From Acidimicrobiales bacterium (GTDB taxonomy: Bacteria > Actinomycetota > Acidimicrobiia > Acidimicrobiales > MedAcidi-G1): 45,265 nucleotides of DNA. The position numbers and the translations under genes are program-made. The stretch is taken from contig JAAZXC010000007.1 of assembly GCA_014240365.1 (NCBI GenBank), positions 1 through 45,265 on the forward strand, written 5' to 3'. This document shows positions 1 through 45,265 of the stretch, one piece after another; within the stretch, counting starts at the first letter, position 1; the number at the start of each line of letters is the position of its first letter. Under the pieces are notes generated by a model. It saw only the letters and a list, made by a program, of their open reading frames with translations. It was not told the DNA's origin and searched no databases.

Positions 1-438
1 CCCGCGTGGATTGACTACAACGGGCACCTGAACGAGGGCTACTACGGGGTTGCGTTCGGCGATGCCTCCGACGCCCTGTTGGACCACCTCGGATTCGATG
101 GTGGCTACCGGGAAACGCACGGGACCTTCTACTCCGTCGAGACCCGTATCCGCTTCCTCCGCGAGGTCCACGAGGGTTCGGAGATCCAGGCATCCACGCT
201 CCTCCTGGGGGCCGACGAGAAACGCCTGCACGTACACCACGACCTGCACGCTGACGACTCACCGGATCCGGTGGCCACCCAGGAGACGATGATGCTCCAC
301 GTGGTCCATGGCCCTGACGGCCCCGGGGTGGCACCTATGTCCGAACCCCTGCTGGGACGCGCTCGGGCCCTGGCCGCACTGCATTCCACGGTCCCGGCAG
401 GTGATCACGTGGGCCGTGGCGTGAGATCCCTGCGATGA
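1..438 (+). CDS. hotdog-fold acyl-CoA thioesterase, betainyl-CoA (CdhB-like) type; 5' end missing
   Basis: The frame is open from base 1, so the N-terminus lies outside the window; 145 residues are visible. The first residues read W-I-D-Y-N-G-H-L-N-E-G-Y, the active-site strand and helix start of the 4HBT/hotdog thioesterases, followed by F-Y-S-V-E-T-R-I-R-F-L-R-E-V-H-E-G, which resembles the thioesterases of carnitine and betaine degradation that hydrolyse betainyl-CoA. The protein would act in the cytoplasm as a homo-oligomer. Its stop overlaps the start of the following MFS transporter (ATGA), so the two are probably translated together and an exchange of a small quaternary amine or acyl product is plausible. 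The substrate is inferred from family resemblance only; a general 4-hydroxybenzoyl-CoA-type thioesterase is the alternative. Confidence 0.8.
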   Translation, partial: PAWIDYNGHLNEGYYGVAFGDASDALLDHLGFDGGYRETHGTFYSVETRIRFLREVHEGSEIQASTLLLGADEKRLHVHHDLHADDSPDPVATQETMMLHVVHGPDGPGVAPMSEPLLGRARALAALHSTVPAGDHVGRGVRSLR

Positions 439-1817
439 GTACCGCCTCGTCCGGCGGATCGGCGGCATTCAACAGCCCTGCACGGCCCTCGGCCATCTCA
501 TCGCTGCTTGGGGTCTGGGCGCTGTTCCTGGCGTTCCTCCTCCTGCAGGTGGGAAATGGCCTCCAACGCATCCTCCTGCCGATGCGCGCTGAGTCGGAGG
601 GATTCGGCGCCGGTTCGATGGGGCTCGTAATGGGTGTCCACTTCGCCGGCTACCTGCTCGGCGCCAAGGGCATCCCGAGGGCACTCTCCTCTGTAGGCCA
701 TATCCGCGTCTTCGCCGCCCTGGCCTCGACGGCCTCGACGGCCGTACTCATCAATGCCGTGCTGGTGCTGCCGGCCAGTTGGGCCGCCGTCTACTTCATC
801 GGTGGAGTGTGCAACGCAGGCGTCTTCGTGATCCTGGAGAGTTGGCTGAACGACCGGGCAACCAACGAGACCCGCGGCAGCATCCTCGGCACCTACATGA
901 TGATCATGATGGGCGGAACTGCAATTGGCCAGCTCCTGCTGAACCTCGGGGACCCGGCCGGCTTCGAGCTGTTCGTGCTCTCTTCTGTTCTGATCTCCCT
1001 CGCCGTGGTACCCGTGACCCTCTCGGCATCGACGGCGGCGCCCATTCCGAGCCTGGAAACAATGCCTCTCCGGGAGCTCTACCGGACCATCCCGGCCGCC
1101 GTGGTCGGCATCATGCTGTGTTCGTTCGTCCAGTCGGCTTCCACCTCGATGGCGGCCATCTACGGGACGGCGTCAGGGCTTGGTGCCGGACGTATCACCC
1201 TCTTCACGTCTGGCGCCGTCATCGGCGCCATCACACTTCAAATCCCGTTGGGACGCCTCTCGGATCGCCACCCCCGGCGTGCGGTCATCATGATCGTGGC
1301 TGCCATTTCGTGCGCCCTGGCTGTGGCGGGAGCACTCACACCGGCATCAAGTCTGGTCATCCTCTTCGTGAACCTGGCGTTCGGCGCGTTCGTGTTCCCC
1401 CTCTACGGCCAGTTCATTGCCCTGGCGAACGACTGGGTGCCACAGGAGAAGCGCGTGGCGGCCGCCTCGACCCTGGTGCTGGCATCGAGCTTCGGTGCAA
1501 TGGCGGCGCCACTCAGCATCGGCGTCGCCATCGAAGCCTTCGGCCCGGGTGCCTACTTCTGGTCATTGGCCATCTGTCTTGCCGTCCTGACCCTCTACAT
1601 GGCCTACCGGGTGCGGGTCCGTCAGGCCGTGCCCGTCGAGCGCCAGTCGACCTTCCAGCCGGTCCTTGCACGATCGGGCGAGATTGCACACTCGGTGGGT
1701 CGATGGGTCCGGCATCCACTGGCCGGGTGGCACCACCACCACGACGCGCACGACTCCGAGGTCGACGAGCGGCATCCCCGCCACGGCATCTGGCCCACCG
1801 ACGGTGCCGGAGGCTGA
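435..1817 (+). CDS. MFS transporter, YcaD-like, with histidine-rich tail
   Basis: This 460-residue protein is very hydrophobic, with roughly twelve membrane segments between residues 25 and 400. The loop E-S-W-L-N-D-R-A-T near residue 139 and the following R-G-S-I-L-G-T-Y match the YcaD branch of the major facilitator superfamily, and G-R-L-S-D-R-H-P-R-R near residue 275 is the loop motif between half-domains. The ATG overlaps the stop of the upstream thioesterase. The last ~60 residues are cytoplasmic and polar, with a cluster H-H-H-H-D-A-H-D that could bind a metal or simply be low-complexity tail. The transported compound cannot be told from sequence; the coupling to a betainyl-CoA-type thioesterase suggests a small organic osmolyte or its breakdown product. 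Confidence 0.85.
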   Translation: MSTASSGGSAAFNSPARPSAISSLLGVWALFLAFLLLQVGNGLQRILLPMRAESEGFGAGSMGLVMGVHFAGYLLGAKGIPRALSSVGHIRVFAALASTASTAVLINAVLVLPASWAAVYFIGGVCNAGVFVILESWLNDRATNETRGSILGTYMMIMMGGTAIGQLLLNLGDPAGFELFVLSSVLISLAVVPVTLSASTAAPIPSLETMPLRELYRTIPAAVVGIMLCSFVQSASTSMAAIYGTASGLGAGRITLFTSGAVIGAITLQIPLGRLSDRHPRRAVIMIVAAISCALAVAGALTPASSLVILFVNLAFGAFVFPLYGQFIALANDWVPQEKRVAAASTLVLASSFGAMAAPLSIGVAIEAFGPGAYFWSLAICLAVLTLYMAYRVRVRQAVPVERQSTFQPVLARSGEIAHSVGRWVRHPLAGWHHHHDAHDSEVDERHPRHGIWPTDGAGG

Positions 1818-1839
1818 CCGGCCCACGCCGCCCGGCTGG

Positions 1840-2373
1840 TCAGTGGATGCGTATCCATCTTTCCAGCCGGATGCCGGAGGCAGCGTCAGCCGGCCACACT
1901 CCCGCCGGCCACTCCCCAACCAGCACCCAGGCGTCCCGTCCCACGGAACCTTCAGCGTTGGTCCATCGGGTGGCCACCTCGCACGGTGACGGGGTGCCCT
2001 CCGGAGCCGTGACCTGGGAGAACATCGGGCCGGGTTCCCAGGCTGTCGGAACCCCGGCTGTGCTGTCCCAGCGCTCGAAGGCATCCTCGCCGAGCGTCAG
2101 AGCCAAAGTGGCATCGTTGACAGGTCCGTAGTCGGCCAGGGTCTGGAGGCGGGCCACCTCGGTCAGGAACCAGGCGTGGCGGTCGTAGGTGGTGGTGGCC
2201 AGAATCGCCCCCGGGTGATCGCCGTCGCTACGCCGCCAGCCAGCCATCTCCAGGCCCGTCTGGTCGTTTATCCATGCCAACTGGCGCACGAACGCCGACA
2301 GCCCATCGTCGACCCGGTCTTGCTGTATCCACCGACGGCGTTGGAAGAACTGCACCCCGGCAGTCTCGCCCAT
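1840..2373 (-). CDS. hypothetical protein (177 aa)
   Basis: I do not recognise the family. The protein is soluble and rich in Trp and acidic residues, without a signal peptide or membrane segment. A central stretch (about residues 55-90) reads like an alpha/beta scaffold with T-T-Y-D-R-H-A-W-F-L-T-E-V-A-R-L. The frame is also open from a GTG at 2421 but that extension is arginine- and proline-poor in conservation-like character, so the ATG at 2373 is taken as start; neither has a convincing ribosome binding site. It lies just downstream of another unknown gene on the same strand (2461-3090) and converges with the MFS gene, only 22 bases away. Codon use is as in neighbours, supporting a real gene. 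Confidence 0.6.
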   Translation of the reverse strand: MGETAGVQFFQRRRWIQQDRVDDGLSAFVRQLAWINDQTGLEMAGWRRSDGDHPGAILATTTYDRHAWFLTEVARLQTLADYGPVNDATLALTLGEDAFERWDSTAGVPTAWEPGPMFSQVTAPEGTPSPCEVATRWTNAEGSVGRDAWVLVGEWPAGVWPADAASGIRLERWIRIH

Positions 2374-2460
2374 GATCGGTGGAAGCACGTCACGGACGCG
2401 ACCAACGCCGACCCGGACCACTCAGAGGCGTGCCCGGCCCGGCTATTCATTAGGAGATGG

Positions 2461-3090
2461 TCAGAGAATGCGCCGAATGAGGACGGACTCGATCGTCTCC
2501 GGGCGACCCACACCCTCCGAGGCCGCCAGGAGTTCGGCGAAGCCGCCGTCAGCGTTCGCCGCGAGGGACGCTTTCTGGAAGTCACTCACCGAGTCGTAGG
2601 CGGTGATCAGGCAGATCCCGTTCGGATACCCATAGTTGGAGGCTGACACGGTTGTCGTCGACCCTGAGATGCCAGACACGTAGTCCGCCATACCGATCCC
2701 GAACTGGATGGCGGACATCATCTGGTGCGGTGCCGCCTGCCAGCGGACGACGGCGCAGACATTCGGCACGTCGCCCATTTCGCCGGCCACATGGAGGACG
2801 TTCCAAAGGGTGTCCTGCGGGTTCTCGGCTATCGAGGATCCCATGGCATTCATCTTTGCCCGGAAGGCCTCGTCACTGGCACCCCGCTCTGCCATCTCGT
2901 CGGCGAACGGGCCAAAGTCTTCGCAGCGGGCCGAGATCCCGAACTGCCCGAGGGTCCCCAGGACCGGGGCCCAGAGGGAGAACTCGTAGTCCGAGACCGA
3001 GTTCACGTGGGTGACGCCATCAACTAGCCCTGCAACGCCAGCGTTCAACGAATCGGGTTCGATGGTTATCTGTCGATTCCAGAGAAACAT
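2461..3090 (-). CDS. hypothetical protein, possibly dimeric alpha/beta-barrel type (209 aa)
   Basis: No family is recognised with certainty. The start F-L-W-N-R-Q-I-T-I-E-P resembles the first strand of ferredoxin-like dimeric alpha/beta-barrel proteins (NIPSNAP/ABM-like). A second similar unit appears in the C-terminal half (strand V-C-A-V-V-R-W near residue 113, and I-C-L-I-T-A-Y-D with a following helix near residue 163), so it may be a two-repeat protein. It is soluble, with no signal peptide. The ATG is preceded by a purine-rich GGACGGGAG at suitable distance. The next gene downstream is another unknown protein on the same strand, 87 bases away, so the two may form an operon. Function is unknown; such folds include monooxygenases and heme- or ligand-binding proteins. 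Confidence 0.6.
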   Translation of the reverse strand: MFLWNRQITIEPDSLNAGVAGLVDGVTHVNSVSDYEFSLWAPVLGTLGQFGISARCEDFGPFADEMAERGASDEAFRAKMNAMGSSIAENPQDTLWNVLHVAGEMGDVPNVCAVVRWQAAPHQMMSAIQFGIGMADYVSGISGSTTTVSASNYGYPNGICLITAYDSVSDFQKASLAANADGGFAELLAASEGVGRPETIESVLIRRIL

Positions 3091-3206
3091 TCGGGACTCC
3101 CGTCCTAGTGGTCATGTAGCCGGCCGATCCGGCGAGCGGTCAACCGTCCCACGGAACTTGGGGGGAATCAACCGTGACAGCAGGACCCAAGGTTTCTCCA
3201 AGGACC

Positions 3207-4758
3207 TCAGGTGACGCCAAGGATTCCCAGGGCCCGGTGCACCGCATCATCGTCGGCCAGGTCCTCGTCGCGCTCCACCTGGGCCAGCATCGTGCGACGC
3301 CGGAGGAAGTCCTCGGGTTCGACGATCCGCTCGTGGTCGGCCATGACCCTCACCTCGGCCTCGGTGAGCGGCACCAGGCCACCCATGGGATCACCGAGAG
3401 ACCTGTCCTCTCCCACAAGGTCCAGGGCCTGGAAGGCGCGCATGCCCTGTCGCCGCCACAGGGTTGCTGCCACGCCGGGATCCATGCCGAGCTCGGACGA
3501 ACGCTCCGTGAACCGCCGTCTGGCGGTACGCCCGGGTTCGCCGTACCAGCGTGTGGGCGGCGCCATCGGGCTTAGCCCGCACTCCCGGGCCCCCGCGACG
3601 ACCTCCTCGCCGACATTCAGGCAGTCCGAGAGCTTGCCTCCCATGATCGAGACCACCCCGAGCCCCCGGTGGACATCCACGGCGTGCTTCCGGGACAACT
3701 CTGTCCAGTCCCGTCCCTGCGAAGCCCCGCCAGGTTCCACCACGAGGGTCCGGACCCCGCACCGCTCCCCTATGACGTCATCGGAGCAGAGCGGCCGGGG
3801 CAGATCCACCCGGGCGTTGATCTGCTCGAGCAGGAACGACTTGTCCTCCTCTGTGACCGACACCGCCGGCGACCGGCGTGTCGGTCGTACCTATGACGGA
3901 CCTCTCCCCCATCGGCAGCAGGTAGAAGAGTCGCTCGTGGTCGTCGAAGAAGGCCAGGATCCGGCCCGAGTCGGTGATCTGGGGTACGACAAGATGTATT
4001 CCCTTGGAGAACACCAGACGATGCTCGGTCGTCGTGCCGGTAAGCCGGCCGACGTCGGGCACGTACGGGCCGCCGGCGTTGACGACCATGGCAGCGGTGA
4101 CCTCCAGGTCACGGCCACCAGCGAGGTCCCTCAGGCCGATACGCCAGCCGTCCGTGGCATGCGTGGCGGCCATCACCTCCACCCGGTTGGCTATGACAGC
4201 ACCATGGCGGGTGGACTGCAGAGCCAGTTCCGAGACGAATCGGGCGTCGTTGTCGACGAGGAGGTAGTCGGAGTACTCGATGCCGCCTCTCACCAACGAG
4301 GTATCCACGGCGGGTTCGAGTCTTTCGATCGTCTCAGTGGGCCGGTGTCGTGGCGGCTGGGTGGCGAGCCTTCCCAGACCCCAGTAGGCCACGGCGCCCA
4401 GAGAGGCGAACCACGGCGGGAATGGCGCCCCGTGGTCCATGGCGGCCAGGAAACGTGTCTCGGCCAGCCGGGTCGGAAACGCCTTAGCAAGGCGGTTCCG
4501 CGAGTCACAGAGGCCGGCCACGAGTTTCAGATCGCGGCTCTCCAGGTACTTGAAGCCACCCCACACCATGCAGGAGGACTCCTGGCTGGTCCCGGATGCG
4601 AAGTCATGTCGCTCCACGAGGGCGACCCTTAGACCGTGTGACGACAAGGCCAGGGCTGAGACTGCGCCGTTGATGCCGCCACCTACCACCAGGACGTCGA
4701 AGGTGCCGCCGTCCATGGCATCCAGTGCCGCAACACGTCTATCCGGTGCCCGTTCCAC
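3207..4758 (-). pseudogene. glpD: FAD-dependent glycerol-3-phosphate dehydrogenase, broken by a frameshift
   Basis: GlpD oxidises glycerol 3-phosphate to dihydroxyacetone phosphate at the membrane, passing electrons to quinone. The N-terminal part (4758 down to about 3866, GTG start) carries the FAD-binding V-V-G-G-G-I-N-G-A near residue 25, then A-S-G-T-S-Q-E-S-S and G-G-F-K-Y-L-E typical of the family, and ends in I-G-T-T-D-T-P. Immediately afterwards the expected continuation, T-E-E-D-K-S-F-L-L-E-Q-I-N, is in another frame, from about 3863 to 3207. Together they give ~517 codons, the normal GlpD length. Dropping one base (or adding two) around 3864-3876 restores one reading frame. Either the gene is dead or the assembly has an error. 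A glycerol kinase gene is at 25890-27380. Identity is firm; functional state is not. Confidence 0.85.
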
Positions 4759-4915
4759 GGTCTAGTTGTACCCGAGTTCTCCAATAGTGACGACTTGGCG
4801 GTGCCGACAGACGTGCCGTTTGGACTGATCCGCTGTAGTCGAGGTGACTGTGTTCCTGAGTGTTGGGTTATGTGGCATTTGCTCGAGGGGGCGCACCATC
4901 AAATCCCGGGGTGGG

Positions 4916-6481
4916 TCACGGAGCGCGCAGGATCCGGGTCTTGCCGAAGATGTTGCCGAACACGATCCGTCCGTCCTCGTCGAGGTGGACGCCACCGCCG
5001 AGGGTGTTGAACCTGGAGTCACCCAGGACCCAGTGTCCACGGGCCTCGCCGGTGGACCAGTCCAGTGCCTCGATGGTCCAGAGACCGTCGCGCGTGCCGC
5101 ACGTGTAGACGGTGTCGGAGCCCTGGCTGACGTAGGGCACCGAGTTTGGCGAGCTCACCTCGGTGTTCACCCAGCCCTCGCGAAGCTGGCGGGACTCCGG
5201 GTCCCACTCGTACTTGTGGAGTCCGAACGGGGTGTAGCTCCCGTGGTGGCCGAGGAAGAAGCAGAGAAGTCGTGCCCCTCGTGCCGGGAGCCACTCGGGC
5301 CGCGAGCCTGGCTCGTTGTTGACCGTCATGGCGCCATACCCGGACACGGTGATGGACTGTTCGGTCTGGATGGCGGTCAGGTTCGGGTTGCCCATGTTGG
5401 CCGGGCCGAGGCCGGCGATGCGCCTTGATGGAGCTCCGCCCAGTTGCTCCCAGTCGTCCGGAATCCGGTCCCGCCAGAACAGTGTGATGTTCACCACGTC
5501 GTCGCCGTCGCCGAGCACGACGAACCGGTCCTCGTCCGGGCCGAAGCCCATCAGCGACGGGGTGGTGCCCGAGCCGCGACCGGTCCCGTTGCGATACGGA
5601 GCACTCCATGCACCGTCGGCCTCGTCCACCGAGAAACGGTCCCCGGTCCAGACGATCCGATGGGTGTGGTCCACCGAGCTGATGTAGATCCCTCCGGAGT
5701 CGTCGCAGCAGAGGCTGGTCCGAACCCAGCCATAGCCGGTGTTGCCCCGTTCGGCCTCCATCCGGGCGCAGTGCTCAGCGGCCTGTTCAGCGGCGCCCGG
5801 TATCCGGATGGCCACGTGGTCAGAAAAGTCGCGGGCCAGGCTGACCAGCCACCCATGGTCGGTGGACAACACGAGGCGACCATCCGGCGTGATGTTCACA
5901 CCAACGAAGAACCCCTCCACCTCGGGAGGCTTGTTCCAACGGGCCACCTCCACAATGGCTGAGTCGCGCAGCGCCGGGTCCACCTCGGCGTAGGCAACCG
6001 CACAGGTCTTACGGCCCAGGAACAAGGTGTGGTCCACGTCCAGAAGGGCGTAGACACCATCGAGGCCGGTCATGAAGCGGCTGGCCAGCTCCACGGCGTG
6101 GCCAACGGCCTCATCGCCGGCGAGGCCGTCCAACCCGGCGACGCCCGCCTCCCAGTCCTCGCTGGTGGAGGGATCACCCTCACCGACATCAAGGGTGGCC
6201 AGGACCTCGAGGGTGTCGTAGTCCAACTTCACCAGCCGTTCGCGACCATTGCTCCAGATCACCCGCCGCCCGTCGGGGTACACCCCCGATATGAGCCCGC
6301 CGAAGTGCCCCGGTCCCAGCCATGTGTGCTGCACGTCGCCGGGGTCCAGGGTCTCGCCGCCATGGGGTCCGCCGGTCGGCAGCGCCCCTTCGATGGTCGT
6401 GCAGTCCTGCTGGTCGCAGCGACCGTGGGCGATCGGGTTCTGGCTGACGGCCAGGTACGGGTTGTGGTAGCCGACGGTCAC
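4916..6481 (-). CDS. orphan beta-propeller-like protein (521 aa)
   Basis: I do not recognise a named family. The sequence contains repeated short beta-rich units ending in D-G-R or D-E-D-G motifs (for example P-D-G-R-R-V-I-W-S-N-G, P-D-G-R-L-V-L-S-T-D, D-D-S-G-G-I-Y-I-S-S, D-E-D-G-R-I-V-F-G-N). This is the usual look of a beta-propeller of the SMP-30, arylesterase or PQQ-like kind. No signal peptide or membrane segment is seen, and several cysteines are present (including C-D-Q-Q-D-C-T near residue 22 and a C-C pair in the middle). A GTG start at 6481 lies 24 bases after the stop of the TauD-type dioxygenase, with the MarR gene upstream of that, so the three probably form one operon. A lactonase, esterase or binding role is possible but unproven. 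Confidence 0.7.
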   Translation of the reverse strand: MTVGYHNPYLAVSQNPIAHGRCDQQDCTTIEGALPTGGPHGGETLDPGDVQHTWLGPGHFGGLISGVYPDGRRVIWSNGRERLVKLDYDTLEVLATLDVGEGDPSTSEDWEAGVAGLDGLAGDEAVGHAVELASRFMTGLDGVYALLDVDHTLFLGRKTCAVAYAEVDPALRDSAIVEVARWNKPPEVEGFFVGVNITPDGRLVLSTDHGWLVSLARDFSDHVAIRIPGAAEQAAEHCARMEAERGNTGYGWVRTSLCCDDSGGIYISSVDHTHRIVWTGDRFSVDEADGAWSAPYRNGTGRGSGTTPSLMGFGPDEDRFVVLGDGDDVVNITLFWRDRIPDDWEQLGGAPSRRIAGLGPANMGNPNLTAIQTEQSITVSGYGAMTVNNEPGSRPEWLPARGARLLCFFLGHHGSYTPFGLHKYEWDPESRQLREGWVNTEVSSPNSVPYVSQGSDTVYTCGTRDGLWTIEALDWSTGEARGHWVLGDSRFNTLGGGVHLDEDGRIVFGNIFGKTRILRAP

Positions 6482-6505
6482 TGGGTCTGCTGGCTGCAGG
6501 TCGGT

Positions 6506-7288
6506 TCAGGCCGTCATCGGTCCACCGGCGATGTGGACACGCTCGACGACCCGCTGGCCGTCGAAGTCGAACAGGGCGTAATGCTGGGTACTTCGATTGT
6601 CCCAGGCCACCACGTCACCCTCGGCCCAGGTGTGCCGGTAGGTGAACTCCGGCCGGGTCACATGCCTCAGAAGGAACGGGAGGATCGCCAGGCTCTCCTC
6701 GGACGGAAGGTTCATGATCACGCGAGTGAATATGTCGTTCACGAAGAGGATCCGACGCCCGGTCTCCGGGTGCGTCACCACCACCGGATGCACAGCCTTG
6801 GCGTCCGGGCCCTGGTCGTGGAGTGCTTTTCGCCCCTCCAGGAGGCCCTTCATGCCGTTGGAAAGGTCGTCGTAGGCGGCGCAGCAGTTGGTCCACATGG
6901 TGTCGCCACCGGTCGCAGGCGAGGTCCGCATGCAGAGCACGGCGGCACTGGGGATCACGTCACGGAAGGTCCCGTCTGTGTGCCACTTGTCGGCCTTGTA
7001 GCCGCCGGCGCTATCGAAGCGGCAGATGACCGGGTGGGCGGGGTGCTTCGGCAGGTAGTCCTCGGGTTGGATCGGATTGCCGAATGCGCCGGCCAGGGCG
7101 ATGTGCTGTTCGGGCGTCGGGTGGAGATCCCTCATTAGGACAACGTGATGCTCGAGCATCGCCTCGTGGAGTTCCCGACGGGCGGCTTCGTCCTCCAGCA
7201 GGAGCCCGAGGTCTGCGTCCAGTACCTCGACGCCTATTCGACCCGAGAGGGGTCGGAGTCGGAGTGTTGTCTCCACTGTGCCGGTCAT
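6506..7288 (-). CDS. TauD/TfdA-family 2-oxoglutarate, Fe(II)-dependent dioxygenase
   Basis: Enzymes of this family hydroxylate sulfonates, aryloxyacids or carnitine precursors using O2 and 2-oxoglutarate. The 260-residue protein shows the full iron triad: W-H-T-D-G-T with H103 and D105, and H236 in T-Q-H-Y. R250 in R-V-V-E-R is placed to bind 2-oxoglutarate. The start at 7288 is chosen because AAGGGGAG sits six to ten bases upstream and because it overlaps the stop of the upstream MarR gene (ATGA); an in-frame extension to 7339 lies inside marR. The operon with a MarR regulator and an unknown propeller protein suggests an inducible pathway for an external compound. Taurine itself is not implied; the substrate is unknown. 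Confidence 0.88.
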   Translation of the reverse strand: MTGTVETTLRLRPLSGRIGVEVLDADLGLLLEDEAARRELHEAMLEHHVVLMRDLHPTPEQHIALAGAFGNPIQPEDYLPKHPAHPVICRFDSAGGYKADKWHTDGTFRDVIPSAAVLCMRTSPATGGDTMWTNCCAAYDDLSNGMKGLLEGRKALHDQGPDAKAVHPVVVTHPETGRRILFVNDIFTRVIMNLPSEESLAILPFLLRHVTRPEFTYRHTWAEGDVVAWDNRSTQHYALFDFDGQRVVERVHIAGGPMTA

Positions 7289-7779
7289 GTTCTCCCCTTG
7301 GTAGTCGGCGCCGGGTTCCTCTCTGCACTGTGTTGCCACCAGGCGCTCGAGGCGACGTCCTGCAGTTTCTCGAATCCCCGCATCAGGTCCCGCACCGCGA
7401 CCAAACCCGACTCTGAGTCGACGTCGGCAAACACCCGGTCATAGCGTTCCAGGAGGTCGTCGAACTGGATGTCGTGTGCGACGGTGCCCGCTGCGGTGAG
7501 GGCGACCAGACGTCCTCGGCCATCAGCCGGGTCGGGCCGGCGTTCGATCCAGCCCCGGCGCTCCAGGCGTCGCAACGTAGCGGTGAGTCCACCCGAGGTC
7601 TGGACGATCCACTCCCCGATGATCGTGGGGCTCACGCACTCCGAGTCGTGGTTGGCCAGGAGCATCAGGACGGCCGCCTCCGCCGACGTACAGGAGTGTC
7701 GGCCGTGGTGGTCGGCGAGGAACTGCTCGTTCAGACGACCGAGTCGGGTCAACAGGAGCGCAAGGGTGGCTGTAGGCAC
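7285..7779 (-). CDS. MarR-family transcriptional regulator
   Basis: The 164-residue protein has the winged-helix core of MarR regulators. Segments read T-S-A-E-A-A-V-L-M-L-L-A, then T-S-G-G-L-T-A-T-L-R-R-L-E-R-R-G-W-I-E-R-R (recognition helix and start of the wing), then D-P-A-D-G-R-G-R-L-V-A-L-T-A-A-G, the conserved wing and following strand. Such proteins bind palindromic DNA as dimers and release it on binding small aromatic or organic ligands. The GTG start at 7779 is preferred; a longer open frame reaches 7935 but would run through the divergent promoter region. It is the first gene of a three-gene operon with a TauD-type dioxygenase and sits head to head with an alpha/beta hydrolase gene, so it may control both directions. 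Confidence 0.88.
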   Translation of the reverse strand: MPTATLALLLTRLGRLNEQFLADHHGRHSCTSAEAAVLMLLANHDSECVSPTIIGEWIVQTSGGLTATLRRLERRGWIERRPDPADGRGRLVALTAAGTVAHDIQFDDLLERYDRVFADVDSESGLVAVRDLMRGFEKLQDVASSAWWQHSAERNPAPTTKGRT

Positions 7780-7928
7780 GGCCAGAGAGTACCTGAAAAA
7801 CACCTTGCTAGAAAGATATCTACTCGCGCCGAAGGCACGGTGGCGAGTTCTCCCCGGCAGGCAGCCGCCATTACGGTCCACATGGCATAGCGACATCGAC
7901 CCGCCCGAGAGCCCAGGAGGACCCACAC
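7780..7928. promoter_or_regulatory. divergent promoter region between marR and hydrolase, with palindromic AGATATCT
   Basis: This 149-base gap separates two head-to-head genes and is the expected location of an autoregulated MarR operator. It contains the perfect 8-base palindrome AGATATCT at 7814-7821, inside the AT-richer stretch TTGCTAGAAAGATATCTACT, the only such stretch nearby. The half-site spacing is MarR-like, but the flanks are not symmetric. A purine-rich CCCAGGAGGACC upstream of the ATG at 7929 is the hydrolase's ribosome binding site. No clear -10/-35 pair was identified. Confidence 0.4.
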
Positions 7929-8714
7929 ATGCCATTCGCAGACGTGAACGGCCAGAACATCCACTACCAGGACACCGGCGACGGGCCCGCGATAATCCTC
8001 AGTCACGGCTTCGGAATGGGCCACGAGATGTGGGTCCACCAGGTCGAACCACTGGCCGGTGCCGGTTGGCGGGTCGTCACCTACGACGAGCGTTCCTGGG
8101 GCCAGACGACCCATACAGAGCCCTTCGACTACTGGGACCTTGCCGCAGACGTGATCGCCCTGATGGACCACCTGGGCATCGACCGGGCGGTCCTGGGCGG
8201 AATGTCACAGGGGGGTTTCCTCTCCATGAGGGCCGCCCTCGCAGCACCCGAACGAGTGCGGGCCCTGGTACTCGTCGACACCGAGGCCGAGGTCTATTCC
8301 GATGAGGACCGGGCGCAGTTCCAGGGGCTGTTCGATGCAGCAATGGCAGTAGGCCTGAGCGGCGAAGTAGGCGACGTGCTCGCCATGACCCTGTTCGCTC
8401 CCGGCTATGCCGATGCCCGCTACTGGCAGGGCAAGTGGACAGCAAAGCCGATCTCCGCCTGGCTTGGAGCCAAGGAATGCCTCTTCGAACGTGACGACAT
8501 CCTGGGCCGCCTCGGCGAGATCACGTGTCCCAGCATCGTCTTCCACGGCGATGCCGACATGGCAATTCCGGTGGAACGGGGCCAGCGGGTGTCTGACACC
8601 CTGGCGGGCCCCTCCAGCTTCGTGCTGGTGCCCGGTGCCGGACATTCCGCCAACCTCGAGGTGCCCGACGTCGTCAACCCCGCCATGCTGGACTTCCTGG
8701 CCAGCCTCGACTGA
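7929..8714 (+). CDS. alpha/beta hydrolase
   Basis: A 261-residue soluble hydrolase with the complete alpha/beta-hydrolase triad: the oxyanion H-G-F-G near residue 26, the nucleophile elbow G-M-S-Q-G-G with S93, an acid at D208 or D210 in H-G-D-A-D, and H239 in G-A-G-H-S. The serine nucleophile points to an esterase, lactonase (3-oxoadipate enol-lactonase-like) or C-C hydrolase rather than a dehalogenase. GGAGG lies just ahead of the ATG. It is transcribed away from the marR-tauD operon and probably shares its control. The substrate is unknown. Confidence 0.88.
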   Translation: MPFADVNGQNIHYQDTGDGPAIILSHGFGMGHEMWVHQVEPLAGAGWRVVTYDERSWGQTTHTEPFDYWDLAADVIALMDHLGIDRAVLGGMSQGGFLSMRAALAAPERVRALVLVDTEAEVYSDEDRAQFQGLFDAAMAVGLSGEVGDVLAMTLFAPGYADARYWQGKWTAKPISAWLGAKECLFERDDILGRLGEITCPSIVFHGDADMAIPVERGQRVSDTLAGPSSFVLVPGAGHSANLEVPDVVNPAMLDFLASLD

Positions 8715-8739
8715 CCAGCGAACCCGGGCCGGGCCGGCT

Positions 8740-9012
8740 TCAGGTTCCCAGGACCGGCTTGAACCCGGTGATGGCAACCCTCTCGAACAGGCCGGCCACC
8801 ACATAGGGGTCTCCGGCGGCGAACCCCTCGGCTTCCTTCCGGGACTCGACGTCCAGGACGATCAGGGACCCGCACATGGCGCCCTCCTCGTCGAGCAGCG
8901 GTCCCCCGTAGAGGATGTCGAAGCCCCCTACATAGGCGAGGTGTTCGGACCTGGTTCGGACCCGGAGGTCCCCGGCATCGCCCCGGTCCAGGGCATGGAT
9001 CACGTACGGCAT
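8740..9012 (-). CDS. YCII-family protein
   Basis: A 90-residue protein starting M-P-Y-V-I-H-A-L-D with R-S-E-H-L-A-Y-V, G-G-P-L-L-D-E-E-G-A-M-C-G-S and the closing F-A-A-G-D-P-Y-V-V-A-G-L-F, the pattern of the YCII ferredoxin-like fold. The H-L region and the D in G-D-P-Y are the usual putative active-site residues. AGGAG precedes the ATG at 9012; the longer open frame to 9171 lies inside the neighbouring gene and is rejected. It sits 22 bases after the FAD monooxygenase on the same strand and is probably the last gene of that operon. YCII proteins are small dehalogenase- or isomerase-like enzymes or accessory proteins in aromatic degradation; the specific role here is unknown. Confidence 0.85.
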   Translation of the reverse strand: MPYVIHALDRGDAGDLRVRTRSEHLAYVGGFDILYGGPLLDEEGAMCGSLIVLDVESRKEAEGFAAGDPYVVAGLFERVAITGFKPVLGT

Positions 9013-9034
9013 GTGTGGCTCCTGTTGTCGCAGT

Positions 9035-10297
9035 TCAGTCGGCGTTCGGCTGCCGGGAAAGGGCCTGCAGCGTGGCCAGGTCGAAGCCTGCCAGTTCCTT
9101 GTAGGCATTCGCGGCGCGTTCCAGATCTCCAATGGGCACGCAGGTGTGGTGGTCCCGGCACGTTCCACCACAACGATCCCGCACCCACTGCATCACCCGC
9201 TCAGGCCCGGCCTGCCGGTTGGCCAGCACCAGGCGACTGGTCGTCTCCCGACGGGCATCTTCGTATGCCTCCAGGGCGACGGGTACGTCGACGTCCGCCG
9301 ACAGGGCATCGGCAAGTGCCTCGCCATCCAGGACGGCCTGGCTGGCTCCATTGCTCCCGTTGGGTCGCATCGGGTGGGCGGCGTCGCCCATAAGCGTCAC
9401 CCGGCCGTCGCACCACCGGTCCAGCGGATCCCGGTCCACCATGGGGAACTCGTAGGCCACCTCCGTCGACGCCAGCAACTCGCCCACGTGGATCCACCCG
9501 AAGTCCCAGTCGGCGAACCACGGCGCTATTTCACCCGGGTCCACCGCTGCGTTCCAGTCAGCGGTTGCCACGTCAAGGTCTACAGGCCGCTCCGCCACCC
9601 AGTTCGTCAGGACGGTTCCTCCCGCCTCAAGGGGTCCCCGGATCGGATAGACGACGGCCTTCTGAAGGTCGTGGCCCGCCATGAACATGGTCCTGCCATC
9701 CAGGAACGGAGGTGCCTCCACAGCTCCGCGCCACAGCACCAGGCCCGAGTAGCGGGGCGGCCCCTCATCGGGGGCGAACGAGCCTCGGAGCACGGAATGC
9801 AGGCCGTCGGCGCCGACGAGTACCTCTCCCGCATATTCCCCGACAGGGCTACCTGAGCGTCGGTCCACAAAGCGGGCCAGCACCCGGTCGCTGTCCTGTT
9901 CGAAGCCATCAAGGTGGTGGCCGGTCAGGACACGATCGGCCCCGAGGACCCGTCGGGCGGCCTCAAGCAGGAGCATCTGTAGACGTCCGCGGTGCATCGA
10001 GTACTGGGGCCACGGGCTTCCGGCATCCAGGCCGCGGGGCTCGGACCAGATCGGCACGCCGTCGTCTGTGCAGAACCTCAGTTCGGAGGTTGCCACGGCG
10101 GCTGTTGAGAGTTCCGCTTCCAGCCCCAGGTCATGGAGCACCCTCACAGAATGGGGAAGGAGGTTTATCCCCACGCCCAGCTCCCGTGGTTCGGTCACTG
10201 ACTCAAAGACCGTCACGTCGTGACCGGCCCGGTCCAGGCACAGCGCAGCACTGAGGCCACCTATACCGCCGCCGGCGATGAGGACCCGACGTCCCAT
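9035..10297 (-). CDS. FAD-dependent monooxygenase (salicylate hydroxylase/PhzS-like)
   Basis: A single-component flavoprotein hydroxylase of 420 residues that would use NAD(P)H and O2 on an aromatic or heterocyclic substrate. The Rossmann motif G-G-G-I-G-G is at residues 9-14, the D-G motif G-A-D-G at 162-165, and the FAD ribityl motif G-D-A-A-H-P-M at 304-310 is followed by P-N-G-S-N-G-A-S-Q-A, as in PhzS-like phenazine monooxygenases. The gene starts two bases after the stop of the Old Yellow Enzyme gene and precedes the YCII gene, so it is the third gene of a transporter-reductase-monooxygenase-YCII operon. The cysteine-rich C-terminal segment (C-G-G-T-C-R-D-H-H-T-C) is notable. Substrate not identified. 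Confidence 0.88.
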   Translation of the reverse strand: MGRRVLIAGGGIGGLSAALCLDRAGHDVTVFESVTEPRELGVGINLLPHSVRVLHDLGLEAELSTAAVATSELRFCTDDGVPIWSEPRGLDAGSPWPQYSMHRGRLQMLLLEAARRVLGADRVLTGHHLDGFEQDSDRVLARFVDRRSGSPVGEYAGEVLVGADGLHSVLRGSFAPDEGPPRYSGLVLWRGAVEAPPFLDGRTMFMAGHDLQKAVVYPIRGPLEAGGTVLTNWVAERPVDLDVATADWNAAVDPGEIAPWFADWDFGWIHVGELLASTEVAYEFPMVDRDPLDRWCDGRVTLMGDAAHPMRPNGSNGASQAVLDGEALADALSADVDVPVALEAYEDARRETTSRLVLANRQAGPERVMQWVRDRCGGTCRDHHTCVPIGDLERAANAYKELAGFDLATLQALSRQPNAD

Positions 10298-10299
10298 GC

Positions 10300-11367
10300 T
10301 CAGGAGTTCACGGCAGTCGGATAGTCCGTGTATCCGGCCGGTCCCTGCAGGTACAGGGAACGTGGATCGAAGGCGGTCAACGGAAGGTTGCCTGCCACGC
10401 GTGCGACCAGGTCCGGATTGGATATGTACAGGCGGGCAAATGAGACCGCATCACATGCAGCATCGGCAATAGCCGTACCCGCCTCTGCCAGGCCGTACGA
10501 ATCGTTCACGATGAGCGGGCCGTCGTGCAGGCCGCGGGCAAGGGCCAGATTGTCCAGGCCGCCGTCGTGGAGGCGGATCACATGGAGGTAGGCCAGTCGC
10601 ATGGATCGGATGGCCGTCAGGAACGTCCGGAATGTGTCCTCCACGTCGGCATCCTCCAGGTCGTTGAAGGGGTTCCCCGGACAGATCCGGAGGCCCAGGC
10701 GGTCAGCGCCGATCTCGGCGGCCATCGCCTGGAGTACCTCAACCGGGAACCGCACCCTCGCGTCGGTCGAGCCTCCGTAGCCGTCGGTCCTCCGATTCGT
10801 CCCGGTGGATAGGAACTGCGCCGGCAGGTAGCCGCTGGTGCCGTGAAGTTCCACTCCATCGAACCCGGCGTCGATGGCCAACGAAGCGAACCGCCGATAC
10901 TCGTCGACCACCACGGGTATCTCCGAGGAGGACAGCTCCCTCGGTTCCTCGAACGGCTCCATGCCCGCTGTGTCGGTGTACATCTGGCCGGCCGCCCGGA
11001 TGGCGGAGGGCGCCACGGTGTCCGCCCCCGGCGCCTTGTTGTCTGGGTGGGCGATACGTCCACAGTGCATGACCTGGGCCACGATGGTCCCACCTTCGGC
11101 GTGCACGGCGTCGGTGATGGCCCGCCACCCGGCGACGCCATGCGGCCCGTCCAATACCGGGGTCCGGCAGTAGCCCTTGCCCGCCTCGCTGGGAGCAATG
11201 CCCTCGGTAACGACGAGACCGGCCGTTGCACGCTGGCGGTAGTACTCCACCATCAGCTCTGTGGCACCGCCATCAGGATCCGCCCGTGAACGCGTCATCG
11301 GCGCCATCACCAGACGGTTTCGCAACGAAAGGGCGCCGAAGGTCGCCGGGGAGAGGAGGTCAGCCAT
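10300..11367 (-). CDS. Old Yellow Enzyme-type NADH:flavin oxidoreductase
   Basis: A TIM-barrel FMN reductase of 355 residues that reduces activated alkenes or nitro compounds. M-A-P-M-T-R-S at residues 21-27, the H-C-G-R-I-A-H segment at 101-107 and G-Y-G-G-S near 196-200 are typical. The catalytic pair is normally His-x-x-Asn or His-x-x-His; here the segment reads G-V-E-L-H-G-T-S, giving H175 with serine at the second position. That could shift substrate binding. The ATG at 11367 gives the usual N-terminus and starts ten bases after the upstream MFS stop; a frame extension to 11439 is inside the MFS gene. It probably acts with the adjoining FAD monooxygenase. Confidence 0.88.
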   Translation of the reverse strand: MADLLSPATFGALSLRNRLVMAPMTRSRADPDGGATELMVEYYRQRATAGLVVTEGIAPSEAGKGYCRTPVLDGPHGVAGWRAITDAVHAEGGTIVAQVMHCGRIAHPDNKAPGADTVAPSAIRAAGQMYTDTAGMEPFEEPRELSSSEIPVVVDEYRRFASLAIDAGFDGVELHGTSGYLPAQFLSTGTNRRTDGYGGSTDARVRFPVEVLQAMAAEIGADRLGLRICPGNPFNDLEDADVEDTFRTFLTAIRSMRLAYLHVIRLHDGGLDNLALARGLHDGPLIVNDSYGLAEAGTAIADAACDAVSFARLYISNPDLVARVAGNLPLTAFDPRSLYLQGPAGYTDYPTAVNS

Positions 11368-11377
11368 GGTCCGGAAC

Positions 11378-12583
11378 CTAGGCCCCGGTGGTAGCCGATC
11401 CGTCACCTGTCGGACGATCCGATGTCTCTCCGACAACAATGGCCAGCCAGAGCACGCCGAGGGCCATCACAACAGCCAGGGCGACTGCTGCCCACGCAAG
11501 GCCCGCTGCTGCGGCCACCAGACCAACAAGCAGGGGCCCCAGTACCCGTCCACCGTCAGTGACCACCGAAAGCGCCGAGAGGAACGACGCCGTACCCTCG
11601 GGCGGCGCTACGTCGCTGCCCAGGGTGAACAGGGAGCCTGAACTGAGGCCGTTGCCTACCCCCATGACCAGTCCGGCGGCCAGGACACCGGTGGTGGTGT
11701 CGGCCGATGCCAGGAGGAACAGTCCGACTGTCAGCAGCCCATAGGCGGGGACCATCGCCGACAGGCGCCCCAGTCGGTCCATGACGTGTCCTGAGACCGG
11801 GAAGAGGAGAACGTCGGCCGCGTACCCGGTGGCGACGAGTGCTCCGATGGCCGACGGGCGGAGGCCCAGGGACACCCCGACGAGGGGAAGTAGAACCATG
11901 CGGCCCTCCCGTGCGGCCATGGCGAGAGCCCCGAACACGCCGACCCGAACCAATGGGCGGTGGTGTCGGCGCACGACGGTGGCCAGGCCGGGGCCATCGG
12001 TGCCGGTCGGCGCAACCTCCCGCTCCGGGCGAAGGGCCGTCGGGATGGCGGCCGGTAGTCCGATGGCCGCAGCCAGCCCCGCTGCTGCGATGGTCCAGCG
12101 ACCACCCACCACCTCGACCAGAGCACCACCGGCGACTGTGCCCACCAGGACGGACAGCCGCATGGACCCGCCCATCACGGACATGGCCCGACCCCTCAGG
12201 TATGGCGGAATCCGGCTCGTCAGGTCGGCCTGTCTGGAGAGCATCACGCCTATCGATCCCATACCGAACGCCAGGTGCCCCAACCCGAGAGCCACGACGT
12301 GGCCGATCAGGGCCATCGAGGCCGAGGCGACGACCATCAGCAGGAGGGAACCCGTCGCCACGCGGGCCGGACCCGACCGATCAACCAGGTTGCCGACGAG
12401 GAGTGAGCCGACGGCAGCCCCGGCACCCCCGGCGCCAGCAACCATGCTCGTGAGGACATACCCGTGTCCACCGCCTAGCAGCCAGATGGGAAGCGCCACC
12501 AGGAGGGTGCTCATCCCGAGGCTGGAGGCCATCCATGGGGCGTAGATGGGCCAGACGTAGGGCGCAAGAGATCGGTAACCCAT
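11378..12583 (-). CDS. MFS transporter (401 aa)
   Basis: A hydrophobic protein with about twelve membrane segments and the loop motif D-R-S-G-P-A-R near residue 69, followed in the second half by D-R-L-G-R-L, the two characteristic cytoplasmic loops of the major facilitator superfamily. It is the first gene of the operon that continues with an Old Yellow Enzyme, FAD monooxygenase and YCII protein. Uptake of the compound those enzymes attack, or export of a toxic product, are both reasonable roles. ATG at 12583 begins M-G-Y-R-S-L-A-P-Y-V-W-P, directly entering the first hydrophobic segment. The direction and substrate cannot be read from sequence. Confidence 0.85.
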   Translation of the reverse strand: MGYRSLAPYVWPIYAPWMASSLGMSTLLVALPIWLLGGGHGYVLTSMVAGAGGAGAAVGSLLVGNLVDRSGPARVATGSLLLMVVASASMALIGHVVALGLGHLAFGMGSIGVMLSRQADLTSRIPPYLRGRAMSVMGGSMRLSVLVGTVAGGALVEVVGGRWTIAAAGLAAAIGLPAAIPTALRPEREVAPTGTDGPGLATVVRRHHRPLVRVGVFGALAMAAREGRMVLLPLVGVSLGLRPSAIGALVATGYAADVLLFPVSGHVMDRLGRLSAMVPAYGLLTVGLFLLASADTTTGVLAAGLVMGVGNGLSSGSLFTLGSDVAPPEGTASFLSALSVVTDGGRVLGPLLVGLVAAAAGLAWAAVALAVVMALGVLWLAIVVGETSDRPTGDGSATTGA

Positions 12584-12739
12584 CCGGGCGAGGCTAGGCG
12601 CCGGCCAATCGTCTCATAGCGGATTTCGCCAGTGCTCGCATGCCTGCCTCCGATGCCTTGACGAGGCTGCCACTACCCATAACGTTGCCACCGCTGGCCT
12701 TCACTGGTCTGGCCGGCAGTGAGCCATACGGAGGTAATG
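12584..12739. promoter_or_regulatory. divergent intergenic region between MFS transporter and SMP-30 gene
   Basis: The gap separates two head-to-head transcription units and should hold both promoters. GGAGG at 12730-12734 is the ribosome binding site for the plus-strand gene. On the minus strand, 12680-12594 encodes a possible 28-residue basic, amphipathic peptide ending ten bases before the MFS start; it has no ribosome binding site and may be chance. No convincing palindrome was found. Confidence 0.4.
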
Positions 12740-13585
12740 GTGTCAGGACTCGAATTGCTGGTTGACGGACTCGATTTCGGCGAAGGGCCCCGCTGGCACG
12801 ATGGCCGACTTTGGTACAGCGACTTCTACCAGCACAAGATCTACGCCGTCTCCCACGGCGGTGCACGCGAGACCATCCTGGACCTGGGGTCGGAACAGCC
12901 GTCGGGCCTTGGCTGGATGCCCGACGGCAGCCTGCTCGTCGTCGCCATGAGCGCCCGACAGGTGCTGCGCCTCGACGACGGCGAACTCACGGTCCACGCG
13001 GACCTGTCGGATATCGCCACCTGGCACTGCAACGACATGGTGGTGGCCGCCGACGGAACTGCCTATGTGGGCAACTTCGGTTGGGACATCGAGCACGACC
13101 GTGGCCACCCCCAGGCCGCCACCCTCGCCGTTGTCCGGCCCGACGGCTCCGTCCAACCCGGACCCGGCGACCTGCTCTTCCCGAATGGTTCGGTCATCAC
13201 GCCCGATGGCACCACCCTCATCGTCGGCGAGACGTTCGGCGCCAGGTTCACGGCGTTCGACCTCCACCCCGATGGGCGACCCGGGAACCGAAGGGAATGG
13301 GCAGCCGTACCGGGTACCGCCCCCGATGGTTGCACCCTGGACTCTGCCGGGGGCATCTGGTTTGCCGACGCCGCCGGCTCCGGCGTTGTACGGATCCTGG
13401 ATGGTGGCAGCATCACCGACCGCCTGCCCACGCCCCAACCCGCATACGCCTGCATGCTGGGCGGCGACGACGGTCGGACCCTCTACATCCTCACCGCACC
13501 GGGTGCAGGAGCCGACCGGGCCGGCAGCGCCGACGGCAGCATCTGGACTACCACCGTTCAACACCCGGGCTCCGGCCTCCCATGA
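12740..13585 (+). CDS. SMP-30/gluconolactonase-family protein
   Basis: A six-bladed beta-propeller of about 281 residues. It opens with G-L-D-F-G-E-G-P-R-W, where the glutamate is a conserved calcium/zinc ligand, followed by W-Y-S-D-F-Y, W-H-C-N-D-M-V-V (metal-ligand Asn in N-D-M), F-P-N-G-S-V-I-T-P-D and a late D-G-C-T-L-D-S-A-G-G-I-W-F-A-D, all marks of the lactonase family. GGAGG at 12730-12734 is five bases from this GTG but only two from the ATG at 12737, so the GTG is preferred; a GTG at 12719 is also in frame. The stop overlaps the start of a TauD-type dioxygenase (ATGA), so the two are translationally coupled. Hydrolysis of a lactone or phosphoester in the same pathway is likely; the substrate is unknown. 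Confidence 0.85.
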   Translation: MSGLELLVDGLDFGEGPRWHDGRLWYSDFYQHKIYAVSHGGARETILDLGSEQPSGLGWMPDGSLLVVAMSARQVLRLDDGELTVHADLSDIATWHCNDMVVAADGTAYVGNFGWDIEHDRGHPQAATLAVVRPDGSVQPGPGDLLFPNGSVITPDGTTLIVGETFGARFTAFDLHPDGRPGNRREWAAVPGTAPDGCTLDSAGGIWFADAAGSGVVRILDGGSITDRLPTPQPAYACMLGGDDGRTLYILTAPGAGADRAGSADGSIWTTTVQHPGSGLP

Positions 13586-14475
13586 GTCCGGAGATCAGGA
13601 TCTCGCCCATCAGCCCCGTACTCGGAGCCGAAGTGTGGGGGGTCGACCTCTCCGAGGGAATGGACGACGCCACGTTCGCCATCCTCCATGGAGCGTTTCT
13701 GGACCACGGTGTCCTGATGTTCCGGGAGCAGGGTGTGATGGCGCCCGACGTCCACGTGGAGTTCGCCCGTCGGCTGGGGCCACTCCACGGCCACCCTGCG
13801 GCTCCGGCCGAGCACGAAAACCCCGCCGTGTTCCTCATCCGGACCCACCGTGACTCCCCCATCTCCAACGGCAACGGCTGGCATTCCGACGTCTCGTGCG
13901 ATGAGCGGCCGCCGTCGGCGACCATGCTCCAGGTCCACGTGCTCCCCGAGGGTGGTGGCGGGGACACCCTCTTTGCCGACATGGAAGCCGCCTACGCCAC
14001 ACTCGAACCGGAGTTGCGGCATCGACTCTGCGGCCTCTCAGCCCGACACGCCTCGGAGCACGTATACCGCGGACGGTATGCGGATCGGGGTGCCGACGAC
14101 GATGGCACCTCCTATCCCGAGACGGTCCACCCGGTGGTCCGCACCCATCCGGAGACGGGTCGCCGGAGCCTCTTCGTGAACCCTTCCTTCACTGTGGCCG
14201 TCGAGGGCCTGGGGGAGGCTGAGAGCGACGGACTGCTGGCCGGCCTGCACTCACACTGTGCCCGGCCGGAGTTCCAGATCCGGCTCCGCTGGAACCGCAA
14301 CGACGTGGCCCTGTGGGACAACCGTCGCGTCCAGCACTTCGCCATCTGGGACTACTGGCCCCACGAGCGGTGCGGTCACCGGGTGACGGTCCAGGGCGAC
14401 CGGCCGTTCTTCGACCCCGACGGTGACGATCCACCACCGTCGCCGTTACGGGTGTCGATCGGTCGTCTGGCCTGA
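13582..14475 (+). CDS. TauD/TfdA-family 2-oxoglutarate, Fe(II)-dependent dioxygenase
   Basis: The 297-residue protein carries the iron ligands H101 and D103 in W-H-S-D, H252 in V-Q-H-F, and R267 after H-E-R-C-G-H as probable 2-oxoglutarate ligand. H-P-x-V-R-T-H-P-E-T-G-R-R-S-L-F-V-N near residues 183-200 is a family hallmark. The ATG overlaps the SMP-30 stop by the ATGA arrangement. It is distinct in sequence from the TauD enzyme at 6506-7288, so the two are not a recent duplication. An insertion rich in acidic residues (about 170-178) and an extended C-terminus are unusual. Substrate unknown; coupling to a lactonase suggests a hydroxylated or cyclised organic acid. Confidence 0.88.
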   Translation: MSPEIRISPISPVLGAEVWGVDLSEGMDDATFAILHGAFLDHGVLMFREQGVMAPDVHVEFARRLGPLHGHPAAPAEHENPAVFLIRTHRDSPISNGNGWHSDVSCDERPPSATMLQVHVLPEGGGGDTLFADMEAAYATLEPELRHRLCGLSARHASEHVYRGRYADRGADDDGTSYPETVHPVVRTHPETGRRSLFVNPSFTVAVEGLGEAESDGLLAGLHSHCARPEFQIRLRWNRNDVALWDNRRVQHFAIWDYWPHERCGHRVTVQGDRPFFDPDGDDPPPSPLRVSIGRLA

Positions 14476-14517
14476 ACCGGCCCGCAACTTTTGCGCACCA
14501 ATCCCGGGTAGGTGCGT

Positions 14518-14530
14518 CCAACCACGTTGG
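14518..14530. terminator. short inverted repeat in convergent gap
   Basis: CCAAC and GTTGG flank a three-base loop in the 110-base gap where the TauD gene (+) and the nitroreductase gene (-) converge. A smaller GCAA/TTGC repeat lies upstream at about 14484-14494. There is no T-run, so termination here is only a guess. Confidence 0.25.
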
Positions 14531-14585
14531 CCGATTTCCGGACTCATGGACCCAGTCACGATGGTCGGGCATCGCCCGGCCCGTC

Positions 14586-15092
14586 TCAGTCGGTGATGGC
14601 CTCGGTCTCAGCGAGGCGCACGAGGGGTATGACCCGCTCGGTCTTCGCCTGGTAGTCGGCGTACCAGGCCCGGTCCTCCAGCATCGCCGCCCACACGGCG
14701 TCGCGCTCCGGCCCGCCGTCCAGGACCTCATGCTCCGACCAGAACATGCCTCCCTGGATTCGAACCCGGACCCGGGGGTTGGCCGCCCGATCCCGCAGGT
14801 TCAGGACCCATGACGGATCCCGGGTCGCTCCGGCGAAGGACCCGACCACGATGCGGTGCCCTTCGGCGTCGCGCCAGAACGGCAACGCCACCTTGTGCTC
14901 GTTGCCGGACCGGCGCCCGACTGTGTGGAGCAGGACGTGGTGCATGCCGGCGACGCACCACACCGCGTCGTCGTCGGACATCTCCAGGCCCATGACGTGG
15001 CCTCTCGAGATCTCGATGATCTCCTCGTGGGAGGGGGTCTCCCACTCCATCTCGACCTTCTGGCTGGGTCCCTGCGGGGAATCGTCACTCAT
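14586..15092 (-). CDS. deazaflavin (F420)-dependent nitroreductase-like protein
   Basis: A 168-residue split-barrel protein of the DDN/DUF385 family known from mycobacteria and other F420 users. The diagnostic run H-V-L-L-H-T-V-G-R-R-S-G (about residues 52-63) is followed by P-F-W-R-D, V-V-G-S-F-A-G-A, P-S-W-V-L-N-L-R-D-R-A-A-N-P-R-V-R-V-R-I, which form the F420 phosphate and deazaflavin contacts in the family. It would reduce enones, quinones or nitro compounds with F420H2. It stands alone, divergent from a sulfatase gene, with a 140-base gap holding a 16-base perfect palindrome that could be a shared operator. That F420 is used is inferred from the family, not from genes in this window. Confidence 0.85.
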   Translation of the reverse strand: MSDDSPQGPSQKVEMEWETPSHEEIIEISRGHVMGLEMSDDDAVWCVAGMHHVLLHTVGRRSGNEHKVALPFWRDAEGHRIVVGSFAGATRDPSWVLNLRDRAANPRVRVRIQGGMFWSEHEVLDGGPERDAVWAAMLEDRAWYADYQAKTERVIPLVRLAETEAITD

Positions 15093-15129
15093 GTGGGAGG
15101 ACCGTACTCCCGGTCCGGTCCGATGACCT

Positions 15130-15145
15130 GACCTGACGTCAGGTC
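15130..15145. promoter_or_regulatory. 16-base perfect palindrome, probable repressor operator
   Basis: GACCTGAC followed by GTCAGGTC forms an uninterrupted palindrome in the divergent gap (15093-15232) between the nitroreductase-like gene and the sulfatase gene. Length, symmetry and the CTGACGTCAG core suit a TetR-family operator. No TetR gene lies in the window, so the regulator would act from elsewhere. I saw no second copy in the other intergenic gaps. Confidence 0.5.
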
Positions 15146-15232
15146 CCGGTTCAGAGAGGAATCTGACAGCCCGGTTCCAACTGGACTGCCGATGCCTCCA
15201 ACCGCCACAATCACCTCAACCCCGGAGGAACG

Positions 15233-16669
15233 ATGACCCGTAGACCCAACGTCATCCTCATCAACTGCGACGACCTTGGGTACGGCGACCTGGGCTGCTA
15301 CGGGTCAACGCAGCACGACACCCCCGCCCTGGACCGGATGGCCGATGAGGGCGTCAGGTTCACCGACTTCTACATGGCATCACCGGTCTGCTCGCCCAGT
15401 CGTGCAGCAATGCTCACCGGGAGCTACCCCCTTCGCGTCGGCTTCGGGGGACGCAGCATCGACAACGCACCGGTGCTGTTCCCGGGCCAGGCCCAGGGTC
15501 TGCACCCCGACGAGATCACCATTGCGAGACTCCTCCAGGACGCCGGTTACGCCACCCGCATCACCGGCAAGTGGCACTGCGGCGACCAACCGGAGTTCCT
15601 GCCGACGCAGCACGGCTTCGACGGCTGGTTCGGCCTCCCCTACAGCAACGACATGGGCCGCCAGGTCTGGCCCGATGAGGGGCGCCCCTACAGGGAGATC
15701 ATGGCCAGACTCGGCACACCGGTTCCCGAGGATGCCCCCATGCTCACCGAACGCCCGCCACTACCCCTGATGGTGGATGCCGAGGTGGTCGAACAGCAGC
15801 CGGACCAGGCAGTTCTCACTGAGCGCTACCTCGATGACGCCATCGGGTTCATCCGCTCCAACCGGGACCGTCCCTTCTTCCTCTACCTGGCCCACATGTA
15901 CGTGCACCTGCCGATCTACGTCCAGGACCGGTTCATGCAGGAATCGCGCAACGGTCGCTATGGCGCTGCCGTCCGTTGCATCGACTGGTCAACCCAGATG
16001 CTCCTGGCAGAGCTGGAGTCCCTGGGCCTGGACGATGACACCGTGGTTGTGTTCACCAGCGACAACGGTGCCCTCATCAGAGACGGTGGCGGAAGCAACG
16101 GCGCGCTGCGGGCGTCGAAGGGCACGACCTGGGAGGGAGGCCAGCGGGTCCCCTGCATCATCCGCTGGCCGGGCAGAGTGTCCGAGGGCCGCGTGGTGTC
16201 CGATGTCGCCAACGCAATGGACCTGTACCCCACCATTGCCCGATGGTGCGGTGTGGACACACCCGACGACCGAATCCTGGACGGGCGGGACCTCAGCGGC
16301 CTGCTCTCCGGCGGCGACGGACCCGATCCCGAAGCGTTCTTCTACATGCTGGGCGGAAACATCGAAGCCGTCCGCCTGGGGCGTTGGAAGCTCCACGTCC
16401 GCAAGTGGAACGAGGAGCGGCTTCGGCTCTACGACCTGGAGGCCGACATCGGTGAGCGCCATGACGTGGTGGACGAAAACCCGGGAATCGTGGCCTCGCT
16501 GCTGGCCCTCCTGGACGCCGCCAGGCTGGACCTGGGAGACGATGCCTCCGAGAACGTAGGAACAGGGGTGCGCCAGGTGGGCAGGGTCGCCAATCCGACA
16601 ACCCTCACGACCTACGACAGCGATTCTGTGTACTTCATGGCCGAATACGACCTACCCGAAAGGGGCTGA
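15233..16669 (+). CDS. arylsulfatase (type I, formylglycine-dependent)
   Basis: A 478-residue sulfatase that hydrolyses a sulfate ester. C53 lies in C-S-P-S-R, the signature whose cysteine becomes formylglycine; D13 and D14 in N-C-D-D-L-G-Y-G-D bind calcium; K113 and H115 are in T-G-K-W-H; and F-T-S-D-N-G near residue 277 supplies further metal ligands. No signal peptide is seen, so it is probably cytoplasmic and would need an imported or internally made sulfate ester. The maturation enzyme (FGE or anSME) is not in the window. AGGAACG precedes the ATG. It heads a co-directional run with a hydrolase six bases later, then zinc dehydrogenase, SDR and crotonase, a layout suggesting desulfation followed by oxidation of the freed alcohol. 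Confidence 0.92.
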   Translation: MTRRPNVILINCDDLGYGDLGCYGSTQHDTPALDRMADEGVRFTDFYMASPVCSPSRAAMLTGSYPLRVGFGGRSIDNAPVLFPGQAQGLHPDEITIARLLQDAGYATRITGKWHCGDQPEFLPTQHGFDGWFGLPYSNDMGRQVWPDEGRPYREIMARLGTPVPEDAPMLTERPPLPLMVDAEVVEQQPDQAVLTERYLDDAIGFIRSNRDRPFFLYLAHMYVHLPIYVQDRFMQESRNGRYGAAVRCIDWSTQMLLAELESLGLDDDTVVVFTSDNGALIRDGGGSNGALRASKGTTWEGGQRVPCIIRWPGRVSEGRVVSDVANAMDLYPTIARWCGVDTPDDRILDGRDLSGLLSGGDGPDPEAFFYMLGGNIEAVRLGRWKLHVRKWNEERLRLYDLEADIGERHDVVDENPGIVASLLALLDAARLDLGDDASENVGTGVRQVGRVANPTTLTTYDSDSVYFMAEYDLPERG

Positions 16670-16674
16670 GCACC

Positions 16675-17433
16675 ATGCCCGCGATCTTCGTACATGGAAA
16701 CCCGGAAACCGATGCGATCTGGTCCGAACTCGTCGGCGAGCTGGCCGATCGGGGCGCCGAGGGGATGGTGCTCCTGACACCCCCGGGATTCGGTGCAGGC
16801 GTCCCGGACGGCTGGGGCGCCACCCGATCCGAGTACCGGGACTGGCTGGTGCGCGAGGTCGAGTCCATTGCCGAATCCAGCGGCCCCGTGGACATAGTGG
16901 GCCACGACTGGGGCGCCGGCCATGTCTTCGGTGCCCTGGCTCTACGCCCGGACCTGTTCAGGACCTGGGCAACCGACTGCGCCGGCCTGCTGCATCCGGA
17001 CTACACCTGGCACGACATGGCCCTGGCCTGGCAGACACCGGAGGTCGGAGAGCAGGTAGTGGAGGCCATGCGTTCGTCTGAACGCTCCGAAGGTGTGGCC
17101 GGATGGGCCGCTCTCGGCATGAGCACGCAGGCCGCCGAGGCCACCCATGAGGCCATGGACGAGAACATGGCCCACTGCATCCTCGGCCTCTACCGATCAG
17201 CCGAACAGCCTGCGATGCGGGAACTCGGAGACATCCTGGCCGGCATCCGACTCCCTCCCGGCCTGGTCCTCGTCCCGACCGCAGACCCCTACGCCGGGAC
17301 GCCGGAAATGGCAGCACACACGGCGGCACGACTGGGGGCGGACACGTTTCAGATGGGCGGCCTCGCCCACTGGTGGATGATGGAGGATCCCGCCCTGGCA
17401 GCCAATGCACTCGTGGCCCACTGGAGTTCCTGA
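16675..17433 (+). CDS. alpha/beta hydrolase with aspartate nucleophile motif
   Basis: A 252-residue protein beginning M-P-A-I-F-V-H-G-N-P-E-T, with the nucleophile elbow G-H-D-W-G where D78 replaces the usual serine, as in epoxide hydrolases and haloalkane dehalogenases. The general base is probably the histidine in L-A-H-W-W-M near residue 231. H-G-N-P with D-W-G is common in both families, so an epoxide hydrolase, dehalogenase or ester hydrolase are all possible. It lies only five bases after the sulfatase stop and is surely co-transcribed with it. The length is slightly short for dehalogenases, with a compact cap region (about 105-190). Confidence 0.82.
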   Translation: MPAIFVHGNPETDAIWSELVGELADRGAEGMVLLTPPGFGAGVPDGWGATRSEYRDWLVREVESIAESSGPVDIVGHDWGAGHVFGALALRPDLFRTWATDCAGLLHPDYTWHDMALAWQTPEVGEQVVEAMRSSERSEGVAGWAALGMSTQAAEATHEAMDENMAHCILGLYRSAEQPAMRELGDILAGIRLPPGLVLVPTADPYAGTPEMAAHTAARLGADTFQMGGLAHWWMMEDPALAANALVAHWSS

Positions 17434-17491
17434 CCTCGGCCACAGAGCGCACACGTTGGCTCGAGGGCCCGCCGGGGAGGATGATGCACCT

Positions 17492-17509
17492 GTCCGCAAG
17501 ACGGCGGAC
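17492..17509. repeat. inverted repeat upstream of the zinc dehydrogenase gene
   Basis: GTCCGC and GCGGAC pair across a six-base loop (AAGACG), 27 bases before the ATG at 17536 and within the 102-base gap after the hydrolase. It could be a weak terminator, an RNA hairpin, or an operator for the dehydrogenase-SDR-crotonase genes. There is no T-run. Confidence 0.3.
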
Positions 17510-17535
17510 TCCGACTACACGGGAGCCGGTACACG

Positions 17536-18618
17536 ATGCGTGGGCTTATCCAGGAGGGCAACGGCGAGGAACACGTGCGCCTGTCCGAAAACATAGAGCA
17601 CGCCGCTGCCGTGGCACCACGACAGGTCCGCGTCGAAATCATGGCCGCAGGGGTGTGTGGCAGCGACCTGAGTTGCGTCCACGGCAAGTACTACATGCCC
17701 ACCCCCCTCGTGCCGGGTCACGAGGCGGCCGGCATCGTGGTCGAGATCGGCTCGGCTGTCACCTACTGCGCCGTCGGCGACCACGTGGTCCTCTCCACGT
17801 TCGGCAACTGCGGACACTGTCCGACGTGTGAGGCGGGAGACCCCGGCAACTGCGGTTTCGGCGGCCTACGCCAGACCCACAACGAGGGCGACACCGAACT
17901 GTGGGGCTTCGCCAACCTCGGCGCCTTCTGCCAGGAGACGATCGTCCACGAGAACCAGGCGGTTCCGATCCCGAAGGAGGTACCACTCACCTCGGCGGCG
18001 CTCATCGGCTGCGGCGTGATGACCGGTGCCGGTGCCGTGTTCAACCGGGCCCGGGTGGAGTTGGGAGACACGGTTGTCGTGATCGGCGCCGGGGGCGTCG
18101 GCCTGAACGTCATCCAGGCGGCCCGGCTGTGTGGTGCCTCCCAGATAATCGCCATCGACCGGGTCGCATCCAAGGAACGGATGGCCGTCGAGTTCGGGGC
18201 CACGGACTTCATCCTCGCCGAGGGGGACGACTTCGACTCGATCAAGGCGGTCAACGAGACCAGCACCTCCGGCGTCGACCATGCCTTCGAGGTGGTGGGA
18301 AGCACGAAACTCCTGGCCGACGCCATCTCGATGGTTCGGCCCGGCGGAAACATCTGCGCCGTTGGTGTGCCCGACCTGACCGCCACCGTTACATACCCCT
18401 TCCAGGCACTGCACCAGAACAAGAACCTGCTGGGCATCCGGGCAGGTGGCGGCAAGCCCCGCTCGGACTTCCCCCTCCTGGCCGACCTCTACCTGAAGGG
18501 CAGCCTCAAGCTCGACGAGCTGGTGTCCGACACGGCCGGTCTAGACGGGCTGCAGGGCGCCTTCGATGCCCTCAAGTCCGGCGCCGAGGCTCGAACCGTG
18601 CTCCTCCCGCACGGCTGA
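17536..18618 (+). CDS. zinc-dependent alcohol dehydrogenase (MDR superfamily)
   Basis: A 360-residue medium-chain dehydrogenase. Catalytic zinc ligands are C41 in G-V-C-G-S-D and H62-E63 in G-H-E; the structural zinc is held by C92, C95, C98 and C106. The NAD site G-A-G-G-V-G-L-N-V-I-Q near residue 185 ends in I-A-I-D-R, where the aspartate favours NAD over NADP. The length and four-cysteine loop resemble class III and mycothiol- or aryl-alcohol-type enzymes. It follows the sulfatase-hydrolase pair and precedes an SDR gene by 65 bases, so it probably oxidises the alcohol released in the same pathway. The N-terminal strand is slightly divergent from the family, but no better start is seen. Confidence 0.9.
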   Translation: MRGLIQEGNGEEHVRLSENIEHAAAVAPRQVRVEIMAAGVCGSDLSCVHGKYYMPTPLVPGHEAAGIVVEIGSAVTYCAVGDHVVLSTFGNCGHCPTCEAGDPGNCGFGGLRQTHNEGDTELWGFANLGAFCQETIVHENQAVPIPKEVPLTSAALIGCGVMTGAGAVFNRARVELGDTVVVIGAGGVGLNVIQAARLCGASQIIAIDRVASKERMAVEFGATDFILAEGDDFDSIKAVNETSTSGVDHAFEVVGSTKLLADAISMVRPGGNICAVGVPDLTATVTYPFQALHQNKNLLGIRAGGGKPRSDFPLLADLYLKGSLKLDELVSDTAGLDGLQGAFDALKSGAEARTVLLPHG

Positions 18619-18683
18619 GTCCTGCCGGCCAGAAACAGAACACCAACAATCCAATACCGATACAGACCCACAGGAGATCCCAC

Positions 18684-19463
18684 ATGCCTCGCATGAACCT
18701 CGAAGGCAGCTCATCAATCGTCACCGGCGGCGCATCCGGCATCGGCGAAGCCGCCGCCCGTCAACTCGCCGCCGCCGGCAGTCAGGTCGTCCTCGCCGAC
18801 CTGAACGAGGAGCGCGGCCAGGCCGTCGCCTCCGAGGTGGGGGGCCTGTTCGTCCGCTGTGACGTCTCGAGTACCGAGGATGCCGACACCGTCGTGGCGG
18901 CCGCCTCCGAGATGGGGCCGCTACGGGCCCTCGTGAACTCGGCAGGTCTCGGCCACCCGGGTCGCACCATCAACCGCGACAACCAGCCAATGGACCTGTC
19001 CAAGTTCGAGTTCGTGCTCCGGGTGAACCTCATCGGCACCTTCAACATGCTCAGCCGTGCCGCTGGCGCAATGGCCTCCACCGAGCCGCTCGACGACGAC
19101 GGACAGCGCGGCTCGATCGTGAACATGGCATCGGTGGCAGCCTTCGATGGGCAGATAGGCCAGGCCGCCTACTCAGCCTCCAAGGGCGGAATCGTCGGTA
19201 TGACGCTCCCCATTGCCAGGGATCTGGCGGTGTCGGGCATCCGCGTCAACACCATCGCTCCCGGCCTCATCGACACGCCCATCTACGGCGAGGGCGAGCA
19301 GGCGGAGGCCTTCAAGGCGCACCTGGGGCAGTCGGTTCTATTCCCGAGCCGGTTGGGGTCGGGCGAGGAGCTGGCCTCCATGGTGATGGAGCTCATCACC
19401 AACTCGTACATGAACGGAGAGGTCATACGGGTGGACGGCGGCATCCGGATGCCGCCCAAATAG
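18684..19463 (+). CDS. short-chain dehydrogenase, 3-hydroxyacyl-CoA dehydrogenase type 2-like
   Basis: A 259-residue classical SDR: T-G-G-A-S-G-I-G at 14-21 for NAD, L-A-D-L at 37-40 with D39 indicating NAD preference, N-S-A-G at 85-88, S150, Y163 and K167 in Y-S-A-S-K. The arrangement N-M-A-S-V-A-A-F-D-G-Q-I-G-Q-A-A-Y closely resembles human HSD17B10/type II 3-hydroxyacyl-CoA dehydrogenases. AGGAGATCC precedes the ATG at 18684; longer frame upstream is a shadow of the dehydrogenase gene. Next to an enoyl-CoA hydratase it would carry out the second and third steps of a beta-oxidation-like cycle on a branched or hydroxy-acyl-CoA. Confidence 0.9.
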   Translation: MPRMNLEGSSSIVTGGASGIGEAAARQLAAAGSQVVLADLNEERGQAVASEVGGLFVRCDVSSTEDADTVVAAASEMGPLRALVNSAGLGHPGRTINRDNQPMDLSKFEFVLRVNLIGTFNMLSRAAGAMASTEPLDDDGQRGSIVNMASVAAFDGQIGQAAYSASKGGIVGMTLPIARDLAVSGIRVNTIAPGLIDTPIYGEGEQAEAFKAHLGQSVLFPSRLGSGEELASMVMELITNSYMNGEVIRVDGGIRMPPK

Positions 19464-19489
19464 GAACCCGACCTGACAGGAGCCCTGTT

Positions 19490-20263
19490 ATGAGTGAAAC
19501 CAGCGAGCCGACCCAGCCAGCGGTACTGACCGAGCGCCGCGACCGCGTGCTTGTCATCACCCTCAACCGGCCAGAAGCCATGAACGCCATCAACGGCGAC
19601 CTGTCAAATGGGCTCTGGTCAGCCATACAGGACCTGAACACTGATCCCGGACTTACCGCCGGGGTCCTCACCGGTAACGGGCGGGGATTCTGCGCCGGGA
19701 TGGACCTCAAGGCCTTCTCGCGTGGGGAGGACATCGGTCCGATGGTCAAGTTCATCCGAGCCGGATCGGAAAAGCCGCTGATCTGTGCCATTGAGGGGTT
19801 CGCCCTGGCCGGTGGCCTGGAGCTGGCGCTGTCGTGTGACCTCCTGGTGGCGGCCAGAGGTTCGAAGCTCGGGATTCCCGAGGTCGGCGTTGGTCTTCTG
19901 GCAGCCGGAGCGGGCCTTTTCCGCCTACCGGGCCGGGTCGGCTACGGCAAGGCCATGGAGATGGCCATCACCGCTGACCCGATCACCGCTGAGGAGGCCG
20001 CTGAGCATGGCCTCGTGGCCCGCCTGAGTGAACCCGGCGAGGCCCTTGATACGGCGCTGGCCCTGGCGGAGCGCATTGCGCGCAATGCCCCTCTGGCTGT
20101 CGCCGCCTCCAAGCAGCTCATCCGAGCCACCCAGGGCAGCACCGAAGACGAGCTGTGGGCACTTCAGCGGCCCCTCCAGAAGAAGGTCTTCGCCTCCGCC
20201 GACGCGAAGGAGGGCCCCCGGGCCTTTGCCGAGAAGCGCCGCCCGGAATGGTCGGGAACCTGA
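19490..20263 (+). CDS. enoyl-CoA hydratase/isomerase (crotonase family)
   Basis: A 257-residue crotonase. The oxyanion hole lies in G-F-C-A-G-M-D-L at 67-73 and in G-F-A-L-A-G-G-L-E-L-A-L (103-114). Both hydratase-type glutamates are present, E111 in the latter motif and E131 in I-P-E-V-G. The C-terminal helix region R-R-P-E-W is typical. GGAG sits upstream of the ATG at 19490, 26 bases after the SDR stop. It hydrates an enoyl-CoA that the SDR would then oxidise. It is the last gene of the run starting with the sulfatase and converges with the thioesterase gene on the other strand across an 81-base gap with no clear hairpin. Confidence 0.92.
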   Translation: MSETSEPTQPAVLTERRDRVLVITLNRPEAMNAINGDLSNGLWSAIQDLNTDPGLTAGVLTGNGRGFCAGMDLKAFSRGEDIGPMVKFIRAGSEKPLICAIEGFALAGGLELALSCDLLVAARGSKLGIPEVGVGLLAAGAGLFRLPGRVGYGKAMEMAITADPITAEEAAEHGLVARLSEPGEALDTALALAERIARNAPLAVAASKQLIRATQGSTEDELWALQRPLQKKVFASADAKEGPRAFAEKRRPEWSGT

Positions 20264-20344
20264 CCTGGTTGGGTCCACCTCACACGCCTGGATAGCCCGG
20301 GCGGGCAACGCCACCAGCACCACCGCAGATCTGGCCAGCGCCGT

Positions 20345-21160
20345 TCAATCCGCGTTTGTGGGCAGCAGCATCGCCAGTTGCCGGGACCGGGCTATGAGGG
20401 TTCCCTCGGCGTCCCAAAGCCAGCCGTCCTCGACCATACGGCCGTCTCGGAGGTCCTCGGTAACGAACCTTCCCAGCATCCAACCCGGGGCGGGCCTGGC
20501 CCTCACGTGCACGGTCAGCTCGATGGTCGGGACCCATCCGACACGGCCCAGCAGGGCGAAGATGGAAGGGGCGAACGCATCGGAGAAGAGGACGGCCGCC
20601 AACGTGTCAGGGGGTCGACCGTCCGCGAACCGGATCCACCCCCGGGTCTCGGCAGTGTCGGAGGCACCCGCTTCGGACATGGACGGATGGACCCGGAGAT
20701 CCACCCGGCTGGATATGAAGAGGCTTACGCCCTGTTCGAGCAGGTCGCGCTCCACGCACTCCTCCGGGGGAGGCATGTCCATCGGAGCGATGGTCATGCT
20801 CGGTCCCCCGTCCGACACCCTGCCCAGGTCCCCCATGGCCGCCACCACCTCGAGACGCTGCCTACCGTCCTGGACGAGGCTGGCACGAGCTGTCGTGACC
20901 GACCGTCCGGCTCGGATGGTCGAGACGCTCAACTCCCCGGGGCAGTCCCCAGATCCGGGCCTCAGGAAGTGGGTTGTGACAGATATCGGATCCTGGTGGT
21001 GTCCCAGGCTCCGAAGGCCCTGCAGGGCAATTGCCGTCAGATACCCCCCGTTGGGGTTGTCTCCGATGTTCCAGCAATCGCTGACATCAACGGCGAAGCG
21101 GCCCTCCCCAAGTGGAACCAGGGCCGTCTCACGGTCCAGGTCGTACCCGAGCCCACTCAT
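20345..21160 (-). CDS. acyl-CoA thioesterase family protein (double hotdog)
   Basis: A 271-residue protein with two hotdog domains. The first contains N-P-N-G-G-Y-L-T-A-I-A-L-Q-G-L, the central helix of TesB-like/4HBT_3 thioesterases, and S-V-T-T-H-F-L-R-P. The second contains A-A-V-L-F-S-D-A-F-A-P-S-I-F and closes with G-R-F-V-T-E-D-L-R-D-G-R-M-V-E-D-G-W-L-W-D, a nearly constant C-terminal motif. It would hydrolyse acyl-CoA to acid and CoA in the cytoplasm. The ATG overlaps the stop of the M20 peptidase gene (ATGA). It converges with the crotonase gene, so both strands around here deal with acyl-CoA compounds. Confidence 0.88.
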   Translation of the reverse strand: MSGLGYDLDRETALVPLGEGRFAVDVSDCWNIGDNPNGGYLTAIALQGLRSLGHHQDPISVTTHFLRPGSGDCPGELSVSTIRAGRSVTTARASLVQDGRQRLEVVAAMGDLGRVSDGGPSMTIAPMDMPPPEECVERDLLEQGVSLFISSRVDLRVHPSMSEAGASDTAETRGWIRFADGRPPDTLAAVLFSDAFAPSIFALLGRVGWVPTIELTVHVRARPAPGWMLGRFVTEDLRDGRMVEDGWLWDAEGTLIARSRQLAMLLPTNAD

Positions 21161-22500
21161 CCCAACATGTCCCTGCAGACGTCCATGTACAGGTCAGTCG
21201 TGAGCCGCAGTGACTCCACGTCGATCCGTTCGTCGTGGCCGTGGAACCGTCGGGCGAACTCGCCACCGCTGATGCCGGGACTGAGCAGCCCCGCCCCGTA
21301 GGCGACCGACCCCATCTCCCGGTAGACCCGGGCGTCGGTGAAGCCCACGATGAACTGGGGGTTCAACCGGGCCGACGGAAATGGCTTCGTCACTGCCCGC
21401 TCCAGGGCATCCCAGAGTGGCGTGTCGATCCTGCTCGACGATGCCGCGTCGTCCATGATCACCTCAACCTCGACGTGGTCGGCCAGGTCTCCGAGGGCTT
21501 CGTGGAGGTGGGCCGCCACCTCCTCGGTGTGGTCGCCGGGCATGGTCCGGATGTCGACGTCGATGCTCACCCGGTCGGGAATCACGTTGGTCTTGCCGGG
21601 CCCATCTCCCACATTCGGCGAGAAGGTCGTGTGTGTACATGCATGCAGGTGGCCTGCGGTGCCTGCATGGGGGACGTCAGCCAGAAAGGCATCCACGCGG
21701 TCCTCGTCCATGAGTTGGTCGCGTGCCTCGTCAGGGAGGCCCATCGATTCGACCTGTGCCCGCCAGAGTTCGTGGAACCTCGGCTGCGGTTGGTACTCGG
21801 CGAGACGTTGGACCACGGCGGCGGCTTTCACGAGTGCGTTGTCGGACCTGTATGGCATCGAGCCGTGTCCCGGTGTTCCCCTCACGGTCAGGCGCCTCCA
21901 GGAGGCGCCCTTCTCTGCCACGTTCACGCTGATGACCGGTGCGAACTCCGTGCCGGCGTGGAGGCCGCCGTTCTCAGTCAGGACGTAGTCGGCTCTGATG
22001 GCGTCAGCCTCGTTGTCGGCCATCCACCGCGCTCCATGAACACTCCCGGACTCCTCGTCGGCCACTGCGAAGAAGATCAGATCGCCCCGGGGGCGAAACC
22101 CGCTGTCCGCCAGAGAGCGCATCACGACCGCCTGGCTGGCCGTGATGTTCAACATGTCCACCGCGCCACGGCCCCAGACCTCGCCGTCCACGAGCTCCGC
22201 AGCGAACGGGTCGCGGCTCCACCCGTCGACGTTGACCGGCACCACATCGGTGTGGCCCATAAGGCAGAGCGACGGAGCCGACGGATCGAATCCCTCGATC
22301 CTCGCCACGAGCGAGGTCCGCCCGGGGGTCGGCTCGAAGCTCTGGACGTCCAGTCCCGAGCCCCCCAGGTAGGACGCCAACAGGTCGGCGTTACGTACCT
22401 CCTGGCCTGATTCGGGTGTGCCGTCATTGACGCAGGCGTTGCGGATCATAGCCTGGAGCAGATCCACGGTCTGGCTGGTCAGGTCATCGCTACCGGTCAT
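21157..22500 (-). CDS. M20-family metallopeptidase/amidohydrolase
   Basis: A 447-residue zinc hydrolase of the ArgE/DapE/carboxypeptidase G2 group. Zinc ligands and catalytic residues are visible: H83 in M-G-H-T-D-V-V-P, D115 in G-R-G-A-V-D-M-L-N, the E-E pair at 149-150 (A-D-E-E-S-G), and a later H in the C-terminal G-G-E-F-A-R-R-F-H-G-H. A dimerisation domain occupies roughly residues 200-330. The start at 22500 (M-T-G-S-D-D-L) lies seven bases after the upstream sulfatase stop; the open frame continues to 22875 but only inside the sulfatase gene. Likely substrates are N-acyl amino acids or dipeptides; coupling to the thioesterase and sulfatase does not resolve which. Confidence 0.9.
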   Translation of the reverse strand: MTGSDDLTSQTVDLLQAMIRNACVNDGTPESGQEVRNADLLASYLGGSGLDVQSFEPTPGRTSLVARIEGFDPSAPSLCLMGHTDVVPVNVDGWSRDPFAAELVDGEVWGRGAVDMLNITASQAVVMRSLADSGFRPRGDLIFFAVADEESGSVHGARWMADNEADAIRADYVLTENGGLHAGTEFAPVISVNVAEKGASWRRLTVRGTPGHGSMPYRSDNALVKAAAVVQRLAEYQPQPRFHELWRAQVESMGLPDEARDQLMDEDRVDAFLADVPHAGTAGHLHACTHTTFSPNVGDGPGKTNVIPDRVSIDVDIRTMPGDHTEEVAAHLHEALGDLADHVEVEVIMDDAASSSRIDTPLWDALERAVTKPFPSARLNPQFIVGFTDARVYREMGSVAYGAGLLSPGISGGEFARRFHGHDERIDVESLRLTTDLYMDVCRDMLG

Positions 22501-22507
22501 CGAATCG

Positions 22508-24796
22508 TCACTGCATCTCGGCGGCGGCAGCCAGCTCCATGGCTGCCTCCTCTTCGGGCCGGAAGGCCCTGGTGGTTCCGATCTCCACCCGGGCCAGGTG
22601 ACCGGCGAACGGAAATGGTGCCTCGTAGGCGCCGCTGACTCCCGTCGGGTTGCGACCAATGTCCATGCCGATGGATGAGACCATGACCGGCACCAGCGGG
22701 ACGATGGAATCGGCCACCTGTCGGCCGTCCACCAGCAGGCGGGCTCGTCCGGGGCCGCGCCGCACACGGTCCTGGTGCACCTCCAGGACGCTGGCTCCGG
22801 CCGGGACCGGTTCCGGTGAACGCACCACGGTGTGGTGCGAGTAGGCGTTGTGGTCGTAGACGAGGTGCCCACCATGGTCCACGTAGACCACCAGGCCGCA
22901 GTTCACGGTGCCGAATGCCAGCAGGACACCGGCCTCGTCCCCGACCGGCCGCTCCAATTCGAATCGCATCGTCCAGCTCCGCGAGCCCAGGGCTGGTGCG
23001 GAATCCATCGGAACCCGTGGGGTCGGCGGCAGGTATACGAACCGGTCGCGCGCCCGCGGAGTGCCGGCCGTGTGGTGGCCGGCGAACAGGGCCTTGGACT
23101 GATCCATGATCGGCAGTACCTGGTACCGCTCGGCCTCCTCCCAGAACATCTGGACCAGATCCGCCAGTCGATCCGGTTGGTCGGCCGCCAGGTCGTGGCA
23201 CTCCGAGAAGTCCTCGTCCAGGTGGTACAGCTCCCACACATCGTCATCCAGGGACGTCTCGGGCCGGTGGAAGGCCACCGCCTTCCAGCCCTCGGCCCAG
23301 ATCGCCCGATGTCCGAACATCTCGAAGTACTGGCGTTCCTTGCGTGTAGGGACGGCGGTTGCATCCTCGGCACCCGGCTGGAACGTATAGGAGATGCTGG
23401 TGCCCTCTATGGGTTGCTGGGCGACCCCGGCAATCTCATCGGGGGCGACGACCCCCACCAGTTCGAGGAGGGTTGGCGCCAGGTCGATCACGTGGTGGAA
23501 CTGGGTTCGCAGCTGTCCCTGCGCTATGGCATCGATACCGCCCGGCCACGAGATGATCAGCGGGTCCCGGATTCCACCGGAATGCGTGTTCTGCTTGTAC
23601 CGCTTGCCGGGCGTGTTGCCGACCTGCGCCCACCCCCACGGATAGTTGGTGCTGCTGGTACGGGTCCCGATGTCCTCCAATCGCTCCAGGGCCTCGTCCA
23701 GGGGCTGGTCGACGTCGTTGAAGTGGCGGAACGAGTCCAGCACGCCGAGGGCCCGGCCCTCCTGCGAGGCCCCGTTGTCGCTGAGCGCCACCACGATGGT
23801 GTCCTCGGTGATGGCCAACTCGTCGAGGGTGTCCAGCAGACGACCCAGCTGGGCATCGGTGTGGTCGAGCATCGCGGCGAAGGCCTCCTGGAGACGACAG
23901 GCCACCGCCTGTTCCTCGGTCGAAAGGTCGGCCCACGCCTCGACTCCCGGATTCCGGGGGGCGAGATGGGTGCCGGGTGGGATGACCCCCATCTCCAGCT
24001 GGCTCTCGTAGACCCGCTGGCGGGCCACGTCCCAGCCCTCGTCGAAGCGTCCGCGCCACTTCTCCAGGTAGTCGTCCGGCGCCTGGTGGGGGGCGTGGGT
24101 GGCCCCGAAGGCCAGGTACAGGAAAAAGGGTCGCTCGGGCACCATCGTGTGCTGGGTGCGAACCAGGTCGATGGCGTGGTCGAGGAGGTCCTCGGTGACG
24201 TGATAGCCCTCGGCGGGATAGCTGGGCTGGTCGACCAGGCGGTTGTCCTCGTACAACTCCGGATGAAACTGGTCGGTCTCGCCCTGCATGAAGCCGTAGT
24301 AGCGGTCGAAACCCCTCTGGAGGGGCCAGTCTCCGAAGGGACCCACCGCCGAGGCCTCCCGCATGGGAGCGAGGTGCCATTTGCCCACGGCCCACGTAGC
24401 GAAACCCTCCCCGCGCAGCATCTCGGCCATGGTCCCGGCGGAGCGGGCGATACGGCCCCGCATGTTGGGATAGCCGGTATCGAAGTTGGACAGGCCCCGC
24501 ATGCCCACCGAGTGGTGGTTGCGACCCGTGAGGAGACATGCACGCGTGGGCGAGCAGAGCGCCGTCGTGTGGAAGTTGGTGTAGCGAAGGCCCCGTTCGG
24601 CCAGACGGTCGTAGTTCGGGGTGTCGACCAGCCCGCCGTAGCAACCCAGGTGGGCGAAGCCCGTGTCGTCGAGAAGCACCACGACCACGTTCGGCGTGCC
24701 GGTAGCCGGCAGGACGGGTTCGGGCCACCACGGGGTGGACTCGCTGGTGGCGCGACCGATGACCTGGTCGCCCTGGGTTGTTGCGGGTTCCGTCAT
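22508..24796 (-). CDS. large arylsulfatase (AslA-like, 762 aa)
   Basis: A type I sulfatase with C81 in C-S-P-T-R, the formylglycine site, D43-D44 in V-V-L-L-D-D-T-G, and downstream G-K-W-H-L and S-D-N-G metal/active-site motifs. The catalytic domain covers about residues 35-560. The remaining ~200 residues, including R-F-E-L-E-R-P-V-G-D-E-A-G-V-L-L-A and a final beta-rich part, form the extra C-terminal domain of the long sulfatases. No signal peptide is seen, although such enzymes are often exported, so location is uncertain. It is only distantly similar to the sulfatase at 15233-16669. It is followed by an M20 hydrolase and a thioesterase. Maturation enzyme is not in this window. Confidence 0.92.
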   Translation of the reverse strand: MTEPATTQGDQVIGRATSESTPWWPEPVLPATGTPNVVVVLLDDTGFAHLGCYGGLVDTPNYDRLAERGLRYTNFHTTALCSPTRACLLTGRNHHSVGMRGLSNFDTGYPNMRGRIARSAGTMAEMLRGEGFATWAVGKWHLAPMREASAVGPFGDWPLQRGFDRYYGFMQGETDQFHPELYEDNRLVDQPSYPAEGYHVTEDLLDHAIDLVRTQHTMVPERPFFLYLAFGATHAPHQAPDDYLEKWRGRFDEGWDVARQRVYESQLEMGVIPPGTHLAPRNPGVEAWADLSTEEQAVACRLQEAFAAMLDHTDAQLGRLLDTLDELAITEDTIVVALSDNGASQEGRALGVLDSFRHFNDVDQPLDEALERLEDIGTRTSSTNYPWGWAQVGNTPGKRYKQNTHSGGIRDPLIISWPGGIDAIAQGQLRTQFHHVIDLAPTLLELVGVVAPDEIAGVAQQPIEGTSISYTFQPGAEDATAVPTRKERQYFEMFGHRAIWAEGWKAVAFHRPETSLDDDVWELYHLDEDFSECHDLAADQPDRLADLVQMFWEEAERYQVLPIMDQSKALFAGHHTAGTPRARDRFVYLPPTPRVPMDSAPALGSRSWTMRFELERPVGDEAGVLLAFGTVNCGLVVYVDHGGHLVYDHNAYSHHTVVRSPEPVPAGASVLEVHQDRVRRGPGRARLLVDGRQVADSIVPLVPVMVSSIGMDIGRNPTGVSGAYEAPFPFAGHLARVEIGTTRAFRPEEEAAMELAAAAEMQ

Positions 24797-24900
24797 GGCC
24801 TGAGCGTGGCCCAGATCGGCTCTCTTCTAGTAACCGGAGGCCGACCTTTGAGGGCCGGCCATCCGTTCCCCACCCCGGGTCGGGCCATCTGTCCCCCGCC

Positions 24901-25890
24901 TCAGGCCACCTGGTCGGCGCGACGGCGGCCCTTGAGACGCTCGTGGGCCTCACGGGTTCCGTCGTGCCAGGTCCCGGTCACCTTGTCGATAGGCGCCTGC
25001 GTGTTGCCGTAGTTGACCTCGAAGTAGCGGTGGTGGAGCTGATGGAACAGGTCGCCAGCCGGCACCGACCAGCGACCTACCAGGTGGATCCGCTCGAAAC
25101 CCGAATGGGATGGCGCCGGGCCGGGCCCCTGGTACATGCCGCACATCAGGATCACGATCGGGTGCACGGGCACCACCCACCAGAGCAGGAAGATCGAGAA
25201 GTAGATGAAGTGCTCTATCGGATGCATTGAGATCCCGCTCCACGGCCCGGGGCTCACGTTCCTGTGGTGCAGTTCGTGGGCGATCCGGTAAAGCGGCCTC
25301 CAATGGAGGAGTCGGTGGTTGGCCCAGAAGTGGGCCGTGGACCAGAGCACCACCCCGAGTGTGGCCATGAGAAATACGTAGACAGGGTTCGATGCCCAGC
25401 CGGGACGCCCCACCAGCCCGCTGGCATAGGCCCAATGGGTGAGCGACTCGTAGGCGGTCCAGAAGAATCCCCCGCTCACCAGGGTCCAGAACATGTTGTC
25501 CCGTACCTGGCTTCGCCACAGGAACTTCCGACTCTCCGCCGGCCATCGACCGTTGAATTTGAAGTCCCGGTCCTGACGACGCCGCATGTGCAGCGACCAG
25601 TGCAGCCCGCCGGCGACGAGTAGGAGCAGGGCCAGGTTGCGTACCCAGATCTGGAGGATCCACCCGACGCGCAGCGTCTCCATGGTTTCCTCGGATGGAA
25701 GAAGCCACCGCCAGATGACGACCGACAGCACCAGGTAGAAACCCACCCAGGGATAAAGCAGCCCGGTGATGAACCATCTGGCAGCGGCGACAGGGCGAGG
25801 CGGCCAGGCCCAGATGGGGGCCGGCCTGATCGGAACCGGTGGCTGGTATTCGCCGTTGGCGATACCGCCGTACGTGGCCGGGTCGACCAT
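24901..25890 (-). CDS. sterol desaturase/fatty acid hydroxylase family membrane enzyme
   Basis: A 329-residue di-iron membrane oxygenase. Three histidine clusters are visible: H-F-W-A-N-H-R-L-L-H, then H-E-L-H-H-R-N, and near the C-terminus H-Q-L-H-H-R-Y-F-E-V-N-Y-G, the ERG3/sterol-desaturase pattern. Several membrane segments lie at about residues 35-60, 75-100, 140-185 and 230-260. The ATG at 25890 overlaps the stop of glycerol kinase (ATGA); an extension to 25929 lies inside glpK. Coupling to glpK is unusual and raises the possibility of an alkylglycerol-ether- or lipid-modifying role, since another branch of this superfamily cleaves glyceryl ethers. Hydroxylation or desaturation of a sterol, carotenoid or fatty acid is the default expectation. 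Confidence 0.88.
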   Translation of the reverse strand: MVDPATYGGIANGEYQPPVPIRPAPIWAWPPRPVAAARWFITGLLYPWVGFYLVLSVVIWRWLLPSEETMETLRVGWILQIWVRNLALLLLVAGGLHWSLHMRRRQDRDFKFNGRWPAESRKFLWRSQVRDNMFWTLVSGGFFWTAYESLTHWAYASGLVGRPGWASNPVYVFLMATLGVVLWSTAHFWANHRLLHWRPLYRIAHELHHRNVSPGPWSGISMHPIEHFIYFSIFLLWWVVPVHPIVILMCGMYQGPGPAPSHSGFERIHLVGRWSVPAGDLFHQLHHRYFEVNYGNTQAPIDKVTGTWHDGTREAHERLKGRRRADQVA

Positions 25891-27380
25891 CAGGCCCAGC
25901 CCAGGGTTCGCTCCACGGCCTCGCCCCACCGAGCGGTGAGACGTTCCCGCTCGGCGGAAGGCATGCCCGGCACCCAGCGCCGGCCCTCCCGCCAGTTGGC
26001 GTCGATGTCGTCCAGGTCGGACCAGAAGCCCTCGGCCAGCCCGGCTGCGTAGGCGGCGCCCAGTGCAGTGGTCTCGGCCACTACCGGGCGAACCACCTCC
26101 ACATCCAGCAGATCGGCCTGAAATTGCATCAGGAGATCGTTGGCCACCATGCCCCCGTCCACCCGGAGCTCACTGAACGCCACACCGCTGTCGGCCCGCA
26201 TGGCGTCGAGCACCTCGGCCACCTGGAAGGCCGTGGATTCCAGAGCCGCCCTCGCGATGTGTCCCCTGTCGGCGAAACGGGTCAGGCCCACGATCACGCC
26301 ACGCGCATCCGATCTCCAGCGGGGTGCGAACAGGCCCGAGAAGGCCGGCACCAGGTAGACGTCGCCGTTGTCGTCGACCGTGCTGGCCAGTGCCTCCACT
26401 TCGGCCGCCTCGTCAATGAGGCCCATCTGGTCGCGGAGCCACTGCACGGTGGCGCCAGCCATTGCCACCGAACCCTCCAGTGCATAAGTGGGCGGCTCGC
26501 CCTCCACCTGGCATGCCACCGTCGTGAGTAGTCCGCTGGTGGACGCCACCTGCTCGAAGCCGGTGTTCATGAGCAGGAAGCATCCTGTGCCGTAGGTGTT
26601 CTTGGCCTCCCCGGCCAAATGGCACCCCTGCCCGAAAAGGGCAGCCTGCTGGTCGCCGAGGATGCCGGAGATCGGGACACAGGCCAGGGGCCCGGTGCCA
26701 GTGCCCAGTCGGCCAATGGACGGCACGATTTCTGGCAGCATCGACGCTGGAATCCCCATCTCAGCCATCAGCGCTGGACTCCAGTCAAGCGTCTGGAGGT
26801 CCATGAGCAGGGTCCGCGAGGCGTTGGTCACGTCAGTGGCATGCCTGCCACCGGCGGTTCCTCCCGTGAGGTTCCAGAGCAGCCACGAATCGATCGTGCC
26901 AGCGCAGAGCTCGCCGGCCTCGGCCCGCTCCCGGAGGCCGGGAACCTCGTCGAGCAGCCAGGAGAGCTTCGGCCCCGAGAAGTAGGTGGCGAGCGGCAGC
27001 CCGGTGGTAGCCCTGAATCGGTCCGGTCCGGCACCGCCGGCAAGGCGTTCCACGATTCCGTCGGTACGGGTGTCCTGCCAGACAATGGCGTTATGGACGG
27101 GTCGTCCGGTCGCCCGGTCCCAGAGGACCGTCGTCTCGCGCTGGTTGGTGATGCCCACAGCCACCAGGTCCGCAGCGGTCAGGCCGCCGCCGGCCAGCGC
27201 CTCTTCGACCACCGCAAGGGTGTTCCCGAGGATCTCCAGCGCGTCCTGCTCCACCCATCCGGGCTGCGGAAAGTACTGGATATGAGGCCGTTGGGCCATC
27301 GCCACGACCTGACCCGCGTGGTCGAACACCATGAACCGGGTGCTGGTGGTCCCCTGGTCAATGGCACCGACAAGGGCCAT
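25890..27380 (-). CDS. glpK: glycerol kinase
   Basis: The enzyme phosphorylates glycerol to glycerol 3-phosphate. The 496-residue length is standard. [10 protein letters not shown] at residues 6-15 is the phosphate-1 motif of the FGGY/ASKHA fold; then [20 protein letters not shown] and later [10 protein letters not shown] and [11 protein letters not shown] all match GlpK. ATG at 27380 is two bases after the stop of the split-barrel gene; the longer frame to 27536 overlaps that gene. It is translationally coupled to the sterol-desaturase-type gene. The dehydrogenase that would use its product, GlpD, is present 21 kb away but frameshifted in this sequence. Confidence 0.95.
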
Positions 27381-27382
27381 GG

Positions 27383-28075
27383 TCAGGTCGTTTCCCCGTC
27401 GGGTGCGGGCCTGCCGTTCAGTTGGCCGGGCCCGCGGGCCCAGAAGGCCACGTGTCCGGGAACCGTCTGGCTGGATGCCGCATTGTCGGGGATGGGCTCC
27501 CCGACCGCCACACCGATCGGGATCAGGCCCGCCCATGCCGGATCGTCGACGTCATCCGGGTCATCCACCGGGCCGCCGGTCCGGACCTTCAGGGAGCACT
27601 CGGCCAGCGGAAGTGTCAACACGGTGGTGCCCGTCACCTCGATGTCGTGGGCCGCACGGACCTGGGACGTCCTGCCGGGAATGGTGTGCTCGACGAGACG
27701 GTCGAGAGCAGCCACCTTCTCAGCATGGTCGATCACCTCTGTTGCCCGACCCATGATGACGATCGATCGGTAGTTCATGGAGTGGTGGAGACCTGAGCGG
27801 GCCAGCACCAGGGCATCCAGGAGAGTGACCGTCACGCAGACATCTACGCCGCCCTTCGCTGTACGCAGCAACCGGCTTGCCGGTGAGCCATGGAGAATGA
27901 GTCGCTCGCCGTCACGGGCGTACAGCATCGGGATGACCACAGGGTGGGCCTGGTCTCCCGTGCCGGCCACCAATCCAACGTGGGCCATGAGACCCTCGTC
28001 CAACACGTCGTGGATGGCATCGCGGTCATCTACCGCCCGTTCGGGCTTCCGCCGAAGATCGGTCCTGCCAGTCAT
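27383..28075 (-). CDS. pyridoxamine 5'-phosphate oxidase-family split-barrel protein
   Basis: A 230-residue FMN-binding split-barrel protein. The core [28 protein letters not shown] (about residues 44-71) and [25 protein letters not shown] (about 87-110) are typical of the Pyridox_ox_2 group. These often handle flavin or deazaflavin, not pyridoxal. It overlaps the PhzF stop by ATGA and stands two bases before glpK. Within the operon it could act as a reductase or antioxidant-type enzyme; the substrate is unknown. Confidence 0.85.
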
Positions 28076-28869
28076 ACCAGGAGTGTCCCACGGACCACGG
28101 TCACAGCGCTGCCCGTGAGATGCACCCGATCGTCGATCAACTCGACGTGGATCAGACCACCGCGCTCCGACACCTGCTCAGCAAGGAATGCAAACCCCAG
28201 GCGAGGTGCCCACCAGACGGCGAGCGTCGTGTGGGCTGAGCCGGTCACCGGGTCCTCAGGGACGCCGGTGTTCGGACCGAAGACCCGTGACACCACCTCG
28301 GCCACATCTCCGACGTCGGCCGCAGCGGTGATGATCACAGCCCGATCCGCCAACTCGGCCAGGAGGCCCAGGCCCGGAAGACAGGATCGAACATCCGAAG
28401 CCGACCGGAGTTCGATCACCAGGTCGGTCAGGCCCCTCCCTGCCGCTACCGCCTGAATGCCCAATGCCGTCACCATCTCCGTGGTGACCGGCACCCGGGT
28501 CACATCGTCGGCTGGAAAGTCCAACCGGATTCCGTCATCGACCTGGATCGCCGTCAACCGGCCCGAGCGGGTGTGGAAGCCCATCTCGCCGGTCACCCCG
28601 TACTCGCTGACGAGGGCATGTGCCGTGGCCAGCGTTGCGTGGCCGCACAGGTCCACCTCGGTCGTCGGCGTGAACCAGCGGAGGCCCCACTCGCCTGCGG
28701 CATAGCCCGCCGGATGGCAGAACGCCGTCTCCGACAGGTTCATCTCCCTGGCGACATCCTGCATCCATTTCTCGTCGGCTGGCCCTTCAAGGACGAATAC
28801 GGCTGCCGGGTTGCCCCGGAACGCCTCCTCGGTGAACGCGTCTACCTGGACGAATGCGGTATTACCCAT
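28072..28869 (-). CDS. PhzF-family isomerase/epimerase-like protein
   Basis: A 265-residue protein of the PhzF/diaminopimelate-epimerase-like fold. The start V-D-A-F-T-E-E-A-F-R-G-N-P-A-A-V is diagnostic. E47 in N-L-S-E-T-A-F is the catalytic glutamate of PhzF; D-L-C-G-H-A-T-L at 73-80 and E-D-P-V-T-G-S-A-H near 209-217 form the two anion-binding loops. PhzF isomerises a dihydro-anthranilate in phenazine synthesis, but most relatives are of unknown function and no other phz genes are present. It opens an operon of four genes ending with the sterol desaturase-like enzyme. Confidence 0.9.
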   Translation of the reverse strand: MGNTAFVQVDAFTEEAFRGNPAAVFVLEGPADEKWMQDVAREMNLSETAFCHPAGYAAGEWGLRWFTPTTEVDLCGHATLATAHALVSEYGVTGEMGFHTRSGRLTAIQVDDGIRLDFPADDVTRVPVTTEMVTALGIQAVAAGRGLTDLVIELRSASDVRSCLPGLGLLAELADRAVIITAAADVGDVAEVVSRVFGPNTGVPEDPVTGSAHTTLAVWWAPRLGFAFLAEQVSERGGLIHVELIDDRVHLTGSAVTVVRGTLLV

Positions 28870-28936
28870 GGCTCAGACTCGCATGTTCGCCACGCGGCGG
28901 TAGTGATGATTTCCCAGCAGTGGCAGCGGTGGTCTA

Positions 28937-29848
28937 TCAGGCAGTGGCGGCGATGAAGTCCACGATGACCGCCGCCAGCTCCGGACCAACGTCCTCCTGC
29001 AGGAAGTGGCCGCCACCCACCATCGTCCGATGCTCCAGGCCTGCTGCACCCGGAACCTTGGCCCTGAACGGGGCGTCGTTGCCGGCGGTGATCTTGTCCG
29101 AATCGCTGAATGCACAGAGGAACGGTCGTTGGAACGCCGCCAGGACTTTCCAGGCCTCCTGGTTGGGCACCGATTCCGGGTCGTCGAGGCTGGTCGGCAC
29201 GAGGGTCGGGAAGATCCGCGCGCCGGCCTTGTAGGAGTCGTCCGGGAAGGGTGCGTCGTATGCAGCCATCTCACCGGGCTCCAGATTCCTGACGCAGCCC
29301 CCGCTCACGATGCGCCCCACCTTGAACTCCGGCGTGGTCTGGGAGAACTCCCGCCAGGCGAGGAACGCTTCAGACGGTGTGCCGTGACCGGTCGGTAGGA
29401 AGGTATTGCCGACAACGACGCGTGCGAACCGGTCCGGTTGGGCTGCCACGAGTCGCAGGCCCAGCAGGCCACCCCAGTCCTGGCATAACAGGGTCATGGC
29501 CCGCAGGTCCAGTTCGCCTACGACGAGAGCTGCAAGCCACTCGATGTGACGGACATAGGTGTAGTCCGTCTGCTCGGTCGGCTTGTCGCTCCGACCGAAG
29601 CCGACGAGATCCGGCACGACCACCCGGTGGCCCGCCTCTACGAGGATCGGAATCATGTGCCGGTACAGGTAGCTCCAGGAGGGTTCGCCGTGCAACAGCA
29701 ACACCGGATCGGCATCTGCCGGACCCTCGTCCAGGTAATGGACCCGCAGGGTGCCGCCATCGGCGTCGTCGATCTCCGCATAGTGCGGCTCGAACGGATA
29801 GTCGGGAAGGTTCACAAACCGGTCGTCCGGTGTACGTATGGACTGCAT
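28937..29848 (-). CDS. haloalkane dehalogenase (DmbB/DhlA-type, HLD-I)
   Basis: The enzyme splits carbon-halogen bonds, giving an alcohol and halide. The 303-residue protein has H-G-E-P-S-W at 53-58, the nucleophile elbow C-Q-D-W-G-G with D124 and W125 (the same numbering as in DhlA), and base H281 in G-G-G-H-F. W125 would stabilise the halide, and W165 in the cap lies near the second tryptophan position. A-P-F-P-D-D-S-Y-K-A-G-A-R-I-F-P is the HLD-I hallmark. E56 after H-G agrees with HLD-I. It is a monocistronic gene flanked by PhzF and the four-gene cassette. An epoxide hydrolase is unlikely because the two tyrosines of that family are absent. Confidence 0.88.
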   Translation of the reverse strand: MQSIRTPDDRFVNLPDYPFEPHYAEIDDADGGTLRVHYLDEGPADADPVLLLHGEPSWSYLYRHMIPILVEAGHRVVVPDLVGFGRSDKPTEQTDYTYVRHIEWLAALVVGELDLRAMTLLCQDWGGLLGLRLVAAQPDRFARVVVGNTFLPTGHGTPSEAFLAWREFSQTTPEFKVGRIVSGGCVRNLEPGEMAAYDAPFPDDSYKAGARIFPTLVPTSLDDPESVPNQEAWKVLAAFQRPFLCAFSDSDKITAGNDAPFRAKVPGAAGLEHRTMVGGGHFLQEDVGPELAAVIVDFIAATA

Positions 29849-30017
29849 GAGGTCCGGGCCTTTCGGTCGGCGTATTGATGATCAGGGAGAACTGGCGCCT
29901 GAACCCTCCGAGTGTCCTGCCCTATCCCGTGCACTGCCAACATGGCTCACTAAGTACCCGTCGGGCCACAGGGGTGTGCACCGGTCCGGCATCAGCCCGA
30001 CCGGGCACGGGTCCGAC

Positions 30018-30971
30018 TCAGGCCTGGACAGTTCCCAGGTGCGTGGTGGGGTCCGACGGGGCCTCGCCCAACCAATTCGTTCGCCACACCTCTGCGGTCA
30101 CACGTCCCACGTCCACCTTCCGCGGCTCGAAACCGTCAACCGCCTCAAGAAGCGGTTCCACCACCACCCGATGGTTTGGCACCACGAAAAAGGGAGCGCT
30201 GTAACGGTCGGTTCCCACCGGGCTGGCGACCCGGTGGGGGGTGGACACCACCCGACCACCCGACCAGACCTCCAGGAGGTCGCCCACGTTCACCAGCAAC
30301 GTGCCTTCGGGGCACCCCGCATCCGTCCAGGCGCCGTCTCGTGACCGAACCTCGAGCCCCCCGACCGGATCAGGATCCAGGATGGTCACCACGGTTATGT
30401 CCTTGTGCGGGTGGAATCCCGGCGCCGGATCGTCGGGTCGACGCTGCGGGTAGTGGAGCAGCGTCACGTTGGTGAGGGGCGCCGGCCTCGTCGAGGCCAA
30501 TGTCTGCCCGTCCAGCCCGAGGACACCTGCCAGGTCATCGACCAGCCGGCATGCCAGGGCGTCCATGGCCGCCCACCAGGAGCCCACCACGGACGCCATC
30601 TCCGGCAGGTGGTCGACCCAACGATTGGACCCGTAGAGCGCACATTCCGCGCGCACCGGATGGTCGGGCGGACACTCCCAGTGGAGCTTGTACCCCTCGA
30701 AGGCATCCGATGGATCCGTCCCGGCCCGGTTGGGCGAAAAGAACCGCAGAGGGATGAATCCCCGGTAGTCATCCCGGCTGACGGTCTGCTGACGTTTTGC
30801 ATCCTCACCGATGGCGAACAGGTCAACCAGGAGGCGCCGCATCGCTGCAAGGTCCTGCTGCGGTACACCGTGTCCGCGGACAGCTACGAAGCCGACGTCC
30901 GAAAGTGCGTTGGCGATCCCGGAGTCGTCGCCGAGGTCGACGACCGGCACGCCCAGCGGGCGCGTGTTCAC
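30018..30971 (-). CDS. isopenicillin N synthase-like 2-oxoglutarate/Fe(II) oxygenase
   Basis: A 317-residue member of the IPNS/gibberellin-oxidase superfamily. The N-terminal V-P-V-V-D-L and V-R-G-H-G-V-P form the DIOX_N part; H189 and D191 in H-P-H-K-D, H246 in T-P-H-R-V and R256-x-S258 are the iron and 2-oxoglutarate ligands. Such enzymes hydroxylate, desaturate or cyclise small molecules. The GTG at 30971 overlaps the stop of the M24 gene (GTGA) and is preferred over the in-frame extension to 31151, which lies inside that gene. It is the last gene of a four-gene overlapping cassette that also contains an unrelated PhyH-type dioxygenase. Confidence 0.88.
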   Translation of the reverse strand: MNTRPLGVPVVDLGDDSGIANALSDVGFVAVRGHGVPQQDLAAMRRLLVDLFAIGEDAKRQQTVSRDDYRGFIPLRFFSPNRAGTDPSDAFEGYKLHWECPPDHPVRAECALYGSNRWVDHLPEMASVVGSWWAAMDALACRLVDDLAGVLGLDGQTLASTRPAPLTNVTLLHYPQRRPDDPAPGFHPHKDITVVTILDPDPVGGLEVRSRDGAWTDAGCPEGTLLVNVGDLLEVWSGGRVVSTPHRVASPVGTDRYSAPFFVVPNHRVVVEPLLEAVDGFEPRKVDVGRVTAEVWRTNWLGEAPSDPTTHLGTVQA

Positions 30972-32179
30972 CCGAGGATGGGTAGTTCGGCCGGTGCTCG
31001 GCGGGACAGCAACTCGGGGCCATCGGAGCGGATCACAAGGTTCTCTTCGTGGACCATCATCTTGCCCGGCGCCCACGTAAGCCCCGGTTCGAGGGTCATG
31101 ACCATCCCCTCGACCAGCACGGTGCCGTCGTCGGCTGTATTGGATGGCCATTCGGTGACCTGCATTCCCAGGCCGTGCCCGAGGCGACCCACCGAGTTGC
31201 CCAGCGAACCACCGGCATCAAGCACGTCGGCCATGGCACGCCACAGGTCGCTCGTAGTGGCCCCCGGAAGCGCCGCTGCCAGTCCGGCCTCGGTGGCGGC
31301 CCAGACCGTCTCGTAGGCCCGCTGGGCGTCGTCGTCGGCTCGACCGAAGGCCACATAGCGGTCGAAGTCGCTGGAGTAGCCGTCGAAAATCGATCCTGTG
31401 TCGAACATGAGCAGGTCGCCCGCCCGGATCTCGCGGTCGGACGGTTGCCTGATGATGTCATCGAAACCCGGTCCTGAGGCCCCCACCAGATACGGGACAT
31501 CGTCTGCTCCGCGCCGCAGCAGGTCGATGCGGAAGGCAGCGAACGCCTCGCGTTCTGTCATACCCGTGGACAGCAGGTCACCCAGGCCCTCGAAAGCGCC
31601 TGACACCACATCGCAGATGTGTGCCACCTTCTGGACCTCTCGTGGAGACTTGACCATTCGCAAGGAGCGGACGATGTCCGTGGCGTCCACGAAGGTCGCT
31701 GGAGCGATCCGGTCCCGTAGGGCATCCAGGTCAGCCAGCGGCATCCGGACGTGGGTCTCGTGACCCATCGGCAGGCCGATCCGCCCTGACGGATCGACCT
31801 GTCGGCCGGCAACCTCCATCAGGGTGTCAACCAGCAACTCAAGACCATCGTCGACCGGGCGGGGCGCCGGCCACGTACGCACGTCGTCGATCCATGTAGC
31901 GGTCATGGAAGAGGCGCCGATAGCAGGAATCACAGCGATTGGCTTGCCGTCGACTGGAAGCACCACGAACCACGGACGCGTCGGGCTCTGCCAGAACGGT
32001 GTATGGAAGCCGGTCAGGTAGCGCACCTCCGGTTCGGTGCAGACCAGCATGGCGTCGAGGTGGCGTTCCGCCAGCATCTGCTGTGCCCGCTTCGTCCGGG
32101 CCTCGAATTCCTCTGGGGGAAAGCCCCGCTCGGGCAGCGGCACCTCGGGAGCACCGGCCACGCTGCTCAGGCTGGTCAC
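30968..32179 (-). CDS. M24-family hydrolase (Xaa-Pro peptidase/creatinase/EutD-like)
   Basis: A 403-residue pita-bread-fold protein. The N-terminal domain contains C-T-E-P-E-V-R-Y-L-T-G-F near residue 47-58. The metal ligands D260 and D271 (F-D-T-G... Y-S-S-D), H335 in G-H-G-L-G-M, E364 in L-E-P-G and E378/E379 in H-E-E-N-L are all present, as in metal-dependent members. Creatinases and ectoine hydrolases (EutD/DoeA) share this fold. The GTG at 32179 overlaps the stop of the racemase gene (GTGA). In ectoine catabolic clusters an M24 enzyme sits beside a maleate-isomerase-type EutA, as here, which is the basis for suggesting cleavage of a cyclic amidine or N-methylated amino acid; a plain peptidase remains possible. 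Confidence 0.85.
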   Translation of the reverse strand: MTSLSSVAGAPEVPLPERGFPPEEFEARTKRAQQMLAERHLDAMLVCTEPEVRYLTGFHTPFWQSPTRPWFVVLPVDGKPIAVIPAIGASSMTATWIDDVRTWPAPRPVDDGLELLVDTLMEVAGRQVDPSGRIGLPMGHETHVRMPLADLDALRDRIAPATFVDATDIVRSLRMVKSPREVQKVAHICDVVSGAFEGLGDLLSTGMTEREAFAAFRIDLLRRGADDVPYLVGASGPGFDDIIRQPSDREIRAGDLLMFDTGSIFDGYSSDFDRYVAFGRADDDAQRAYETVWAATEAGLAAALPGATTSDLWRAMADVLDAGGSLGNSVGRLGHGLGMQVTEWPSNTADDGTVLVEGMVMTLEPGLTWAPGKMMVHEENLVIRSDGPELLSRRAPAELPILG

Positions 32180-32964
32180 CCCTCCAACCCGAGGGCGAAC
32201 AGGCGCCCCATCCCGTCGATCGCATCGTCGATACCAGCCAGGCGCAGTAGGTGCCAGCCGAATGCGAGGTTGCTGGACACCACCGCCACGCCCAACTCGG
32301 CCTCGAGTGCTCCGGCGATGCCGTAGGCCCGCAGACTGGTGCACGACACGAACACAGCATCGACCCGGCGGTCAGCGCTGCCATCAGCAGACGCGACCAA
32401 CCGGCGAACAGCGTCGGCCACCGAGGCCTCGGTGATGCGGGCCACGGTGGCATCGCTCTCTTCGAGGAAGGATCCGACGGCCACCACCTCCAGCCCATGG
32501 CCGGTCAACAGATCCACGATGCCGCCGGTGACCTCTGCGTTGTAGGGCGTCACCACGGCGACACGGACGGCACCGAGGGCGGCCATGGCGGCCAGGACTG
32601 CCGTGATCGGGTTGGTGTTCGGTATGTCGGGGTGGGCTCGCCGGACTGCCTCTGCTACTCGGTCCTCACCGATCAGCGTGGCGGCCGACGTGCAGCCATA
32701 ACCGATCACGTCGAAGCCCATGCGCACGGGCAGTAGCGCCGCCGCCTCTGGGATCCGGGCCTCCATCGCCAGCAGGGTCTCGGCGGTGACCCGATCCTCC
32801 ATGGGGATGCGGGTGGCGAAGGCTGCGACCCCCTCGGGCCACAGCGACGAGAGCTCGGCCTCGACGGTCTGGTCATTCTCGAGCACCACGATCCCGATCC
32901 GGGCGCGCTGGCCGAATCCGTTGTCAGTGGCAAACGGCAACTGCTGCAGGTCCATCGATGTCAT
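32176..32964 (-). CDS. Asp/Glu racemase-superfamily protein, maleate isomerase/arylmalonate decarboxylase type (EutA-like)
   Basis: A 262-residue two-domain protein with one cysteine in each half: C91 in G-Y-G-C-T-S-A and C208 in V-S-C-T-S-L-R-A, the two active-site positions of the Asp/Glu/hydantoin racemase, maleate isomerase and arylmalonate decarboxylase group. P-N-T-N-P-I-T-A-V and R-V-A-V-V-T-P-Y-N are typical of the maleate isomerase branch. The ATG at 32964 overlaps the stop of the PhyH gene, and its own stop overlaps the M24 start. EutA of ectoine catabolism belongs to this branch. The reaction here is not established: cis-trans isomerisation, racemisation or decarboxylation are all open. 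Confidence 0.85.
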   Translation of the reverse strand: MTSMDLQQLPFATDNGFGQRARIGIVVLENDQTVEAELSSLWPEGVAAFATRIPMEDRVTAETLLAMEARIPEAAALLPVRMGFDVIGYGCTSAATLIGEDRVAEAVRRAHPDIPNTNPITAVLAAMAALGAVRVAVVTPYNAEVTGGIVDLLTGHGLEVVAVGSFLEESDATVARITEASVADAVRRLVASADGSADRRVDAVFVSCTSLRAYGIAGALEAELGVAVVSSNLAFGWHLLRLAGIDDAIDGMGRLFALGLEG

Positions 32965-33851
32965 ACCGGGTCCCCCTGGGCCTGCTGATCGAAGAACGAC
33001 GCGGTGGTCGGCTTCTCTCCGAGGGCCATCTCGTAGGACGACGCCCTGACCCGACCGGTGGCCACGCCCCGAACCACCTCGCCCTCGTGGATGCTCGGCA
33101 GGTGGTTGGGGTGCAGGATCCGGCTGTCCTCGGACCGGTAGCTGAAGATGGCCAGGGTCCGAGGGTGCTCTGCCAGATTCGCTGCAGAACCGTGCACTAG
33201 TCGGGTGTGCATCAGGCATGCGCTGCCGGCCGAACCGAAGCAGGCCACCGGCTCGCCGAGGCCAGCCAGGTCCCTGTCAGCGATAGTGCCAGTGAATACG
33301 CCGTCCTGCCAGTGGTCGAAGATGGGGCCCCGATGGGTGCCCGGCAGGACCTCCAACGGCCCGTTGTCCAGCGTCACGTCGTCGACGAACAACAGCGCTG
33401 CCAGCATGTCGTCGTTACTGTGCGCTTCATAGGCGAGGTCCTGGTGGAACCGCACGGTGGTACCGACTCCCGGCTGCTTACAGTTGGTTTTGACGTTGTT
33501 GACAGCCAGGTTGGGCCCCACCAACTGGGCCGCAGCGTCGACCAGCGGACTGTCCCGCATGATCCGGAGGTGCACGTCGCACACCTCCTGTGGTGAAGCC
33601 ACCCGGCGCAGAGCCGGATGCTCAGCGCTGTGGCCGGGCTGGACGTCGAAGCGTCCCCTCCCGTCCATCGTCGTGCCCCACGGAGCCACATGGTTGCGGC
33701 TCTCCTCGACCCAACCCCCGATCACCGCCTGCAGGTCAGCGAGGTCGTCAGCCGGCACTGCCCCGTCCAGCACCAGGTAGCCGTCACGCCAGAACGCTTC
33801 GACCTGTTCACTGTTGAGGGGGTCCATCGAGGCAGATCTTTCCACGCTCAT
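32961..33851 (-). CDS. phytanoyl-CoA dioxygenase (PhyH)-family oxygenase
   Basis: A 296-residue 2-oxoglutarate/Fe(II) oxygenase of the PhyH family. Iron ligands are H136 and D138 in F-H-Q-D and H220 in V-H-G-S; R231 is the probable 2-oxoglutarate ligand. It lacks the ectoine hydroxylase (EctD) F-x-W-H-S-D-F-E-T-W-H signature, so it is not EctD. ATG at 33851 follows a GGGGGG-containing leader; an internal ATG at 33827 is an alternative. It is the first gene of the four-gene cassette, and coupling to the racemase and M24 genes implies that its product or substrate passes to them. The family also hydroxylates amino acids and small lipids. Confidence 0.88.
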   Translation of the reverse strand: MSVERSASMDPLNSEQVEAFWRDGYLVLDGAVPADDLADLQAVIGGWVEESRNHVAPWGTTMDGRGRFDVQPGHSAEHPALRRVASPQEVCDVHLRIMRDSPLVDAAAQLVGPNLAVNNVKTNCKQPGVGTTVRFHQDLAYEAHSNDDMLAALLFVDDVTLDNGPLEVLPGTHRGPIFDHWQDGVFTGTIADRDLAGLGEPVACFGSAGSACLMHTRLVHGSAANLAEHPRTLAIFSYRSEDSRILHPNHLPSIHEGEVVRGVATGRVRASSYEMALGEKPTTASFFDQQAQGDPV

Positions 33852-33949
33852 CCCCCCGGCGCAGACTTATCGGCATGGCGGCCGGGCTGGCCATGATGAT
33901 CGGTGAACGCTGGCCATCGGTTCGCTTCGGCTCATCGGTTCATCCTGGG

Positions 33950-36040
33950 TTACAGGTGCTGGAGAAGGCGTCGGGCGTCCAGCAGGGCCGACGCTACGTC
34001 CCGGGAGGCTACGCAGTCCCCCACTCGGTAGAGCAGATAGCCGTCGGTGGACCCACTATCGGAGGTCGAACCGGGGTTCACCCTGAAGGCCGGCTGGGAG
34101 TCGCCTGCGGCAAGAGCAACCAGGTCGACTACCCCGGTATTGGCAGATCCGTCCCGCAGCGACAGGTACAGGTGCTCGTCCGGCACCACGCCGTGTTCCA
34201 CGACCACCGCATCGACCGCGTGAACGACCTCGTCGCCGGTGTACTCGTTGCGCAGCACTGCTCGTAGCGCCGAACCCTCTCCCTCTACGGATTCGACCCC
34301 AACCAGCCGGTGGTCGGAGATCATGACCACCCCTGAGCCGTAGAGCATCCGGAGGTAGGCCGGCCCGAGCGGGGTGGCCAGGTCGAGGCCGACGTGGCGG
34401 TCCGGGGTGACCAGTTCCAGACCAGACACCCGGCGATCGAGGGACTCGGTGACCAACAACTCCACCACGGCCAAACCACGCTCGTCCCCGTGGTCGTCAT
34501 AGACCAGAACCCGTCCCCCGGGTCGGACCTGCCCACCGAGGACATCCCATGACGTGGCCACCAGCTCTGCGCCTGACTCCAGATAGTTCACCTCAGGCCT
34601 GCCTCCGGTGGCCACGACGACCACATCCGGCGCTTCGACCAGTACGGCCTCGGCGTCAACCGGCGTGCCGAGCCGCACGTCGACCCCGACGAGCTCCACC
34701 TCGGAGATCAGCCAGTCGACGAGGCTGGCCACTTCCCGCTGGCGCTCGGCGGCCCGAGCCATAAGCGCCAACTGTCCGCCGAGACGGTCCTGGGCCTCGA
34801 ACAGGACCACGTCGTGGCCCCGTTCGGCACATGTCCGGGCCGCCTCCAGGCCAGCCGGTCCACCACCCACCACCACGACCCGCCGACGCGAAGCCGTCGA
34901 ACGCACCACCAGTTGAGGAACTGTTGCCTCACGCCCGGTCGCCGGATTCTGGATACATACCGAGTCCAGACCCAGGTGAAGTCGGTTGATGCAGAGCGAG
35001 GCACCGACACAAGTACGGATGCGGCCGGCTTCTCCTCGCTTCAGCTTGGCCACTAGATGCGGATCGGCGAAGTGGGCCCGGGTCATCCCCACCAGGTCCA
35101 CGGCACCAGACTCCACAGCGTGACGGGCGCTAGCCAGATCGGTAATTCGGGTGGCGTGCAGGATGGGTACGTCGACCACCCGGCGCACAGCAGCGGCCAC
35201 AGGGAGGTAGGGCGCCAGCGGCGTTCCGGCTGGCGGTATGGCTTTCGAAAGGCCATCGTCGGTGGACAGCGCTGGTCCGGCGATATTTAGGAAGTCCAGC
35301 AGGCCTGAGGTGGCGAGGGTCACGGCTATCTCACAGCAATCCTCCTCATCAAGGCCGCCCAGCTGATCCTCAGTGCCCAACATCCGCAGGCCGACCAACA
35401 AACGGCCATCAGCCGCTGTCTGGACTGCTTCGAGAACCTCCATGGTTAGTCGAAGTCGGTTGCCTAACGACCCTCCGTACCCGTCGGTACGAAAGTTCAC
35501 CAGCGGTGACCAGAACTGGTCCAAGAGGTGACTGGTGGCCAGCAACTCGATCCCGTCCAGGCCCGCCGACGCCGCCCGGCGGGTCGCATCAGCGAAGTCT
35601 CCGACTACCCGCCGGATGTCGGACCGCTCCATCTGCTTCGGCCAGAACCGATGCATGGGCTCGCGAACCGGCGACGGCGCGATGGTCGGGAGCCAGTCGC
35701 CGTCGTTCGAGACGTTCCGCCTACCCATATGGGTGAGCTGGCACATGACCGCCGCTCCGTGCTGGTGGATCCGTTCGACCATGGCCGCCAGGGGTTCGAC
35801 GATGGCCTCGGTCCCGAAGTTCAACTGCCCCCACAGCGACGCCGAGTCCACCGACACGTTCGACGACCCGCCGATCATTGTGAGACCGATTCCACCCTTC
35901 GCCTTCTCCTCGTGGTACCGCACGTACCTCTCGCTGGGCGTGCCGTCGGTGTTGTAACCCGGGGAGTGGCTGCTGGAGAAGATCCGGTTGCGAAGGCGGA
36001 GGCCTCCGAGTTCGAACGGTTCGAGCAGGGGGTCGGTCAC
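33950..36040 (-). CDS. N-methylproline demethylase-like FMN/FAD/4Fe-4S oxidoreductase
   Basis: A 696-residue enzyme with the layout of 2,4-dienoyl-CoA reductase, trimethylamine dehydrogenase and the proline-betaine/N-methylproline demethylases. Residues 1-350 form an OYE-type FMN barrel. Cysteines in R-T-C-V-G-A-S-L-C-I-N and the following V-C-I-Q-N-P-A-T-G-R-E would hold a [4Fe-4S] cluster. Residues 390-690 are FAD/NAD domains with V-V-V-G-G-G-P-A-G-L-E. The stretches K-G-G-I-G-L-T-M-I-G-G-S, L-L-D-Q-F-W-S-P-L-V-N and H-A-T-R-I-T-D resemble the N-methylproline demethylase branch most. It would oxidatively remove an N-methyl group. Its ATG overlaps the sulfotransferase remnant's stop, and it lies just downstream of the cysDNC operon and before the EutA/EutD-like cassette. 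Confidence 0.85.
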   Translation of the reverse strand: MTDPLLEPFELGGLRLRNRIFSSSHSPGYNTDGTPSERYVRYHEEKAKGGIGLTMIGGSSNVSVDSASLWGQLNFGTEAIVEPLAAMVERIHQHGAAVMCQLTHMGRRNVSNDGDWLPTIAPSPVREPMHRFWPKQMERSDIRRVVGDFADATRRAASAGLDGIELLATSHLLDQFWSPLVNFRTDGYGGSLGNRLRLTMEVLEAVQTAADGRLLVGLRMLGTEDQLGGLDEEDCCEIAVTLATSGLLDFLNIAGPALSTDDGLSKAIPPAGTPLAPYLPVAAAVRRVVDVPILHATRITDLASARHAVESGAVDLVGMTRAHFADPHLVAKLKRGEAGRIRTCVGASLCINRLHLGLDSVCIQNPATGREATVPQLVVRSTASRRRVVVVGGGPAGLEAARTCAERGHDVVLFEAQDRLGGQLALMARAAERQREVASLVDWLISEVELVGVDVRLGTPVDAEAVLVEAPDVVVVATGGRPEVNYLESGAELVATSWDVLGGQVRPGGRVLVYDDHGDERGLAVVELLVTESLDRRVSGLELVTPDRHVGLDLATPLGPAYLRMLYGSGVVMISDHRLVGVESVEGEGSALRAVLRNEYTGDEVVHAVDAVVVEHGVVPDEHLYLSLRDGSANTGVVDLVALAAGDSQPAFRVNPGSTSDSGSTDGYLLYRVGDCVASRDVASALLDARRLLQHL

Positions 36041-36411
36041 CCGACGACCACCCTGTGGGCCAGCAGCGCTTCGTAGTGGGGGGTACTGCGCTCCAGCATC
36101 TCGACGAGCCTCTGGTCACCGTCGAGCGGCGGATACTCGGTGGTGGGTCGGCTGATCCCCGTGCTGGCACGAAGGTCGTCGTGCCAAGGCTCAGCGCCCT
36201 CGCCGTACCAGCCCACCTCGGGCCGCTCACCCGCCTCCCAGGAGAGCGCCTCGGCCAGGAAGGGGATGCCCACGGCTGCACAGTACGCACGGATTGTGTC
36301 TTCCAGCAGGTCCAGTAGGTCGTCAGACGGGATTACCACCGGCGGCGCCCTGAAGCCGACCTGATGCGGGAACAACTTGAAACCCGGATCAGACCACCTT
36401 GCGGGCTTCAT
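36037..36411 (-). pseudogene. sulfotransferase-like C-terminal remnant (124 aa)
   Basis: Only the C-terminal half of a bacterial sulfotransferase-like protein is present. P-P-V-V-I-P-S-D-D-L-L-D near residue 24-35, then T-I-R-A-Y-C-A-A-V-G-I-P-F, A-L-S-W-E-A-G-E-R-P-E-V and W-H-D-D-L-R-A-S-T-G-I-S match the last ~110 residues of that family. The N-terminal P-loop-like PAPS-binding part and about 20 residues before P-P-V-V-I seem to be lost. The open frame extends upstream into the cysC end (36564), but no family motif is found there. The stop overlaps the flavoenzyme ATG (ATGA), so the fragment may still be translated. Its place beside PAPS synthesis genes suggests an old sulfation gene. Family assignment is moderate, from motif memory only. 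Confidence 0.55.
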
Positions 36412-36454
36412 GGAGGCGGTGTCTAGCAGGTCGCTCCTGGTGCCGACAGGCCTG

Positions 36455-36474
36455 CTGACCGGCCTGCCGGTCGG
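36455..36474 (-). terminator. hairpin between cysC and the sulfotransferase remnant
   Basis: An eight-base stem (CTGACCGG with CCGGTCGG, one G-T pair) closes over a CCTG loop in the gap following cysC. It is a possible attenuator or weak terminator for the cysDNC transcript; there is no T-run, so factor-independent termination is not assured. Confidence 0.35.
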
Positions 36475-36523
36475 TCTCCGGGGCAGAGATGAGAACGGCT
36501 CCACACCCCGGCAGGGAGTGCCA

Positions 36524-37138
36524 TCAGACTCCCGGGCTGGCCACGTGTTCCAGGATCGCCGCAACGCACTCCTCTAGTGGGCGGGTGCTGTCCACCGTCA
36601 TGTCCGGGGCCTCCGGCACCTCGTACGGCGCCGAGATGCCGCTGAACTCCGTGATCTCGCCCGCCCGGGCCCTGGCGTACAGGCCCTTCACGTCACGTTC
36701 CTCACAAAGTTCCAGCGGCGTGTCGACGAACACCTCGACGAACGCACCTTCGGGGTGGAGGGCCCGGACGGCGTCGCGGTCTGCCCTGTACGGCGAGATG
36801 AAGGCACTCAGGACCACCAGGCCGGCATCCTGGAACAGCCGGCATACCTCGCCGATGCGTCGGATGTTTTCGGTGCGGTCCGCCGGTGAGAACCCGAGGT
36901 CACGATTCAGTCCGAACCTCACGTTGTCGCCATCGAGCACGTAGGCGGCCACGCCCCGGGCCACAAGGGCCTCCTCCACGGCAAAGGCCAGCGTGGACTT
37001 GCCGGAGCCCGACAGGCCGGTGAACCAGACGGTGCGTCCGGCGTGGCCGAGCATCGAGGTCCTGTCAGCGGCGGCGACCCGCCCCTCGGCCCTCAGGATG
37101 TTCGTCGAGACCGGATCAGCGGCCGGCAGGTCAGGCAT
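36524..37138 (-). CDS. cysC: adenylylsulfate kinase (stand-alone)
   Basis: The enzyme phosphorylates adenosine 5'-phosphosulfate to PAPS. The 204-residue protein has the P-loop G-L-S-G-S-G-K-S at 41-48, L-D-G-D-N-V-R, and A-F-I-S-P-Y-R containing the serine of the canonical family. [22 protein letters not shown] completes the signature. The ATG overlaps the end of cysNC by eight bases, so it is coupled to it. It is a second APS kinase beside the domain fused to CysN; the two belong to different sequence types. The duplication suggests high PAPS demand or separate tasks. Confidence 0.92.
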
Positions 37139-39050
37139 TCAGGTAGCCCCGCTCCGCCAGTATCTCCATGATGGCGTCCACGCATCCGTCGACGTCGAGA
37201 ACCGAGGTGTCGACACGCAGGTCCATGTCGGTGGGCCTGTCGTAGGTCGCCGATACGCCCGGGAACTGGGGGATCTCCCCACGGTCAGCGGCCTCGTACA
37301 TGCCGTTCGCATCACGGTCCCGACAGACCGCCAACGGCGTGTCCACGAACACCTCCACGAACCGCTCCCGGCCAACCAGCTCACGGGCATTCGCCCGGAC
37401 CTCCTCCTTCGGAGCGACGAGGGCGGCAATGGCGATGATGCCCTGGTTGTTGACCAGCCGGGCCACCTCGGCCACACGACGGAGGTTCTCGGACCGCTCC
37501 TGGGAACTGAAGCCGAGGTCCCGGCTGATACCCATGCGTACGTTCTCTCCGTCCAGGCGAATCGTCGTCCTGCCCCGGTCAAAGAGGCGCCTCTCCAGTG
37601 CCGTGGCGATGGTCGACTTGCCGGCAGCCGTCAGGCCGGTGAGCAGGACGGTGCAGGGCTGCTGGCCGAACCGGGCGGAGCGCTCGGCTCCGGAGATCGA
37701 CGACGCCTGGCGGTTGAGGCTGGCGCCGGGCTGGCGGTCCCATGTCGAGGAGGCCCCGATGATCATCCCGGCGGCGACCGTGGCGTTCGACATGCGGTCA
37801 ACGAGCACAAACGAACCCGTCTGACGGTTCGAGGAGTACGGGTCGAACAGAAGCTCCCTGTCGCTGGTGACTGCACACCGGCCTATGTCGTTCAGGCCGA
37901 GCGAGACAGCCTGTTGTTCCTCGAGCGTGTCCACGTCGATGCGGTGTCGGATAGACGCCACAGAGGCGCTGCTGGTGCAGTTCGCCGACTGCAGCAGGTA
38001 CTGCCTACCGGGCTCAAGGTCCTCGGCTGACATCCAGACGAGCATCGCATCCACCTCGTTGGCCCGACTCGGGGCCTGGTCCACCCCAACCAGCAGGTCG
38101 CCGCGGCTGACGTCGATCTCGTCGGCCAGGGTCACCGTCACGGCCCGTCCCGGACCGGCCACCTCGAGGTCGCCGTCGAAGGTCACAATTCGCTCCACTG
38201 TGGACCGCATACCTGACGGCAACGCCACCACCTCGTCGCCCGGGCGTAGCACCCCGGACGCTACGGTCCCTGCGAAACCGCGGAAGTCCTGGTCGGGACG
38301 CAGCACCATCTGGACGGGCAGGCGTAGGTGGTTCAGGTCCACGCCGGTGGCCACGTCAACGGTTTCCAAGTACTGCATTAGGGGAGGCCCGTCGAACCAG
38401 TTGAGGTTGTGCCCGGTGTCGACCACGTTGTCGCCCAGCAGGGCCGACATGGGCAGGAAGTACGGGTCGGCTAGATCGAGGTCGGCGGCAAGTTTCTGGT
38501 AGCAGTTCCGGATGTCGTCGAAGGCCTCCTCCGACCAGCCCACCAAGTCCATCTTGTTGACGGCCACCACGACGTTGCGGATGCCCAGCAGGCTGGCGAT
38601 GTAGCTGTGGCGACGGGTCTGGGCCAGGACCCCCAGCCGGGCGTCGATCAGGATGATCGCCAGTTGGCAAGTTGAGGCGCCGGTGACCATGTTGCGCGTG
38701 TACTGCTCGTGGCCGGGGGTGTCGGCGATTATGAACTTCCGGCAGGTGGTGGAGAAGTACCGGTAAGCCACGTCGATCGTGATCCCCTGCTCCCGCTCGG
38801 CCTTCAGGCCGTCCATGAGCAGCGCCAGGTCGATCTGCCCACCGGCCGAGCCCATGATCGAGGAATCGGCCTCCAGGTCGGCCAGATGGTCCTCGTAGAT
38901 CATCTTGGAGTCGTGGAGGAGTCGCCCGATGAGGGTGGACTTGCCGTCGTCGACGCTGCCGCAGGTCAGGAGACGCAGCAGGTCCTTGCGCTCGTGCTCG
39001 GCCAGGTAGGCCTCGATGTCGGCGGCTATGAGGTCGGAGGCATGGGACAT
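37131..39050 (-). CDS. cysNC: bifunctional sulfate adenylyltransferase subunit 1/APS kinase
   Basis: A 639-residue fusion. Residues 1-430 are the CysN GTPase: G-S-V-D-D-G-K-S-T at 31-39, A-D-T-P-G-H near 110, N-K-M-D near 164, then beta-barrel domains. GTP hydrolysis drives ATP sulfurylase with CysD. From 472 to the end is an APS kinase domain with P-loop [15 protein letters not shown], and A-A-L-V-A-P in place of the A-F-I-S-P loop, so it matches the kinase type lacking the serine. It begins directly after the cysD stop (TAG then ATG) and overlaps cysC by eight bases. Both P-loops look functional. Confidence 0.93.
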
Positions 39051-39983
39051 CTAGAAGTACCCCTCCCGCTTCTTCTCCTCCATCGATCCCGACTGGTCGT
39101 GGTCGATGATCCGGCCCTCCCGCTCCGACCGGCTGGCCAGGAGCATCTCCTGGATGATCTCCGGAAGTGTCGTGGCCGTGGACTCCACGGCACCGGAGAG
39201 CGGATAGCAGCCCAGTGTCCGGAAGCGCACCGAACGAACCTCGGGTTCTTCGCCATCAGTGAAGCGGAACCGGTCGTCGTCAACCATGATGAGCGTTCCG
39301 TCGCGTTCCACGACCGGCCTGGGCGCCGAGTGGTAGAGCGGCACGATCGGGATGCCCTCGAGGTGGATGTACTGCCAGACGTCCAGTTCGGTCCAGTTGC
39401 TGATCGGGAAGACCCGGATGCTCTCTCCGCGATCTACCCGTCCGTTGTAGATGTCCCAGAGTTCCGGTCGTTGATTCTTGGGATCCCACCGGTGGAAGCG
39501 GTCTCGGAAGCTGAAGATCCGTTCCTTGGCCCGGGACTTCTCCTCGTCACGGCGGGCGCCACCGAACGCAGCGTCGAAGCGACCGGCGTCTAGGGCCTGC
39601 TTGAGGGCCTGGGTCTTCATGATGTCGGTGTAGTTCCGGGACCCGTGGTCGAAGGGGTTGATCCCGCCGGCGACACCATCGGGATTGGTGTGGACGATCA
39701 GGTCCAGATCCAATTCGGCGGCGGTTCGATCCCGGAACTCGATCATCTCCCGGAACTTCCAGGTGGTGTCGACGTGTAGCAGCGGGAAAGGGATCCGCCC
39801 GGGAAAGAACGCCTTGCGAGCGACGTGCAGGAGCACCGAGGAGTCCTTGCCGATGGAGTACATCATCACCGGTCGCTCGAACTGGGAGACCACCTCGCGC
39901 ATGATGTGGATTGCCTCGGCCTCGAGTTGGCGGAGGTGGGTGAGACGCAGCTCGGAAGGCAGGGTCGCAGTCGGGGCACTCAC
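39051..39983 (-). CDS. cysD: sulfate adenylyltransferase subunit 2
   Basis: CysD catalyses formation of adenylylsulfate from ATP and sulfate with CysN. The 310-residue protein has [12 protein letters not shown] (PP-loop motif near 45), the [14 protein letters not shown] region, [16 protein letters not shown] and L-G-C-Y-P-L, all family hallmarks, and W-D-P-K-N-Q-R-P-E. The GTG start at 39983 gives the usual N-terminus; the open frame upstream to 40055 lies in the promoter gap. No ribosome binding site is obvious, and a hairpin ends on the first base of the start. It heads the operon cysD-cysNC-cysC. Confidence 0.93.
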
Positions 39984-40001
39984 GCCGTAAAGGCTACGGC
40001 G
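39983..40001 (-). promoter_or_regulatory. hairpin at the cysD start
   Basis: CGCCGTA and TACGGCG form a perfect seven-base stem with a five-base loop. On the coding strand it ends on the first G of the cysD GTG start. It could hide the start from ribosomes or be a repressor site. A further perfect six-base repeat (CGACCG with CGGTCG) is at 40029-40045. Role is inferred from position only. Confidence 0.4.
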
Positions 40002-40028
40002 GAGCGGCCCGCACCGAGAAGATCCGGA

Positions 40029-40045
40029 CGACCGGTAGTCGGTCG
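40029..40045. repeat. inverted repeat in the cysD/monooxygenase divergent gap
   Basis: CGACCG and CGGTCG pair over a five-base loop (GTAGT), 46 bases upstream of the cysD start and about 100 bases before the monooxygenase gene. It is a candidate operator for either gene; no regulator gene is nearby. Confidence 0.3.
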
Positions 40046-40143
40046 ATCGGGGCAACCGGCCTGTATTGGGGAGCTGGCAAGGGTCGCCGGACAGTGGCCC
40101 GGAGGATTAGCGGCCGCCGCCACGCTTTCCTAGTGTCCGGCCC

Positions 40144-41655
40144 ATGCCAGGCCCCACCCCGGAACACGTAGACGTCCTGATCGTAGGAGCCGGGATTTCC
40201 GGCATCGGCGGTGCCGTCCATCTACAGGACCGGTGCCCCGGCACGACCTTCGCCATCTTCGAGGGTCGGCCGGACATCGGCGGCACCTGGGACCTGTTCC
40301 GGTACCCGGGCGTCCGATCCGACAGCGACATGCACACCCTCGGCTTCCGCTTCAAGCCGTGGGAACACGAGAAGTCGATCGCAGACGGCCCGGTCATCCT
40401 GGACTACCTGCGTGAGACGGTCACCGAACACGACCTGGAACGCCACATCCGCTTCGGGCACCGGGTTCTACGGGCCGAATGGTCGAGCGACAACTCCCGA
40501 TGGACTGTCACGGCCAGGCGCACCGGCCCCGACACCGGGATTGAGCAGACGGTCACGATGACCTGCGGATTCTTGTACATGTGCTCCGGGTACTACAGCT
40601 ACCGCGAGGGATACACGCCGGAGTTCAAGGGCCGGGATCGCTACAGGGGGACGGTCATCCATCCCCAGGAATGGCCCGAGGACCTGGACTTCGGCGAAAA
40701 GAGGGTGGTCGTGATCGGGTCGGGAGCGACGGCCATGACTCTCATCCCGGCCATCGCCGACGACGTGGCGCACATCACGATGCTCCAACGCTCCCCCACC
40801 TACGTGGTGTCCCGGCCGTCCAGGGACGCCTTTGCCAACAACCTCCGTCGCTTCCTGCCCGACAGGCTCGCCTACGCCATCACCCGAAAGAAGAACGTCT
40901 TCCGACAGGGCCTCGTCTACCGCAAGACCCGAACCCAGCCCGAGAAGATCAAAGAGCTCCTCATCGGCGGCGTGCGGGCGGGCCTGGGACCCGACTACGA
41001 CGTAGACACCCACTTCACACCCACGTACAACCCATGGGACCAGCGCCTCTGCCTCATCCCGGACGGGGACCTGTTCAAGGCGATCCGCTCCGGGAAGGCA
41101 TCGGTGGTGACCGACCACATCGACACCTTCACCGAGACGGGGATCCGCCTCCAGTCCGGAGGGGAGCTGGAAGCCGACATCATCGTGACAGCGACTGGCC
41201 TGAGCCTGGTCACCCTCGGGGAAATGGACTTCGTCGTGGACGGCGAACCGGTGGACTTCGCCCAGACCTGGACCTACCGGGGCCTCGCCTACTCCGGCGT
41301 ACCGAACCTCGTGTCGTCGTTCGGTTACGTCAACGCCTCATGGACACTGAAGGCGGACCTCACCTACGAGTATGTCTGCCGGCTTGTGAAGCACATGGAA
41401 GAGATCGGAGCCACCCGCTGCGTGCCGCTACTCCGCCCTTCGGACGCCGACATGCCGCAACGCCCTTGGATAGACGATTTTCCGGCCGGATACATGAAGC
41501 GGTCCATGCACCTGCTTCCCCGGCAGGGCGACCGGGCTCCCTGGTTGAACACCCAGGACTACGCCCGTGACGTGAAGATGATCCGTCGTGCGGCCATCGA
41601 CGACGGCGTCATGGCCTTCGATGCCCCGGACCGAGAGTTCGTCGGGACTGGTTGA
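40144..41655 (+). CDS. flavin-containing/Baeyer-Villiger-type monooxygenase
   Basis: A 503-residue class B flavoprotein monooxygenase using NADPH, FAD and O2. The FAD site is G-A-G-I-S-G at 15-20, the NADPH site G-S-G-A-T-A at 192-197. Between them Y-R-G-x-x-x-H-x-x-x-W-P (residues 167-178; H173, W177) is the fingerprint of this class, with Tyr in place of the leading Phe. G-G-T-W-D at 46-50 is also typical. It could oxidise ketones to esters, or N/S heteroatoms. It is divergent from cysD and is followed by a nitrilase gene 189 bases later. The exact subclass cannot be fixed from the motif alone. Confidence 0.88.
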   Translation: MPGPTPEHVDVLIVGAGISGIGGAVHLQDRCPGTTFAIFEGRPDIGGTWDLFRYPGVRSDSDMHTLGFRFKPWEHEKSIADGPVILDYLRETVTEHDLERHIRFGHRVLRAEWSSDNSRWTVTARRTGPDTGIEQTVTMTCGFLYMCSGYYSYREGYTPEFKGRDRYRGTVIHPQEWPEDLDFGEKRVVVIGSGATAMTLIPAIADDVAHITMLQRSPTYVVSRPSRDAFANNLRRFLPDRLAYAITRKKNVFRQGLVYRKTRTQPEKIKELLIGGVRAGLGPDYDVDTHFTPTYNPWDQRLCLIPDGDLFKAIRSGKASVVTDHIDTFTETGIRLQSGGELEADIIVTATGLSLVTLGEMDFVVDGEPVDFAQTWTYRGLAYSGVPNLVSSFGYVNASWTLKADLTYEYVCRLVKHMEEIGATRCVPLLRPSDADMPQRPWIDDFPAGYMKRSMHLLPRQGDRAPWLNTQDYARDVKMIRRAAIDDGVMAFDAPDREFVGTG

Positions 41656-41844
41656 CCGGAACCGGCTAGATGCCCCCTGGCGCCGATGCGGCCTGGGAAC
41701 ACACCCGCCTTTCATGGCGCCATGACCTACGAGCCAGACAGTTGCCAACCGTGACGTCGCGGCCAGTCCATCGCATGGTGTGGCGTCCTGATCAATTTGT
41801 CGCCCACCGTGGTGCATGGAGCCCGTATGTCCCACAATGGAACC

Positions 41845-42756
41845 ATGCGCATCGCTGCCGTCCAGGCTTCGCCCGTGTTCTTGGACCGGGCCGCCACCAT
41901 CGGTGTGGTCCTCGAACGTCTCGCCGAAGCGGGAACCGGGGGTGCCGACCTGGTTGCCTTCCCCGAGGTCTTCATTCCCGGTTATCCGGTCTGGCTGGAC
42001 CTGACCAACGCAGCCGCCTGGGAGGACCCGGACCAGCAGGAGACCTACGCCCGCTACGTCGACCAGGCCGTAGAGGTCCACGGAACCGAGTTCGGACAGG
42101 TCGTAGAGGCCGTCCGAGATACCGGCGCGTTCGCCTACGTCGGGGTCGTGGAGCGTGCTGCCTCAGGCAGCTCCGTGTACTGCTCTCTGGTGGCCATAGA
42201 CCCGTTGAACGGGATCGTGGGCGTGCACCGAAAGATGAAACCCACCTACGGCGAGCGTCTTGTGTGGGCCGACGGGGACGGTGCCGGTCTGGTGGCCCAC
42301 CGGCACCGGGGCGCCACGCTCACCGGCTTGAACTGCTGGGAGAACTGGATGCCGCTGGCCCGCACCGCCATGTACGCCACCGGTTCGGAGGTGCACGTCG
42401 CCGCATGGCCCGGCTCGGTCGGCCTCACGGAGGACATCACCCGCTTCGTCGCCAGAGAGGGACGCCTCTTCGTGATCAGCGTCGGAGCCCTCTACTGTTC
42501 CGATGACCTTCCCGACGACTTTCCGCTGAAGGACCAGCTCCCCGACGGCGTGCGCTACCACAACGGCGGGACCTGCATAGCCGGGCCGGACGGCCGCTGG
42601 ATCGTGGAACCGGTCAACGGCGAGGATGGCATCGTGTGGGCCGACCTGGACCTTGACGAGGTTCGACGGCAACGCCAGAACTTCGATCCGACCGGCCACT
42701 ACTCGCGTCCCGACATCCTGCATCTCGAGGTGGATCGAACCCGTCTCGCCCCCTGA
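41845..42756 (+). CDS. nitrilase-family hydrolase
   Basis: A 303-residue nitrilase. The catalytic Glu-Lys-Cys triad is present: E41 in F-P-E-V-F, Lys in H-R-K-M-K-P-T (K130 or K132), and C164 in L-N-C-W-E-N-W-M-P-L-A-R. The C-W-E-N-x-M-P-L-A-R signature is that of nitrile-hydrolysing enzymes, not of amidases or CPN-type members, so conversion of a nitrile to acid and ammonia is likely. ATG at 41845 gives the standard M-R-I-A-A-V-Q-A-S-P start; in-frame ATGs at 41827 and 41797 are alternatives, and no ribosome binding site is strong. The substrate is unknown. Confidence 0.9.
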   Translation: MRIAAVQASPVFLDRAATIGVVLERLAEAGTGGADLVAFPEVFIPGYPVWLDLTNAAAWEDPDQQETYARYVDQAVEVHGTEFGQVVEAVRDTGAFAYVGVVERAASGSSVYCSLVAIDPLNGIVGVHRKMKPTYGERLVWADGDGAGLVAHRHRGATLTGLNCWENWMPLARTAMYATGSEVHVAAWPGSVGLTEDITRFVAREGRLFVISVGALYCSDDLPDDFPLKDQLPDGVRYHNGGTCIAGPDGRWIVEPVNGEDGIVWADLDLDEVRRQRQNFDPTGHYSRPDILHLEVDRTRLAP

Positions 42757-43007
42757 AAGACGGCGACCAACCTGATAGATGGCCAGGAGCGCTACGACGG
42801 CCAGCACCACGCTGTGCATCAGAAGGAACGGGAGGATCAGGGCCGTGGCGCTTGCGTCCTCAAGGTGGAGATCCACATCCACGCCAAATCCTTCGTGTTC
42901 CCTGCCTGCATGCCTGCTTCAGCCGAACCTGCCGGTCCGCTTCCCACGGCAGTACCGCCCCCGCAGAGGAGGGTTTCCCCAGATCCTTCAGGGGTTAGCG
43001 TTCCTGC
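42757..43007. other. 251-base intergenic region with a possible coding ghost
   Basis: Between the nitrilase and the RNA methyltransferase. On the minus strand from 42882 a GTG-started frame reads a short acidic start and then a convincing membrane-like segment (A-L-I-L-P-F-L-L-M-H-S-V-V-L-A-V-V-A-L-L-A) before running on antisense to nitrilase. It has no stop of its own in the gap. A remnant of a lost membrane gene is possible. CCTGCCTGCATGCCTGC at about 42901-42917 is a short direct repeat. No tRNA or terminator is evident. Confidence 0.3.
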
Positions 43008-44180
43008 GTGGAACTCGTGGTGACGGCGACAGCGCGCGATGGAGCCGGCATCGCTCGGACCGAGGACGGTCGGGTCGTGTTCGTGGAAGGGGCCCTGCCC
43101 GGCGAAACGGTCATCACTGAAATTCTCGATGTCCAGAAGCGCTGGTCGCGCGGCCGGGTCCTCGAGGTACTGGAGGCATCACCCATCCGGGTGGCCGTGC
43201 CGTGTGCCCACCGCCTGGAGGGATGTGGTGGCTGCGACCTACTCCACGTGGACCCCGGGCACCAGCTGGCCATGAAAGCCGAAATCGTCGTCGAGCAGTT
43301 GCGGCGGGCCGGCATCGATGCGCCCGAGGCGAAGCTCCGTCCGCTTCTCGACGACCACGGTCGGACCACGGTGCGCGCCGCCGTGATGGACGGACGGGCC
43401 GGCTACCGGATGGGTGGCTCCCACGACGTCGTGATCCCCCAGACCTGCCAGGCCGTCGACCCCCTGGCCGAGCAGCTCCTGGTGGACGGGCGGTTCGGCG
43501 AGGCCGCCGAGGTCACGATCAGGGTAGGCAACCGCACCGGCGAGCGCCTGGTGCTCGTTGAGGGCGACCCGTCAGGAGTGTCCGTTCCGGATGACGTCCG
43601 CGTTGTCAGCGCCGACGAGTTGACCGGGGGTCGCCGGGCCTGGATACACGAAGAGGCTGCCGGCCGTCGCTGGCGGATCTCAGCCCGATCGTTCTTCCAG
43701 AACCGTCCGGCCGGCGTGGATGCGCTCGTGGAGGTGGTCGCCGAGATGGTCGACGATCTGGGTGCCAACGGCCCGATGGTCGACGCCTATGCCGGTATCG
43801 GGATTTTCGCCGGCACTATCGGGCAGGGTCGAGACGTCCACGCAGTCGAGCGCGGCAAGGATTCGCTCGCCGACGCCCGGATCAACCTCGACGAGAATCG
43901 GGTGAAGATCGTCCGGTCAGCGGTCGAAAGCTGGAAGGCGGTACGGGCATCGGTCGTGGTTGCCGATCCCGCACGTGAAGGGCTCGGGAAGGCCGGCGTG
44001 GAGGTCCTCTCAGGGTGCCACCCGGAACTGTTCGTACTGGTCAGCTGTGACCCCGGGTCCTTCGCCCGCGATGCGGGCCTACTTGCTGGCGCCGGGCTAC
44101 GACTCGACCGCCTGACGGTGGTGGACCTCTTCCCCGGAACCTCCCATGTGGAAACCGTCGGAGCGTTCATACCTGGGTGA
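43008..44180 (+). CDS. class I SAM-dependent RNA (uracil-5-)methyltransferase, TrmA/RlmD family
   Basis: A 390-residue RNA methyltransferase that makes 5-methyluridine. An N-terminal TRAM-like domain (residues 1-55, including F-V-E-G-A-L-P-G-E) is followed by cysteines C66, C73, C76 and C147, suited to a [4Fe-4S] cluster. Then comes the SAM site V-D-A-Y-A-G-I-G-I-F-A-G, and the catalytic L-V-S-C-D-P-G-S-F-A-R-D with the conserved Cys. H-V-E-T-V near the end contains the catalytic glutamate. The GTG at 43008 gives the family start. The target (rRNA U747/U1939 or tRNA U54) cannot be decided. This housekeeping gene separates the catabolic genes from the next small gene. Confidence 0.9.
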   Translation: MELVVTATARDGAGIARTEDGRVVFVEGALPGETVITEILDVQKRWSRGRVLEVLEASPIRVAVPCAHRLEGCGGCDLLHVDPGHQLAMKAEIVVEQLRRAGIDAPEAKLRPLLDDHGRTTVRAAVMDGRAGYRMGGSHDVVIPQTCQAVDPLAEQLLVDGRFGEAAEVTIRVGNRTGERLVLVEGDPSGVSVPDDVRVVSADELTGGRRAWIHEEAAGRRWRISARSFFQNRPAGVDALVEVVAEMVDDLGANGPMVDAYAGIGIFAGTIGQGRDVHAVERGKDSLADARINLDENRVKIVRSAVESWKAVRASVVVADPAREGLGKAGVEVLSGCHPELFVLVSCDPGSFARDAGLLAGAGLRLDRLTVVDLFPGTSHVETVGAFIPG

Positions 44181-44227
44181 AGGTCCCGTTCGGGACAGCA
44201 TCGGCCGTCGCGAACTACCGTCGCGTC

Positions 44228-44668
44228 ATGGACATTGAGGAAGTCAGGGCCTACCTGGCCAAGGAGCATGGTCTCGCCACGGTCAGCACAACACAAGCCG
44301 ACGGACGCGTGCTGTCCAGCGTCGCCAACTGCGGGGTGATCAACCATCCAATCACCGGTGCGCCTTGCGTGGCCCTCGTCTCAGTCGGTGGCGCTGCCCG
44401 GCTGGGCCATGTCCGTCGCGGCTCCCAGATAACCATCGCCATACGTCGCGACTGGGCGTGGCGGTCGGTAACCGGTCCAGCCGACATCATCGGAGCTGGC
44501 GACCTGCCTGACGGCCTTGACGCCGAAGCCCTGCGGCTCTTGCTGCGCGAAGTGTTCCAAGCAGCAAGCGGCACCCATGACGACTTCGACGAATTCGACC
44601 GGGTCATGGCTGACGAAGGCCGAGTGGCAGTCTTCGTTACTCCAGAGCGAATCCTGGGCAACTACTGA
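44228..44668 (+). CDS. PPOX-class F420/FMN-binding protein
   Basis: A 146-residue split-barrel protein. The start M-D-I-E-E-V-R-A-Y-L-A-K-E-H-G-L-A-T-V-S-T-T, the strand D-G-R-V-L-S-S-V-A-N-C-G-V-I-N-H-P-I-T-G and the G-A-A-R-L-G-H-V-R-R-G-S-Q segment match the F420-dependent PPOX-class enzymes common in Actinobacteria. It would reduce a small organic substrate with F420H2, or bind FMN. ATG at 44228 is preferred; a GTG at 44177 overlapping the methyltransferase stop (GTGA) is an alternative that adds 17 residues lacking family resemblance. The gene may be co-transcribed with the methyltransferase. Confidence 0.8.
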   Translation: MDIEEVRAYLAKEHGLATVSTTQADGRVLSSVANCGVINHPITGAPCVALVSVGGAARLGHVRRGSQITIAIRRDWAWRSVTGPADIIGAGDLPDGLDAEALRLLLREVFQAASGTHDDFDEFDRVMADEGRVAVFVTPERILGNY

Positions 44669-44688
44669 CGACCGACGAAGTGACCTCT

Positions 44689-44706
44689 GCACCCTTTCGT
44701 GGGTGC
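44689..44706. terminator. hairpin downstream of the PPOX gene
   Basis: GCACCC and GGGTGC form a perfect six-base stem with a six-base loop (TTTCGT), 20 bases after the stop at 44668. It is well placed for a terminator, though the 3' side has no T-run. The rest of the gap to 44936 shows no clear gene. Confidence 0.45.
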
Positions 44707-44936
44707 CTTCACGCCTACGAACGCACACCTACCTGGTGGCGTGGTACCAGGCCGATCGCATTTCGGGCTCGGGCAACGCTGCGAACTGTGGATACGGGGT
44801 GTCGAGGAACTTGAGGGCACCCACTGGAGTACAGGGCCACCGCCTGCCGTTGCTCGTCGAGTGACGGTCGTCCAACTCCCCTATTGGCCCGCCACGTAGG
44901 GCCGGCACAGCGGAACACGATGCATACTGCTGTCTC

Positions 44937-45265
44937 ATGTCGGTGATCTACGCGGTGTTTTCGACATTTGCGATTGGATTTAGTGACTTCTTGGCGTCCG
45001 ACGTAATAAAGCGGGTGCGTTCCCACGAGGTCACTTCTACGGTGATGCTCGCCGGCGTCGTGGTAACGGCGGTCGCCGCCGTCTTCTGGTCTGGCAACCC
45101 CACAACCTCCGACCTGTTGTACGGGGGGTTAGCCGGGGCCACCAACGGTGTCGGCATCTTGTTGTTGTTCGTCTCCTACTCCCGCGGATCATTGCGATCC
45201 TCGGCACCGGCTGCAGCAGTGGCGATGGCTGGCGTTCCGGTGTTTTGGGACATTCTCGTCTCGGG
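44937..45265 (+). CDS. EamA/DMT-type transporter, 3' end outside the window
   Basis: The frame is open from the ATG at 44937 to the window end, 109 codons. The translation is strongly hydrophobic: M-S-V-I-Y-A-V-F-S-T-F-A-I-G-F-S-D-F, a second segment V-M-L-A-G-V-V-V-T-A-V-A-A-V-F-W, and a third around G-I-L-L-L-F-V-S-Y-S-R-G-S-L-R-S-S-A-P. The last resembles the drug/metabolite transporter loop before the next helix, where a small residue-rich A-P-A-A-A-V-A is usual. The gene's AT-richer codons (TTT, ATA, TTA, TTG) differ somewhat from the genes before it. Substrate unknown. Confidence 0.65.
   Translation, partial: MSVIYAVFSTFAIGFSDFLASDVIKRVRSHEVTSTVMLAGVVVTAVAAVFWSGNPTTSDLLYGGLAGATNGVGILLLFVSYSRGSLRSSAPAAAVAMAGVPVFWDILVS

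Follow-up and report, generated by a model that had tools for sequence, protein, structure and literature searches.

Small nitrogen-rich solutes sustain marine bacteria; a large share of these compounds, and of the pathways that consume them, is not known. The locus analyzed here looks like a route for the breakdown of such a molecule in a marine actinobacterium, judging by its gene set. Which reactions might it encode, and on what substrate? The window, that is, the whole stretch of 45,265 nt that was analyzed, carries a minus-strand cassette of four genes with a fifth gene upstream:

32961..33851, minus strand: PhyH-family Fe(II)/2OG oxygenase, 296 aa, core gene 1 (PF05721, 83.9 bits)
32176..32964, minus strand: EutA-like racemase, 262 aa, core gene 2 (PF17645; TIGR02990, 172.6 bits)
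30968..32179, minus strand: M24-family hydrolase, 403 aa, core gene 3 (PF00557 and PF01321)
30018..30971, minus strand: 2OG-Fe(II) oxygenase of the IPNS fold, 317 aa, accessory (PF03171 and PF14226)
33950..36040, minus strand: OYE-family flavin oxidoreductase, 696 aa, likely accessory (PF00724, 164.3 bits)

All Pfam matches of the cassette proteins exceed the cut-off. The initial annotation had described four genes, each overlapping its neighbor by four bases, and both the coordinates and the order held: the junctions, read directly from the sequence, are ATGA (PhyH/racemase), GTGA (racemase/M24), and GTGA (M24/oxygenase), while a gap of 98 bases separates the OYE-family gene from the cassette. 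The reported lack of EutB, EutC, EutE, and an ectoine transporter was likewise borne out, as searches with single-sequence references (E<=1e-5) found no homolog of these three proteins, of EhuA/B/C, or of DctP/DctM in the window.

Co-occurrence and gene neighborhoods

We searched 198 genomes of the order (Acidimicrobiales), scoring only the best candidates from a first look, so that weak copies may be missed, and using cut-offs chosen after the score gaps were seen. Strong matches to the racemase were found in 14 genomes, strong matches to the M24 protein in the same 14, and PhyH in every one of them. This co-occurrence would have a probability of 1e-21 if the genes were independent, a figure that ignores kinship, and it holds even though at least one core gene lies on another contig in five of the carriers. 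Given the co-occurrence, the grouping is beyond chance. Related genomes do have the genes as neighbors, as the initial proposal required; what is conserved is a core of three (PhyH, racemase, and M24), and the arrangement of four is local. The four genes as a conserved unit were rejected: the IPNS-like protein (E<=1e-40) occurs in 10 of the 198 genomes, namely 7 of the 14 carriers and 3 of the 184 others, and among the loci examined, the window, L039, L041, and L044 are the only ones in which its gene lies directly 3' of M24. It is an accessory of the window's lineage, a looser addition to the cassette. The OYE gene, found at >=57% identity in seven genomes, six of them carriers, and upstream of the cassette in loci L039-L044, is likely another such accessory.

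DoeA (E<=1e-90) was detected in nine of the 198 genomes, eight of which carry the cassette, and was not found in the remaining six carriers. EutE was present in 3 of the 14, with no match at E<=1e-40 in the window's genome. Diaminopropionate ammonia-lyase (DAPAL) had no match at E<=1e-40 in any carrier (27 of 198 genomes in all), which rules it out as the terminal enzyme in this order. In the window's genome, neither a class V nor a Met-gamma-lyase-like PLP ortholog was found at the thresholds used; ectoine synthesis genes also gave no match there, but as the search gave none in the control genomes either, this does not establish their absence.

Outside the order, the neighbors of the M24 clade in Proteobacteria are M20 deacylases, PLP lyases (often DAPAL), and Lrp regulators. 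Among fetched contexts at >=48% identity, a PLP lyase was present in nine of nine and an M20-family deacylase in eight of nine. In Bosea, a single case, EhuBCDA directly precedes an M24 gene of the clade. At L045, a EutE match (395.8 bits against a cut-off of 402.7) adjoins the M24-racemase pair; at L083, a same-clade racemase gene overlaps a DoeA gene; and at L072 (Granulosicoccaceae), M24, DAPAL, PhyH, and racemase stand together. A plasmid search with the DNA of the whole cassette returned no record covering 80% of the query, and plasmid contexts of M24 relatives were fetched for 14 of 563 records with a match. Genes in the fetched loci were called by a GC3 heuristic, so that their boundaries are estimates and individual genes may have escaped detection, particularly in the low-GC L137 (Vibrio cortegadensis). 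Since DoeA is found in 8 of the 14 carriers and the Proteobacterial neighbors include M20, PLP, Lrp, and EhuBCDA genes, a tie of the cassette to ectoine-type catabolism is likely.

Family placement and catalytic residues

The racemase matches PF17645 (arylmalonate decarboxylase) at 89.7 bits, and its best model is EutA (TIGR02990), although the score misses the equivalog cut-off of 318. Cysteines 91 and 208, the two catalytic cysteines of the EutA/maleate isomerase superfamily, are present in every one of the 29 clade rows, and the single EutA in the alignment has them too (22 of 118 rows were dropped from the racemase tree). The protein's assignment to the EutA family rather than to the common amino-acid racemases withstood the test proposed for it.

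For the M24 protein (PF00557, 130.6 bits; PF01321, 55.8 bits), residues D260, D271, H335, E364, and E378, the five metal ligands of an M24 metallohydrolase, are invariant in 31 rows. Also invariant is a loop arginine, R68, whose loop is absent from L003, a PepQ-like paralog of the same genome. The protein fails every NCBIfam equivalog cut-off tested: PepQ is the best model (108.7 bits, cut-off 630), and the two EutD/DoeA models score 65.4 and 75.6 (cut-offs 613 or 575). A profile search placed PepE/PepQ chains on top (173.3 bits), followed by creatinase (102.4) and DoeA (87.1). Its identity to a DoeA is 25%, and the M24 protein retains five metal ligands missing from the DoeA rows. In a careful tree, from which seven rows were dropped (one duplicate, one truncated copy, and five that were long or distant, including L195), the protein falls in a 34-row clade with support of 100/99.9, and DoeA forms a separate clade (100/99). 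A clade uniting M24 and DoeA apart from six other M24 rows, among which there are long branches, was rejected (p-AU 0.0004). Judged by profiles and phylogeny, the M24 protein is not EutD/DoeA and has its own supported clade, contrary to its initial description as EutD-like. As the genome's ectoine hydrolase it was rejected too: the true DoeA (600.9 bits) is encoded on contig C150, and the tree separates the two. Grouping with ordinary Xaa-Pro peptidases had been named as an outcome that would count against the proposal; by profile the protein is indeed nearer to the Xaa-Pro dipeptidases, but in the tree it stands in its own clade. Behind the annotation "Xaa-Pro peptidase" there is thus a distinct clade of hydrolases, one that is linked to a EutA-type racemase.

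PhyH carries an HxD motif at 136, H220, and R231, invariant in eight rows. It reached 57.8 bits with the EctD model TIGR02408, whose cut-off is 336.5. Its best PDB match is EctD 4mhr (51 bits); in the alignment, N, A, M, and I stand where EctD has the ectoine-pocket residues Q, W, F, and F, in agreement with the initial view that this enzyme lacks the EctD motif. In the second oxygenase (PF03171, 76.3 bits; PF14226, 46.9 bits; best PDB match 9ovh, 130.9 bits), an HxD motif (189), a histidine (246), and an RxS motif (256) assign the protein to the 2-oxoglutarate type of the fold; true IPNS works without 2OG. The OYE gene had been likened to an N-methylproline demethylase, a label that did not hold: its best NCBIfam model is mycofactocin-system OYE 2 (500.6 bits, below the cut-off of 793), and its resemblance to the DNA of hpbA-annotated genes is confined to one part.

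A possible pathway and its alternatives

Gene content, linkage, co-occurrence, and the conservation of catalytic residues are observed; what each enzyme does, in which sequence, and on what kind of substrate we infer as follows. PhyH would hydroxylate a carbon adjoining the alpha carbon, and the two-cysteine racemase would invert a stereocenter. The M24 enzyme, with two metal ions and its N-terminal arginine on a carboxylate, would then hydrolyze a C-N bond, so that a ring opens or an acyl group is released. The amino acid could next be liberated by a deacylase of the M20 or EutE/DoeB type, and a PLP enzyme could eliminate or cleave at the beta (or gamma) substituent; in Proteobacteria this last enzyme would often be DAPAL, and in this order one of class V or one resembling Met-gamma-lyase or BhcC. 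We see an even chance that the core is a catabolic module parallel to the EutA/EutD/EutE half of hydroxyectoine use and acts on another small substrate with a carboxylate, the most likely candidate class being a cyclic amidine or an N-acylated diamino/hydroxy amino acid. The cassette resembles the ectoine pathway but its key enzyme differs; therefore, the substrate is probably not an already identified compound. The five retained ligands and the alignment of R68 with a creatinase-like arginine support this reading, as do the co-occurrence of the core genes, the DoeA of eight carriers, the loci L045 and L083, EhuBCDA in Bosea, and the PLP lyases and M20-family deacylases of the fetched contexts. 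Against it stand the missing DAPAL, the scarcity of EutE, the lack in the window's genome of class V and Met-gamma-lyase-like orthologs at the thresholds used, the six carriers lacking DoeA, and the absence of a transporter beside the window's cassette; moreover, the PLP partners vary by lineage and thus may be unrelated neighbors.

The cassette might instead serve a variant of ectoine/5-hydroxyectoine catabolism, in which PhyH makes hydroxyectoine from ectoine, M24 is a second, metal-dependent hydroxyectoine hydrolase, and hydroxy-DABA is then deacetylated and cut by PLP enzymes. The DoeA of eight carriers, the EutA-family racemase, the presence close to relatives of Ehu-type transporters and of deacylases that are EutE or DoeB2-like, and EctD as the top PDB match of PhyH all point this way, as does a 2021 paper (PMC8739950), in which EutD opens hydroxyectoine and the EutABC steps are uncertain. 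We nevertheless consider this variant unlikely: six carriers lack DoeA at the threshold used, M24 lies outside the DoeA clade, the ectoine-pocket residues are replaced, and the bacteria that have been studied open hydroxyectoine with DoeA, which leaves no need for a second hydrolase. An N-methylated cyclic osmolyte, stripped of methyl groups by OYE and the oxygenases before M24 opens the ring, is improbable. In its favor are the OYE gene, which lies upstream in L039-L044 and at a distance of 3-6 kb from PhyH in two genomes (G145 and G191), and a gene of the SoxA/GcvT type in the vicinity of PhyH (G191) or of the racemase (Roseovarius L121); however, only 6 of the 14 carriers have the OYE at >=57% identity, its top model is the mycofactocin one, and none of the fetched M24-linked clusters contains a shared demethylase, which leaves this part of the initial proposal weak. 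That M24 is an ordinary Xaa-Pro-type peptidase traveling with unrelated genes would fit its intact metal site and the PepQ-led searches, yet the score far below the PepQ cut-off, the separate clade, the invariant R68 loop missing from the paralog, and the strict co-occurrence with racemase and PhyH make this very improbable.

Of the initial interpretation, the coupled and conserved cassette, the EutA-family racemase, the non-EctD PhyH, and a likely ectoine-type tie stand, while the EutD-like M24 and the four-gene unit do not. Tentatively, and somewhat short of an even chance, Actinomycetota and Proteobacteria may share a pathway for a small molecule, either a cyclic amidine resembling ectoine or a beta-functional amino acid with an N-acyl group. 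A 2OG oxygenase would prime this molecule, its stereochemistry would be set by a EutA-type racemase, and an M24 enzyme that needs metal and clamps the carboxylate in the manner of creatinase would open it ahead of PLP-driven elimination; in some marine Acidimicrobiia the pathway would work beside, not in place of, true ectoine catabolism. A literature search at the level of listings found no title naming this module, and one joining hydroxyectoine with diaminopropionate ammonia-lyase found nothing. Its occurrence in Acidimicrobiia, roseobacters, Vibrionaceae, and rhizobial plasmids suggests a widespread substrate and points to the enzymes. Solving it would also inform the roles of EutABC in hydroxyectoine use, which PMC8739950 calls uncertain.

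Comparison with known systems

With the ectoine/5-hydroxyectoine utilization cluster (eutABCDE-asnC-ssd-atf), the cassette has in common a EutA-family racemase and an M24-fold hydrolase, and its relatives elsewhere add a deacylase, a PLP lyase, an Lrp regulator, and an Ehu/TRAP/BCCT transporter, as in that cluster. In contrast, the cassette's M24 comes from another clade with an intact metal site, an oxygenase belongs to the core, the window has neither EutB, EutC, EutE, and an ectoine transporter nor EutD side by side with EutE, and the true DoeA lies elsewhere in the genome. EctD shares the PhyH family and the Fe and 2OG residues but differs in model score and pocket residues.

Creatinase (creatine amidinohydrolase) shares the M24 fold, and R68 aligns with the arginine of the creatinase-like L246/L247; in creatinase, this arginine has a carboxylate role. 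Of the five metal ligands, three are gone from the creatinase-like rows, in which the five places read N, A, H, E, and H. Also comparable are the Proteobacterial M24-M20-DAPAL-racemase clusters of Aliiroseovarius (L138) and Roseovarius (L121), whose annotations say no more than Xaa-Pro peptidase, amidohydrolase, diaminopropionate ammonia-lyase, and Asp/Glu racemase. Their M24 proteins (52-54% identical) and racemases (47-49%) fall in the same clades as those of the window in both trees, with M20 and DAPAL in place of PhyH.

Organization of the cassette in the window and its close relatives

The four genes lie on the minus strand and overlap at their junctions in ATGA, GTGA and GTGA, as described in the initial annotation. 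Their products carry, in order, a PhyH domain; a domain of the EutA-related arylmalonate decarboxylase family; an M24 domain with a creatinase N-domain; and a 2OG-Fe(II) oxygenase domain with DIOX_N (IPNS-like). A flavin oxidoreductase gene of the OYE family is found 98 bases upstream. The host genome (G000) comprises 2.2 Mb in 192 contigs, with a completeness of 95%; among public sequences it most closely matches an uncultured Acidimicrobiaceae MAG (locus L039; racemase identity 91%). All six loci (L039-L044) keep PhyH, racemase and M24 side by side and carry OYE upstream; in L041 and L042 the contig end truncates OYE. Among the four loci whose contigs reach beyond M24, L039, L041 and L044 have the IPNS-like gene next and L043 lacks it; the L040 and L042 contigs end in M24.

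Several further genes surround the cassette. An additional gene between OYE and PhyH (L039:8061-9071, L043:8098-9114), which the window does not have, gave zero Pfam or NCBIfam matches for the L039 copy; its WHHD and VVHRG stretches point to a further Fe/2OG oxygenase. In the window, 27383-28869 (minus strand) holds a PhzF-family gene and a Pyridox_ox_2 gene with a 4-base overlap. The same pair lies 3' of the cassette in L039, L041 and L043, where pair and cassette may be transcribed together. A short minus-strand ORF at 36037-36564, downstream of an APS kinase gene and sharing 4 bases with the start of OYE, matches only the end of the sulfotransferase model PF19798 (26.5 bits) and is possibly a sulfotransferase remnant. 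A candidate deacylase partner is an M20-family gene located roughly 7.5 kb 3' of the cassette, within 21157-22875; L039 has it too, at a distance of 4.5 kb.

Co-occurrence of the core genes across Acidimicrobiales

A search of 198 genomes from the order recovered the racemase (E<=1e-50) and M24 (E<=1e-160) from one and the same set of 14, referred to as the cassette genomes:

G000, G027, G034, G077, G096, G106, G107, G118, G128, G139, G145, G156, G181, G191

Both cut-offs were placed at gaps in the match lists, below which the next racemase scored 1.5e-25 and the next M24 was a 111-residue fragment in G175 (2.2e-42). Next to that fragment lies a class V gene interrupted by an internal stop, an arrangement that looks like decay. 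Kinship ignored, the chance that two random sets of 14 coincide is 1e-21; families f1, f17, f18, f28 and f35 each hold both carriers and non-carriers. PhyH (E<=1e-40) occurred in 17 of the 198 genomes, comprising all 14 and G017, G054 and G138. In the PhyH tree, whose base is open, the copies of these three fell outside the groups with most cassette copies, as did the second copies of G000, G077, G096 and G128. The three core genes are contiguous in nine of the 14, the window being the ninth. In G139, PhyH and racemase adjoin with M24 elsewhere; in G107, racemase and M24 adjoin with PhyH elsewhere; and in G077, G145 and G191 the genes are spread over three contigs. The accessory genes were found in 10 of 198 genomes and 7 of the 14 for IPNS-like (E<=1e-40), and in 7 and 6, respectively, for OYE (at least 57% identity).

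Relationship of the M24 protein and the racemase to ectoine enzymes

The M24 protein scored far under each NCBIfam cut-off (PepQ 108.7, DoeA_2 75.6, EutD 65.4 bits), and a profile search against the PDB gave PepE 173.3, creatinase 1chm 102.4 and DoeA 6twj 87.1 bits. It is 67-93% identical to the compared relatives from the same order, 50-57% to eight proteobacterial relatives and 25% to the ectoine hydrolase DoeA of Leisingera. Residues D260, D271, H335, E364 and E378, the metal ligands of M24 enzymes, are invariant over 31 rows, as is R68; all five ligands are missing in three DoeA-clade rows (Leisingera, G000 and Haladaptatus). The arginine of YFGRKYG in the creatinase-like proteins of L246 and L247 aligns with R68; in creatinase this arginine holds the carboxylate of creatine. 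A careful tree with 52 rows separated the clade that holds the window protein (34 rows, 100/99.9) from the DoeA clade (12 rows, 100/99). Uniting both clades against six other rows was rejected (p-AU 0.0004, with long branches present).

The best model for the racemase was EutA, at 172.6 bits under a cut-off of 318. In a quick tree (96 rows out of 118), it grouped with the racemases linked to M24 in L049, L072, L121, L135, L138 and L193, forming a starred clade of 29 rows, and C91 and C208 are both kept in 29/29 rows. The same clade holds the L083 racemase, whose gene (226-975) overlaps a DoeA gene (975-2159) by 1 base. Leisingera EutA and the racemases of L139 and L195 lie outside it, and a second large group has D-amino-acid dehydrogenase genes close by.

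Partner genes, ectoine-type loci and a proposed module

We examined 14 plasmid contexts of M24 relatives, nine of them at >=48% identity (L119, L120, L121, L135-L139, L193). Eight of these nine hold a diaminopropionate ammonia-lyase (DAPAL)-type enzyme, the L193 copy being annotated merely as a PLP-dependent enzyme; L135 has a cystathionine beta-lyase in its place. An M20-family deacylase is present in 8/9 (all but L193), an Lrp regulator in 7/9 and a racemase in 5/9. Four M20 proteins from the order or these clusters reached 311-319 bits against the DoeB2 cut-off of 550 and exceeded that for general amidohydrolases. Among contexts of lower identity, L191 (43%) is an unannotated record with Ehu-like ABC genes, labeled in this analysis; L192 (42%) has EhuBCDA immediately 5' of M24, followed by a second M24, class V enzyme, M20 and Lrp; L140 (41%) has M20, D-amino-acid dehydrogenase and KBL; L195 (33%) has EhuB with racemase, cystathionine beta-lyase, EutE-like, KBL and TDH; and L194 (32%) showed no relevant neighbour genes. 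Genome contigs gave the orders DAPAL-M24-racemase (L049), M24-DAPAL divergent from PhyH-racemase (L072) and M24-racemase convergent with the deacylase EutE (L045; 395.8 against a cut-off of 402.7 bits).

Within the order, DAPAL was found in 27/198 genomes and in 0/14 cassette genomes. Class V PLP enzymes (E<=1e-90 in 42/198 genomes in all, many of these having weaker copies) adjoin M24 or the cassette at >=68% identity in G106, G128, G027, G191, G034 and G118; copies at 65-66% in G027, G058 and G099 are without linkage. In G181, G096 and G156 a Met-gamma-lyase-like enzyme is encoded close to the cassette, and in G128 and G054 it adjoins a PhyH paralog (5 of 40 genomes searched, with none in G000). 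A BhcC-like enzyme adjoins the G107 racemase (132.1 against a cut-off of 690 bits).

DoeA (E<=1e-90) was present in nine of the 198 genomes, namely eight of the 14 cassette genomes and G054 (hypergeometric 5e-10, kinship ignored), and was found in none of the other six cassette genomes. G054 also has OYE, a PhyH paralog and a Met-gamma-lyase-like gene. The G000 copy, a true DoeA, is:

L230 (G000:C150), 3558-4739, minus strand, DoeA, 600.9 bits against a cut-off of 613

This DoeA gene precedes one for an M20 deacetylase (342.6 against a cut-off of 297.7 with the acetylornithine deacetylase model) and is divergent from one PhyH gene, with a second PhyH downstream and an Xsc gene also flanking. 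We therefore read this arrangement as an ectoine locus of an actinobacterium that includes oxygenases of its own. EutE was found in G107, G139 and G145; G138 has a fragment of it, located where a contig ends.

The DoeA-EutE pairs of L212 (G107) and L213 (G139) have a cystathionine-gamma-synthase-like gene directly upstream (PRK08249, 642.8 against a cut-off of 600, in G107), whose product perhaps replaces the usual transaminase route. In L248 (G096:C78), DoeA is divergent from PhyH; beyond these lie a second, DoeA-like M24 (144.8 bits) and pieces resembling the racemase in two frames, an M24-PhyH-racemase set parallel to the cassette. Between DoeA and a gene for a 1200-aa hydantoinase, L246 (~7769-7855, G128) and L247 (~9208-9297, G054), which also hold the creatinase-like M24, have short stretches that match the last 30 racemase residues at 66% and 57%; these may be what is left of a lost racemase. 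L251 (G145:C186) repeats the M24, PhyH and PLP theme with a DddP-like M24 (457.7 against a cut-off of 600 bits) near PhyH and a cystathionine-gamma-synthase-like gene.

PMC13188858 maps EutD clusters and tentative Gram-positive ones, with zero occurrences in the text consulted of diaminoprop, phytanoyl or Acidimicrob. PMC8739950 calls the EutABC steps uncertain, and PMC5924519 gives a proposed EutABC route and places the ectoine consumers known at that time in Proteobacteria only. In the literature searched, the module proposed here is named nowhere.

The proposed module would run from PhyH through racemase, M24 and a deacylase to a PLP enzyme, an order we infer from which enzymes travel together. 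Conserved residues would permit each reaction (PhyH H136, D138, H220 and R231; racemase C91 and C208; the two-metal site of M24). A beta-hydroxy or beta-amino product would explain the interchange of DAPAL, BhcC-like, class V, cystathionine-lyase-type and KBL/TDH enzymes. On Vibrio cortegadensis plasmid p1 (L137), M24, M20, a DAPAL scoring above its equivalog cut-off, RidA and BCCT are found a few kb away from a second set, which resembles ectoine clusters and comprises genes for a TRAP transporter and a universal stress protein, gabT, and a succinate-semialdehyde dehydrogenase gene. Probably acting on another small carboxylated compound, the module as proposed would work like the EutA/EutD/EutE half of hydroxyectoine use.
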